A stretch of DNA of 48,701 bases from Bacteroidales bacterium (GTDB lineage: Bacteria > Bacteroidota > Bacteroidia > Bacteroidales > UBA932): contig JAGBVR010000034.1 of NCBI GenBank assembly GCA_017630215.1, forward strand, positions 1-48,701, written 5' to 3'. How positions within the stretch are numbered: position 1 is the first letter of the stretch; the number at the start of each line of letters is the position of its first letter. A program made the position numbers and the translations under genes. The notes under the pieces are model-generated. The model was not told where the DNA came from. It saw only the letters and a list, made by a program, of their open reading frames with translations, and searched no databases. Of the stretch, positions 1-48,701 are shown one piece after another.

Positions 1-1
1 C

Positions 2-415
2 GGAACCATAGTGACATCTTCTGCCATCGGAAAGAATTTTACTTTGGGTAAGACTTACGATAATGCACCAAAATTCTCTGTTTCACCGGTGTCAGCAGAA
101 CTGGATGCAGAAGGGGGCACAGTCAGCTTCCAGATCATAGCTTCTGGCACATCCTCTTACACTGTGGAGACGGATGCCGATTGGCTTACCCTCATTTCCA
201 AGCCGACTTCCGGTACGTCAGTGATTTCGGCCAGATCTTCAGCAAATACCGGCAAGGCCAGAACGGCTCATATCATCGTCTCGGAGAAAGCCACCACAAG
301 CGGTGTCTCGGTTACTCTGAAGAATATTCTCACCGTAACTCAGCATAACTCCGGTCTGAATATCGGCCTCGATGACTGGGAAGATGGTGACGATGACGGC
401 GGGATGGCCGACTGA
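2..415 (+). CDS. C-terminal part of a BACON-domain surface protein (5' truncated by window)
   Basis: The reading frame is open from base 2, so the gene starts outside the window. About 137 residues remain. Residues from roughly 25 to 100 form a BACON-type beta-sandwich: the pattern FSVSP, then TVSF, then ETDADWLTL, then a run of serine/glycine turns and a closing HIIVS strand. BACON domains are common in Bacteroidetes extracellular proteins and are usually linked to carbohydrate or mucin binding. The extreme C-terminus is very acidic (DDWEDGDDDGG) and carries no anchor. The catalytic or anchoring part, if any, lies upstream. A strong hairpin terminator follows 18 bp after the stop. The domain call is fairly safe; the role of the whole protein is unknown. 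Confidence 0.75.
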   Translation, partial: GTIVTSSAIGKNFTLGKTYDNAPKFSVSPVSAELDAEGGTVSFQIIASGTSSYTVETDADWLTLISKPTSGTSVISARSSANTGKARTAHIIVSEKATTSGVSVTLKNILTVTQHNSGLNIGLDDWEDGDDDGGMAD

Positions 416-433
416 TTCACCTCGTATATTATT

Positions 434-470
434 AAAACACCTCGGATAATTTGAAATTCGAGGTGTTTTT
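434..470. terminator. Bidirectional hairpin terminator
   Basis: An 11-bp perfect stem (aaaacacctcg with cgaggtgtttt) around a 14-nt loop, with A-rich 5' and T-rich 3' flanks. It lies between the BACON gene (+) and the convergent PIN gene (-), whose stop codon overlaps its right edge, so it can serve both. Confidence 0.8.
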
Positions 471-926
471 ATTTGCCGTATGGGGTTGCCGGGTCGTTAA
501 GTATTCTGCCAGGTCTGGCAGCCATTTCATTGATGATTGTCAGCATTTCTGCAGGGGTGACAATGAACGGCTTTTTCGGGAAATGCTTGATGTTGCCTGT
601 TACCAGGAATGAGTCTTCCTTGCTTAACGCGACTTCATAGAAGACCAGATCTTTTGGGTCAGGAAGTATTTCTCCGCAATTAAGCCTTTCAGAATGAATG
701 CCTTTCGATTTTATCGTTTCCAAAGTCTTTTTGATACGTTCTTCCGAGAAATTGAATTTGCTCCGTCTTAGAACCGAGTTGTATTCGTGGGGTATCTCAT
801 CATTATATATCGGGGTTATGATATCAAAGAATATGCTATCCAATACTACCCGGTAGCGGAGTCACTATGTTTTGATATCAATGCTGACACAATCACATTT
901 GTGTCAATGATAGCAAAAATCTCCAT
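469..926 (-). pseudogene. PIN-domain toxin (COG1569-like), frameshifted near its N-terminus
   Basis: An ATG at 926-924 opens a frame encoding MEIFAIIDTNVIVSALISKH followed by SDSATG and a TAG stop. The continuation VVLDSIFFDIITP runs on in another frame down to the stop at 469. The two halves join around 849-855, where the sequence reads ACC-GG-GTA, so two bases are extra or one is missing. The total of 458 nt is not a multiple of three. DTN near the start and the later acidic residues fit the PIN ribonuclease toxin fold, normally about 140-150 aa. The gene starts one base after the stop of the RelB/DinJ-type antitoxin, as in a toxin-antitoxin operon. As written the toxin should be inactive: the frame from 843 lacks the first catalytic aspartate. 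A sequencing indel is the main alternative. Confidence 0.8.
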
Positions 927-927
927 A

Positions 928-1221
928 TTATTCTCCTCTTCTTGCAGCTCTGATTTCCTCATTTATTTCCTCAAGTGTCATATCGGTCAGACCGTTTCTT
1001 CTTGCTTCTGCCCTGAGAGCCCAGAATGCGAGACGTCCTTTTGCTGCTACCTCGTCAAGCGGCTCTGTCCTGATCTCAAACGGAATCCTCCTCTCTCTCA
1101 CCATTGTCTTCATAAAGATGGTGAGGGCGGCAGTATTGCTTAGTCCGAATTCGTCGCAAAGCTTGTCGAAGTCTTTCTTTAATGAGTCATCGACTCTGAA
1201 TGTCATAGTTGTCTGTGCCAT
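928..1221 (-). CDS. RelB/DinJ-family antitoxin
   Basis: 97 aa. The N-terminus (MAQTTMTFRVDDSLKKDF) is the ribbon-helix-helix DNA-binding strand and first helix of the RelB/DinJ antitoxins. FGLSNTAALTIFMKTMVRER is the second helix region. The C-terminal half (EINEEIRAARRGE) is the charged tail that would wrap the toxin. It is the first gene of a two-gene operon with the frameshifted PIN toxin; the spacing is one base (TAA-t-ATG). A good Bacteroidetes promoter with two copies of a 10-bp direct repeat lies directly upstream and suggests autoregulation. Pairing of a RelB-like antitoxin with a COG1569 PIN toxin is known in bacteria. The family call is confident; activity is unknown because the partner is broken. 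Confidence 0.85.
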   Translation of the reverse strand: MAQTTMTFRVDDSLKKDFDKLCDEFGLSNTAALTIFMKTMVRERRIPFEIRTEPLDEVAAKGRLAFWALRAEARRNGLTDMTLEEINEEIRAARRGE

Positions 1222-1236
1222 AATTCATATATTCAG

Positions 1237-1274
1237 TATTGCAAATGTAAGTATATTGTATTTATATTGCAAAT
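1237..1274 (-). promoter_or_regulatory. Promoter and candidate operator of the antitoxin gene
   Basis: On the minus strand, TTTG (1273-1270), a 20-base spacer and TACATTTG (1249-1242) match the Bacteroidetes -33/-7 consensus. The 10-mer tattgcaaat occurs twice (1237-1246 and 1265-1274, 28 bp apart), each copy lying over one promoter element. This placement suits a repressor operator, though binding is inferred. Confidence 0.65.
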
Positions 1275-1289
1275 ATTATTCTCGTTGAT

Positions 1290-1326
1290 AGATTTCTCGA
1301 CTCACTTCGTTCGCTCGAAATGACAG
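1290..1326 (+). repeat. REP-like intergenic element, copy 1
   Basis: The sequence agatttctcgactcacttcg continuing to gaaatgaca resembles the other four REP-like copies in the window (10822, 23716, 35170, 44516). It is the founder unit of the adjoining 25-bp tandem array. Confidence 0.55.
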
Positions 1327-1405
1327 TGGGGACGTTCGCTCGAAATGACAGTGGGGACGTTCGCTCGAAATGACAGTGGGGACGTTCGCTCGAAATGACA
1401 GTGGG
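1309..1405. repeat. 25-bp tandem repeat, 3.9 copies
   Basis: Units start at 1309, 1334, 1359 and 1384. Each reads gttcgctcgaaatgacagtg followed by gggac, and the last is truncated after gtggg. The copies are identical. The array grows out of one REP-like sequence that begins at 1290 (see the REP-like entries). It lies between the antitoxin promoter and the promoter of the next gene. There are no spacers, so it is not a CRISPR array. Confidence 0.9.
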
Positions 1406-1477
1406 AAATGATATGGTGACGGGAAATCCCTCAAATGAACTAATGTGAACTTGATACACATCATGCCCCGCCGTAAC

Positions 1478-1508
1478 TTTGTGTAAAAGGATTAATTTCA
1501 TACATTTG
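1478..1508 (+). promoter_or_regulatory. Bacteroidetes promoter for the HTH-like gene
   Basis: TTTG (1478-1481), a 19-base spacer and TACATTTG (1501-1508) match the consensus. The -7 box includes the GTG at 1508, which therefore cannot be the start codon. Translation should begin at the ATG at 1529, about 15-20 nt after the expected transcription start. Confidence 0.75.
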
Positions 1509-1528
1509 TGGGACAGATAGATAGAAAT

Positions 1529-2092
1529 ATGCCGGAGATTGCATACCTCCTGACGGAGGTGGAAAAGAAATATGGACGAAGGATAGCGACTACGACTGAT
1601 TTCGAGTCGCTTTCTGTCGTTATCGAGCATCAGATCGGGGAACTGATTTCTTCGTCGACTCTGAAGAGGCTTTGGGGGTATGTGAGTCTGAATCCTACCC
1701 CTAGAGTTGCTACTCTGGATGTGCTTTCTAGATTTGTCGGACACAGGGATTTCAAGGCTTTCTGCAATCATCTGAAGGACTCTCAGGTCTATGCTTCCAA
1801 TTTCTTTACATCCAGGTGCCAGACAGTGGCAGAACTTAAGCCGGAGACTGTTGTCCATATCGGTTGGGCTCCGAACAGGCTTGTGAAGATGCTTTATCTG
1901 GGAAATTATCAGTTCGAGGTGATTTCTTCCGAGAATTCCCAGCTGATGGTGGGAGACCGTTTCGAACTATTGGAAATAATTGTCGGTTATCCTCTGTTCA
2001 TATCCAGGATCCTCCGTAACGGAACCTATACGCCTTCATATGTGGCAGGTCAGATCGACGGGATCAATCTTCTGAAGGTGGAGACAGCGTAG
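1529..2092 (+). CDS. Bacteroidetes-type HTH-like protein of unknown function
   Basis: 187 aa from the ATG at 1529, chosen because the promoter -7 box ends at 1508. The N-terminal half has a pattern I recognise from many uncharacterised Bacteroidales proteins: VEKKYGRRIATTTDFESLS, then SSSTLKRLWGY, then TPRVATLDVLSRFVGHRDF. It looks like a small winged or helix-turn-helix region. The C-terminal half (HIGWAPNRLVKMLYLGNYQF onward) is predicted beta-rich, with a GDRFELLEIIVGYPL strand pair. There is no signal peptide or membrane segment, so it is cytoplasmic. Its stop lies 4 bp from the convergent stop of the Ser/Thr kinase gene, so a functional link is possible but unproven. Function is not known to me. 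Confidence 0.7.
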   Translation: MPEIAYLLTEVEKKYGRRIATTTDFESLSVVIEHQIGELISSSTLKRLWGYVSLNPTPRVATLDVLSRFVGHRDFKAFCNHLKDSQVYASNFFTSRCQTVAELKPETVVHIGWAPNRLVKMLYLGNYQFEVISSENSQLMVGDRFELLEIIVGYPLFISRILRNGTYTPSYVAGQIDGINLLKVETA

Positions 2093-2096
2093 ACTT

Positions 2097-3143
2097 TCAA
2101 AGAATCAGTTCGGCTGCATCTTTGAACATATTGTCAAGAGCATCGGCGTCAAGGTTTTCTTCTGAATTGTGTGTAGGAGAATTCTTTGGCGTCGTTTTCT
2201 TTACAATGGTAGCTTCGGCAGGATCGGGAACTGGTTTTGGGACAGTATCCTGCGCAGATGTGGCAATGTCAGGGACGGGCATAGTGGCTGCGGAGGATGG
2301 TGTTACTGGCTTATCTGCCTCAGTTTCCTGATTGACCGAGGCCATCCAGACCGCACCGGCAATTGACATAAACACAATGGTCGCAGCAGCGGATCTTTTT
2401 ATCTTCCTTGCCGGTTCTTGAAGTATCGCCCTCTTTACTTCCGCTGCAGAATTGTACCTTTGCTCTTTGTCGCGACGCAGACAGCGCGATGAAATAAAAT
2501 GGAAACTGCTGCTCAACTCATTGATAATGACTCCAAGAGACCATATGTCGCTGCGGGCGTCCAGCTTCTCGCCGGCAATGAGTTCAGGCGAGGCATATGC
2601 CATAGTTCCTGCCGGGGCTTTGAAAGAACAATATGAATCTGCATCAGAGAGTCCGAAGTCAACGATCTTTACATTCCTTCCGTTGTTTGTGATCATTATA
2701 TTCTCCGGCTTCAGGTCTCTGTGGATAATCTGCTTTCTGTGGATATAGTCCAGCGCATCGCAGATTTCGCAGATTATCTTCCTGGCCAATGTCTTGTCAA
2801 CAACTCCTTCACATAGGAGACCTTCAAGGTTCCTTCCGTCGATCCATTCCATCACTATGCAATGCCCGATGGATGGGAAGTCGATAAATCCGAAATATTG
2901 ACAGATGCCGGTATGGTTCAATGAGAAGCCGATGTTGAACTCCTTTTTGAGCAGTTCCTCATAGAGGGGATTGCCGCGATATTCCTTTTTCAAGGCCTTG
3001 TAGATAAAGAATCTTCCGTTCTTGCTGCCGCGGTACAACTCATTGAATCCACTCTCGGAAGAGTGGATGAGTTCAAGACTTTGGGAGTCTGTATGAATGC
3101 TGCCCGGGGCATCGGGCAGGAAAAAACCGGAAGGCCCTAACAT
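2097..3143 (-). CDS. Transmembrane eukaryotic-like Ser/Thr protein kinase
   Basis: 348 aa from the ATG at 3143. A TTG further upstream (3164) is rejected because it sits in the TATCTTTG -7 box. The kinase domain spans about residues 25-240: VAIK-like lysine at about K49 (FIYKAL), catalytic HRDLKPEN at 141-148, DFG at 162-164, SPE at 185-187 (APE equivalent) and DIWSLGVI at 199-206. The glycine loop is degenerate (SSESGFNELYRG). One membrane helix (residues about 251-270) is followed by a Pro/Thr/Ser-rich tail of about 78 residues, expected to be periplasmic. The catalytic residues are present, so activity is likely. It is divergent from an exported protein gene, which is a plausible partner. 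The substrate is unknown. Confidence 0.85.
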   Translation of the reverse strand: MLGPSGFFLPDAPGSIHTDSQSLELIHSSESGFNELYRGSKNGRFFIYKALKKEYRGNPLYEELLKKEFNIGFSLNHTGICQYFGFIDFPSIGHCIVMEWIDGRNLEGLLCEGVVDKTLARKIICEICDALDYIHRKQIIHRDLKPENIMITNNGRNVKIVDFGLSDADSYCSFKAPAGTMAYASPELIAGEKLDARSDIWSLGVIINELSSSFHFISSRCLRRDKEQRYNSAAEVKRAILQEPARKIKRSAAATIVFMSIAGAVWMASVNQETEADKPVTPSSAATMPVPDIATSAQDTVPKPVPDPAEATIVKKTTPKNSPTHNSEENLDADALDNMFKDAAELIL

Positions 3144-3161
3144 AATCTGTATATATTCATA

Positions 3162-3169
3162 CAAAGATA
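3162..3169 (-). promoter_or_regulatory. -7 box upstream of the kinase gene
   Basis: TATCTTTG on the minus strand, 18 bases before the ATG. I see no matching TTTG at the -33 position. It overlaps the alternative TTG start and so decides the start choice. Confidence 0.5.
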
Positions 3170-3181
3170 CGCCTTTTTTGC

Positions 3182-3189
3182 TAATTTTG
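3182..3189 (+). promoter_or_regulatory. -7 box upstream of the exported protein gene
   Basis: TAATTTTG lies 6 bases before the GTG start at 3196. No clear -33 element is seen. If this box is used, the mRNA would be leaderless or nearly so. Confidence 0.4.
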
Positions 3190-3195
3190 TCTATT

Positions 3196-4101
3196 GTGAA
3201 AACTCCTGTCAGACATATTGTGACATTGTTCCTGTGCTTCTTTTCCTTTCATCTGGTGAAGGCTCAGGAGTCGTTGGATTCCGAACTGGAACGCTATGAG
3301 CAGATGTGTGAGGTGTGTCTGGAGCTTAAAGCCAGAATGTCCAGGGGAGAGCAGATATCCAGGGATGAGGCAAAGTCCACTATCGATTTTTTCGTGACTA
3401 CCAATAGGAGACTGAAATCCAGGGAGTCTGAGATGACGGCCATGCAGCGTCAGCGTTTCAAGGATGTGGGAGAGTGGTTTGCTACTGGAGTCAGACCGCA
3501 GAAACCGTTTGGAGCTGAACCCTTGCCTGCTTTGGAATGCTCTCTCCCGTCGAGGATTATTGTCAATGATATTGCCGGGATATTGACTCCTCAGCGGGAT
3601 CTTGATCCTCCACCTTCTGTGCGCTTGTGGAAATACAGGACGGATTTCATCCTCCTGGCAGAAATGTCAGTTCCTGATCTTTCGTACGGACTTCGGGCCG
3701 GGATAAAGGGCCGGGCCTTCGGTGGCTACATGGCATTCAGCTCCAATTTTGTAAAGGCATCCGCTGATTATACCTGTCATTCGGACGGAACTCTTGAAAA
3801 CGGAAGCACTATCTGGCCGGCTGGTGCAGAAAAGACTACTTCCTTAAGTCTTTCTGCCGGTCTTCTCGCCCAGGCCGCTCCCTGGCTTACTTTCTATGCC
3901 GGTGCCGGTTATGGAGGGCGCCAGCTTCTGTGGCAGGATATCGACGGCAGCTGGGCTGAGGTCTCTGACTGGTCGGTAAAAGGTCTGGAGATGGAAGCCG
4001 GAGCAATATTCCGATGGAATCGTATGGCTTTCTCGGCCGGAGTCTCGACTGTTCGTTTCCAAACCTGCTCTGCCAGGGTCGGTATCGGACTCTATTTCTG
4101 A
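3196..4101 (+). CDS. Exported, probably outer-membrane, protein of unknown function
   Basis: 301 aa from the GTG at 3196. This start gives a normal signal peptide (VKTPVRHIVTLFLCFFSFHL, then VKAQ, cleavage after A). An earlier start would put about 30 odd residues before the signal. Residues about 25-100 are helical and charged (ELERYEQMCEVCLELKARM, then FKDVGEWFATG). Residues about 150-300 alternate hydrophobic and polar positions and end in aromatic VGIGLYF, typical of outer-membrane beta-strands. I recognise the YEQMCEVCLELKARM to WFATGVRP type of N-terminus from other Bacteroidales hypotheticals, without known function. The gene is divergent from the Ser/Thr kinase, with -7 boxes 12 bases apart, so the two may be coregulated. 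Confidence 0.7.
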   Translation: MKTPVRHIVTLFLCFFSFHLVKAQESLDSELERYEQMCEVCLELKARMSRGEQISRDEAKSTIDFFVTTNRRLKSRESEMTAMQRQRFKDVGEWFATGVRPQKPFGAEPLPALECSLPSRIIVNDIAGILTPQRDLDPPPSVRLWKYRTDFILLAEMSVPDLSYGLRAGIKGRAFGGYMAFSSNFVKASADYTCHSDGTLENGSTIWPAGAEKTTSLSLSAGLLAQAAPWLTFYAGAGYGGRQLLWQDIDGSWAEVSDWSVKGLEMEAGAIFRWNRMAFSAGVSTVRFQTCSARVGIGLYF

Positions 4102-4224
4102 TATATATTCTTTCTCGAAAGCACAGATCGAGTCGTTTTGGTGCTTTCGGCCCATGTGATAGCACACCTTCAGTGTCGAGTGAGAGAGAAAATGCCAAAA
4201 ACTCGCTCGAAACACCATGAAAAC

Positions 4225-4267
4225 AGCAAAACGCGCGAGTTTTTCCTGAAATCTCGCGCGTTTTGCT
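4225..4267. terminator. Perfect 15-bp hairpin, likely bidirectional terminator
   Basis: Arms agcaaaacgcgcgag (4225-4239) and ctcgcgcgttttgct (4253-4267) are perfectly complementary around a 13-nt loop. The hairpin lies between the exported protein gene (+) and the end of lysS (-). I see nothing else in 4102-4224. Confidence 0.65.
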
Positions 4268-4284
4268 ATAGAGGACATCAGCTA

Positions 4285-5799
4285 TTACTGATTCTTCGGT
4301 CTCATCTGTGGGAAGAAGAGGACATCCTGGATGGTAGGTGAATTGGTCATGAACATGGTCAGACGGTCGATTCCCATACCGAGTCCTGATGTTGGAGGCA
4401 TACCGTACTCGAGTGCGCGTACGAAGTCCATGTCGATGAACATAGCCTCGTCATCTCCCTTGTCCTTCAGCTTGAGCTGATCCTGGAAACGCTCGTACTG
4501 GTCGATTGGGTCGTTAAGCTCGCTGTATGCATTGGCGAGCTCCTTGCCGCATACGAAGAGCTCGAAACGTTCTGTGAGCTCCGGATTTGTACGGTGACGC
4601 TTTGTAAGCGGTGACATTTCCACAGGGTAGTCTGTGATGAATGTAGGCTGTGTAAGGTGCTTCTCGCAGTACTCTCCGAAGATGGCGTCGATGAGCTTGC
4701 CCTTACCGAATGAAGGATCGGTCTCCACGTGGAGCTTCTTGCAGGTCTCGCGGAGTTCGTCCTCAGACATTCCTGCTACGTCCACTCCTGCGTATTCCTT
4801 GATGGCTTCGAGGATAGGGAGGCGGCGGAAAGGCGGCTTGAAGTCTACCTGCTTGTCTCCGATTGTGACCTCGGTCTGTCCGTGGAGCTTGAGAGCGATC
4901 TTCTCGAGAAGCTTCTCCACGAACTCCATCATCCAGATGTAGTCCTTATAAGCCACATAGATCTCCATGCAAGTGAACTCTGGGTTGTGGGTCTTGTCCA
5001 TACCCTCGTTGCGGAAGTCCTTTGCGAACTCGTATACTCCATGATATCCTCCGACGATGAGTCTCTTGAGATAGAGCTCATTGGCAATTCTCAGATAGAG
5101 AGGAATGTCGAGGGCATTGTGGTGAGTGATAAACGGACGTGCTGTTGCACCGCCTGGGATGCTCTGGAGGATAGGAGTCTCCACTTCAAGACAGCCTGCC
5201 TCGTTGAAGTACTCGCGCATTGTAGCCACGATCTGGCTTCTCTTGATGAATGTATCACGTACCTGAGGGTTAACGATCAGGTCTACATATCTTTGTCTGT
5301 ACTTGAGCTCAGGATCTGAGAATGCATCGAACACTTCTCCGTCCTTCTCCTTCACGATCGGAAGTACGCGGAGAGACTTGCTCAAGAGCGTGAGTTCTTT
5401 TGCGTGAACTGAAAGCTGGCCTGTCTTGGTGATGAATGCGAATCCCTTGATACCGATGATGTCTCCGATGTCAAGAAGCTTTTTCCATACGGTGTTGTAC
5501 ATTGTCTTGTCCTCACCCGGACAGATCTCGTCACGGTTGATATATACCTGGATACGTCCTGTCTCGTCCTGGATCTCTCCGAACGATGCTGCGCCCATAA
5601 TACGTCTTGACATGATTCGGCCAGCGATGACTACTTCCTGGAAATTGCCTTTCTCCTCATCGTACTCAGCCTTTATCTGCGCTGCTGATGTGTTGATAGG
5701 GTAGAGTGGTGCAGGATAAGGCTCGATTCCGAGTTCTCTGAGCTTAGCGAGCGATTCTCTTCTGAAAAGCTCCTGCTCGTTGAGGTCCATAATGCTCAT
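4285..5799 (-). CDS. lysS: Lysyl-tRNA synthetase, class II
   Basis: 504 aa, the usual length. It charges tRNA-Lys with lysine. The N-terminal OB-fold anticodon-binding domain (residues about 55-150) includes [20 protein letters not shown]. The class II core follows: motif 2 is [20 protein letters not shown] and motif 3 is the [12 protein letters not shown] segment near the C-terminus. Lysine-specific residues around [19 protein letters not shown] are intact. The start [16 protein letters not shown] fits other Bacteroidetes LysRS; a second ATG lies 9 bases downstream. It is monocistronic, divergent from recJ and followed by a strong hairpin. Confidence 0.97.
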
Positions 5800-5904
5800 A
5801 GCTATAAATCTTTATTTTGTTTGTCTATATTCACTTAAAGCCGTATAGCGGCAAATTAAAGTACAAAAATAGCATAAATAATTCTGAAATTGAAACAAAA
5901 TCCA

Positions 5905-5912
5905 TATCTTTG
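5905..5912 (+). promoter_or_regulatory. -7 box of recJ
   Basis: TATCTTTG ends 6 bases before the recJ ATG at 5919, implying a leaderless or almost leaderless mRNA. There is no exact -33 TTTG at the expected spacing. Confidence 0.5.
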
Positions 5913-5918
5913 TGTGCT

Positions 5919-7655
5919 ATGGCAGTGGAAAAGAAATGGATATTACGCGAAAGTGCTGAATCTGAGACAGTCAGACAGCTTTCTTCTGAACTTGGAGTCG
6001 ATCCTGTATTGGCGGAGCTCCTGGTCCAGAGGGGGGTGCGTACATTCCACCAGGCCCGTTCCTTCTTCCGTCCAAGCCTGGACGATCTCCATGATCCGTT
6101 CCTCATGACAGATATGGATAAGGCCGTGGAGAGAGTTCATCAGGCTGTTGTTTCAGGAGAGAAGATCCTGGTTTATGGCGACTATGATGTAGATGGCACC
6201 ACTGCAGTCTCACTTGTTTATTCCTTCCTCCGACGACTTACCCGTGCTGTGGACTTCTATATCCCTGAAAGATATGACGAAGGTTACGGCGTTTCATACA
6301 AGGGTATCGACTGGGCGTCGGAAAACGGCTTTGGATTGATCATCACGCTTGACTGCGGTATCAAGGCCAATGAGAAAGTGGAATATGCGCGTAAACGAGG
6401 TATTGATGTCATCATCTGTGACCATCATCTTCCTGAAAACGAACTTCCCAGGGCAGTAGCGGTGCTTGATCCCAAGAGGGAGGACTGCTACTATCCTTTC
6501 GATGACCTATCAGGCTGCGGAGTCGGGTTCAAGCTCGTTCAGGCTTATTCTCAGAGATACGGAATCCCTTTCGAGACATTGATTCCGCTTCTTGATCTTC
6601 TTGTAGTCAGCATTGCGTCAGATCTGGTTTCCGTAATTGATGAGAATCGCATTCTGGCCCATTATGGCCTCAAACAGCTCAATGGAAATCCTCGTGAGGG
6701 TCTTCTTGCGATGATCCAGCTTTCAGGACTAGAGCCGAGCCATATCACCATCGACGATATCGTCTTCAAGATCGGACCTCGTATCAATGCAGCCGGACGT
6801 ATGGAGTCAGGTCGCATCGCAGTAGAGCTTCTCACAGCTTCTGATGTGAATGAAGCCATTCGTATCGGTACAGAAATAAACGAGCATAATAACGAAAGAA
6901 AGAATATTGACAGGCGTATCACTCAGGAGGCTCTCGAAATGGTACATTCGGGAAATTGTCTCTCCGGCGAGAATGCGACTATCGTATATAACCCTCAGTG
7001 GCATAAGGGAGTAGTGGGAATCGTTGCCTCCCGTCTTGTCGAAGCCTTCTACAAGCCGACAATCGTATTCACCCAGTCTCAGGGTGGTCTGGTGACCGGC
7101 TCTGCCCGAAGCGTGCACGGTTTTGATCTGTATGATGCCATCGAGAGCTGCTCAGACCTGCTGGAGAATTTCGGAGGACATCTCTATGCGGCGGGCCTTA
7201 CCCTCAAAGAGGAGAATCTTCCGGCTTTCTGTGAAAGGATAGAAAAGGCAATTTCAGGATCAATCATTCCGGAAATGCAGACCCCTGTCGTGGATGTGGA
7301 CGCGAGACTGAACTTCTCGCAGATAACTCCTAAATTCCTTCGTATCCTCAAGCAGTTCCATCCTTTCGGTCCGGGCAATTCGGCGCCGGTCTTTCTCACA
7401 GAAAATGTCTATGACAATGGAATGGGAAGAAAAGTGGGTGCCGAGGGCGGCCATCTGAAGCTGGAGCTTATTCAGGAATCGCATCCATATCATCACATTT
7501 CGGCCATTGCGTTCAACATGGCTGACTTCTTCGATCATATAAAGGCCGGCAATCCTATCGATGTCTGCTACTCTATCGTAGAGAACTATTATCGTGGTAC
7601 TGCCAATACGCAGCTTCGAGTGAAGGATATGCACGAACGTGATGAAATGATCTGA
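5919..7655 (+). CDS. recJ: Single-stranded-DNA-specific exonuclease RecJ
   Basis: 578 aa from the ATG at 5919; upstream in-frame codons fall inside the -7 box or beyond it and encode no conserved sequence. RecJ degrades ssDNA 5' to 3' in recombination and mismatch or base-excision repair. The DHH phosphoesterase core is intact: GDYDVDGTTA at residues 87-96, DCGIKA around 145-150, DHH at 168-170 and SDLVSVIDENR further on. The DHHA1 domain has GRINAAGR-like residues (GPRINAAGRM) and the GSARS-type motif (VTGSARSVHGFDL). The C-terminal OB-fold region is present. A 331-bp gap and a repeat element follow. Confidence 0.95.
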   Translation: MAVEKKWILRESAESETVRQLSSELGVDPVLAELLVQRGVRTFHQARSFFRPSLDDLHDPFLMTDMDKAVERVHQAVVSGEKILVYGDYDVDGTTAVSLVYSFLRRLTRAVDFYIPERYDEGYGVSYKGIDWASENGFGLIITLDCGIKANEKVEYARKRGIDVIICDHHLPENELPRAVAVLDPKREDCYYPFDDLSGCGVGFKLVQAYSQRYGIPFETLIPLLDLLVVSIASDLVSVIDENRILAHYGLKQLNGNPREGLLAMIQLSGLEPSHITIDDIVFKIGPRINAAGRMESGRIAVELLTASDVNEAIRIGTEINEHNNERKNIDRRITQEALEMVHSGNCLSGENATIVYNPQWHKGVVGIVASRLVEAFYKPTIVFTQSQGGLVTGSARSVHGFDLYDAIESCSDLLENFGGHLYAAGLTLKEENLPAFCERIEKAISGSIIPEMQTPVVDVDARLNFSQITPKFLRILKQFHPFGPGNSAPVFLTENVYDNGMGRKVGAEGGHLKLELIQESHPYHHISAIAFNMADFFDHIKAGNPIDVCYSIVENYYRGTANTQLRVKDMHERDEMI

Positions 7656-7749
7656 TTTTAAATACATCTATTTCTGTATACAAGTCAAACTTATTAGAAA
7701 GCTGGTGATGCCCTATTGCTGGTTCCCTTATTTCGTGTGTTAACGAGAC

Positions 7750-7887
7750 AAACCTTGGAGCACGTATAGGAAAGATATATGCGTTTCAACGAGGATTTGT
7801 GTATTCGGAGGTATAGCGCTGATTACTTTGGAACACATAGAGCTGCTATATATGGAAATAGATAAAGGAATATGTGTTTCAAGGTTT
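7750..7887. repeat. 138-bp element with terminal inverted repeats, copy 1
   Basis: It begins aaaccttggagcacgtata and ends tatgtgtttcaaggttt; the ends are imperfect inverted repeats. An internal part (7798-7838) and the ends are colinear with the 139-bp element at 48131-48269. Internal half-palindromes (gtttcaacgagg, ctttggaacaca) give two hairpin-like halves. GAC flanks both sides (7747-7749 and 7888-7890), a possible but weak target duplication. It fills most of the gap between recJ and the helicase gene. I see no gene in the remaining parts (7656-7749, 7888-7986). Confidence 0.6.
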
Positions 7888-7986
7888 GACAGCGAGTGTG
7901 CATACATGAGCGTAGTAAGTGGAAACAATTATACTATTTCCTCACAAAAATGTCTATATTAGCAGAAAATATAGGAGGATAGTGAT

Positions 7987-10173
7987 ATGGAGGGAAATAT
8001 CGAACTGAAGACAGCGTGGGATTTTGTGGAGAAGACCGGAAAGAGTGTCTTTCTGACAGGTAAGGCCGGTACGGGAAAGACCACTTTTCTGAAGAAGGTC
8101 GTGGAACAGTCTAAGAAGAGGGTAGTGGTGGTCGCCCCGACTGGAATCGCAGCCATCAATGCCGGCGGAGTCACAATTCATTCCTTTTTCCAATTGCCCC
8201 TTCATCCGTTCATACCGGGAATGAAGATAGAATCCAAATTTGCGTTCAGCAAAGAGAAAAGGAGCATCATCAAGACAATCGACATATTGATCATCGATGA
8301 AATCAGTATGGTCAGGTGTGATCTTCTGGAAGCAATTGATTCTGTTCTGCGACGTTTCCGTAACAAATATAAACCATTCGGAGGAGTACAGCTTCTGATG
8401 ATAGGTGATCTTCAGCAGCTTTCTCCAGTGATTACGGATGAGGAATTCCAGCTTCTGGCGCCATATTATTCATCTCCGTATTTCTTCGGCAGCCGCGCTC
8501 TATCAGCTGTAGACTATGTGACTATTGAGCTGAAAGAAGTCTACAGACAGCAGGATCAGCATTTCATTGACATATTGAATTCTGTCCGCAGCGGCCGTCC
8601 ATCGTCTGAGGTTATCCGTGCTCTGAACTCACGTTATGATCCTCGTTTTATTCCTGATGCAGATGAGGGATACATTCGTCTGACGACTCATAATCAGATT
8701 GCTGATAATTATAACTCTCAGCAGCTAAGTCTGATAGAAGAACCGCTACATTCGTTTGATGCAGAAATAAGCGGCAATTTCCCAGAATATGCATATCCGA
8801 CCGAAGCCCGTCTTGAACTTAAGGTAGGTGCCCAGGTCATGTTCGTCAAGAATGATCCTTCCAGTGAGAAGAAATATTACAATGGAAAGATCGGCGTAGT
8901 GACTGACTTCTTCGAAGAGTATATTCTGGTTCAATGTCCCGGCGATGACGAAAAGATTGCAGTCGAACCTCTTGAGTGGGAAAACAGCCGTTATGTCATC
9001 AACGAACAGACGCAGGAAATGGAGACAGAAGTCCAGGGAGTATTCCGACAGTATCCGCTGAAGCTGGCTTGGGCCATAACCATTCATAAGAGCCAGGGCC
9101 TTACCTTCGACAAGGCCATTATTGATGCAGCCGCATCTTTTGCATCCGGTCAGGTATATGTCGCATTGAGTCGTTGCCGCACATTGGAAGGTATGGTGCT
9201 CGCAACGCCTCTTCGAACAGATTCTGTAATAACTGATCTGCATGTTGAGGATTATATTCAAGGACAGGAAGCAGCAGCTGGGCGAAGTCTGGCCCGACTG
9301 GAATCCATCAAGGAAGAATATTATAAGGAACTCCTTGAGGAACTCTTTGATTTCAAGGAACTTGCATCTCTCCAGAAACGAATGTTGGGAGTCTGCAAAG
9401 ACTTTCCCGCAGGTACTGTAGTAGGTCTTGCCCAGAGACACAATGACATACTCAATTCACTGAATGAGGCCGTAGTTCCAGTAGGCGCCAAATGGCAGCT
9501 TCTCATAAAGCAGAAACCTTTTGAGGAAGTTGCCACTCCGGATTTTTCTACCAGAATAAAGAACGGATGCACTTATTTTCTTGAGCATATTGATGCCGCA
9601 TATGGAGATTTTCTTGAAAATACCAAGGACCTCAAGGCAGAAAACAAGGAGCTCGTTAAGCGATATGTCAATATCTGGAACGATCTGGACTTTGAACTGA
9701 AGACTATAAGGCTACTTCTGAAGTCAATGTCAGCTCTTCCGTTTACAACGGACATTTACCTCAGAGAAAGGCAGGTAGCTGTCTACGAAGCTTCCGGAAT
9801 TCTTCCAAAGGAGTTAAAGACTCCGAAGAAATCCGTCAGGACCTCCTCTGCGAAGCCTGTAAAGGAAAAGAAGGAAGACACCAAAGTCACTACCTTCAAA
9901 CTTTATAAACAGGGGCTGAGTGTAAAGGATATAGCTAAGGAACGTGACCTGAACCAGCAGACAATCGTCCGACATCTTGCTCATTATGTAGCCAAAGGAA
10001 TGATACCAGTAGATGAGTTTGTCTCTGACTCCAAGGCAGATGCTATTCGTGAAGCCATTGATACGGTCGGTACCACAAAAGGTCTTGCTGCCATCAAGGA
10101 TGCTTGCCCGTCAGAGATCACCTATCAGGATATTGTTCTGTTTATTGCATCTGTGGAGAATGGTGATGCGTAA
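7987..10173 (+). CDS. Pif1/RecD-like superfamily 1 helicase with C-terminal HTH
   Basis: 728 aa. The N-terminal ATPase has Walker A GKAGTGKTT at residues 25-33, APTGIAAINAGGVTIHSFF (motif Ia) and Walker B LIIDEISMV at about 101-109. GDLQQLSP is motif III; the C-terminal helicase motifs include AWAITIHKSQGLTFDKA and VYVALSRCRTLEGM (motifs V/VI). This is the Pif1-like group that unwinds DNA 5' to 3'. A linker and a C-terminal helix-turn-helix (GLSVKDIAKERDLNQQTIVR, residues about 640-660) complete the architecture common in Bacteroidetes. The start is supported by taggagga about 8 bases upstream, an unusually good Shine-Dalgarno for this group. The exact cellular role is unknown; genome maintenance is likely. 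Confidence 0.9.
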   Translation: MEGNIELKTAWDFVEKTGKSVFLTGKAGTGKTTFLKKVVEQSKKRVVVVAPTGIAAINAGGVTIHSFFQLPLHPFIPGMKIESKFAFSKEKRSIIKTIDILIIDEISMVRCDLLEAIDSVLRRFRNKYKPFGGVQLLMIGDLQQLSPVITDEEFQLLAPYYSSPYFFGSRALSAVDYVTIELKEVYRQQDQHFIDILNSVRSGRPSSEVIRALNSRYDPRFIPDADEGYIRLTTHNQIADNYNSQQLSLIEEPLHSFDAEISGNFPEYAYPTEARLELKVGAQVMFVKNDPSSEKKYYNGKIGVVTDFFEEYILVQCPGDDEKIAVEPLEWENSRYVINEQTQEMETEVQGVFRQYPLKLAWAITIHKSQGLTFDKAIIDAAASFASGQVYVALSRCRTLEGMVLATPLRTDSVITDLHVEDYIQGQEAAAGRSLARLESIKEEYYKELLEELFDFKELASLQKRMLGVCKDFPAGTVVGLAQRHNDILNSLNEAVVPVGAKWQLLIKQKPFEEVATPDFSTRIKNGCTYFLEHIDAAYGDFLENTKDLKAENKELVKRYVNIWNDLDFELKTIRLLLKSMSALPFTTDIYLRERQVAVYEASGILPKELKTPKKSVRTSSAKPVKEKKEDTKVTTFKLYKQGLSVKDIAKERDLNQQTIVRHLAHYVAKGMIPVDEFVSDSKADAIREAIDTVGTTKGLAAIKDACPSEITYQDIVLFIASVENGDA

Positions 10174-10200
10174 GTTGTTGTTTTACAGCTTATTATATAA

Positions 10201-10230
10201 CGTGCGTGCTGCACATCTACAGCACGCATG
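10201..10230. terminator. Hairpin between helicase and aroK
   Basis: cgtgcgtgctg and cagcacgcatg form an 11-bp stem (one G-T pair) around an 8-nt loop, between convergent genes. There is no long T-tract, so termination strength is uncertain. Confidence 0.5.
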
Positions 10231-10257
10231 TTTCGTAAATCGTTGTGCAATAGATGA

Positions 10258-10803
10258 TTAAGCACTACCTCTGTGCCGCCTTTCAACTTCATCTCTGATA
10301 TTTTCAGCCACTTCATCCACTGACTTACCATCTATATCAATAATGATATGGGCAGTGTTTTCATATGTGTCCGCACGCTGAGCCATCAGCTCGGTAATTC
10401 GTTCACGAACATTTCCCTTCAACATCGGGCGTCCCTGAGTCTCTCCCTCCAGATGCTCCGACAGTGTCTGGACTGAAGCCTTGAGATACACACACAAGGT
10501 CCTCTCTCTCACAATCTGGGCACACTCCTTAGTCATGATTGTTCCTCCTCCGAGTGATATGATCTCCAGAATTGTTGTTGTTCCTTCCTCTGTCTTCACT
10601 GACAGAACAGAGGAGAGTACCGTGAGCTCCATCTGTCTGAACCCTCTTTCGCCGATCTCCGCAAAAATCTCCGGAATACTCTTTCCGGCCTCAGCCTCGA
10701 TCATCTCATCAAGATCCATAAAAGGACAGCAGAGCAGCTGTGAGAGTTTCCTCCCGACACTGCTCTTGCCGCATCCCATAAATCCTGTGATTGATAGAAT
10801 CAT
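10258..10803 (-). CDS. aroK: Shikimate kinase
   Basis: 181 aa, normal length. It phosphorylates shikimate to shikimate 3-phosphate using ATP, the fifth step of chorismate synthesis. GFMGCGKSSVG (residues 7-17) is the P-loop, MDLDEMIE (about 29-36) carries the shikimate-binding Asp, and ISLGGGTIM (about 82-90) is the conserved GGG motif. RPMLKG, the lid arginine region, lies at about 127. It is the last gene of the minus-strand block, 78 bp after parC; the gap contains a REP-like sequence. Cotranscription with parC is possible. Confidence 0.95.
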   Translation of the reverse strand: MILSITGFMGCGKSSVGRKLSQLLCCPFMDLDEMIEAEAGKSIPEIFAEIGERGFRQMELTVLSSVLSVKTEEGTTTILEIISLGGGTIMTKECAQIVRERTLCVYLKASVQTLSEHLEGETQGRPMLKGNVRERITELMAQRADTYENTAHIIIDIDGKSVDEVAENIRDEVERRHRGSA

Positions 10804-10821
10804 TTTATAGAATTCTTATGA

Positions 10822-10854
10822 AGATTCTCACGTCGCTTCGCTTCTCAGAATGGC
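10822..10854 (+). repeat. REP-like intergenic element, copy 2
   Basis: agattctcacgtcgcttcgc followed by ttctcagaatggca, between parC and aroK. It is the closest match to the copy at 23716-23749 (opposite orientation). Confidence 0.6.
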
Positions 10855-10881
10855 AATTGTATTTCGCCATCTAGGTAATGG

Positions 10882-13584
10882 CTAAAACAAAGTCAACTGT
10901 CCGTCCTCATCCGATGAATCATCAGAAGGAATATCGTCGATCACATCTGAATTGTCGATCTCACCAGCTTGGTTTTCAGCCTCTGAAGCCTCTGGAACGA
11001 TATCATCCTCAGGCTTATGCAAAGGTTCGATGAACTGTACCTTCTTTACATCATACTGGCTGGTCTTCTTACCCTTCGCCTGAATACCTTTCTTTGCAAT
11101 GAATTCTTCAGCATCGATAAGCTCCGGATCCCTGTTCTCATTCTTTCCTCCGAAAATTACCTCGATCTGAGGATGTTTGTCGTCGCTCAGAGCTACAAGA
11201 TAAGAACCCTTTGCATCTGAAATAAAGTTCACTGCAGTATTGTCGCTTACATCGAACGAGAATCTCTTTACATAGAAGGCTGCCACTGCCTTATCATAAT
11301 ACAAAGCTGTATAGATCTTATTCGTGTCAAGTTTCTCGATCTTAAGCAGATCGCCTTGGTATCTGTTGCTCAAGTCAAACGAAGTCGTATAATATGTGCC
11401 GTCCTTGAAGATAGCCAGAATATGGTCTCCGGTGTTGAACTGTCCCAGATGTAGACCTCTGCCATCCTCGTTCAGACGCTGTATATCCTCATCGAACCAG
11501 ATATCCTTACCTCCGATTGTCGAGATACCTTTAGACTTAAGGGTAATCTTCTGAATCGGATTTTTCGATACAAGATTACCTCGCGAAGCACGTCCCTTGA
11601 TACCCAGCTGTGAGAAATCGTATTCGTCGATGAGCTTCTTGAGCTTAGGACGCTGACGCAGATAAATCTTCACAGTCTCAGCCTCACCGTTATGGTTTAC
11701 TGTGAACCAGAGGATTTTCGAACCGGGAGTACCCTGAGTGATGTCGTATTCCTTATCGCGGGTGATACCGGTCACTGCAAATCTCTTTGCATAGCTTAAC
11801 GCTGTCTTACCCTCGCGGTATATCACATTATAGATGGTTCTCTGGTCGTTTCTGTTGAAGATACCGACATACAGGATGTCCTTTCCGAAGAACGCCTTCT
11901 CGCTGACCTTAGTCACCACATATTTACCATCACCGTGGATGACAATGATCTCGGAAAGATCGGAACAATCGCAGATGTACTCGGCATTGTCTTCCTTTTT
12001 TAGGTTGATACCCACAAAACCCTCAGCCTTGTTTGCATAGAGCTTTGCATTATTGATAACCACCTTGGTGGTCTCGATCGACTCGAACTCTACGATTTCG
12101 GTCAGTCTTGGGTATGCCTTGCCGTATTTCTTCTTCAGGTTCTTGAAGTAATTTATAGTGAACTCGGTAAGATGGTCGAGATGATTCTGTACCTCTTCCA
12201 TTTCAGCCTCGATTCCCTTGAGTTTTTCATCCACAGCCTTGGTGTCGAACTTGGAGATCTTTCTGACAGGTTTCTCCACAAGTCTGTTAATATCTTCCAT
12301 CAGAATAGGCCTCTTCAGAAGCTTCTGGAATTTCATCATCTTGTCGAATACCTCCTGAAGCTGTGCCTCCCAAGTTTCTGCGTCCTTCTCGAGCACCTTG
12401 TATACCTTGTTTTCAAAGAAGATCTTCTCCAATGAATTATAATGCCATTCATTTTCCAGCTCGCTGAGTCTGATCGAGAGCTCCTGACCGAGAAGGTCGC
12501 GTGTGTGGAATGTGCTGTGGCGGAGTATATCATTGACACTCAGTACCTGAGGCTTATTCTCGTGGATGACGCAGGTGTTCGGGGTGATAGATACCTCGCA
12601 TGCTGTAAATGCATAGAGAGCATCGATTGTCTTGTCCGGTGACACATCGTTCGGAAGGTGGATCAGGATATTGGCTGTAGCACTGGTAAGGTCATCGATC
12701 TTCTTGATCTTGATCTTCCCGCTTTCTTTGGCCTCCATGATTGATTCCTTCACGGCATCTGTTGTCTTGCTGAAAGGAATTTCTGTGATGGCCAATGTGT
12801 TCTTGTCGATCTTTTCGATCTTTGCGCGTACCTTTATCTTGCCTCCCTTCTTCTTGCTGCTGTATTTCGAGCAGTCGGCCGAACCTCCGGTCAGGAAGTC
12901 AGGGAAAATCTCGAAATCCCTTCCTTCCAGAACATCAATTGATGCGTCGATAAGTTCGTTGAAGTTATGAGGAAGAATCTTTGAGGCGAAACCTGTACCG
13001 ATACCCTCTGTACCCTGAGCCAGAAGAATAGGGAACTTCACCGGAAGTTCGATAGGCTCCTGGTTTCGTCCGTCGTATGATGTCATCCAATTAGTTGTCT
13101 TAGGATTGAACATCACCTCCTTTGCGAATTTGCTCAGACGTGCCTCGATATAACGGGGAGCGGCGTTTGCATCTCCGGTAAGGATGTTACCCCAGTTTCC
13201 CTGACAATCCACCAGATAGTTTCTCTGGCCGATCCACACCAGGGCTCCGAGAATGGATTGGTCTCCGTGTGGGTGGAACTGCATTGCCTGACCGACGATA
13301 TTGGCTACCTTGGTGTAACTTCCGTCATCGATACGCCACATTGCGTGGAGGACACGCCTCTGTACAGGTTTCAGGCCATCGATAAGATGGGGCACAGCTC
13401 TATAAAGGACTGTATATGATGCGTAATCGATATACCAGTCCTTGAACATCTTGGATAGCTTGTATTTTCTGCTGTTTTCTCCAAAAAGCTTGTCGAACTT
13501 GCCAGGGGCGCTGTCTTCCGGCGCCTCGTCCTCCGATCCGATATTCAGGTCCTCCTCAGGGAGTTCGATATCATCAAAACTCAT
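10882..13584 (-). CDS. parC: DNA topoisomerase IV/gyrase subunit A (ParC-like)
   Basis: 900 aa. This is the breakage-reunion subunit of a type IIA topoisomerase. The winged-helix and tower core starts at about residue 45: LKPVQRRVLHAM (71-82), FHPHGDQSILGAL (quinolone-region helix, 103-115) and APRYIEARL with the catalytic tyrosine at Y145. LLAQGTEGIGTGFASKILPH is also conserved. A C-terminal beta-propeller region covers about residues 520-820. The very acidic ends (EDEAPEDSAP near the N-terminus, DDIPSDDSSDEDGQLTLF at the C-terminus) are seen in Bacteroidetes ParC. It is called ParC rather than GyrA because it lacks an obvious GyrA box and has the N-terminal acidic extension. It lies downstream of era. 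Confidence 0.88.
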   Translation of the reverse strand: MSFDDIELPEEDLNIGSEDEAPEDSAPGKFDKLFGENSRKYKLSKMFKDWYIDYASYTVLYRAVPHLIDGLKPVQRRVLHAMWRIDDGSYTKVANIVGQAMQFHPHGDQSILGALVWIGQRNYLVDCQGNWGNILTGDANAAPRYIEARLSKFAKEVMFNPKTTNWMTSYDGRNQEPIELPVKFPILLAQGTEGIGTGFASKILPHNFNELIDASIDVLEGRDFEIFPDFLTGGSADCSKYSSKKKGGKIKVRAKIEKIDKNTLAITEIPFSKTTDAVKESIMEAKESGKIKIKKIDDLTSATANILIHLPNDVSPDKTIDALYAFTACEVSITPNTCVIHENKPQVLSVNDILRHSTFHTRDLLGQELSIRLSELENEWHYNSLEKIFFENKVYKVLEKDAETWEAQLQEVFDKMMKFQKLLKRPILMEDINRLVEKPVRKISKFDTKAVDEKLKGIEAEMEEVQNHLDHLTEFTINYFKNLKKKYGKAYPRLTEIVEFESIETTKVVINNAKLYANKAEGFVGINLKKEDNAEYICDCSDLSEIIVIHGDGKYVVTKVSEKAFFGKDILYVGIFNRNDQRTIYNVIYREGKTALSYAKRFAVTGITRDKEYDITQGTPGSKILWFTVNHNGEAETVKIYLRQRPKLKKLIDEYDFSQLGIKGRASRGNLVSKNPIQKITLKSKGISTIGGKDIWFDEDIQRLNEDGRGLHLGQFNTGDHILAIFKDGTYYTTSFDLSNRYQGDLLKIEKLDTNKIYTALYYDKAVAAFYVKRFSFDVSDNTAVNFISDAKGSYLVALSDDKHPQIEVIFGGKNENRDPELIDAEEFIAKKGIQAKGKKTSQYDVKKVQFIEPLHKPEDDIVPEASEAENQAGEIDNSDVIDDIPSDDSSDEDGQLTLF

Positions 13585-13611
13585 AAATTACCTCACTTGT
13601 TCAATTGGTTA

Positions 13612-14508
13612 TCAGTATTCGTAGCCGAATTTCCTCAGCTCTTTCTTGCTTTCCCTCCAGTCTGGATCGACCTTCACGAAAAGCCTGAGGAAGACTTTCT
13701 TCTGGAAGAAGTCTTCCATGTCAATTCTTGCCTGTGTGCCGACCTTCTTGAGAGACTGGCCTCCCTTGCCGATTATGATGCCTTTCTGAGTGTCGCGCAT
13801 CACATATATCACCGCGCTGATGTCATATCTTTCGGATCCTTCCTTGAATTCCTCTACCACCACCTCGCAGCTGTATGGGATTTCCTCCTTATAGTTAAGG
13901 AAAATCTTTTCGCGCACTATTTCCGATGCGAAGAAACGGAGATTCTTGTCAGTGAATACATCCTTGTCATACCATGCCGGTGCGACAGGAAGATTGTCGA
14001 CAATAGCATCGAAGATGTTGTCAAGGTTGAATTTCTCTTGTGCTGATGCAGGGAAAATGATGGCATTGGGAATCTGTTCCTTCCACCAGTTCATGAGCCT
14101 GAGCACTTCCTCCTGGCTGCTGATGTCTATCTTGTTGATAACCAAGATTACCGGGCATTGAAGTTTCTGGAGCTTGGAGATGTACTCTTCGTTCTTGTCG
14201 CCTTTCTCCACAGTGTCGGTGACATAGAGGATGATGTCAGCGTCACCGATAGCTGTTTCTACAAAGTTCATCATGCTCTGCTGGAGCCGGTAGTTTGGCT
14301 TCAGGATGCCCGGAGTGTCAGAATACACGATCTGATAGTCCTCTCCGTTCACGATACCCATGATCCTGTGTCTTGTCGTCTGAGCTTTGGCTGTGACGAT
14401 AGACAGTTTTTCCCCTACGAGGGCATTCATAAGCGTGGATTTGCCAACATTCGGATTACCTATGATGTTGACAAATCCAGCGCGATGTCTTTTGGTCTGT
14501 TCGCTCAT
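13612..14508 (-). CDS. era: GTPase Era
   Basis: 298 aa, typical. Era is an essential GTPase that binds 16S rRNA and helps mature the 30S subunit at the membrane. G1 is GNPNVGKS (17-24), the T of AQTTRHR (around 42-48) is the switch, G3 is DTPG (64-67), G4 is NKID (125-128), and the SAQ of FPASAQEKF is G5. The C-terminal KH domain includes GIIIGKGGQSLKKVGTQAR. It starts 5 bp after the pseudouridine synthase stop and is 27 bp from parC, so it is part of an operon. Confidence 0.97.
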   Translation of the reverse strand: MSEQTKRHRAGFVNIIGNPNVGKSTLMNALVGEKLSIVTAKAQTTRHRIMGIVNGEDYQIVYSDTPGILKPNYRLQQSMMNFVETAIGDADIILYVTDTVEKGDKNEEYISKLQKLQCPVILVINKIDISSQEEVLRLMNWWKEQIPNAIIFPASAQEKFNLDNIFDAIVDNLPVAPAWYDKDVFTDKNLRFFASEIVREKIFLNYKEEIPYSCEVVVEEFKEGSERYDISAVIYVMRDTQKGIIIGKGGQSLKKVGTQARIDMEDFFQKKVFLRLFVKVDPDWRESKKELRKFGYEY

Positions 14509-14513
14509 ATATA

Positions 14514-15908
14514 TTAAAGATATGCACCCATCTTAAGCAGATTGGTCTCACCTTCAGTGAGGTATCTCCACTCTCCTCTCTTGAGACCTCTCTTGGTAAG
14601 GCCAGCGAAATACACTCTGTCAAGGGCTTTCACTTCGTATCCGAGAGACTCGAATATTCTTCTTACGATACGGTTTTTGCCTGAGTGAATCTCGATGCCG
14701 AGCTTTCTGTGGTCATCCTCCTCGATGTACTCGAGCTCATCAGCTGCAATCATACCGTCCGGAAGTTCGATTCCGCTGAGGATCTTCTCATAGTCCTCTT
14801 GCTTGAGCTTGCTGTCGAGTGATACCTGATAGATCTTCTTCTTATCGTATGAAGGATGAGTAAGCTTTTCTGCGATTTCACCGTCGTTAGTGAACATGAG
14901 CACTCCGGTAGTGTTCTTGTCAAGACGTCCTACAGGGAAAACTCTTGAAGGACATCCCTTGAGGAGATCCATCACTGTCTTGTCAGCGTGCGGGTCGCTT
15001 GCAGTAGTTACATATCCCTTAGGCTTGTTCATGACGATATAGATCTTCTCCTCGCCCTTGAGTCTTTCGCCGTTGAAACGAATGTCGTCAGTTGTGATAT
15101 TCACCTTTGTTCCAAGCTCGGTAACCACTTCGCCGTTGACAGTGACTACACCTGCAAGGATGAAGTTGTCGGCCTCTCTTCTTGAGCATACGCCTGAGTT
15201 GGCGATGAACTTGTTGAGTCTTACCTCTTCCTTGATAGGAGCCTTTACCATATCGTTGTCTGAGAGTGCTTCATTCTCTACCTGAGGCCTTCTGCTGATC
15301 ATCTTGTTGATTCCGCTCTCGTTCTCATCACGGAAGTAGTTGAAGTCATTTCTGTTGAAACTCTTCTTTGCTGAATTTCGGAATCCGCCCGGCTTTCTGT
15401 CCCCAAATGACTTTCTTTCTCCCGAGAATGGCTTTCTGTCACCGAAAGATCTTCTCTCACCGCCGAATGACGATCTTCTTTCACCGCCTTCAGAGAATGA
15501 TCTGCGTGGTCTGTCGGAATTGAAGCTTCTTCTCTCGCTGTTTTCTCCGAATGATTTTCTCTCTCCGCCGAATGATGATCTTCTTTCTCCACCTTCAGAG
15601 AATGATCTGCGTGGTCTGTCGGATCCGAAACTTCTTCTCTCGCTGTTTCCGTAAGATTTTCTTTCACCGCCCTCAGAGAATGATCTGCGCGGTCTGTCAT
15701 TGCTGAAGCTTCTTCTCTCTCCGCCGAAAGATGATCTTCTTTCGCCATCTTCGGAGAATGATCTGCGAGGACGGTCGCTGCTGTAGCTGCGTCTTTCGCC
15801 GTTGTTACCAAAGCTTCTTCTTTCACCATTGTTAGAATGATTTCTTCTTTCACCGTACTCTCTACGGCCATCTCTGCGGCCATTGCCGCCTCTTCTGTTG
15901 TCTTCCAT
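14514..15908 (-). CDS. rluB: RluB/RsuA-type rRNA pseudouridine synthase with long Arg/Ser/Gly-rich repeat domain
   Basis: 464 aa. Residues 1 to about 190 are low complexity: SDRPRRSFSE-type units recur four times (about 26-34 aa apart), interspersed with GERRSFGG-like blocks. An S4 RNA-binding domain follows (RLNKFIANSGVCSRREADNF), then the synthase domain with catalytic Asp in GRLDKNTTGVLMFTNDGEI. It should convert a uridine in 23S (RluB) or 16S (RsuA) rRNA to pseudouridine; the exact site cannot be told here. Basic N-terminal tails occur in Bacteroidetes members of this family, but this repeat tract is long. It is the first gene of the rluB-era-parC block. Confidence 0.9.
   Translation of the reverse strand: MEDNRRGGNGRRDGRREYGERRNHSNNGERRSFGNNGERRSYSSDRPRRSFSEDGERRSSFGGERRSFSNDRPRRSFSEGGERKSYGNSERRSFGSDRPRRSFSEGGERRSSFGGERKSFGENSERRSFNSDRPRRSFSEGGERRSSFGGERRSFGDRKPFSGERKSFGDRKPGGFRNSAKKSFNRNDFNYFRDENESGINKMISRRPQVENEALSDNDMVKAPIKEEVRLNKFIANSGVCSRREADNFILAGVVTVNGEVVTELGTKVNITTDDIRFNGERLKGEEKIYIVMNKPKGYVTTASDPHADKTVMDLLKGCPSRVFPVGRLDKNTTGVLMFTNDGEIAEKLTHPSYDKKKIYQVSLDSKLKQEDYEKILSGIELPDGMIAADELEYIEEDDHRKLGIEIHSGKNRIVRRIFESLGYEVKALDRVYFAGLTKRGLKRGEWRYLTEGETNLLKMGAYL
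15400..15800. repeat. Coding imperfect tandem repeats in the pseudouridine synthase gene
   Basis: The segment gagaatgatctgcg followed by ggtctgtcgg or a close variant recurs at about 15496, 15599, 15674 and 15753, that is 75-105 bp apart. It encodes SDRPRRSFSE-type units. Confidence 0.75.
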
Positions 15909-15944
15909 TGTTTTACGCCTTTATGGCAATTTAATTGTTAAAAA

Positions 15945-15965
15945 ATAAATATTGGCTCACGCCAA
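15945..15965 (-). terminator. Terminator after tonB
   Basis: On the minus strand, TTGGC-gtga-GCCAA is followed by tatttatttttt. It ends the exbB-exbD-tonB operon. Confidence 0.65.
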
Positions 15966-15969
15966 AATG

Positions 15970-16755
15970 TTAATTCAATTTGAATACGTATGTAATCGTT
16001 CCTTTCTGCAGAGCCGGTGCGTCAGCACTCATGTTGAAGTGCGCTCCCAATGCTGCTTTTCTGGCAGCCTGCCAGAGGGTCTTGTCGGTAACCGTGGTAC
16101 CATCTGCTCCCGCCACTGCCTTCTGCACGTTTCCGTAATTATCCACCCATATCTCTACTACGACGATTCCGTCCTTCTGCACAGCATAGCTGGGGCGCGG
16201 CAGAGTTCCGTTGACGCTTCTTCCAGCCAGTCTGGCATTAGGTTCGCCGGATGTTTCACCTGTCTTTGTGTTACCTTGGGCATGTCCGGCCTTGAGCGCC
16301 TCGCTTGCTTCATGGGCTGTCTGTGGTGCCAATGTATCCTTCTGCGTCTTATTGTTTGCTGCAGAGAAAAGTGCTCTGCGGTCAATTTCTTTTTCGCGTT
16401 TTGGCTCCGGTACTTCCACATCTCCGACCTCATCTATGGTAGCTTCAGGGGCTTCATTGCTCTTGTTGCCTTCGTTCTGAGCTTCCGATCTTTGTACAAG
16501 ATTCACATCCTTTGATGGGTCTGGTTCTATAGCCCTGGGCCTTGTGCCGTCCCATGTCTGACGGGGTTTCTGGATTTCCGGCTCATCGAACTCGATAAGT
16601 ATCTGTTCCTGTTCCGGCGGCGGAGGATCCATATAAGTGAATCCGGTCAGAAAGCAGCAGATCAACAGAACGGTGTGCAGTAAAGCCGTAAGGGCGACAC
16701 CGGTCACCCTCGATTTCTGCATCTGTCTTTCACGTTCCTTGAGATACTGCTCCAT
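15970..16755 (-). CDS. TonB-family energy transducer
   Basis: 261 aa. One N-terminal membrane helix (residues about 17-40, GVALTALLHTVLLICCFLTG) is followed by DPPPPEQEQ and a long, charged, Pro/Glu-rich periplasmic linker. The TonB-type C-terminal domain is at about 185-261 (GIVVVEIWVDNYGNVQKA, then ITYVFKLN). TonB links the ExbB/ExbD proton channel to outer-membrane transporters. It lies 7 bp after exbD in the operon exbB-exbD-tonB. A TolA-like role instead of TonB is possible, because the C-terminal domain alone does not settle it. Confidence 0.85.
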   Translation of the reverse strand: MEQYLKERERQMQKSRVTGVALTALLHTVLLICCFLTGFTYMDPPPPEQEQILIEFDEPEIQKPRQTWDGTRPRAIEPDPSKDVNLVQRSEAQNEGNKSNEAPEATIDEVGDVEVPEPKREKEIDRRALFSAANNKTQKDTLAPQTAHEASEALKAGHAQGNTKTGETSGEPNARLAGRSVNGTLPRPSYAVQKDGIVVVEIWVDNYGNVQKAVAGADGTTVTDKTLWQAARKAALGAHFNMSADAPALQKGTITYVFKLN

Positions 16756-16762
16756 ATGGTTC

Positions 16763-17176
16763 CTATTCTGGCGAGGTCGCCATTATCACCTTGTAATGAT
16801 TTCTTTTCGCAATATTCATCACAGCTACCACTTCCTTGATCGGAACTGTCTCGTCAGCATAGATCGAGAATGTCGGATCGTCCTCTGTCTGCAGCAGTTC
16901 TATGAGCTGGTCTTCTATCTTATCAAACCTTACCGGAGTCTCGTCTCCGTTGATGTGATAGGTGAATCTGTTCTTATTCTGCCAGTGCTTGATCGACACG
17001 CTGACTGTAGCCTTTGCAGAGACCTGTCCTGTACTTTTAGGAAGCAGCAGCTTCAGTGCGTTCGGATTGATGAGTGTCGAAGTCACCAGGAAGAAGATAA
17101 GGAGAAGGAACACGATGTCAGTCATTGAGGACATCGAGAATCCGGAATCTACCTTGGTTGTTCTTTTGATTGCCAT
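16763..17176 (-). CDS. exbD: ExbD/TolR-family biopolymer transport protein
   Basis: 137 aa. The single N-terminal membrane helix with the essential aspartate (SSMTDIVFLLLIFFLVTSTL, residues about 16-35) is the proton-channel helix. The periplasmic domain follows. It works with ExbB, 12 bp upstream, and TonB, 7 bp downstream, to couple proton flow to outer-membrane transport. The ExbD versus TolR distinction cannot be made from sequence alone; the neighbouring TonB-like gene favours ExbD. Confidence 0.92.
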   Translation of the reverse strand: MAIKRTTKVDSGFSMSSMTDIVFLLLIFFLVTSTLINPNALKLLLPKSTGQVSAKATVSVSIKHWQNKNRFTYHINGDETPVRFDKIEDQLIELLQTEDDPTFSIYADETVPIKEVVAVMNIAKRNHYKVIMATSPE

Positions 17177-17188
17177 TTCCTTAAAATG

Positions 17189-17884
17189 TTATCTGCCGGC
17201 TGGCTCGTGAAGCATATCGATGAACTCGATGGTTGTGCTCTCCATCTTGAATACAAGGTTGGAAATCTGTGATGTCAGATAGTTGTATCCGAAGTATGCG
17301 ATGATACCTACGAAGAGACCTCCTACAGTTGTTACCATTGCCTCATAGATACCTCCGGAAAGGAGAGTTATGTCAATGTTGTTACCTGCGTTTGCCATCT
17401 CGAAGAATGCACGGATCATGCCGGTAACAGTTCCGAGGAATCCGATCATAGGAGCACCTCCGGCGATGGTAGCAAGCATAGGCAGACCTTTTTCAAGCCT
17501 TGCTACTTCCACATTGCCCATATTCTCTACTGCTGTCTGGATGTCTGTGAGTGGCCTTCCGATTCTTTCTATGCCCTTCTCCACAAGTCTTGCGACAGGG
17601 GAGTCGTATTTCTGGCAGAGTGCCATTGCTGACTTGATCTTTCCTTCGTGAATCAGGTCGTGGATGTCCTTCATGAAGTTCTTGTCAATCTTTCCGGCTT
17701 TACGTATCATCCACCATTTGTTGCCGAAGATATAGATGGCCATGATTGAAAGAATCAGGAGGACCAGCATGAGCCAGCCACCTTTTACTGCCATCTCGAT
17801 AAGAGAGAATTCCATTTCCTGTGGAATGGCCTGAGCAGGTATTTCAGCTGCAGTTTCAGCAGCCTGAAGAAGGTTGAAAAGCAT
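17189..17884 (-). CDS. exbB: ExbB/TolQ/MotA-family proton channel protein
   Basis: 231 aa with three membrane helices: residues about 35-52 (GWLMLVLLILSIMAIYIFG), about 135-160 (TIAGGAPMIGFLGTVTGMIRAFF) and about 180-205. LGTVTGMI is the family signature with the conserved threonine. It has a cytoplasmic loop between helices 1 and 2 (ERIGRPLTDIQTAVENMGNV). It is first in the exbB-exbD-tonB operon and has a good upstream promoter. Confidence 0.93.
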   Translation of the reverse strand: MLFNLLQAAETAAEIPAQAIPQEMEFSLIEMAVKGGWLMLVLLILSIMAIYIFGNKWWMIRKAGKIDKNFMKDIHDLIHEGKIKSAMALCQKYDSPVARLVEKGIERIGRPLTDIQTAVENMGNVEVARLEKGLPMLATIAGGAPMIGFLGTVTGMIRAFFEMANAGNNIDITLLSGGIYEAMVTTVGGLFVGIIAYFGYNYLTSQISNLVFKMESTTIEFIDMLHEPAGR

Positions 17885-17947
17885 AGTTATTTACAGTCTT
17901 TTAAATTGTCCTTTTATGGTCTGGTTTCGCACAGGCGCGAAATCGTG

Positions 17948-17979
17948 CAAAGGTAGTCAAAAAATTGCTAACGCTCAAA
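17948..17979 (-). promoter_or_regulatory. Promoter of exbB-exbD-tonB
   Basis: On the minus strand, TTTG (17979-17976), a 20-base spacer and TACCTTTG (17955-17948), about 63 bases before the exbB ATG. This matches the Bacteroidetes consensus exactly. Confidence 0.75.
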
Positions 17980-17980
17980 T

Positions 17981-18757
17981 TTATTTGTATGAGGCTCCGC
18001 TGAAAAAGAGGGCTTTGCCCGGTACGGAACTTCCTGCATCAGAGCGTGATCCGCTTTCTATAAGTTCTCTGATCCAGTCTGGTTGCCTTTTCCCTCTTCC
18101 GACTTCAATGAGCGATCCTACTATTGCTCTGACCATATTTCTTAGAAAGCGGTTTGCCTTGATCCTGAATACGATATAATCCCCTTCGGAGTATTCCATA
18201 CCCATCATCTCCGCGTGGGTGGGGCGGTAGGTGCTCCATCTGGCTTCAGTGACTGTGCAGATGGATGTAGTGTTGTTCCCTCCTGTTTTTTCGAAGCACC
18301 GGAAGTCGTGTTCTCCCAAAAGATGTTCCGCAGCCTCATTCATTTTCTCGATCTCCAGCGGATATCTCATCCTGTAAGAGAACTTTTCACAGAATGGGTC
18401 TTTTGTGAAGTGTATGAAATAGTGGTATTCTCTCGAGCGGGCGTCGAATCGTGCGTGAAACTCGTGTTCTGTTGTGGAAACTTCATGTACGACCAATTCT
18501 CTGGGAAGAATGGCATTTAATTTGTAGCAAAGCTGCGCCGCTTCTATCCTGACTTCGTCAGGGAGTTCGAAGTGAGCGATATAATTGATGGCATTGACTT
18601 CAGTGTCGGTTCTGCCGGCCCCTGTCACCTGGATCTGCGCTCCTGTGAGTGTCTGCAGTGCCTTTTCCAGATCGCCCTGGACAGTACGGTCTTTGGGCTG
18701 TATCTGCCAGCCGCAGAATGCGCTTCCGTCGTATGATAGCCTGATTTTGTATCGCAT
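17981..18757 (-). CDS. truA: tRNA pseudouridine(38-40) synthase TruA
   Basis: 258 aa, normal. It modifies uridines 38-40 in the anticodon arm of tRNAs. The catalytic aspartate is D51 in GAGRTDTEVNA (46-56). SYDGSAFCGWQIQP (8-21) and the C-terminal FRIKANRFLRNMVRAIVGSL are conserved. It is separated from exbB by a promoter and is not clearly in the same operon. Confidence 0.95.
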   Translation of the reverse strand: MRYKIRLSYDGSAFCGWQIQPKDRTVQGDLEKALQTLTGAQIQVTGAGRTDTEVNAINYIAHFELPDEVRIEAAQLCYKLNAILPRELVVHEVSTTEHEFHARFDARSREYHYFIHFTKDPFCEKFSYRMRYPLEIEKMNEAAEHLLGEHDFRCFEKTGGNNTTSICTVTEARWSTYRPTHAEMMGMEYSEGDYIVFRIKANRFLRNMVRAIVGSLIEVGRGKRQPDWIRELIESGSRSDAGSSVPGKALFFSGASYK

Positions 18758-18780
18758 ATTGTAAAATTTGAGTAAATTTG
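18746..18780 (+). promoter_or_regulatory. Possible promoter of the Bat operon
   Basis: TAAATTTG (18773-18780) fits the -7 box, 38 bases before the moxR ATG. The nearest TTTG (18746-18749) is 23 bases away, slightly too far from the consensus of 19-21, so confidence is limited. Confidence 0.4.
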
Positions 18781-18818
18781 TAGGTTTTTAGAATGCAAAA
18801 ATATCAAAAATCATATTT

Positions 18819-19811
18819 ATGGAGAGCATAAACATCAAAGAATTGAACGACCGTATCCAGAGGGAGAGCTCGTTTGTGGACATCCTGACGATGGAGATCA
18901 ACAAGGTCATTGTAGGTCAGAAACATCTTGTCGAGAATCTTCTGATCGGTCTTCTTGCTAACGGACATATCCTTCTTGAAGGTGTTCCCGGACTAGCTAA
19001 GACCTTGGCCATCAACACTCTTTCGCAAGCTGTGGACTCGAAGTTCAACCGTATCCAGTTTACTCCGGACCTTCTTCCTGCCGATGTGCTTGGTACTCTG
19101 ATCTATTCTCAGAAGACCGAGCAGTTCCAGATAAAGAAAGGTCCGGTCTTCGCTAATTTCGTGCTGGCTGATGAGATCAACCGTTCTCCGGCGAAGGTTC
19201 AGTCTGCACTGCTCGAGGCGATGCAGGAGCGTCAGGTGACTATCGGTGAGGAAACTTTCAAGCTTCCGGAACCCTTCCTGGTAATGGCGACGCAGAATCC
19301 TATCGAACAGGAGGGAACCTATCCTCTACCGGAAGCTCAGCTCGACCGATTCATGCTTAAGGTTGTAGTTACATATCCAAAGAAGGAGGAGGAACGCCAG
19401 ATCATCCGCATGAACAATACGGGAACTTTCCCTAAGGCGCAGCCTGTGCTCAAGCCAGAGGACATCGTCAGAGCACGCGAGGTCGTGAAGGATGTGTATA
19501 TGGATGAAAAGATAGAGAGGTATATAGTAGACATCGTATATGCTACCCGTACTCCGCAGGATTACGGACTGGGCAAGATCGCAAGCTTCATCTCTTATGG
19601 TGCGTCACCACGTGCAAGTATCTCTCTTGCAATGGCTTCTAAGGCATATGCATTCATAAAGAGAAGAGGGTATGTAATACCTGAGGATGTTCGTGCTGTA
19701 TGTTATGAGGTACTTCGTCACCGTATAGGACTTACTTATGAGGCGGAGGCCGAGAATATGACTACAGACCAGATTATTTCTGAAATCATCAATGCAGTAG
19801 AAGTTCCATAG
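18819..19811 (+). CDS. moxR: MoxR-type AAA+ ATPase of the Bat operon
   Basis: 330 aa. Walker A is GVPGLAKT (55-62); Walker B and the adjacent arm are VLADEINRSPAKVQSALLEA; sensor 1 is ATQNPIEQEGTYPLPEAQLD, the MoxR signature. MoxR ATPases act as chaperones or activators of von Willebrand A-domain proteins. Here it opens a seven-gene operon with DUF58 and two VWA proteins; its stop is one base from the next ATG. In Bacteroides the bat locus is linked to aerotolerance and stress; the biochemical task is not known. Confidence 0.93.
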   Translation: MESINIKELNDRIQRESSFVDILTMEINKVIVGQKHLVENLLIGLLANGHILLEGVPGLAKTLAINTLSQAVDSKFNRIQFTPDLLPADVLGTLIYSQKTEQFQIKKGPVFANFVLADEINRSPAKVQSALLEAMQERQVTIGEETFKLPEPFLVMATQNPIEQEGTYPLPEAQLDRFMLKVVVTYPKKEEERQIIRMNNTGTFPKAQPVLKPEDIVRAREVVKDVYMDEKIERYIVDIVYATRTPQDYGLGKIASFISYGASPRASISLAMASKAYAFIKRRGYVIPEDVRAVCYEVLRHRIGLTYEAEAENMTTDQIISEIINAVEVP

Positions 19812-19812
19812 G

Positions 19813-20703
19813 ATGTCATCGTTATCAGCAAACGACCTTCTGAAAAAGGTCAGGAAGATAGAGATCAAGACCAGGGCTCTGTCGCATCAGATATTTGCGG
19901 GAGAATATCACTCGGCCTTCAAGGGACGTGGTATGGCTTTCAGTGAGGTGCGTGAGTATCAGTATGGAGACGACGTGCGCAATATGGATTGGAATGTAAC
20001 CGCACGTCTCAGAGCTCCTTATGTGAAGGTCTTCGAGGAGGAGAGAGAATTGACTGTCGTTCTGCTTGTGGATGTCAGCCGTTCAAGGCTCTTCGGTACT
20101 GTCGGGGCCAGCAGGAAGGACATGCTTGCGGAAATTGCGGCAGTATTGTCCTTTTCTGCCATTATCAATAACGACAAGGTGGGTGCCCTGTTCTTCAGCG
20201 ACAAGGTAGAGAAATTCATCCCTCCGAAGAAGGGACGAAGCCACCTCTTGCATATAATCCGCGAAATCATTGAATTCGAGCCAGATACGGACGGCACTGA
20301 CATTTCAGAGGCGCTTCGTTATCTGACCAATGCGATCAAGAAGAAATGTACGGCATTTCTTTTATCAGATATGCTGGATGTCAATGAAGACGGCGCACCT
20401 CGATACGAGGAAGCTCTAAAGGTTGCTGTAAACAGACATGATCTCTCGATAATTGAAGTCTACGACCCTCGTGAGAGAAGTATTCCTGATGTGGGGCTGG
20501 TACATATCAAGGATTCAGAGACCGGCAAGGCTGCCTGGATAAATACTTCCAGCAAGAAGATGAGACTGGCCTATGAAGAGTGGTTCCGCAATGTGGAGAA
20601 TACCGCTTCGCGTCTTTGCCTGAAATACAATATCGACAAGGTAAGCATTGCTCTGGATGAGGATTATGTTAAAGGACTGATGACATTGTTTAAAAACAGA
20701 TAA
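19813..20703 (+). CDS. DUF58-domain protein of the Bat operon
   Basis: 296 aa. The DUF58 signature is clear: FAGEYHSAFKGRGMAFSEVR, then EYQYGDDVRNMDWNVTAR, and a degenerate VWA-like fold follows (TVVLLVDVSRSRLFG, with a DxSxS-like DVSRS). It is cytoplasmic, with no signal peptide. It is located one base after moxR and 6 bp before the next gene. The moxR/DUF58/VWA order is conserved in Bacteroidetes. Confidence 0.92.
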   Translation: MSSLSANDLLKKVRKIEIKTRALSHQIFAGEYHSAFKGRGMAFSEVREYQYGDDVRNMDWNVTARLRAPYVKVFEEERELTVVLLVDVSRSRLFGTVGASRKDMLAEIAAVLSFSAIINNDKVGALFFSDKVEKFIPPKKGRSHLLHIIREIIEFEPDTDGTDISEALRYLTNAIKKKCTAFLLSDMLDVNEDGAPRYEEALKVAVNRHDLSIIEVYDPRERSIPDVGLVHIKDSETGKAAWINTSSKKMRLAYEEWFRNVENTASRLCLKYNIDKVSIALDEDYVKGLMTLFKNR

Positions 20704-20709
20704 TCGATT

Positions 20710-21711
20710 ATGCGTAAAGCATTTATATATTTGGCTCTTCTCTTGATGGGGGCGGTCATATCATCATGTGCTGGTAAGGAAGCGAAGGATACACGGCCAG
20801 TGAGATCCTTTCTCCAGCCTTTACAGGAGAGAGATTCCGTCCTTATTGCCGATCAGCTGCTGTATGGGTTCGAGCTTGATGGGGTGACGGAAGGCACAAA
20901 ACTGATTCCGGCAGAAATTGCAGACAGCCTGGATCAGAACATATTGAGCTTGTCACCTTGGATTCTTGATACTGTGAAGGTTACCAGGAACGGAAAGGAA
21001 AATCCTAAGACTCTTGATATCAAGGGTTCTGTAAGGATTGCTCCTTTTCTTGAGGGTGAATATGAACTCCCTCGGATCGAACTCAGGAGACTTGCACCTG
21101 ACGGCACAGAAGATACATTGTTCTTTGATCCTCTTCGTTTGGATGTTAAAACTATGCCGGTAGATACTGCGACATTCGTGATCCACGACATCAAAGGACA
21201 GGTTCGTTATCCTGTGACGTTTGCAGAAGTTTTCCCTTGGATTCTTCTGTATTGGGTTCTGGCTGTCATTATAATATTGGTGGTATGCCTTGTGATGATC
21301 CGTCGGAGAAAGCACGATCCCGAGTATGTGCGCAGGGATCCGGCTCATATTGTCGCGTTAAGACAGCTCGACAATTACAGAGGCAGTACTCTCTGGGCCC
21401 CGGAGAAGCAGAAGGCTTTCTATTCCGGTGTGACTGATACGCTCAGGGCATATATGGCAGAAAGATTCGGCTTCGGCGCGATGGAGATGACCACAGCTGA
21501 GATCTTCGATGAGATGAAGGACAAGGATGCTCCGGAGAAGGTGGTAGGAGAAGTCAAGGAGCTTTTCGAAAGGGCTGATTTCGTGAAGTTTGCTAAGTAT
21601 GTGGCTTCGGATGATGAGAATGCCGCGGCTCTTCCGGTAGCTGTACGTTTTGTTACGGAAACTTATCAGGCCGAGGTGGAGAATGAAGTTAAAGATGGAG
21701 GGACCGAGTGA
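20710..21711 (+). CDS. Membrane-anchored lipoprotein-like protein of the Bat operon (DUF4381-like)
   Basis: 333 aa. The N-terminus has a lipobox-like signal (ALLLMGAVISSCAGKE; Cys at about residue 20). A periplasmic beta-domain follows, then one membrane helix (about 178-198, ILLYWVLAVIIILVVCLVMI) and an Arg/Lys-rich cytoplasmic tail. In Bacteroidetes Bat operons this place between DUF58 and BatA is usually a DUF4381-type protein. Its function is unknown; it probably belongs to the membrane complex. The stop overlaps the batA ATG by one base (TGATG). Confidence 0.75.
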   Translation: MRKAFIYLALLLMGAVISSCAGKEAKDTRPVRSFLQPLQERDSVLIADQLLYGFELDGVTEGTKLIPAEIADSLDQNILSLSPWILDTVKVTRNGKENPKTLDIKGSVRIAPFLEGEYELPRIELRRLAPDGTEDTLFFDPLRLDVKTMPVDTATFVIHDIKGQVRYPVTFAEVFPWILLYWVLAVIIILVVCLVMIRRRKHDPEYVRRDPAHIVALRQLDNYRGSTLWAPEKQKAFYSGVTDTLRAYMAERFGFGAMEMTTAEIFDEMKDKDAPEKVVGEVKELFERADFVKFAKYVASDDENAAALPVAVRFVTETYQAEVENEVKDGGTE

Positions 21712-22700
21712 TGTTTTTTGAATACCCGAAACTCTTGTGGCTGCTTGTGATACCGGGCTTGATGGTATTGCATTATATTTATCTGGAATTAAGGGAAAGG
21801 CATCCTCATCTGAGGGTATCGACTTCCGTTCCTTGGATCAGAGGTGGAAGATCGGTAATGTCGCTTGTGCGTCATATTCCTTTTGTCCTGAGGACAGCGG
21901 CATTGGCTCTGATTGTCATTGCCATTGCCCGTCCGAGATCTTCGGAGCAGATAGAAAAGGTGGATACTGAAGGTATTGACATTATTCTGGCAATGGACGT
22001 TTCGACTTCCATGCTGGCCCGTGACCTGACTCCTGACCGAATCAATGCGTCCAAGGATATTGCCATTGAATTCATTGCGCAGCGTCCTTCTGACAGAATG
22101 GGTATAGTGGTGTTTGCAGGTGAAAGCTTCACCCAGTGTCCTCTTACTACAGACCGTGCGACATTGATCAACCTTATGAAAGAGGTTCAGACCGATCTTA
22201 TCGAAGACGGAACTGCCATCGGAAACGGACTTGCTACTGCTGTGGCCAGAATGAAGGATTCGGATGCCAAGAGCCGCGTGGTGATCCTGCTTACCGACGG
22301 TGTCAATAACAGAGGTGAGATTTCCCCTGCAATGGCAGCCGAGATTGCAAAGACATATGGTGTGCGTGTATATACGATTGGTGTCGGAACTGATAATGAG
22401 ACTGCTCCTTATCCGGTGATGACTCCATGGGGCGTTGAGATTCAGAATGTGAAGGTGGAGATCGACGAAGCCTTGCTTTCGCAGGTTGCTGAATCCACCG
22501 GTGGAAAATATTTCAGGGCTACAGACAATACCAAGCTTGCCGAGATCTACAGCGAGATCAACAAGATGGAGAAGGTACGCACATCGGTAGACAGCTTCCC
22601 CGTATATAAGGAACTGTTCGGGAAATTTGCATTGCTGGCGTTGCTGGCAATATTGCTGGAACTGGTGTTTAACTGGTTTATAATAAGGAGGTTTGTATGA
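21711..22700 (+). CDS. batA: BatA, VWA-domain membrane protein
   Basis: 329 aa from the ATG at 21711. A GTG three bases earlier is possible, but the TGATG overlap suits coupling to the preceding gene. Two N-terminal membrane helices (about 8-25 and 58-74) precede the VWA domain. The MIDAS metal site is DVSTS (96-100), with TDGVNNRGE further along. A C-terminal helix (LALLAILLELVFNWFII) anchors the domain. BatA with BatB is associated with aerotolerance in Bacteroides. The batB ATG overlaps its stop by 4 bp. Confidence 0.93.
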   Translation: MFFEYPKLLWLLVIPGLMVLHYIYLELRERHPHLRVSTSVPWIRGGRSVMSLVRHIPFVLRTAALALIVIAIARPRSSEQIEKVDTEGIDIILAMDVSTSMLARDLTPDRINASKDIAIEFIAQRPSDRMGIVVFAGESFTQCPLTTDRATLINLMKEVQTDLIEDGTAIGNGLATAVARMKDSDAKSRVVILLTDGVNNRGEISPAMAAEIAKTYGVRVYTIGVGTDNETAPYPVMTPWGVEIQNVKVEIDEALLSQVAESTGGKYFRATDNTKLAEIYSEINKMEKVRTSVDSFPVYKELFGKFALLALLAILLELVFNWFIIRRFV

Positions 22701-23701
22701 TAAATTTTGCTCAGGCACAATATCTTCTTCTGCTTCTTCTGGTGCCGTTTTTCTTTGTCATTCAGGCTGTAGTCCTGAAGATCAGGAAGAAACGCATCAG
22801 AAAGTTTGGCGATGAGGCTCTGGTGAGCAGGCTGATGCCTTCCTATTCTGAGGGCAAGACCTGGATACGCCTGGTGCTTTTCTCAATAGGTTTCATCTTC
22901 TTCGTCATAGGCCTTTCGAGACCTCAGATCGGTGCAAGGCTCAAGGAACATGAGACCAAGGGTGCGGAGATAATGATCGTGCTCGATGTGTCTAACTCCA
23001 TGCTTGCGGAAGATTATTCTCCCAACAGACTGGAGAGGGCCAAACTGGCTATTTCGAGGCTCGTGGACAAGCTTCGTGATGAACGTATCGGTCTGATAGT
23101 CTTTGCCGGAAACTCTTTCGTGCAGCTGCCTATCACCACTGACTATGTTTCTGCAAAGATGTTCCTCAATTCCATTTCCACAGAGTCTGTCCCCGTCCAG
23201 GGTACGGCGATGGGAGATGCTATCAGTACGGCGATGAAGAGCTTCAGCCTTCAGAGCGAGAAGAGCCGTGCAGTCATTGTGATTACTGACGGTGAGAATC
23301 ACGAGGATGATCCTGTGTCTGTCGCTCAGCAGGCTGCAGAACTTGGTGTGAGGGTCTTCACTATCGGAGTGGGTTCTCCGGAGGGCAAGCCGATTCCTTT
23401 CGAGGGGGAGCTCCTGAAGGATAAGAATGGTGAGATCGTGGTTACCAGACTGGATGAGAGTATCCTCAGGGATGTAGCTGACGCCGGAAACGGACTATAT
23501 GTCCGTGCGGGAACAAGTGAGTTCGGACTGAATCCGGTGATCAATGAGATCAAGAAGATGGAGGATGAGAAATACAGTTCGGTTGTCTTTGAAGAGTATG
23601 ATGAGCAGTTTATGAATTTCTTTGCTATTGCTTTGATATTCTTTGTGTTGGAAATGCTTGTGGGAGACAGGAAGCCTAAGAGGCATTTGTTCAGAAGATA
23701 G
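22697..23701 (+). CDS. batB: BatB, VWA-domain membrane protein
   Basis: 334 aa. Two N-terminal helices (about 8-27 and 57-73), a VWA domain with MIDAS DVSNS (97-101) and VITDGENHEDD, and a C-terminal helix (FFAIALIFFVLEMLVG). It is paralogous to BatA, with which it overlaps by 4 bp. A REP-like sequence lies between it and batC, the only sizeable gap (72 bp) in the operon. Confidence 0.93.
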   Translation: MINFAQAQYLLLLLLVPFFFVIQAVVLKIRKKRIRKFGDEALVSRLMPSYSEGKTWIRLVLFSIGFIFFVIGLSRPQIGARLKEHETKGAEIMIVLDVSNSMLAEDYSPNRLERAKLAISRLVDKLRDERIGLIVFAGNSFVQLPITTDYVSAKMFLNSISTESVPVQGTAMGDAISTAMKSFSLQSEKSRAVIVITDGENHEDDPVSVAQQAAELGVRVFTIGVGSPEGKPIPFEGELLKDKNGEIVVTRLDESILRDVADAGNGLYVRAGTSEFGLNPVINEIKKMEDEKYSSVVFEEYDEQFMNFFAIALIFFVLEMLVGDRKPKRHLFRR

Positions 23702-23715
23702 GAACTCGGTCTCAC

Positions 23716-23749
23716 TGTCGTTCTGAGAAGCAGAGCTACGTGAGAATCT
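23716..23749 (-). repeat. REP-like intergenic element, copy 3
   Basis: In minus orientation it reads agattctcacgtagctctgc then ttctcagaacgaca, matching copy 2. It sits inside the Bat operon between batB and batC. Confidence 0.6.
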
Positions 23750-23773
23750 TTAATATGACTATTGTAGATTATA

Positions 23774-24580
23774 ATGAATAAGTATAAAAACATATTCCTG
23801 TTGATTGCGATTCTGATTTCAGTGTCAGCGTGGGGACAGGTGGACAAGAAAGAAGTCCGTCGTGGCAACAGGGAGTTCAGAAAGGGGGAGTACGAGGCTG
23901 CCTTTCAGGATTATCTGAGAGCGGTGGAGAAGGATACTTCGTCGATTGCGGCGAATTATAATATGGCTTCTGCCCTTTATCGTATGGAACAATACGATCA
24001 GGCCCAGCAGGCTTTGGATCGAATCAAGGAAACAGCGCCGACCTCTGCTTCGGCGGCTGATTATCTGTATAATCTGGGTGATGTCGCCCTTCAGAGGAAG
24101 GATTATCAGGCTGCTGTGAAGGCTTTCGGAGAAGCTTTGATTCTCAGACCGGACGATCTGGAGGCGAAGGAGAATTACATTTATGCCAGAAAGATGCTGC
24201 AGAATCAGCAGCAGAACGATCAGAACCAGAATCAAGACCAGAATCAAGACGATCAGAATCAAGACCAGAATCAGGATCAGAATCAGGACGACCAGAATAA
24301 GGATAATCAGGATCAGAACCATGATAATGATCAGGATCAGCAGAACGATCAGAACAAGGATAACCAGCAGGACGATCAGGACCAGAACCAGGATCAGCAG
24401 CAGAATGACAAGCCTCAGAATCAGCAGAATCAGCCTCAGCAGCAGGAAGCTCAGATAACTCCTCAGGCTGCTCAGCAGATGCTCCAGGCTATCCAGGCCA
24501 AGGAAAAAGAGACCCAGGACAAGGTGAACCAGAAGAAGGCGGCGGCTCTGAAGTCAAGACAAAAGGATAAGAATTGGTAA
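23774..24580 (+). CDS. batC: BatC, exported TPR protein with Gln/Asn/Asp-rich tail
   Basis: 268 aa. It has a signal peptide (residues 1 to about 22, ending SAWGQ) and TPR repeats at about 27-135 (GNREFRKGEYEAAFQDYLRA, then AANYNMASALYRMEQYDQA, then YNLGDVALQRKDYQAAVKAF). From about 142 to 225 it is an almost pure Q/N/D tract with K, and it ends with a coiled KEKETQDKVNQKKAAAL segment. Similar low-complexity tails are familiar in Bacteroides BatC. It is probably a periplasmic scaffold for the other Bat proteins. It is 5 bp before batD. Confidence 0.9.
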   Translation: MNKYKNIFLLIAILISVSAWGQVDKKEVRRGNREFRKGEYEAAFQDYLRAVEKDTSSIAANYNMASALYRMEQYDQAQQALDRIKETAPTSASAADYLYNLGDVALQRKDYQAAVKAFGEALILRPDDLEAKENYIYARKMLQNQQQNDQNQNQDQNQDDQNQDQNQDQNQDDQNKDNQDQNHDNDQDQQNDQNKDNQQDDQDQNQDQQQNDKPQNQQNQPQQQEAQITPQAAQQMLQAIQAKEKETQDKVNQKKAAALKSRQKDKNW

Positions 24581-24585
24581 TATAT

Positions 24586-27195
24586 ATGAAAAGATTATTT
24601 GCAATGATTGTAATGGCCTTGGCCACAGTCCTCGCCTATGCTCAGACAGAGATACAGGTGCAGGTACATAACGTGGTGGCTGAGGATGAGCAGTTCAATG
24701 TTACATTCGTTATAGAAGGGGAGGCCAAGTCATCGGATTTCGCTTGGTCGCCAGGAGATGACTTCCAGCTCCTCTGGGGACCTCAGCAGGGACGTTCTAC
24801 AAGTGTCCAGATAATTAATGGCAAGACTACCAAGTCGGTTCAGACTACATATTCCTATGTGTTAAGGCCTGTCAGGACAGGAAAATTCACAATTTCCAGG
24901 GCAGTGGCAAAGGTAAAAGGACAGGAAATCCATTCCGCTCCGGTAACAATCGAAGTCGTGGCCTCCGGTTCTGCAAGATCATCTTCAGGTCAGTCCCAGT
25001 CTTCTGCCCAGCCAGCTCAGCCAAGACAGTCACAGACGGGTGCTGTTCCGGATGATGATATATTTCTGACCTTGAGTCTTAGCAGGACCAATGTGGTTGT
25101 GGGTGAACCAGTTACAGCTGTTATCAAGCTTTATCAGAGAGTGAATGTCGCCGGCTTCGAAAGTGCGGTTTTCCCTACATTCAACGGATTCTGGAGCCAG
25201 GAACTCGAAGCTCCTTCAAACATTGAATTCACTCGTGAGACTTATAACGGACAGATTTATAATTCTGCACTTCTCAGAAAATTTGTCCTTATTCCTCAGC
25301 AGCAGGGCCAGATCAAGATCGATCCGGCAGAGCTTGTCTGTCTTGTCAATGTAAGAGTGTCTTCGGGCGGAGCAAGTATATTCGATGGCTTCTTCGATGA
25401 TTACAGGACAATCAGAAAGAGAGTGTCATCCAAGGCGGTGACAGTCAATGTCTCACCTCTTCCGTCCGGCGCTCCGGCATCTTTTGCCGGTGGAGTGGGT
25501 GAGTTCGTTATTTCAGCCAGGGTCAGCAAGGATACCTTAAAGACTCATGAAGCTGCCTCACTGCTTGTGACTGTTTCAGGAAACGGCAATGTATCCCTGC
25601 TTTCGGCACCGAAGGTAAGCTTCCCGCCTGATATGGAGGTATATGATACAAAGGTATCGGACAGAATCGACAGAGGAGGACTTTCCGGCAGCAAGATGTA
25701 TGAATATCCTTTCATTCCGCGCAGCCATGGTGATTTTGTGATCGAACCGATAAAGTATTCATACTACGATGTAAACAAGAAGCAGTATGTGACATTGGAG
25801 ACACCGGCTATTCCTGTATTTGTGGAACGCGGCAATGAAACAGAAGCTGTTGCAGTCAGCGGTGGCGTTTCTGTACCGAAGGATGTCCGTAACCTTGGCA
25901 GCGACATACGTTTCATCAGCACCAAGGCTCCTGGACTTGCACCAAAGGGTGATTATCTGCTGGGTTCTGCATTGTTCTGGATCCTGATTGCTCTGCTTGT
26001 GGCGCTCGCAGTGGCCTGCTGGGCGGCTTTCAGACATATTGCAGCCAGAAGAGCGGATGTCGTAGGTACAAAGAACAGAAAGGCTACCAAGATGGCTCTT
26101 AAGAGGCTCAATCTTGCAGGAACATTCCTTAAGCAGAATCTTTACACAGCTTTCTACGAGGAACTTCACAAGGCATTGCTCGGTTTCATTTCAGATAAAC
26201 TGAATATTCCGGTGGCTGAGCTTTCACGTGAGCGCATTACTCAGACGCTCAAGGAGGGCAAGGTGGCAGATAAGTATATCGATACATTCATCAGCATCCT
26301 TGATGCCTGCGAATTTGCCCGCTATGCTCCGGATGCCGGACACGAGGCAATGGCTGCACATTATGATGCGGCTCTGGATGTGATTTCATCTATTGATTCA
26401 GATATGAAAGCTGGAAAGTCTGCTCCTAAGGGAGCTTTGATGGCATTTGTTGTACTTCTTCTCTGGCCGGTTGCTATTCAGGCTCAGGAAACGGAATATG
26501 CGGATTCCCTGTGGAATGTAGCCAATCAGGCATATGCAGAAGGCAGATGGACAGATGCAGTGGACGGATATGAAATGATATCCGGCATGGGACTGGAGTC
26601 GGCAGCCCTATATTGCAATACCGGTGACGCATATTTCAAGGAGGGAAATCCTGCCAAGGCCATCCTGTACTATGAACGTGCATTGAAACTGGATCCTTCA
26701 TATTCGGATGCAAGGTTCAATCTTGCTCTTCTGAACAATGGAATCCAGGACAGGATTGATTCTGTTCCTGAATTCGTGCTTAAGACCTGGTTCAGGAATT
26801 TCAGCTATATCATGGATTCGAACGGCTGGGCTGTATGCTTCATCGTATTCCTTGCATTGACTCTGGCGATGGTCCTGATGTTCATATTGGCACCTTCTGT
26901 TGGAGGAAGAAGGACCGGATTCTTTGTCGGACTGGTTATGCTGCTCGCTGCAGCACTGTCGCTTACCTTCTCCATATGGCAGAAGAATGATGCAATGAGA
27001 GCCGATAAGGCTATTATCATGAGGCCTGTGACATCGGTGAAAAGTTCGCCTTCCTCAGAGGCTTCGACCGATCTCTTCATTCTTCACGAGGGAACCAAGG
27101 TAAAACTTATCGATGAGGTGGGATCATGGAAGAATATCGAGCTTGCAGATGGAAGACAGGGATGGATCCCGTCCGCAGACCTTGAAGTAATCTGA
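24586..27195 (+). CDS. batD: Fused BatD-BatE protein (oxygen tolerance domain plus TPR/SH3)
   Basis: 869 aa from the ATG at 24586; the TTG at 24574 overlaps batC and lies outside the signal. Residues 1-20 are a signal peptide (MIVMALATVLAYAQ). BatD beta-domains cover about 25-450, with a membrane helix at about 461-482. A cytoplasmic segment follows to about 615. A second helix at about 618-636 (ALMAFVVLLLWPVAIQAQ) looks like the signal peptide of an ancestral BatE. It leads into TPR repeats (about 640-725), two helices (about 748-770, 779-798) and a bacterial SH3 domain (about 814-868, ending GWIPSADLEVI). BatD and BatE are separate genes in Bacteroides fragilis as I recall. The topology of the fusion is consistent, and no internal stop or frame change is seen. 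Confidence 0.88.
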   Translation: MKRLFAMIVMALATVLAYAQTEIQVQVHNVVAEDEQFNVTFVIEGEAKSSDFAWSPGDDFQLLWGPQQGRSTSVQIINGKTTKSVQTTYSYVLRPVRTGKFTISRAVAKVKGQEIHSAPVTIEVVASGSARSSSGQSQSSAQPAQPRQSQTGAVPDDDIFLTLSLSRTNVVVGEPVTAVIKLYQRVNVAGFESAVFPTFNGFWSQELEAPSNIEFTRETYNGQIYNSALLRKFVLIPQQQGQIKIDPAELVCLVNVRVSSGGASIFDGFFDDYRTIRKRVSSKAVTVNVSPLPSGAPASFAGGVGEFVISARVSKDTLKTHEAASLLVTVSGNGNVSLLSAPKVSFPPDMEVYDTKVSDRIDRGGLSGSKMYEYPFIPRSHGDFVIEPIKYSYYDVNKKQYVTLETPAIPVFVERGNETEAVAVSGGVSVPKDVRNLGSDIRFISTKAPGLAPKGDYLLGSALFWILIALLVALAVACWAAFRHIAARRADVVGTKNRKATKMALKRLNLAGTFLKQNLYTAFYEELHKALLGFISDKLNIPVAELSRERITQTLKEGKVADKYIDTFISILDACEFARYAPDAGHEAMAAHYDAALDVISSIDSDMKAGKSAPKGALMAFVVLLLWPVAIQAQETEYADSLWNVANQAYAEGRWTDAVDGYEMISGMGLESAALYCNTGDAYFKEGNPAKAILYYERALKLDPSYSDARFNLALLNNGIQDRIDSVPEFVLKTWFRNFSYIMDSNGWAVCFIVFLALTLAMVLMFILAPSVGGRRTGFFVGLVMLLAAALSLTFSIWQKNDAMRADKAIIMRPVTSVKSSPSSEASTDLFILHEGTKVKLIDEVGSWKNIELADGRQGWIPSADLEVI

Positions 27196-27210
27196 TAAAA
27201 CACTAACTAA

Positions 27211-30393
<3,183 letters not shown>

Positions 30394-30430
30394 TATTCTT
30401 GCGCATTTTTTAATGCGTTGGTACATAGAT

Positions 30431-30481
30431 ATTTACGTTATCTGCGTGCTCCCCATTAGGGAGCACGCAGATAACGTAAAT
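30431..30481. terminator. 23-bp perfect inverted repeat after the beta-galactosidase gene
   Basis: Arms 30431-30453 and 30459-30481 are perfectly complementary (atttacgttatctgcgtgct-ccc and reverse) with a 5-nt loop catta. There is no T-tract after it, so it may be a factor-independent hairpin, an RNA-stability element or a mobile palindrome. Confidence 0.6.
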
Positions 30482-30535
30482 GCCTGTGGATTAGGGTGAT
30501 AGCATGTTGTTAATGACTGCGGGAGCAATATTGCA

Positions 30536-30567
30536 TTTGGAATTATGTGTTCTGATTGATATATTTG
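30536..30567 (+). promoter_or_regulatory. Promoter of the 30606 peptide and M64 lipoprotein unit
   Basis: TTTG (30536-30539), a 20-base spacer and TATATTTG (30560-30567), an exact Bacteroidetes match, about 38 bases before the peptide ATG. Confidence 0.75.
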
Positions 30568-30605
30568 TAAGTCTCTACATTATTGATATTCAAACATCAG
30601 CAGAT

Positions 30606-30752
30606 ATGAAGAAAGATATTATTGTAACGGGCTCATACAAAAGTCCAGAGATTGTCATGGAGACAATTGAAATCGAGGGATTGCTCTGTCTTAGCGGAAA
30701 CCATGAATCCTTGACTGAAGACGATAGTTGGGGTGAACTTTTAGAGGATTAG
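30606..30752 (+). CDS. 48-aa peptide upstream of the M64 lipoprotein (family shared with 44831)
   Basis: 48 aa, from MKKDIIVTGSYKSPEIVMET to DSWGELLED. It shares length and motifs with the 48-aa peptide at 44831: MKxxxII, SP at about residue 14-16, EGxLCxSG in the middle, and a DDxWG-like C-terminus. It has no signal peptide or membrane helix; it is small, acidic and has one cysteine. It is the first gene of a two-gene unit, 6 bp before the lipoprotein ATG, with a strong promoter. Small acidic peptides of about 50 aa are widespread in Bacteroidales near surface proteins, but I know of no assigned function. It could be a leader or regulatory peptide, a ribosomally made precursor, or an accessory of lipoprotein export. 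Confidence 0.7.
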   Translation: MKKDIIVTGSYKSPEIVMETIEIEGLLCLSGNHESLTEDDSWGELLED

Positions 30753-30758
30753 GTAATT

Positions 30759-33713
30759 ATGAAAAGCTTAGGTAGATTCATACTGACGTTTGCAGCAGCT
30801 GCATTCTCGGTTTCCTGTGTGGAAAATATTTCAGAAGATCCGGTCATCGATAAGACCCCGGACTCTGAAGTTGTTGAAATGACTTTCACGGCTTCTTATG
30901 CTGATAAGACAAAAACAGTTCTTGTCAATGGCACCGAAGTATGGTGGAATTTTTGGGATGCCATATCAGTTAATGGAGATCCATTCTATGTAACTAATGC
31001 CAACGAGCCAGCCCCATATGCTGAATTTGTTGGTTCGACGGGTGTTTCAGAAAAATACCATGCTCTTTATCCTTATAACCCTGGCTGGATTTGGGAGAAC
31101 GATGTTACTGAAGTCTATATCCCAATCAATCAGTATGCTTCTAAAGGAAATATTACCGAAGATTGTTTCATCTCCACGGCTGTGGCAACAGATGAATGTA
31201 AGAACTTACATTTTAAGAATCAGTTAGGATATATAAAATTCTCTATCGATGAAAATACGGGTCCTGTTCAGTCCGTTTCAGTTTCGTCAAATGGAGGAGA
31301 GGTACTTGGAGGATGGGGTACAATCGATTTTTCCGGAGATGATCCGATTTTCAAAATGATCGAGATGCCGACAGCGTGGCCTATAACCCTGCTCTCTGAT
31401 TCGATTCTTACTCCAGGAGAATACTATATCGCATTGTATCCTGATACCTATTCGAAAGGTTTGACATTTACCTTCAATGATTCGGAAGGACACTCGATAA
31501 TAAGATCAATAAATAAAGAGATAACTCTGGAAAAGGGAGTAATCCAAAATATCGGCTTGATAAGTCGACTTGATTTTGCCGAGATCCCTTCGCAGCGTGA
31601 AGCATTGATTGCTTTTTATAATGCTACAAATGGAGATGACTGGATATGTAATACGAACTGGTGCAGTGATAAACCTATTTATGAATGGTATGGGGTAACC
31701 TGTAACTCATCTGGAGGGATATTGAAAGAAGAAGTTGAGGGTATTTATTTGACCGATAATAATCTCACAGGATACCTGCCTTCGGAGATAGGTGATCTTG
31801 TCACAATCAAAGATCTATGGCTTGATTCTTCCGGTCAGAACAAGATAGGCGGAACAATTCCAAAGGAAATAGGTAAACTGAAACACCTGAAGCAATTATA
31901 TTTGAATCACAACAGGTTGACGGGCTCGATACCTGCCGAACTATGCAATCTTAACCTTGAGGTTTGTTATTTGGGTGACAATATGTTGTCTGGGCAATAT
32001 CCGCCAGAGATAGCCAATCTGCTGGATGGAATCAGAGATTATCATTTTGAGTTAGCAGGAAATTCAATAACAGGTGCTATACCTCCGGAAGTCGCTTCTC
32101 ACCCTCGTTTTGAAGAATTCTGGCCAGAATTTCTAATGGGTATGGATTGTACAAATCCAGATCAATTGGATATATCGGACTTGGTAATACCTGCGCCAAG
32201 TGGTGTGGTTACTACTATTAATGGAGCGGATATCAACCTGAAAGATTTTTATGCATCCAATAAGTATACAGTACTTTATAATTGGGCTAGTTGGTGCTCT
32301 TATTCTCCAGCATTCACTACTGAACTGATACCGCTATATAAAGCATATAAGTCTAAAGGCTTGGATATATTGGGCTATGTCGGTGCTTCATCGTGGCAGT
32401 TCCCAAGTGATAATATTGAAACCATTCAAGCAGAAATAGATAAACTGGGAATACCGTGGGATAATATAGCGATGACAGACAATGATGAATACTATGTCGA
32501 TAATTATCTGTGTGCTATGTTCAAATTACTTACTCCTGATCTGCTCGTGGTAGACCATAATGGAAATATTGTTCTTCAGAATCTTTTAGATGTAACTGGC
32601 AGGTATGACAGAATGTTGTCATTTCAGGAATTTCTTGTAGAGCACCTCGGTGATGCTGATATTGAAGATCAGGAGTTATACAAGTCGACGGATTTCAGCC
32701 GTGATGGTGAGGTCGAAATGTTGCAGCAGGCAAAGCAAGGAAGAGGCATAGATATAGTCCTTATGGGTGACGCTTATTCAGACCGTCTGATAGCTGATGG
32801 TACTTATGTTTCTGATATGCAGGTTGTTGCAGATGCATTGTTTGAGGAGGAACCATTTAAAAGTTTCAAGGATTATTTCAATGTTTTTGTAGTTAACGTG
32901 GTGTCTGAGAATGAGGTCTATGTCAAGGGAAGTTCCACTGCGCTTGATACATATCATGTAGAAGAGACATTGGTGAAAGGCAATGATTCTGAATGTTTCA
33001 GATATGCCTTGAATGCTATATCTTCCGAAAGGATGGACGAAGCTCTTTTGGTTGTGGTGATGAATCAGAAAATGCACGCAGGTACATGTTATATGTACGA
33101 GTCTCTTTCTGATGGAGATTATGGTAGCGGAACTTCAATAGCATATTTTATGAAAGGCTTTTCGGATTCGGACTTTGTCGGGCTGATACAGCACGAGTCT
33201 TTGGGTCACGGATTTGCCAAGCTGGCCGATGAATATGCTTACGCAGAGAACGGAACTATTCCGTATGATGAAATTATCGGCAACTACAAACGGCTTGAAG
33301 CGAAAGGCTGGTGGAAGAATGTTGATTTTACAGATAATCCCGATGAGGTGAAGTGGAGTTACTTCCTTGAGGATGACAGGTATGCTTCTGAAGAACTTGG
33401 AGTGTTTGAAGGAGCCTGTACCTATTGGAGTGGAGCATATCGTCCGTCTGAGAACAGCATTATGAGGTTCAATACCGGAGGCTTCAATGCTCCTTCACGT
33501 GAGGCAATATATTATAGAATCCACAAACTGGCTTACGGACCGTATTGGGCATATGATTATGAAGATTTCGTGGAATACGATGCAAGGAACCGCGCATCTG
33601 CAGCTCAGGCCGAAACTGTTCTGAAACGCAAGGCGAACTATGTGGAAAGGACATTCGAGCCTACTCATCCCCCTGTGATCGTGAAGGGATCCTGGAGGGA
33701 TGCAGTGAAGTAG
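30759..33713 (+). CDS. Chimeric surface lipoprotein: fimbrillin-like, LRR, thioredoxin-like and M64 metallopeptidase
   Basis: 984 aa. The lipobox is FSVSC with Cys20, so it is a lipoprotein. Residues about 35-265 resemble fimbrillin-like N-terminal domains (EVWWNFWDAISV). Residues about 280-440 contain plant-type leucine-rich repeats (NNLTGYLPSEIGDL, NRLTGSIPAELCNL). Residues about 480-630 are thioredoxin/TlpA-like, but the active site is WCSYSP (W512, C513), with serine where the second cysteine should be. Residues about 655-970 match the M64 IgA-peptidase type: HESLGHGFAKLADEY (H812, E813, H817). Overall it should be a surface-anchored metalloprotease. The histidine spacing (HExxxH) is one longer than textbook HExxH; I recall similar HEAGGHGF forms in Bacteroides M64, so this needs an alignment. 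The gene is A+T-rich compared with its neighbours, which suggests acquisition. Confidence 0.85.
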   Translation: MKSLGRFILTFAAAAFSVSCVENISEDPVIDKTPDSEVVEMTFTASYADKTKTVLVNGTEVWWNFWDAISVNGDPFYVTNANEPAPYAEFVGSTGVSEKYHALYPYNPGWIWENDVTEVYIPINQYASKGNITEDCFISTAVATDECKNLHFKNQLGYIKFSIDENTGPVQSVSVSSNGGEVLGGWGTIDFSGDDPIFKMIEMPTAWPITLLSDSILTPGEYYIALYPDTYSKGLTFTFNDSEGHSIIRSINKEITLEKGVIQNIGLISRLDFAEIPSQREALIAFYNATNGDDWICNTNWCSDKPIYEWYGVTCNSSGGILKEEVEGIYLTDNNLTGYLPSEIGDLVTIKDLWLDSSGQNKIGGTIPKEIGKLKHLKQLYLNHNRLTGSIPAELCNLNLEVCYLGDNMLSGQYPPEIANLLDGIRDYHFELAGNSITGAIPPEVASHPRFEEFWPEFLMGMDCTNPDQLDISDLVIPAPSGVVTTINGADINLKDFYASNKYTVLYNWASWCSYSPAFTTELIPLYKAYKSKGLDILGYVGASSWQFPSDNIETIQAEIDKLGIPWDNIAMTDNDEYYVDNYLCAMFKLLTPDLLVVDHNGNIVLQNLLDVTGRYDRMLSFQEFLVEHLGDADIEDQELYKSTDFSRDGEVEMLQQAKQGRGIDIVLMGDAYSDRLIADGTYVSDMQVVADALFEEEPFKSFKDYFNVFVVNVVSENEVYVKGSSTALDTYHVEETLVKGNDSECFRYALNAISSERMDEALLVVVMNQKMHAGTCYMYESLSDGDYGSGTSIAYFMKGFSDSDFVGLIQHESLGHGFAKLADEYAYAENGTIPYDEIIGNYKRLEAKGWWKNVDFTDNPDEVKWSYFLEDDRYASEELGVFEGACTYWSGAYRPSENSIMRFNTGGFNAPSREAIYYRIHKLAYGPYWAYDYEDFVEYDARNRASAAQAETVLKRKANYVERTFEPTHPPVIVKGSWRDAVK

Positions 33714-33715
33714 GA

Positions 33716-34402
33716 TCAGATAAGAGATTCGTATATGCGGACGGTTTCGCGATGGATTGCGGAATCGTCCGCTATTGTATCCTGCAAGGCCCTTAGGCGT
33801 GCAGCGTTGTCACTCCATGGAATCCAGAGCTTGAGATAGCCACCGCGTCCGTATTTCTCTTTCAGATGGGCGACAGCCCTTTCGATGTGCCCTTCGCGAT
33901 CGAGGTCCGGATAATGAGTGAATCCGAACTGGACCGTGCGGAGGATGATCGTATCTCCGTTTATCACGCGGTCTGCTTCCGCTACAATCTTTCCGTAGAT
34001 GCTGCGTGGGGCTGATTTTCCGGAAGCGCGATGATCTTCTGCAGCCTGTGCTATCAGCTCGATCTGGTCCTGAGTGAACCATTCCTTTAATCGGCTGTCG
34101 TTACGGATGATGATTCCGGAGTCTGAGTGATGGTTTTCGCGTCCGTTCACCAGCCCGAGGTCGTGGCAGGCGGCAGCGACAAAAAGTATTTCACGGTCAA
34201 TCTCTTCAGACCATAAGTCTGCTGTTTCGGTCGGTTGTCCTTCCAGCCAGGCAGCCCTTGAGTCCAGAAGGTGCATGGCCTGCTCTATGACCGTCAAAGC
34301 ATGATTTTCCCGGTGTGCAGGGTCGAATCCTGCATACCGGGAAACTATTTCGTCAAAGACATATCTTATAATGTCTTCTCTTATATCGAAGTATTTCTCC
34401 AT
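33716..34402 (-). CDS. HD-domain phosphohydrolase-like protein coupled to glpF
   Basis: 228 aa from the ATG at 34402; this base is shared with the stop of glpF (TAATG). The HD domain is clear: H34 in RENHALTVIE, the HD pair at 80-81 (AAACHDLGLVNG), EDHRASG and the EADRV metal site. HD proteins of this kind are metal-dependent phosphohydrolases acting on nucleotides or other phosphates. Being coupled to glpF and glpK suggests a link with glycerol or glycerol phosphate, but the substrate is unknown. The stop is 2 bp from the stop of the M64 lipoprotein on the other strand. Confidence 0.82.
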   Translation of the reverse strand: MEKYFDIREDIIRYVFDEIVSRYAGFDPAHRENHALTVIEQAMHLLDSRAAWLEGQPTETADLWSEEIDREILFVAAACHDLGLVNGRENHHSDSGIIIRNDSRLKEWFTQDQIELIAQAAEDHRASGKSAPRSIYGKIVAEADRVINGDTIILRTVQFGFTHYPDLDREGHIERAVAHLKEKYGRGGYLKLWIPWSDNAARLRALQDTIADDSAIHRETVRIYESLI

Positions 34403-35154
34403 TAATAAAGTACAATATAAGTCAGTGCAGCAAGTGTAGCTCCGACAATAGGACCGGCAACCGGCACCCAGCTGTATCCCCATCCGCTATCTCTCTTGTT
34501 CTTCATTGGAAGCACAGCGTGAGCGATACGAGGCGCGAGATCACGTGCAGGGTTGATTGCATAACCTGTAGCTCCGCCGAGAGACATACCGATCGACATG
34601 ATAAGGAATGTCACAGGAAGTGCTCCGAGTTCTCCCATACCGATGTGCAGATGCTGTCCGTCCGGATCAAGGTGTGCCACATTGGCATCCACTCCGAATA
34701 CAAGGATTACAAATACCAGAAGCCAGCTTGCAAGGGCCTCGCAGAAGAAGTTGCGTACCTTATGGCCTTCGATAGCCGGCATTGTACAGAATGTGCCGAG
34801 CTTTGTGTCAGGGTCTTCAGTAGCATCGTAATGATCCTTGTAGAAAAGCCATACGAGAGCTGCGCCGACGAAGCCGCCGAGCATCTGAGCCACGATATAT
34901 CCTGGTACTGCGCTCCAGGCCATTGTTCCGGCAAGCGCACATCCGATGCTTACAGCAGGGTTGAGATGTGCTCCTGAAACGGAACCAGAAATGAATACTC
35001 CGACCATTACGGCAAAGCCCCAGCCCATTGTGATGACTACCCAGCCGGCACCCTTAGCTTTACTCTTGTTTAGACTAGTGGCGGCGCATACTCCGTCGCC
35101 AAGGAGGATCAGCACCATTGTGCCGATGAACTCGAACAGATATTTTTCGAACAT
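34402..35154 (-). CDS. glpF: Glycerol facilitator/aquaporin (MIP family)
   Basis: 250 aa with six membrane helices and two NPA motifs (HLNPAVSIG near residue 65, and NPARDLAPR near 205). The GYAINPARDLAP aspartate after the second NPA favours a glycerol-type pore. It probably feeds GlpK (upstream in the same orientation), with which it forms the glycerol uptake module. The gap to glpK (73 bp) holds a REP-like sequence; the HD gene is translationally coupled downstream. Confidence 0.92.
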   Translation of the reverse strand: MFEKYLFEFIGTMVLILLGDGVCAATSLNKSKAKGAGWVVITMGWGFAVMVGVFISGSVSGAHLNPAVSIGCALAGTMAWSAVPGYIVAQMLGGFVGAALVWLFYKDHYDATEDPDTKLGTFCTMPAIEGHKVRNFFCEALASWLLVFVILVFGVDANVAHLDPDGQHLHIGMGELGALPVTFLIMSIGMSLGGATGYAINPARDLAPRIAHAVLPMKNKRDSGWGYSWVPVAGPIVGATLAALTYIVLY

Positions 35155-35169
35155 GGTTTTAGATGTGTT

Positions 35170-35197
35170 AGATTCTTACGCTTCGCTCAGAATGACA
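35170..35197 (+). repeat. REP-like intergenic element, copy 4
   Basis: agattcttacgcttcgctca then gaatgaca, between glpK and glpF. It is a shortened form of copies 2, 3 and 5. Confidence 0.55.
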
Positions 35198-35227
35198 ATA
35201 ATGTCTTTTATTCCAAATGAATGATGG

Positions 35228-36715
35228 TTATTTTCCTGTCAGCGTTCTGCTTATAGCATCCGCCCATCCGGCCTTGAGCTCGGTGACAGTGTCTTGAGAA
35301 GCCTCAGGCTTGAATTCCATTTCCACGCCCCACTGGCTCTTGATGTGGTCGATGCTTTCCCAATAGCCGACAGCAAGGCCGGCAAGGTATGCTGCACCTA
35401 ATGCTGTAGTTTCGGTAACGATCGGTCGAATGACTGATGTGCCGAGAATGTCTGCCTGGAATTGCATAAGAAGATTGTTCCTTGAAGCGCCACCGTCGAC
35501 CTTGAGCTCTTTAAGGGTCACTCCTGCGTCCCTCTGCATCGCATTGACGATGTCCATTGTCTGGAAAGCGATTCCTTCGAGGGCGGCGCGAGCGATGTGA
35601 GCGGCAGTCGACCCTCTGCTGAGGCCGTAGATGCTTCCCTTTGCATACTGATCCCAGTGCGGAGCTCCGAGGCCTGTGAGTGCAGGTACGAAGTATACTC
35701 CTCCATTGTCTGGGACGCTGGCAGCCAGGGCCTCTACTTCAGCAGATGAACGGATGATTCCGAGTCCGTCACGCAGCCACTGCACGACAGATCCTGCTAC
35801 GAAGATGCTGCCCTCGAGAGCGTAATTGACAGTGTCTCCAATCTTCCATGCGATAGTTGTGAGAAGATTGTTGGATGACATTATAGGTCTTTCACCGCTG
35901 TTCATAAGCATGAAGCAACCGGTTCCGTATGTGTTCTTTACTGATCCCGGTTCTGTACACATCTGGCCGAAGAGGGCGGCCTGCTGGTCTCCTGCGATAC
36001 CTGCGATAGGAACTTCGTGAGCGAAGAGAGTCGTTTTTGTATATCCGTATACCTCGCTGGAAGACTTGACTTCTGGCATCATTGATTCTGGAATGCCGAA
36101 AAGGTTCAGGAGTTCCTTATCCCATTCGAGGGTGTGGATGTTGAAAAGCATTGTTCGTGATGCGTTTGTCACATCGGTTACATGCACTTCTCCACGTGTG
36201 AGCATCCAGATGAGCCATGTATCTACCGTACCGAATCTAAGTTTTCCTTCATCTGCTTTTTTGCGTGCTCCGGGCACGTTTTCAAGTATCCAGAGAATCT
36301 TTGTAGCACTGAAGTAAGCATCGATGATGAGACCGGTCTTACTTCTTATAAGGTCGGTGCGTCCGTCTCTTTTAAGGCAGTCGCAGAACTCGGATGTGCG
36401 TCTGTCCTGCCATACAATGGCATTATAAACGGGTTCTCCGGTCTCTGCATCCCATACGATTGTGGTTTCTCGCTGATTGGTGATTCCGATGGCAGCGATG
36501 TTGAGGCCGTTGATATCAATGGAAGTGATGGCCTCCGCAATGACCGAAGCCTGAGATGACCATATTTCCATTGGGTTATGCTCCACCCAGCCCGGTTTTG
36601 GGAAAATCTGGGTGAACTCTTTCTGTGACACGGCCTTTGTCTGACCGTACTGATCGAATACTATTGCCCTTGAACTGCTGGTTCCCTGGTCAAGGGCGAG
36701 AATGTACTTCTCCAT
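35228..36715 (-). CDS. glpK: Glycerol kinase
   Basis: 495 aa, standard length. It phosphorylates glycerol to sn-glycerol 3-phosphate using ATP. The N-terminal ATP-binding sequence is [16 protein letters not shown]; also conserved are [41 protein letters not shown] (second phosphate loop) and the DGGASRN of [16 protein letters not shown]. It heads a glpK-glpF-HD unit, 73 bp before glpF. Confidence 0.96.
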
Positions 36716-36742
36716 AAAATTATGTGGTTATTGGTCTTTTGC

Positions 36743-38098
36743 TTAGTCGAGTCTTGTGCAGATGAGGGTCGCAGAAGTTACGGAAGCCACCTTGACCTCG
36801 CAGTAGTCTCCCGCCTTCTCCCCACGAGAAGGGAATACGCACATCTTATTGTTGCTTGCCCTGCCGCAGAGTTCCTGAGGGTTCTTTTTTGAAGGGCCTT
36901 CCACAAGAACCTTCAATACCTTGCCGATTTCTTTCTCATTGCTCTTGAGACTCATTCTGCCCTGAAGTGCGATAATCTCGTTAAGTCTTTGAGTCTTAAG
37001 CTCGTATGGGATGTCATCAGGGTATTTTCTTGAGGCAAGGGTACCAGGACGCTCCGAGTAGGCGAACATGAATGCAGAGTCGAATACCACCTCTTCCATG
37101 AGACTGAGGGTATCCTTATGATCCTGCTCTGTCTCGCCGCAGAATCCTGCTATCACGTCAGTGGAAAGTCCGCAGTCCGGAATCACGCTTCTGATCTTGC
37201 GTACTCTTTCGAGGTACCACTCCCGGTCATATTTGCGTCTCATCTTTTCCAGCATTATGCTGCTGCCGGACTGTACAGGGAGGTGGATGTAATTGCATAT
37301 GTTCTCGTACATAGCCATTGTATAGATGACCTCATCACTGATGTCCTTAGGATGTGATGTAGAGAATCTGACTCTAAGTTCGGGACTTACCTTGGCTACC
37401 ATCTCCAGCAACTGGGCGAAATTGACATTCCTGTCTGCATTGTCCTTATCCTTCCAGAAATATGAATCCACGTTCTGGCCGAGAAGTGTCACTTCCTTGT
37501 AGCCGTTCTCGAATAGCTCCTCAGCTTCGCGTACGATGGTATAAGGATCGCGGCTGCGCTCTGCTCCTCGGGTGTAAGGCACCACGCAGTAAGAGCATAC
37601 ATTGTTGCATCCTCTCATGATGGAAATGAATGCAGACACTCCGTTCTTGTCCAGACGGACTGGGGAGATTTCTGCATAAGTTTCTTCGTGTGAGAGTAAT
37701 ACGTTGATTTGAGGCTTGTCAGGTCTTATGGCTGCGAGCAGATCGGGAAGAGATCTGTATGAGTCTGGACCGGCCACAAGGTCCACTGCCTCCAGCAGCT
37801 TGTCCTTGAGCCTTTCTGCCATACAGCCGACGATTCCTATTATGACATTGTCTCTTTTCCTTTTCTGTATCTTGAACTGGTCGATGCGGCCCCAGATTCT
37901 CTGCTCTGCATTATCTCTGATCGAGCATGTGTTGGCCAGGATGATATCAGCCAGCTCTATGTCTTCAGTGAGAACATAGCCGGCATCCTGAAGGATGGAA
38001 AGAATCACCTCGCTATCGTTCACGTTCATCTGACATCCGTATGTCTCTATGTAGACCTTCGGCTTGGAAGGGTCTGTTATCGGTCTTATGTTTCGCAT
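36743..38098 (-). CDS. miaB: tRNA-2-methylthio-N6-dimethylallyladenosine synthase
   Basis: 451 aa from the ATG at 38098. An upstream TTG at 38128 is inside the TATCTTTG -7 box and is rejected. MiaB adds a methylthio group to i6A37 of tRNAs reading UNN codons. The UPF0004 domain carries C22 (ETYGCQMNVNDSE); the radical-SAM CxxxCxxC motif is GCNNVCSYCVVPYTRG near residue 160. The TRAM domain is at the C-terminus. It is a two-Fe-S-cluster radical SAM enzyme. It is divergent from the LEA-like lipoprotein gene. Confidence 0.95.
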   Translation of the reverse strand: MRNIRPITDPSKPKVYIETYGCQMNVNDSEVILSILQDAGYVLTEDIELADIILANTCSIRDNAEQRIWGRIDQFKIQKRKRDNVIIGIVGCMAERLKDKLLEAVDLVAGPDSYRSLPDLLAAIRPDKPQINVLLSHEETYAEISPVRLDKNGVSAFISIMRGCNNVCSYCVVPYTRGAERSRDPYTIVREAEELFENGYKEVTLLGQNVDSYFWKDKDNADRNVNFAQLLEMVAKVSPELRVRFSTSHPKDISDEVIYTMAMYENICNYIHLPVQSGSSIMLEKMRRKYDREWYLERVRKIRSVIPDCGLSTDVIAGFCGETEQDHKDTLSLMEEVVFDSAFMFAYSERPGTLASRKYPDDIPYELKTQRLNEIIALQGRMSLKSNEKEIGKVLKVLVEGPSKKNPQELCGRASNNKMCVFPSRGEKAGDYCEVKVASVTSATLICTRLD

Positions 38099-38125
38099 AT
38101 TCTCTACGTCTTTTGCTATAGAATA

Positions 38126-38133
38126 CAAAGATA
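38126..38133 (-). promoter_or_regulatory. -7 box of miaB
   Basis: TATCTTTG on the minus strand, 27 bases before the chosen ATG at 38098. No -33 TTTG is found at the usual spacing. Confidence 0.5.
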
Positions 38134-38154
38134 GGATTTTTCGTCGAATATAGT

Positions 38155-38162
38155 TATCTTTG
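38155..38162 (+). promoter_or_regulatory. -7 box of the LEA-like lipoprotein gene
   Basis: TATCTTTG, 22 bases before the ATG at 38185 and divergent from the miaB -7 box. No clear -33 element. Confidence 0.5.
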
Positions 38163-38184
38163 CGAAGATGTAAAATGAGTCAAT

Positions 38185-38658
38185 ATGAAGATAAAATCGA
38201 TTATCTTGACCTTGGGGACTATGCTCATGCTGGCTGGATGTGCTGATATAAAAAGACTTAAGGACATGGAGGTGGAATCTGTCTCTTTGGAGAATTTCAG
38301 GCCAAGAGGACTTCGTGGGGCTACTGTCACTCTTCTTGTGGAGGTGGATAATCCCGGGGTGCAGGTGTCGCTTTCTGAAATTTCCGCTGATGTGGAGCAT
38401 TCTGGCAAGGTTCTTGGTAAGGTGGCTGTCGATCCGTTCACTTTACAAGGAAAAACGACTGATACATATCGCCTCGAGGCAGAGCTTACTCTCGCGGAAG
38501 GGGTAAATGTCTTCGAACTGGGAAAACTTCTGGACAAGAAGGCACTGGAAAAGATGACTGTCGATGTGTCGGCTGACGTCCGGATCAGGAAAGGTAAGAT
38601 AAGGACGATGAAAATCAATGATTTACCCGTGAAGAAACTAATAGAATCCGTAAAATGA
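38185..38658 (+). CDS. LEA14-like (LEA type 2) lipoprotein
   Basis: 157 aa. The N-terminal signal ends with lipobox LAGC (Cys at residue 19). The rest is an LEA-2-like beta-sandwich: LVEVDNPGVQVSLSEIS is the family-like NPN/NPG segment, and the C-terminus has VDVSADVRIRKGKIRTM. The family in bacteria is poorly understood; a stress or envelope role is inferred only. The stop overlaps the next ATG by 4 bp (ATGA). Confidence 0.75.
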   Translation: MKIKSIILTLGTMLMLAGCADIKRLKDMEVESVSLENFRPRGLRGATVTLLVEVDNPGVQVSLSEISADVEHSGKVLGKVAVDPFTLQGKTTDTYRLEAELTLAEGVNVFELGKLLDKKALEKMTVDVSADVRIRKGKIRTMKINDLPVKKLIESVK

Positions 38659-39236
38659 AAAGAACAATCATTCTCTTGATATCCATTTTGTCCTGTGCTT
38701 TTTCGCAGGCGCTTTCAGCCCAGACAATTCCTGAGGGTTATGAACTTGTAGATTCAGTAGTATACAGACCGGTGTCAGCCGTGGATACAACCCTCGCTGG
38801 CAAGGATGTTTTCCATATCCTTCCATCCCGTAAGGCCGGAGATGATGCAAATGTAAAGGTGCATCAGTCTGATGATATCCGTTCTTCCATGAGAGAGCAT
38901 ATTGCAACAAATGCTAAAAGAACAGTTTCGGGATATCGTGTGAGGATATTCTTCGATAATAAGCAGACTGCACGTACGGAATCAGAGAATACTCTTAAGA
39001 AGTTCAACGGGCTTTTCCCCGAAGTGATGGCATACCGGATTTACGCCAATCCGTATTTCAAGGTGACTGTAGGTGATTTCAGAACAAAATCTGAGGCTAT
39101 GGCTCTTCTTTCGCGTATAAAAGGTGATTTTCCAAGTGCATTTGTGGTGAAGGAAAATATTGAATATCCTGTAGTGGATAGCGATAATGCAGTTGTAGCC
39201 GATACTGTAAAGGTGTTGAGGCCGATTGCAAATTAG
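38655..39236 (+). CDS. Exported SPOR-domain-like protein
   Basis: 193 aa. The signal peptide (1 to about 22) ends ALSAQ. Residues about 90-165 resemble a SPOR domain: SGYRVRIFFDNKQTARTESE, then YRIYANPYFKVTVGDFRTKS. SPOR domains bind denuded peptidoglycan at septa. It is cotranscribed with the LEA-like lipoprotein (4-bp overlap) and 29 bp before rpoN. Role in the envelope is inferred. Confidence 0.75.
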   Translation: MKRTIILLISILSCAFSQALSAQTIPEGYELVDSVVYRPVSAVDTTLAGKDVFHILPSRKAGDDANVKVHQSDDIRSSMREHIATNAKRTVSGYRVRIFFDNKQTARTESENTLKKFNGLFPEVMAYRIYANPYFKVTVGDFRTKSEAMALLSRIKGDFPSAFVVKENIEYPVVDSDNAVVADTVKVLRPIAN

Positions 39237-39265
39237 TCAATGTTTTAAGTAAAAGTAGTAGTGTT

Positions 39266-40675
39266 ATGTTGAAGCAAGGACTGGAACTGAAGCAGCAGCA
39301 GAAACTTTCTCCGCTGCAGATTCAGACCATCAAACTCATCGAACTGCCGGTGCAGGAACTGGAACAGAGGATTCGCAAGGAACTGGAAGAGAATCCGGTT
39401 CTGGATGAGGATATATCCAGTGACAAAGAGGATGATGAGGCTCCGAGAGAGGTGTCGTTATCTGAATATAAGGACGATGATCCGATTCCGAGCTACAGAC
39501 TCAGGGCTGATAATTATTCAAAGGACGAGCGCCCGCAGTACAGTACATTCTCCGTTAAGGAAAGCTTTACCCAAAGTCTTCAGGAACAGCTTGGTTACAG
39601 AAGCCTTACCGAACATCAGTATGCAGTGGCATCTTTCCTTATCGGAAGTCTGGATGATGACGGCTATCTGCGCAGAAGCATAGAAAGCATTGTGGATGAT
39701 CTTTCGTTCAGGGCCAATGTGGAGACTACTGAGGATGAGGTTCTCGAGATGCTCAAGGTTATCCAGGAGTTCGAGCCGGCCGGTGTGGGTGCACGCGATC
39801 TTCGCGAGTGTCTTCTCCTTCAGATAAAGTTCTGCAAGAAGACTCCTGCAGTTCAGAATGCCGTAAAGATTCTGACTAATTATTTTCACGACTTTACCAG
39901 CAAGCATTATCAGAAGATAATGACTCGAATGAACATATCGGAGGAAGAACTGAAAGCTGCTATCGCTAAGATATTGAAACTGAATCCGGCTCCAGGTGGC
40001 CAGATCGATGATTCGTATGCAGATCAGGCTCAGCAGATTGTTCCCGATTTCGTTCTGGAATACAAGGATGGGGAGCTCCATCTTTCAATGCCGCGTTTCT
40101 CTGTTCCGGAACTAAGAGTAAACAAGAAATATGCTGACCTTCTTATGGAGGCTGCCAATACGTCAGAAAGAGAAAAGAAGGATGCTGCAGCGTTCGTGAA
40201 GAAGAAACTTGATTCGGCAAAGTGGTTTGTCGAGGCAATCAAGCAGCGGCACAATACTTTGTCCAGTACGATGCAGGCGATTGTAGATTATCAGCGTGAG
40301 TATTTCATCGATGGGGATGAGGCCAATCTCAAGCCAATGGTACTGAAAGATATAGCTGAGAAGACGGGGTTTGATATCTCCACTATTTCGCGAGTGGTAA
40401 ACAGTAAGTATATCGAGACGCATTTTGGAATTTATTCTCTGAAGTATTTCTTCTCGGAAGGTCTGGAAAATCAGGAGGGAGAGGAAGTTTCGACACGTGA
40501 ACTTAAGAAGGCGCTTCAAGAATGTGTCGATGGAGAGAACAAGCGTAAACCGCTTACCGATGATGAGCTTGTGGAGGTGATGACCCAGAAGGGGTATAAG
40601 GTGGCGCGTCGAACCATAGCGAAGTATCGTGACCAGCTGGGCATTCCTAAGGCAAGGCTCAGAAAAGAATTGTAA
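39266..40675 (+). CDS. rpoN: RNA polymerase sigma-54 factor
   Basis: 469 aa. Region I is Gln/Leu-rich at the N-terminus (LKQGLELKQQQKLSPLQIQT), the activator-interacting part. An acidic region II follows; the core-binding domain is at about 110-270 and the HTH (ITEKTGFDISTISRVVN-like) at about 360-380. The RpoN box, ARRTIAKYR at about 447-455, recognises the -24 element. It should direct transcription at -24/-12 promoters with an enhancer-binding activator. No such activator gene is in the window. Confidence 0.96.
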   Translation: MLKQGLELKQQQKLSPLQIQTIKLIELPVQELEQRIRKELEENPVLDEDISSDKEDDEAPREVSLSEYKDDDPIPSYRLRADNYSKDERPQYSTFSVKESFTQSLQEQLGYRSLTEHQYAVASFLIGSLDDDGYLRRSIESIVDDLSFRANVETTEDEVLEMLKVIQEFEPAGVGARDLRECLLLQIKFCKKTPAVQNAVKILTNYFHDFTSKHYQKIMTRMNISEEELKAAIAKILKLNPAPGGQIDDSYADQAQQIVPDFVLEYKDGELHLSMPRFSVPELRVNKKYADLLMEAANTSEREKKDAAAFVKKKLDSAKWFVEAIKQRHNTLSSTMQAIVDYQREYFIDGDEANLKPMVLKDIAEKTGFDISTISRVVNSKYIETHFGIYSLKYFFSEGLENQEGEEVSTRELKKALQECVDGENKRKPLTDDELVEVMTQKGYKVARRTIAKYRDQLGIPKARLRKEL

Positions 40676-40697
40676 TTTTTTGTTTGTTGTAATATCT

Positions 40698-40799
40698 TAA
40701 TAATCAGACAGTGTAATGGAGAGGACATGCCACCCCCGGCTAGGGGGTGCCTCCTGAAAAGGAGGCGGGGGTCCTCGTAATTACACTGTCTGATTATTA
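40698..40799. repeat. 102-nt palindrome with two internal hairpins
   Basis: Outer arms (40698-40717 and 40780-40799) are a perfect 20-bp inverted repeat, taataatcagacagtgtaat and its complement. Inside, gaggac/gtcctc can continue the stem, and two further hairpins are possible: caccccc/gggggtg and cctcc/ggagg. It lies between convergent rpoN and upp, where it may act as a terminator, or be a mobile palindromic element. Confidence 0.75.
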
Positions 40800-40818
40800 T
40801 GATTCTGAATGATAACCT

Positions 40819-41472
40819 TTATTTTTTGACTCCGTAGGCGAGGTCGCCGGCGTCTCCCAATCCAGGGACAATGTATGAGTGGCTTGTGAGTTCTTCATCG
40901 ATTGTAGCTACCCAGAGGGTCACCCCTTCTGCCGGGAGATGTTTCTGGAGATATTCCACTGCATAGGCACTGGCGATAGGGCATACCAGATGAGTGTGCG
41001 CAGGCTGACCCTCCTCGCAGAGTCTCTTGTATGCGATTTCCAGTGAGGCTCCGGTAGCGAGCATTGTGTCGGCAAGAATCAATGTCTTTCCGGTGAGGTC
41101 CGGAGTGCTGCAATATTCTATATTGATGTGGAAATCTTCTCCCTTGTCGTATTTTCTATATGCCGCAACGAAAGCATTCTGAGCATCATCAAAATAGTTG
41201 AGAATACCTTGGTGAAGAGGAAGACCTGCGCGTAAGATGGTGGAAACTACTACTTTGCTGTCTGGAGTGGGTACGTTGGCTATACCCAGCGGAGTCACGA
41301 CCTCCTTTGTACTGTAGTCAAGATGGTGGCTGATTTCATATGCGAAGATTTCGCCAAGTCTTTCCAGATTTCTACGAAAACGCATACTGTCCTTCTGTAC
41401 ACCCTTGTCGCGCATCTGTGCGACGAATTTATTGAGAACGGTGTTTTTCTCTCCAAGGTTGATGACTTTCAT
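40819..41472 (-). CDS. upp: Uracil phosphoribosyltransferase
   Basis: 217 aa from the ATG at 41472; a longer frame to 41547 runs through the promoter and is not supported. It converts uracil and PRPP to UMP (pyrimidine salvage). The PRPP loop is LILADTMLATGASL; the N-terminal SSILRAGLPLH-like segment (VVVSTILRAGLPLHQG) and the C-terminal PGLGDAGDLAYG are conserved. It is convergent with rpoN. Confidence 0.95.
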   Translation of the reverse strand: MKVINLGEKNTVLNKFVAQMRDKGVQKDSMRFRRNLERLGEIFAYEISHHLDYSTKEVVTPLGIANVPTPDSKVVVSTILRAGLPLHQGILNYFDDAQNAFVAAYRKYDKGEDFHINIEYCSTPDLTGKTLILADTMLATGASLEIAYKRLCEEGQPAHTHLVCPIASAYAVEYLQKHLPAEGVTLWVATIDEELTSHSYIVPGLGDAGDLAYGVKK

Positions 41473-41498
41473 TTGATTTACTTTTGGTTTCTGAGACA

Positions 41499-41529
41499 CA
41501 AATATATCTTTATTTGCCCATAACTCAAA
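41499..41529 (-). promoter_or_regulatory. Promoter of upp
   Basis: On the minus strand, TTTG (41529-41526), a 19-base spacer and TATATTTG (41506-41499), about 27 bases before the ATG at 41472. It lies between the radC stop and upp, so upp has its own promoter and rules out a start further upstream. Confidence 0.75.
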
Positions 41530-41540
41530 ATTTTTCCCAG

Positions 41541-42227
41541 TCAGCATTGTACCAGTTCCTCGTCTGCGAAACTGTAGTAATTATCCTGTGCGATAACCAC
41601 GTGGTCCAGCAGTGATATGTCACATGCTTTTAAAGCTCTGTCAAGTTGCCTGGTAGACTGTATGTCTGCGCTACCGGGTAATGCGCTGCCGGAAGGGTGG
41701 TTGTGTACTATGATTATGCCGCTGGCTTTCTTCTCTAATGCTTTTTTCAATATGTGGCGGCAGTCAAGAGTTGTCGAGTCCAGACCTCCGCTGCTTAGTT
41801 TTTCCTTTGATATAAGGTAGTTGGCCCTGTTCAGAAATAATATCCAGCATTCTTCGTGATCCAGTCCTCTGAGAATGGGAAGCATCATTCTGAATACAGT
41901 TTTGGGAGATGTTATGGCAGTTCTGATGTCTATTGCCTTTTCTGCAGCGCATCTTCGGCCAAGTTCGAAAGCTGCAGCCAGGGTCACGGCCTTGCTCGGT
42001 CCGATGCCATTTATCCTGCAAAGCACCTCCACAGACATTGTCGCAATCTCGTTTAATTTATTCTCTCCGCTTTTGAGCAATTCCCTTGCAACGTCGATTA
42101 CATTCATTTTCTCTGTGCCTGTACGTAATAGTATTGCCAGCAGTTCTGTATTGCTAAGGGTGTCGGCTCCTTTGTCCAGCATTTTCTCCCGAGGACGCTC
42201 ATCCTCGCACAAATCTTTGATCTTCAT
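41541..42227 (-). CDS. radC: RadC-family JAB-domain protein
   Basis: 228 aa. N-terminal helix-hairpin-helix segment (RINGIGPSKAVTLAAAFELG, about 70-89). The JAB1/MPN-like metalloprotease fold follows, with the HxHPxGSxxPSxxD-type motif VHNHPSGSALPGSADI (the serine of the usual PS is GS here). Despite the name, a DNA repair role is doubtful; the metal-site fold is present but the substrate is unknown. It sits 68 bp before upp. Confidence 0.93.
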   Translation of the reverse strand: MKIKDLCEDERPREKMLDKGADTLSNTELLAILLRTGTEKMNVIDVARELLKSGENKLNEIATMSVEVLCRINGIGPSKAVTLAAAFELGRRCAAEKAIDIRTAITSPKTVFRMMLPILRGLDHEECWILFLNRANYLISKEKLSSGGLDSTTLDCRHILKKALEKKASGIIIVHNHPSGSALPGSADIQSTRQLDRALKACDISLLDHVVIAQDNYYSFADEELVQC

Positions 42228-42388
42228 GTCGCTTTTTGCTGCAAATCTATTTGATTGGCTTGCATTCTGCAGATTAATGTGGCGAACTCCGGAAAGTTTT
42301 TCTTTTTCTTATGTGTTTTTAGCTTTTTTTATGTGCTTTAATATGAGGTGTGATTCCCGTCAGTCATGAAGGCAAAGTATATATAACG

Positions 42389-42420
42389 AAAAAGCCTTGG
42401 AGATATTTCTCCAAGGCTTT
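42389..42420 (-). terminator. Terminator of tRNA-His
   Basis: On the minus strand GCCTTGGAGA-aata-TCTCCAAGGC then TTTTT: a 10-bp perfect stem and a T-tract just after the tRNA 3' end. A textbook Rho-independent terminator. Confidence 0.9.
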
Positions 42421-42425
42421 TGAAG

Positions 42426-42500
42426 GGTGCCCAGTGGGATTCGAACCCACGACATTCAGAACCACAATCTGACGCTCTAACCAACTGAACTATGGGCACC
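42426..42500 (-). tRNA. tRNA-His (GTG anticodon)
   Basis: The cloverleaf on the minus strand has acceptor GTGCCCA/TGGGCAC, D-arm GTTCAGTTGGTTAGAGC, anticodon stem TCAGA/TCTGA with loop TTGTGGT (anticodon GTG), and the T-arm GTGGG-TTCGAAT-CCCAC. The extra G at 42500 pairs with the C opposite, the G-1 identity element of tRNA-His, so it is encoded in the DNA. The 3' CCA is not encoded. Confidence 0.96.
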
Positions 42501-42517
42501 ATATTCGATTGGGATTG

Positions 42518-42548
42518 CAAAGATAGGTAAAAAAAATGAATCTGCAAC
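42518..42548 (-). promoter_or_regulatory. Promoter of tRNA-His
   Basis: TATCTTTG (42525-42518), with GTTG (42548-42545; 3 of 4 match TTTG) 19 bases upstream. The transcription start would be about 10 bases before the tRNA. Confidence 0.5.
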
Positions 42549-42597
42549 ATTTTTTGCAAAAGATTTCTAAAATGTACTGAAGTGAAGGTTTTTTGCA

Positions 42598-42605
42598 TAT
42601 ATTTG
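42598..42605 (+). promoter_or_regulatory. -7 box of the carboxyltransferase gene
   Basis: TATATTTG, 21 bases before the ATG at 42627. No -33 TTTG at the proper distance. Confidence 0.45.
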
Positions 42606-42626
42606 CTAAATCCAATACTCAGAAAA

Positions 42627-44408
42627 ATGGGACGCGAAATCAAGTTCTCCCTTGTTTACAGGGATATGTGGCAATCGTCGGGAAAATATGTTCCGACAGT
42701 GGCTCAGTTGAAGGAAGTGGCTCCGGCCATAATTGACATGGGGTGTTTCGACCGTGTCGAGACCAATGGAGGTGCATTCGAACAGGTCAATCTCCTGTTC
42801 GGCGAGAATCCTAATAAGGCAGTTCGGGAATGGACTGCACCTTTTCATAAGGTCGGCATCCAGACCCATATGCTTGAAAGGGGACTCAATGCTCTGAGAA
42901 TGAACCCTGTACCTGCGGATGTCCGTGAACTTATGTATAAGGTGAAGAAAGCCCAGGGTACTGATATCTCCCGTTCTTTCTGCGGTCTTAACGATCATAG
43001 AAATCTCCGTCTCAGTGTGGAGTATGCCAAAAAGGCCGGGATGATTTCCCAGGTGGCTCTGTCCATCACAAACTCTCCGGTTCATACAGTCGACTATTAT
43101 ATGGGTGTGGTTGATCATGTGGTGGAATATGGCTGCGATGAGATCTGCCTTAAGGATATGGCCGGAATCGGACGCCCTTCATTCCTGGCTGAGCTTACAT
43201 CCCGTATCAAGAAGAAATATCCCCATATCAAAGTTCAATATCACGGCCACAGCGGTCCCGGATTTTCACCTGCTTCTATGCTTGAAGTAGCCCGTGCCGG
43301 TGCAGATTATCTGGATGTTGCAGTAGAACCTCTCTCTTGGGGCAAGGTTCATCCGGATGTGATCACTATCCGTGAGATGCTCCGTGCTGACGGATTCCAG
43401 GTAAAGGATCTGAATATGAATGCCTATATGGATGTCAGGGCGCTGACTCAGAAATTCATAGATGATTTCCTCGGATATTGGATCGACCCGAACAATTCTC
43501 ATATGAGTTCGCTTCTTGTGGGATGTGGTCTGCCTGGAGGCATGATGGGTTCGATGATGGCCGACCTGAAGGGATTCCATGGGGCTATAAACGCTTCTTT
43601 GAGAGCTCAGGGAAAGGCGGAACTCACCCTCGACCAGCTTATGGTGATGCTTTTCCAGGAGGTCGAATATGTTTGGCCTCGTCTGGGCTATCCGCCGCTG
43701 GTGACTCCATTCAGCCAATATGTCAAGAATACAGCCCTGATGAATCTTATGGCTCTTCTTAAGGGACAGCCACGCTGGACTACCATTGACAAGGACACCT
43801 GGAATATGATTCTCGGCAAGATGGGTAAGCTTCCTGGTGAACTTGCACCGGAGATTGTCGCCCTTGCCAAGGAAAAAGGCCTCGAATTCTACACCGGCAA
43901 TCCTCAGGACGCCTTCCCTGACGAACTGGACAAGTTCCGTGCGATGATGAAAGAGGAAGGATGGGACTGTGGCCAGGATGATGAAGAACTCTTCGAACTG
44001 GCAATGCACGAAAGACAATATCGTGATTATAAGAGTGGTGTGGCCAAGGAACGTTTCAATAAGGATCTGGAGGCCGCGAGAGCGAAGGCCGGTGCTCCTA
44101 TCGTCGTGACTAGACCTGTCGTGGAAATGCCTAAGTATGATATTGCCAAGCTGATGGAACAATATCCTTCTGCAATCGCGGTTCAGGCTCCTGTCAAAGG
44201 TCAGCTTATCTGGCAATACGATGTCGATGATGACTCTACGGCTCCTGTCGTGGGCACGGAAACTCAGGAGGGAAAACCAGTCGCATACATACAGACCTAC
44301 TACGGCATCGAGCCGATTCCAGCAGCCATTGACGGTCGCATCATTGCAGTAACCTGCCGCCAGGGAGATATGGTCGCAAAAGGCGAGATTCTGGCACTGG
44401 TGCAGTAG
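42627..44408 (+). CDS. Carboxyltransferase (pyruvate carboxylase/oxaloacetate decarboxylase alpha type) with biotinyl-like domain lacking the acceptor lysine
   Basis: 593 aa from the ATG at 42627. The TIM-barrel carboxyltransferase core carries the metal residues KDMAG (ICLKDMAGIG, carbamylated-lysine position) and HGH (QYHGHSGPG). The N-terminal signature is SLVYRDMWQS; canonical members have D-T-T/L-x-R-D, so the first aspartate position is altered. The second half holds the conserved helical domain (about 290-440). The last about 75 residues have the biotinyl/lipoyl beta-hammerhead spacing (PVKGQLI, GKPVAYI, IDGRIIAVTCRQGD). The segment expected to be EAMKM reads IQTYYGIEP, with tyrosine in place of the biotinylated lysine. 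It may therefore act with a separate biotin carrier or have another function. No carrier or beta-subunit gene is next to it. Confidence 0.85.
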   Translation: MGREIKFSLVYRDMWQSSGKYVPTVAQLKEVAPAIIDMGCFDRVETNGGAFEQVNLLFGENPNKAVREWTAPFHKVGIQTHMLERGLNALRMNPVPADVRELMYKVKKAQGTDISRSFCGLNDHRNLRLSVEYAKKAGMISQVALSITNSPVHTVDYYMGVVDHVVEYGCDEICLKDMAGIGRPSFLAELTSRIKKKYPHIKVQYHGHSGPGFSPASMLEVARAGADYLDVAVEPLSWGKVHPDVITIREMLRADGFQVKDLNMNAYMDVRALTQKFIDDFLGYWIDPNNSHMSSLLVGCGLPGGMMGSMMADLKGFHGAINASLRAQGKAELTLDQLMVMLFQEVEYVWPRLGYPPLVTPFSQYVKNTALMNLMALLKGQPRWTTIDKDTWNMILGKMGKLPGELAPEIVALAKEKGLEFYTGNPQDAFPDELDKFRAMMKEEGWDCGQDDEELFELAMHERQYRDYKSGVAKERFNKDLEAARAKAGAPIVVTRPVVEMPKYDIAKLMEQYPSAIAVQAPVKGQLIWQYDVDDDSTAPVVGTETQEGKPVAYIQTYYGIEPIPAAIDGRIIAVTCRQGDMVAKGEILALVQ

Positions 44409-44451
44409 AGTCAGACATTGTTCAATTATTTTCCGTTGGTCTGATAATTTT

Positions 44452-44490
44452 AAAATCCGTTCCTCATTATCCACAAGAGGAGCGGATTTT
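44452..44490 (+). terminator. Terminator after the carboxyltransferase gene
   Basis: aaaatccgttcctc and gaggagcggatttt pair over 14 positions (one G-T) around an 11-nt loop, 43 bp after the stop. Confidence 0.75.
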
Positions 44491-44515
44491 ATCATTCTCA
44501 GGAGTTTTCTTTTGT

Positions 44516-44549
44516 TGTCATTCTGAGGGGCAAAGCGACGTGACAATCT
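44516..44549 (-). repeat. REP-like intergenic element, copy 5
   Basis: In minus orientation it reads agattgtcacgtcgctttgc then ccctcagaatgaca. It lies downstream of the terminator, before the 44831 peptide promoter. Confidence 0.6.
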
Positions 44550-44749
44550 TTTCTACTTGCACAGTTCCCCATATTATCAGTATACTCAAAAAGAATACGG
44601 CTATTTCCTGAAATCGCCACTCCAGCTATCTGAAAGCCCGATTTCGTCCTGATTTTTGTCCTGTTTTTATAAAAAATCCAACAAAATGTTCTAAGGAAGT
44701 TCCACGCTGTGACCTCTTTGAAGAAAAATTGCGGATTTATCCAAAACAT
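44550..44749. other. Gene-free intergenic stretch
   Basis: With its flanking elements this makes a 422-bp gap (44409-44830). I see no reading frame with coding character, tRNA or clear hairpin here. It has A/T-rich runs and a possible promoter only at its right edge (44750-44782). Confidence 0.6.
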
Positions 44750-44782
44750 TTGCCCTAATGTAAAAACAAATCCTTACCTTTG
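44750..44782 (+). promoter_or_regulatory. Promoter of the 44831 peptide and lipoprotein/endonuclease unit
   Basis: TTTG (44750-44753), a 21-base spacer and TACCTTTG (44775-44782), about 48 bases before the peptide ATG. This matches the layout of the unit at 30536. Confidence 0.75.
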
Positions 44783-44830
44783 CCGCTTAATGCGCTTTTA
44801 AAGACAACAACTAATTCAATACTCAATATT

Positions 44831-44977
44831 ATGAAACAAACAAACATTATCTTGTGTGGCAGCAGCTACGAATCACCTGCTGTCCGTGTCCTCGACATTA
44901 TGTCGGAGGGCGTGCTCTGTACAAGTGGTACAGGTAACATTGATGACGCTCTAGAAGATGATTGGGGTACTATTTAA
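44831..44977 (+). CDS. 48-aa peptide upstream of the lipoprotein/endonuclease unit
   Basis: 48 aa, from MKQTNIILCGSSYESPAVRV to LEDDWGTI. It has the same length as the peptide at 30606 and shares MKxxxII, the SP pair, EGVLCTSG (EGLLCLSG in the other) and a DDWG-type end (DDSWGEL in the other). It has two cysteines, one in the shared motif. It is acidic, with no signal peptide. It is first in the unit, 11 bp before the lipoprotein ATG. The family is unrecognised by function. Confidence 0.7.
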   Translation: MKQTNIILCGSSYESPAVRVLDIMSEGVLCTSGTGNIDDALEDDWGTI

Positions 44978-44988
44978 TTCTAACGATT

Positions 44989-47151
44989 ATGAGGAAGATT
45001 TTTAAATCATTATTTGTAATCGCAGCCTCTGCGGTTGCATTCGCAGGTTGTGCAAAACAGGAAGTAGATACATTGGTCTCTTCTGAAGCAAAGACTGTTC
45101 AGTTCATTGCGCAGTCAATTGAAACTAAGACCGCCTTTGGTGCTCCTGATGGAGTAACTTATCCTACTCTTTGGACTGAGAATGATAAGTCGGTGAAGCT
45201 CTTGCTTAATTTGAATGAAGAGTTTACAGCTGATGTTGTGGTAGCAGATGATTTTAAGACTGCATCGTTCAATGCAGAAATTCAACTCAGTTCAAAACAG
45301 CCAAGCACCGCTCCATATACGTTTTATGCGATGAGTCCTAGCGCTGCGTATCTAGGCCATACAGCTGAAAGATATTCAGCTACAATCCCGGCAAGCCAGA
45401 CTCCGTCAGAAAATTCTGTGGATGAGGCGGCTCAGATTTTATATGCAGTCTCTGAAGAATTTACAGAGATACCAGAGTCGGTATATTTGAACTTTAAGCA
45501 TTTTACAGCTTATGGTAAACTGTCTTTTGACAATCTCGAACTTGCTGGTGCGAAAGTCACTTCTGTATCAATAAGTTCCCCTGATATATATCTGGCTGGA
45601 AGATGGAATTACATTGTGGCAGATGGTACATTTACTGAAAATTCTGGTGCTAATGAAATTACTCTCTCTACTGAAAAAACTCAGAATCTTTGGTTTGCTT
45701 GTGCCCCTGTTGGTAGTATGAATGGTAAGACTTTGAAATTTACTGTCAATACAGATAAGGGAACTATTGCAAAAGAAGTGAAGATCTCCGGTAACTATAG
45801 CTTTACAGCTGGCAGAATTGCAAATATGCACGTTGATATGGCCGGACTCTCTTTTGCAGCATCTAAAATTTACGAACTTGTTACTGATGTTGATGAATTG
45901 ACGGCTGAAAGTAAGATTATTGTCGTAGCCAATGATTATGATCTTGCAATGAGTACTACTCAGAATAAAAACAATAGAGGTGAGGCAGGAATAACAAAGC
46001 AGGGTAATAATATTCTAAATCCGGGTGATGGAGTTCAGATTATTTCACTTGAAAAAGGTGCTGAAACTGGTACTGTTGCTTTCAATGTAGGTGATGGATA
46101 TCTTTATGCAGCAGGTGGAACATCTACAAATAATTATTTAAAAACAAAGGCTGAAAAAGACGTTGTTTCAAGTTGGGACATTTCTATAAGTGCTGATGGT
46201 GTAGCCACAATTAAATGTGCAGATGGGAGTGTCGTAAGAAATACTTTGATGTATAATTCAGGAAATAAGATGTTTTCTTGTTATGCTTCTGGACAGAAAG
46301 ATGTTGCTATTTATAAACTTCAGGGATCAGGTACAGGATCTGCGCTAATTGTTCCTGGTGAGGATGAATCTACTCCTACGTATGCCTCTCTTGCTGATCT
46401 TGTTAATGCAGGTCAGCCAACTGCTGCTGGAACGAAGGTGAATGTAACACTCACCAATGAAAAGATTACTGGAATATATGTGACAAGCTCTGGTTATAGA
46501 AATGGTGTTTTCTTGATGGTAGGTAACCAGGAAATTGAAATATACTCTAGAGATGTTCCAACTGAATGGGAAGTTGGTGGAACCATCAGTGGCACCCTTA
46601 AGGAATGTGTTTGGAAACTTTATAATACAACATGGGAGCTGTGCCCATCTAATTGGTCTGAGTTGACATATATTGCTCCAGAAAGTGGGTCGACTGAGCC
46701 GGATCAGCCTGGTGAAGGTGGAGGAACTGAAGGTAATGTGGTTCTTTCAGAGCAATTTGATAATAGCACTACATCAGATAGTTCAGCCGCTATTGGTAAG
46801 GATAAATTTCCTAACTTCTCTGGTGATACAGATAAGGCATACACAAGTAAGTATGGTGGATTAAAGCTGGGTTCTTCAAAAGCAGTTGGCTATATTACTT
46901 CTAAGTCTCTTGATTTGTCATCATCATTTACTGTTCAAATAGATGCATGCAAATATGGTTCCGATACTGGTAGTATATTAGTTACTGTGGGAACTGTGAC
47001 AAAAACTATCCCAAATGGAGATTTGGGCGCAGCTGGGTCGTTTAAGACTTTTACATTAAGCTTTGATGCGGCTACAACTGCTTCGACAGTGAAGATTGCA
47101 ACTACAAGCAAAAGGGCATATATTGATAACGTTGTAATTACAAAATATTGA
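44989..47151 (+). CDS. Fimbrillin-like surface lipoprotein, ending in an in-frame TGA before a nuclease domain
   Basis: 720 aa from the ATG at 44989 (the TTG at 44962 lies within the peptide gene). Lipobox FAGC gives lipidated Cys21. Residues about 35-280 are a fimbrillin-like domain (YPTLWTENDKSVKL). Residues about 290-450 are a beta-rich domain of Bacteroidetes surface nucleases. Residues about 465-560 form an OB-fold-like domain (ASLADLVNAGQPTAAGTKVN, then GVFLMVGNQEIEIYSR). Residues about 590-720 form a jelly-roll-like domain (VVLSEQFDNSTTSDSSA, then RAYIDNVVITKY). The frame stops at TGA (47149-47151) and continues without any other stop into an endonuclease. It is A+T-rich until that stop and GC-richer afterwards. 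As written it is a lipoprotein with no catalytic domain. Confidence 0.8.
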   Translation: MRKIFKSLFVIAASAVAFAGCAKQEVDTLVSSEAKTVQFIAQSIETKTAFGAPDGVTYPTLWTENDKSVKLLLNLNEEFTADVVVADDFKTASFNAEIQLSSKQPSTAPYTFYAMSPSAAYLGHTAERYSATIPASQTPSENSVDEAAQILYAVSEEFTEIPESVYLNFKHFTAYGKLSFDNLELAGAKVTSVSISSPDIYLAGRWNYIVADGTFTENSGANEITLSTEKTQNLWFACAPVGSMNGKTLKFTVNTDKGTIAKEVKISGNYSFTAGRIANMHVDMAGLSFAASKIYELVTDVDELTAESKIIVVANDYDLAMSTTQNKNNRGEAGITKQGNNILNPGDGVQIISLEKGAETGTVAFNVGDGYLYAAGGTSTNNYLKTKAEKDVVSSWDISISADGVATIKCADGSVVRNTLMYNSGNKMFSCYASGQKDVAIYKLQGSGTGSALIVPGEDESTPTYASLADLVNAGQPTAAGTKVNVTLTNEKITGIYVTSSGYRNGVFLMVGNQEIEIYSRDVPTEWEVGGTISGTLKECVWKLYNTTWELCPSNWSELTYIAPESGSTEPDQPGEGGGTEGNVVLSEQFDNSTTSDSSAAIGKDKFPNFSGDTDKAYTSKYGGLKLGSSKAVGYITSKSLDLSSSFTVQIDACKYGSDTGSILVTVGTVTKTIPNGDLGAAGSFKTFTLSFDAATTASTVKIATTSKRAYIDNVVITKY

Positions 47152-48006
47152 CCATCATCCGGCGGAGGCGCCGGAGGTGATGAACCTACGGAACCGGACG
47201 ATGATGAGCCTGTAGTTCCAGATGAGCCCGCTTCTGTAACTCCAGCAGTCAATAAGGACTGGCTGGAGTTGCCGGGAGCGGTAAGCGGAAGCCAGTATCT
47301 GGTGAATACTTATTATGATGGTTCAGATAGAAATTATACCCATCTTTATGATAAGTCTACATATACTTCGCTCTGGACTTCATATCATCTGAATACGAAC
47401 CATATGGGAGGATTGTCTCGTCCTGATAACTGGACATATAGCCCAGACATCAGTACGTCTTATCAGGTGAATCTGAAGAGTCATAGTTATAATGACAATT
47501 ATTCCCGTGGTCATCTGATACCGAATGCATCGCGTAATGCTATCAAGAATATGCAGTTGCAGACTTTTTATGTGACTAACTCTGTTCCACAGATTCAGGA
47601 TAAGTTTAATGGTGGAATATGGTCGTCGCTTGAAAATGCTATACGTGCGATTGCTGAAAATGAGGAAATCTATATAGTTACAGGCGTTGCATTCAACAAG
47701 GTCGGAGAGAACAAGACGGTCAAATATACAACTGCCAAGGATGACACCAAGCAAGTTCCAGTACCGAACTATTTCTACAAAGTAGTTCTGAAAGTGAATA
47801 AGTCAGGCAGTACTGTGACTTCGGCTAAAGCTATCGGCTTCTGGTTCGAGCATAAGACCTACAGCGGTAGCAGCTATGCCAACTACGCTGTATCAGTGGA
47901 TGAGATCGAGCAGTGGACCGGCTTTGATTTCTTCGTGAATCTTCCGGACTCTATCGAGAACACGGCTGAAACCAATTCCAACTGGAGTTCGTTCCAAAGC
48001 TTCTAA
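47152..48006 (+). pseudogene. DNA/RNA non-specific endonuclease domain, in frame after a TGA and without its own start
   Basis: 284 codons, in the same frame as the lipoprotein. A Pro/Asp/Glu/Gly linker (PSSGGGAGGDEPTEPDDD, then VVPDEP) leads to the NUC-type endonuclease domain: NTNHMGGLSRPDNW, then NYSRGHLIPNASRN, the DRGH-type catalytic motif with Ser in place of the first Asp, and a further VTGVAFNK segment. No ATG or GTG lies before the domain; TTG at 47269 and ATG at about 47404 would cut the linker or the domain. It would be made only by TGA readthrough or after mutation. It may be a nonsense-mutated fused gene, a recombination product, or a sequencing error. Without the mutation the full protein would be 1005 aa. 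Confidence 0.75.
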
Positions 48007-48015
48007 ATTAAAAAA

Positions 48016-48052
48016 TATCCCGACTTTGACGAAATTGATCAAAGTCGGGATA
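48016..48052. terminator. Terminator after the endonuclease region
   Basis: A 14-bp perfect stem (tatcccgactttga with tcaaagtcgggata) and a 9-nt loop, with an A-run upstream that becomes a T-run on the minus strand. It lies between convergent genes, so it may serve both. Confidence 0.75.
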
Positions 48053-48130
48053 ACTTTATAAACTTTACCAGGTGCAGTTCACCGGAGGCTTACCCTTGGC
48101 TTATGTACTTCAGAATAATTGCCAGTTCCG

Positions 48131-48269
48131 AAACCTTGGAGCACGCATAAGACTGTTCTGTACGTACGCCTTGAAGAAATGTGTGTTCCAAGGTCTTTCG
48201 CTGAATACCTTGAGACACACGAAAGCGCGGCCAATTGAGCGACTTAACTATCTCTGTGTTCCAAGGTTT
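48131..48269. repeat. 139-bp element with terminal inverted repeats, copy 2
   Basis: It begins aaaccttggagcacgcata and ends ctgtgttccaaggttt. It is colinear with the 138-bp element at 7750-7887: tgtgtRttc at offset 48/49, cgctga at 67/68 and ttgRRacaca at 78/79. Two inverted half-pairs (ccttggagcac/tgtgttccaagg and ccttgagacac/tgtgttccaagg) suggest a two-hairpin structure. I see no gene in the rest of 48053-48367. Confidence 0.65.
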
Positions 48270-48367
48270 CGAGATGCGTATCCCAGATGCCCCGTCCCGC
48301 AATACAAAGAACCGCCACGACAGCCGAAGCCGCGGGCGGAACGAAATGAGTATTTCAATATTTCTGA

Positions 48368-48700
48368 TTACTTCTCTGCGAGAATCGATTCTACCTGATC
48401 CAGCGACATATCCAGAAAGTCGGCAATCTGAGATGCCGGCATTCCTTTAGCGTGAAGCTGGCGGATAGTCTGAGAGACTCCCTGCTCGATTCCTTTCTCG
48501 ATACCCAGTTCAATGCCTTCTTCAAGCTTGGCTCTCATCATACCATTCAGTCGTTTTTCATCGTTCATCTCTTTCTCGTATTCTATGCGTTTTTCCTCAG
48601 TGAAGGCACTGATCTCACAAGCACGGAAGATGCATTCATAGATCTCATTCTGAAGCCATTGCGGACGATTCTTCAGTCGACCTAAATTCTTCAGGACATA
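48368..48700 (-). CDS. C-terminal part of an Rpn/PD-(D/E)XK family protein (truncated by window)
   Basis: The frame is open to the window edge, so only the C-terminal 110 residues are present. RPQWLQNEIYECIFRACEIS, then FTEEKRIEYEKEMNDEK, are typical of the C-terminus of the Rpn/PDDEXK_2 family of nuclease/transposase-like proteins. The tail is EEGIELGIEKGIEQG, then a small helix-turn-helix-like region (MPASQIADFLDMSLDQVESI). Such genes are often multicopy in Bacteroidales. The catalytic residues lie outside the window. Confidence 0.8.
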   Translation of the reverse strand, partial: YVLKNLGRLKNRPQWLQNEIYECIFRACEISAFTEEKRIEYEKEMNDEKRLNGMMRAKLEEGIELGIEKGIEQGVSQTIRQLHAKGMPASQIADFLDMSLDQVESILAEK

Positions 48701-48701
48701 G

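Follow-up and report, generated by a model that had tools for sequence, protein, structure and literature searches.

Small YxxP peptides encoded in front of Bacteroidales lipoproteins are probable precursors of linear, RRE-dependent modified peptides

What is the role of a small peptide that is encoded directly in front of a lipoprotein? The question is raised by a window of 48,701 nucleotides (the whole stretch of DNA that was analysed) from a Bacteroidales bacterium. A sequence-only reading of this window noted two peptides of exactly 48 residues, 6 and 11 bp before two lipoproteins, and proposed that such a peptide serves as a regulator, a precursor or an export accessory. Translation of both open reading frames confirmed the peptides at 30606-30752 and 44831-44977, the residues common to the two are as described, and the lipoprotein frames begin at 30759 and 44989 after the peptide stops, which agrees with the spacing. 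Neither peptide matched Pfam or NCBIfam up to E 1. The features of the peptides and their upstream regions are as follows.

30536..30567, forward strand: promoter-like site of peptide 1, TTTG-N20-TATATTTG (pattern match)
30606..30752, forward strand: putative precursor peptide 1, 48 aa (translation; family profile and alignment)
30636..30695, forward strand: peptide 1, conserved leader core of 20 residues, YxxP Tyr through conserved Ser (alignments; columns of 79 peptides)
30696..30749, forward strand: variable acidic tail of peptide 1, the predicted core (alignment columns; tail/N-domain covariation)
44749..44782, forward strand: promoter-like site of peptide 2, TTTG-N22-TACCTTTG (pattern match)
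44831..44977, forward strand: putative precursor peptide 2, 48 aa (translation; family search and alignment)
44867..44926, forward strand: peptide 2, conserved leader core of 20 residues (alignments; column counts)
44927..44974, forward strand: variable acidic tail of peptide 2, the predicted core (column counts)

A promoter before each peptide had also been proposed. Both sites are present when judged by what we take to be the Bacteroidales consensus, but their spacers are N20 and N22 rather than N20 or N21. The strict motif lies within 250 bp of 7 of 79 family peptides (0.45 expected from shuffles) and does not generalise across the family; the relaxed motif was found for 19 of 79, and the reversed pattern for none. 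The window peptides are probably co-transcribed with their own partner lipoproteins.

The two 48-residue peptides are real, beyond chance, and belong to a large unnamed family rather than to an isolated duplication. A search with P0002 as the query returned P0001 and 12 more places in the same genome, with E values up to 0.06. Among 14 aligned peptides of this genome, which has 16 profile matches, Y, P, E and G are invariant and L, C and S nearly so. The family profile gave 79 peptide matches spread over 24 of the 59 family genomes. Their start codons were set by rule as the nearest Met upstream of YxxP, and they have a core without gaps, Y-x-x-P ... E-G ... [CA]-x-S, and after it a short acidic tail that differs in length and composition. 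YxxP, the motif used to place the peptides, is found in 79 of 79, and the Ser in 72. A check on selection gave dN < dS in all 11 related peptide pairs, some of which overlap. This short motif is offered for finding these small genes. A pattern scan of the genome contigs with P0002 had given 71 matches and no confirmed relative, so profile searches were adopted; a search by DNA pattern for EGxLCx lacked specificity, with 26 matches against 11 for the reversed control. The possibility of a double-glycine (C39) leader was rejected on visual inspection.

Listing the genes after the relatives, as the earlier reading had suggested, showed a lipoprotein directly downstream in 69 of 77 scorable loci, for a profile (A4) from which YxxP peptides lacking a lipoprotein downstream, those in G348 and the majority in G168, were omitted. 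Two of the 79 loci (L277, L326) were dropped at contig edges. The 69 comprise 62 assigned by rule and seven by eye (L258, L263, L268, L269, L288, L302 and L299), as the lipobox rule missed six and the frame of L299 is broken. The partner start codon was taken as the Met that yields a lipobox. In L307 the downstream protein has a signal peptide without a lipobox, and no such gene was found downstream at seven loci (L290, L293, L309, L314, L315, L322, L327). By the rule alone, a lipoprotein lies within 150 bp in 60 of 77 loci, compared with 78 of 409 ordinary same-strand neighbours.

The two lipoproteins of the window are organized as follows.

30759..33713, forward strand: partner lipoprotein 1, 984 aa, with lipobox, N-domain, LRR, AhpC/TSA-like and Peptidase_M64 stretches (domain search)
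30810..31523, forward strand: shared N-terminal domain of lipoprotein 1 (HMM envelope, residues 18-255; held-out tests)
32715..33374, forward strand: Peptidase_M64 domain of lipoprotein 1 (PF09471, residues 653-872)
44989..47151, forward strand: partner lipoprotein 2, 720 aa, stopping at a TGA (open reading frame, lipobox)
45040..45798, forward strand: shared N-terminal domain of lipoprotein 2 (HMM envelope, residues 18-270)
47152..48006, forward strand: frame past the TGA with an Endonuclease_NS domain, outside lipoprotein 2 on table 11 (PF01223, 5.2e-41)

The M64 metalloprotease proposed at the C-terminus of the first lipoprotein was recovered (PF09471, 1.6e-18), and the LRR and AhpC/TSA-like stretches sit mid-protein. 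The endonuclease assigned to the second did not hold, since its domain is in frame but past the TGA at 47149-47151 and so falls outside the 720-residue protein on table 11. As for the N-terminal domain, described as fimbrillin-like, both lipoproteins do have a domain in common (1.7e-52 and 1.7e-42 with a profile that includes both), but neither matched PF13149 (Mfa_like_1) up to E 1. PF13149 matches 4 of 65 partner proteins, and the remaining 61, the window pair included, gave no match at E 0.01. A held-out test of the N-domain profile, in which near-duplicates were kept across the halves, also matched 16 'other' lipoproteins, at least six of which sit behind a peptide (L129, L299, L115, L116, L108 and L174). 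The fold model of the domain is poor (pLDDT 46.6). That the unit combines one type of peptide with interchangeable secreted enzymes was right in that the C-termini vary, but these are mostly binding or structural modules: among the 25 commonest of 47 domain families in 65 partners are Lcl_C (11), Fib_succ_major (8), LRR_8 (8), LRR_5 (7) and Big_2 (7), with M64 found once. The constant partner of the peptides is the shared N-terminal domain.

Relatives of the window's organism, Bacteroidales from gut and rumen samples, carry a cluster of genes for an HprK-like kinase, a PqqD-type RRE, a signal-peptidase-like protease, an ABC exporter and sometimes an NTP transferase. The discrete RRE (PF05402) is found in 26 of the 59 family genomes and in clusters L113 and L114, with an Asp in 15 of 15 RRE sequences and with at least a few loci having no kinase alongside. 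The HprK-like P-loop protein is found in 22 of the 59, and 11 of 12 positions of its motif FLGxSGTGKSTH are invariant in 11 sequences. The name 'HprK-like' is a tentative one, based on the P-loop alignment and on weak library matches (for L114, NCBIfam HprK models at E 0.0035-0.04; for L113, a PEPCK model alone, at 0.0014). The S24/signal-peptidase-like protease matched TIGR02228 at 1.5e-6 and 6.5e-6, both under its cut-off, and its predicted S35, H73 and D88 triad is intact in 12 of 12 proteins picked by length and BLAST E. NTP_transf_5 (PF14907) was found in L113 (2.5e-39) and not in L114, and the ABC proteins of both match MsbA_lipidA under its cut-off. Among 80 named loci, 17 carry the label NTP transferase and 47 the label ABC.

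Peptides and kinase tend to occur in the same genomes. With counts given as both, kinase only, peptide only and neither, Fisher tests that ignore kinship between genomes gave 19, 3, 5 and 32 (p 3e-8) for the 59 family genomes; 12, 10, 4 and 33 (p 4e-4) with a peptide profile that drew on the window's genome alone and predated the discovery of the cluster; 11, 1, 0 and 13 (p 2.7e-6) by genus; and 39, 9, 5 and 8 (p 0.005) for 61 genomes of the window's genus. In the order sample the same test, kinship again ignored, gave 8, 9, 6 and 272 (p 5e-8), where 25 of 42 kinase-profile genomes were classed as other HprK-like kinases by an E > 1e-37 cut set after the scores were known. Several seeds of both profiles were drawn from the tested genomes. 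Most peptide units lie away from the cluster, and of the 19 genomes that have both, 7 encode a peptide no more than 5 kb from the kinase (0.29 expected). G033 (96% complete) and G051 (99%) have peptides, and neither kinase nor PqqD was found in them. The two most peptide-rich of the 61 genomes are the window's own (G000) and G381; no kinase match was found in G381 (91% complete, 16 peptides), and neither a kinase nor a PqqD match in the assembly of G000, which is 58% complete. We infer that the cluster is present in the window's own organism.

Of the three roles proposed at the outset, that of a precursor is favoured because the peptides are linked to the RRE, kinase, peptidase and exporter cluster. 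A system with similar parts is that of the Linear Polyphosphorylated Peptides (LPPs; Popov et al. 2026), which that report describes as restricted to Bacillota and without known role (PMC13381572). Each 48-residue peptide is probably a precursor from which RRE-dependent modification yields a linear peptide of this kind. The PqqD-type RRE, a discrete protein whose gene usually lies elsewhere in the genome, would bind the YxxP leader, and the HprK-like kinase would act on the last residue of the leader core, the conserved Ser, with a further change to that Ser where the nucleotidyltransferase is present. The signal-peptidase-like protease would then cut off the leader near the Ser, the acidic tail peptide would leave through the MsbA-like ABC transporter, and outside the cytoplasm it may work with the N-domain of the lipoprotein whose gene adjoins the precursor gene. 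These LPP-like RiPP precursors, mostly dispersed, would mature in trans, and each would have a lipoprotein as its pair.

That the tail may work with the N-domain came from their covariation. Within genomes, tail type follows the N-domain type of the partner (r 0.75; 0.44 without close paralogues). With close paralogues still included, tail type is also correlated with the partner C-terminus (r 0.54) and the leader, weakly, with the N-domain (r 0.23); after removal, r between the tail and the C-terminal 200 residues is 0.03-0.07. Between genera, r for tail and N-domain is 0.29 against a null of 0.02 (p 0.0005), and leader type does not track the N-domain (r 0.05). Linked inheritance without contact could explain this covariation. 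More speculatively, it is possible that one trans-acting set of kinase, RRE, peptidase and exporter matures many phosphopeptides as a line of RiPPs, whose tails dock on the N-domains of neighbour-encoded lipoproteins as an address code.

If the peptide were instead a translated leader (uORF) that acts by attenuation or translational coupling of the lipoprotein, without a mature product, its position directly and closely upstream (median distance 19 bp for 68 lipoproteins) and the promoter-like sites in the window would be accounted for. We consider this unlikely: the constraint concerns amino acids, in a stretch of 20 residues without gaps, and a simple uORF would predict neither the co-occurrence and adjacency with the cluster nor a tail that tracks the partner N-domain across genera. 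Moreover, the gaps range from 1 to 391 bp, and a co-oriented gene lies within 100 bp upstream in 9 of 45 units, so that the unit need not start an operon. The tight pairing and the covariation would also suit a cytoplasmic chaperone or piloting peptide of the lipoprotein, with the kinase co-occurring as a lineage effect. This is improbable, as the lipoproteins bear their own lipobox signal, the kinase is near a peptide in the 7 of 19 genomes mentioned above, and YxxP is a known RRE-binding motif (PMC13381572, PMC12710340).

The data that support an LPP-like precursor would also support another reading, in which the peptides are cluster substrates but the exported product is a signalling or antimicrobial peptide, for which the lipoproteins confer immunity or serve as receptors; most peptides do have a neighbouring lipoprotein of their own. 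Up to 16 peptides per genome and C-terminal modules that are mostly adhesin-like (among the 25 commonest of 47 families) make this a doubtful alternative. A lasso peptide precursor, which the YxxP leader motif, the PqqD-type RRE and the acidic residues in the tails would fit, is very improbable and was set aside because leader peptidase B2 (PF13471) was over its cut-off in none of 59 genomes (weaker matches in 10); none of the nine scanned cluster proteins was named as an asparagine-synthetase-like cyclase, and tail length and composition vary.

Returning to the LPP-like precursor, the peptides point to a specific lipoprotein domain as a possible partner for phosphorylated peptides of the LPP type. 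With this domain named, function becomes testable gene by gene in the phylum of Bacteroidales, which is abundant in mammalian guts. Our results suggest that an entire set of envelope proteins may be subject to a single kinase line. If the docking of tails is true, they could complete, gate or display many adhesins and enzymes in one cell, and RiPP products would be built-in parts of envelope proteins.

The partners resemble the fimbrillin-like proteins of Bacteroidales (Mfa_like_1) in being lipoproteins and, in the four that match PF13149, in having a related N-terminal region; they differ in that their shared N-domain is defined by its own profile. With the paeninodin-like and Bsf phosphorylated lasso peptides, the present system has in common a PqqD-like RRE, an HPr-kinase-like enzyme, in some clusters a nucleotidyltransferase, an ABC transporter and a [Y/W]xxP leader, and it differs from them in the lasso leader peptidase and cyclase, for which the results are given above (PMC7533575, PMC10368454). 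No paper linking Bacteroidales PqqD/HprK clusters to such peptides or lipoproteins was found in the open-access PMC literature. The likeness to LPPs includes the discrete RRE, HprK-like kinase, NTP transferase where one is present, MsbA-like exporter and leader peptidase (archaeal-type signal-peptidase-like, Ser/His/Asp), the YxxP leader with a conserved Ser just after it and a variable C-terminus, and polysaccharide genes around some clusters (by eye, L113, L174 and L187 here) (PMC13381572). The two differ in host (Bacillota against Bacteroidales); in the precursors, one to three inside the LPP cluster but mostly dispersed and as many as 16 per genome here, and here usually followed by a lipoprotein; in the NTP transferase, labelled here in only the 17 of 80 loci; and in the leader, since the published consensus YxxPxVLxHQxIxFETxxS places the Ser 18 after the Tyr, whereas in our 79 peptides it is at +19 and HQ and FET are not conserved (PMC13381572). 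Parts of the LPP kind are now seen in Bacteroidales, alongside precursor-like peptides.

Translation of the window bore out the two 48-aa reading frames of a sequence-only reading, and confirmed that lipoproteins with ATG starts and lipobox signal sequences begin 6 and 11 bp behind them:

18819-27195, Bat/aerotolerance-type run (MoxR AAA, DUF58, DUF4381-like, two VWA proteins, TPR, BatD)
27223-30393, GH2 beta-galactosidase, after that run
30606-30752, + strand, peptide 1, 48 aa
30759-33713, + strand, lipoprotein 1, 984 aa, behind peptide 1; LRR, AhpC/TSA-like and Peptidase_M64 stretches
44831-44977, + strand, peptide 2, 48 aa
44989-47151, + strand, lipoprotein 2, 720 aa, behind peptide 2; reading ends at TGA 47149-47151
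47152-48006, DNA/RNA non-specific endonuclease frame past that TGA

A promoter had been proposed before each peptide, and a promoter-like site is present upstream of both, as judged by the Bacteroidales consensus. The contrasting C-termini proposed for the lipoproteins held for the M64 metalloprotease of lipoprotein 1 but not for the endonuclease of lipoprotein 2: the PF01223 non-specific endonuclease domain is in the same frame downstream of the in-frame TGA, so that lipoprotein 2 lacks this C-terminus on the standard code. The TGA could be a real stop, a sign of a pseudogene or an assembly error.

Both copies of the supposed duplicated unit are real, but this is no mere duplication, as many further family members were found. 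The window's own genome has 14 places by tblastn with peptide 2 (query included) and 16 matches to profile A4, and the peptide profile gave 79 matches in 24 of the 59 genomes of the GTDB family. Peptides 1 and 2 have no Pfam or NCBIfam match up to E 1. Across 14 aligned peptides of the window's genome, Y, P, E and G are invariant and L, C and S nearly so. The 79 family peptides were positioned by their YxxP motif, so that Y and P are set by the placement itself; the core has no gaps, with Glu at position 14 in 64 peptides, Cys (45) or Ala (27) at position 18, and Ser at position 20 in 72. This 20-residue leader is followed by a Gly/Glu/Asp-rich tail of 5 to 28 residues, with Trp within the last eight in 54 of the 79. 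No obvious signal sequence was seen in 38 peptides (top 15-residue hydropathy window 0.94 on average, never above 1.4). That dN was below dS in 11 of 11 related pairs, some with a common member, supports at the sequence level the translation of the peptides under purifying selection.

Two loci of the window's own genome (L278 on contig C48, L295 on C13) have an identical 13-residue tail and differing leaders, a sign, perhaps, of recombination or gene conversion affecting the tail. Genomes G348 and G168 encode peptides of 50-60 aa with an N-terminal YxxP and Ser near position 20 (L072, L077, L087, L094, L095, L099, L100); their tails are longer, most ending R-x-x-x-W-acidic, and no lipoprotein is directly behind. 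A kinase match (see below) was found in G168 and none in G348. These peptides are possibly a sister family.

Pairing with lipoproteins, as had been proposed, proved general. With 2 of the 79 matches at contig edges set aside, 69 of 77 scorable loci stand directly before a lipoprotein (62 by rule, 7 by eye); the next gene encodes a signal-peptide protein in one of the other eight and neither type in seven. By the rule alone, a lipoprotein lies within 150 bp at 60 of 77 peptide loci, compared with 78 of 409 ordinary neighbours on the same strand in similar regions. Gaps have a median of 19 bp, with 62 of 68 measured lipoproteins beginning at most 40 bp away. Varied genes surround the units; a co-oriented gene ends less than 100 bp upstream in 9 of 45 units (20-kb stretches), meaning that an earlier cistron may precede the peptide.

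The partner lipoproteins have their N-terminal ~230 residues (N-domain) in common: profiles built from half of the partners recovered between 29 and 32 of the 32 held-out partners, and matched 16 of 107 other lipoproteins, several of which adjoin a peptide. A fold model of this domain was of poor quality (pLDDT 46.6). Among the 25 commonest of 47 Pfam families, partners carry Lcl_C (11/65), Fib_succ_major and LRR_8 (8/65 each), LRR_5 and Big_2 (7/65 each) and, more rarely, Mfa_like_1 (4/65), fn3 (3/65) and M64 (1/65).

Within genomes, tail similarity follows N-domain similarity (r 0.75, permutation p 0.0005). With paralogues kept, tail similarity goes with that of the partner's last 250 residues too (r 0.54), and the leader follows the N-domain weakly (r 0.23). 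Removal of close paralogues leaves a correlation of tail with N-domain (r 0.44, p 0.002) but none for the leader; for partners of at least 480 aa, the tail follows the N-domain with r 0.43 and 0.39 at two cut-offs, but does not follow the last 200 residues (0.03 and 0.07). Between genera (1627 pairs, partners shuffled within genomes), r is 0.29 for the tail against a null of 0.02 (SD 0.04, p 0.0005), and 0.05 for the leader (p 0.53). Typed by eye, L-x-E-N-x-G-x-W tails and close variants go with one N-domain type (G000, the window's own genome, G011, G031) and R-S/N-G-Y-G-x-A tails with another (G052, G014, G033); unrelated N-domains stand behind 2 of the 12 best between-genera tail matches. 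Two readings fit: contact of the tail with the N-domain, or joint inheritance of both while a common receptor keeps the leaders uniform. Docking of the tail on the N-domain is as bold a reading as the covariation permits; we consider it conceivable but somewhat doubtful, the control on the C-terminal residues having made it slightly likelier.

At two loci (L113, L114), peptide units adjoin a PqqD-type RRE (PF05402), an S24/signal-peptidase-like protein, an ABC exporter and a P-loop protein, with NTP_transf_5 also present at L113. The P-loop protein is taken as HprK-like from its P-loop region, library matches being weak. Among the matches listed, the set recurs in many relatives, often remote from any peptide. 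G003 has a single protein (L173, 503 aa) that joins kinase and S24 parts. At L170 and L176 (728 and 725 aa; G052, G034) the frame of the kinase runs on from that of a long N-terminal enzyme, which presumably resembles IspG.

Kinase and peptide profiles match 22 and 24 of the 59 family genomes. Counted as both/kinase only/peptide only/neither, these give 19/3/5/32 (Fisher 3e-8, kinship ignored), with both profiles seeded partly from genomes of this set and peptide seeds L187 and L191 taken from cluster neighbourhoods. A stricter peptide profile, from the window's genome alone and made before the cluster was seen, gives 12/10/4/33 (p 4e-4). The counts are 11/1/0/13 by genus, 39/9/5/8 in 61 genomes of the window's genus (p 0.005), and 8/9/6/272 in an order sample of 295, with the kinase-score cut chosen afterwards. 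Peptide and kinase are no more than 5 kb apart in seven of the 19 genomes with both (G006, G009, G011, G014, G023, G037, G049; 0.29 expected), or in five once the two seed genomes are dropped; in the order sample the spacing is ~80 bp in G076 and ~2 kb in G285. Co-occurrence and adjacency in relatives thus make a strong sequence-based case for a link of the peptides to this machinery.

Against named genomes, the kinase profile has at least 547 confirmed places. By title, the 80 examined belong to Bacteroidales or Bacteroidia (Cryptobacteroides, Muribaculaceae, Prevotella, Rikenellaceae, Alistipes, many without names), plus one Fibrobacter MAG. In these loci, some contig-truncated, labels were assigned to the kinase (65 loci), peptidase (55), PqqD (53), ABC protein (47), NTP (17) and a peptide (9, at E ≤0.05). 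The contig titled Fibrobacter succinogenes MAG (L404) has a kinase-profile match and two weak tandem YxxP peptides (E 0.04-0.05); this points either to spread outside Bacteroidota or to a contig binned wrongly.

The window's own genome, at 58% completeness, gave no match to kinase or PqqD. Since 22 of 25 near-complete genomes of its genus have the kinase, an assembly gap is plausible. A kinase match is also absent from G381 (91% complete, 16 peptides) and, in the family set, from G033 and G051. With kinase and PqqD not found in the window's genome and G381 also without a kinase match, we infer the maturation line in this organism from its relatives.

Among known systems, lasso peptides are unlikely, as their leader peptidase exceeds the cut-off in 0 of 59 genomes (weak matches in 10). 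PMC7470986 takes a PqqD-like gene near enzymes and transporters as the mark of a RiPP cluster, and PMC12710340 likewise gives YxxP as an RRE motif. A Bacillota RiPP family built of these same kinds of parts, the Linear Polyphosphorylated Peptides (LPP), is described by Popov et al. 2026 (PMC13381572). In their account, a YxxP leader is read by the RRE, the kinase adds several phosphates to a Ser just behind the leader, and the leader is then cut off by a signal-peptidase-like enzyme (Ser, His, Asp), aided by the RRE; the role is given as unknown, and the authors call LPP restricted to Bacillota, the string 'Bacteroid' being absent from that text. All 12 Bacteroidales peptidases compared retain Ser35, His73 and Asp88, and each of 15 RREs has a C-terminal Asp, a candidate counterpart of the Tyr-binding Asp of LppB, matched by place in the protein rather than by LppB alignment. 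Unlike LPP, the Bacteroidales leader has a different consensus and its Ser is one residue farther from Tyr; Cys/Ala two before Ser and Val/Gly/Ile two earlier would suit a signal-peptidase-like cut there. By eye, the kinase/RRE/NTP genes of three genomes (L113, L174, L187) lie amid exopolysaccharide- or glycosyltransferase-looking genes, and LPP of Bacilli are reported in similar polysaccharide-type surroundings. The peptides probably belong to a Bacteroidales LPP-like RiPP system, its chemistry taken by analogy from LPP, in which the precursors are mostly dispersed, each usually with a lipoprotein partner.
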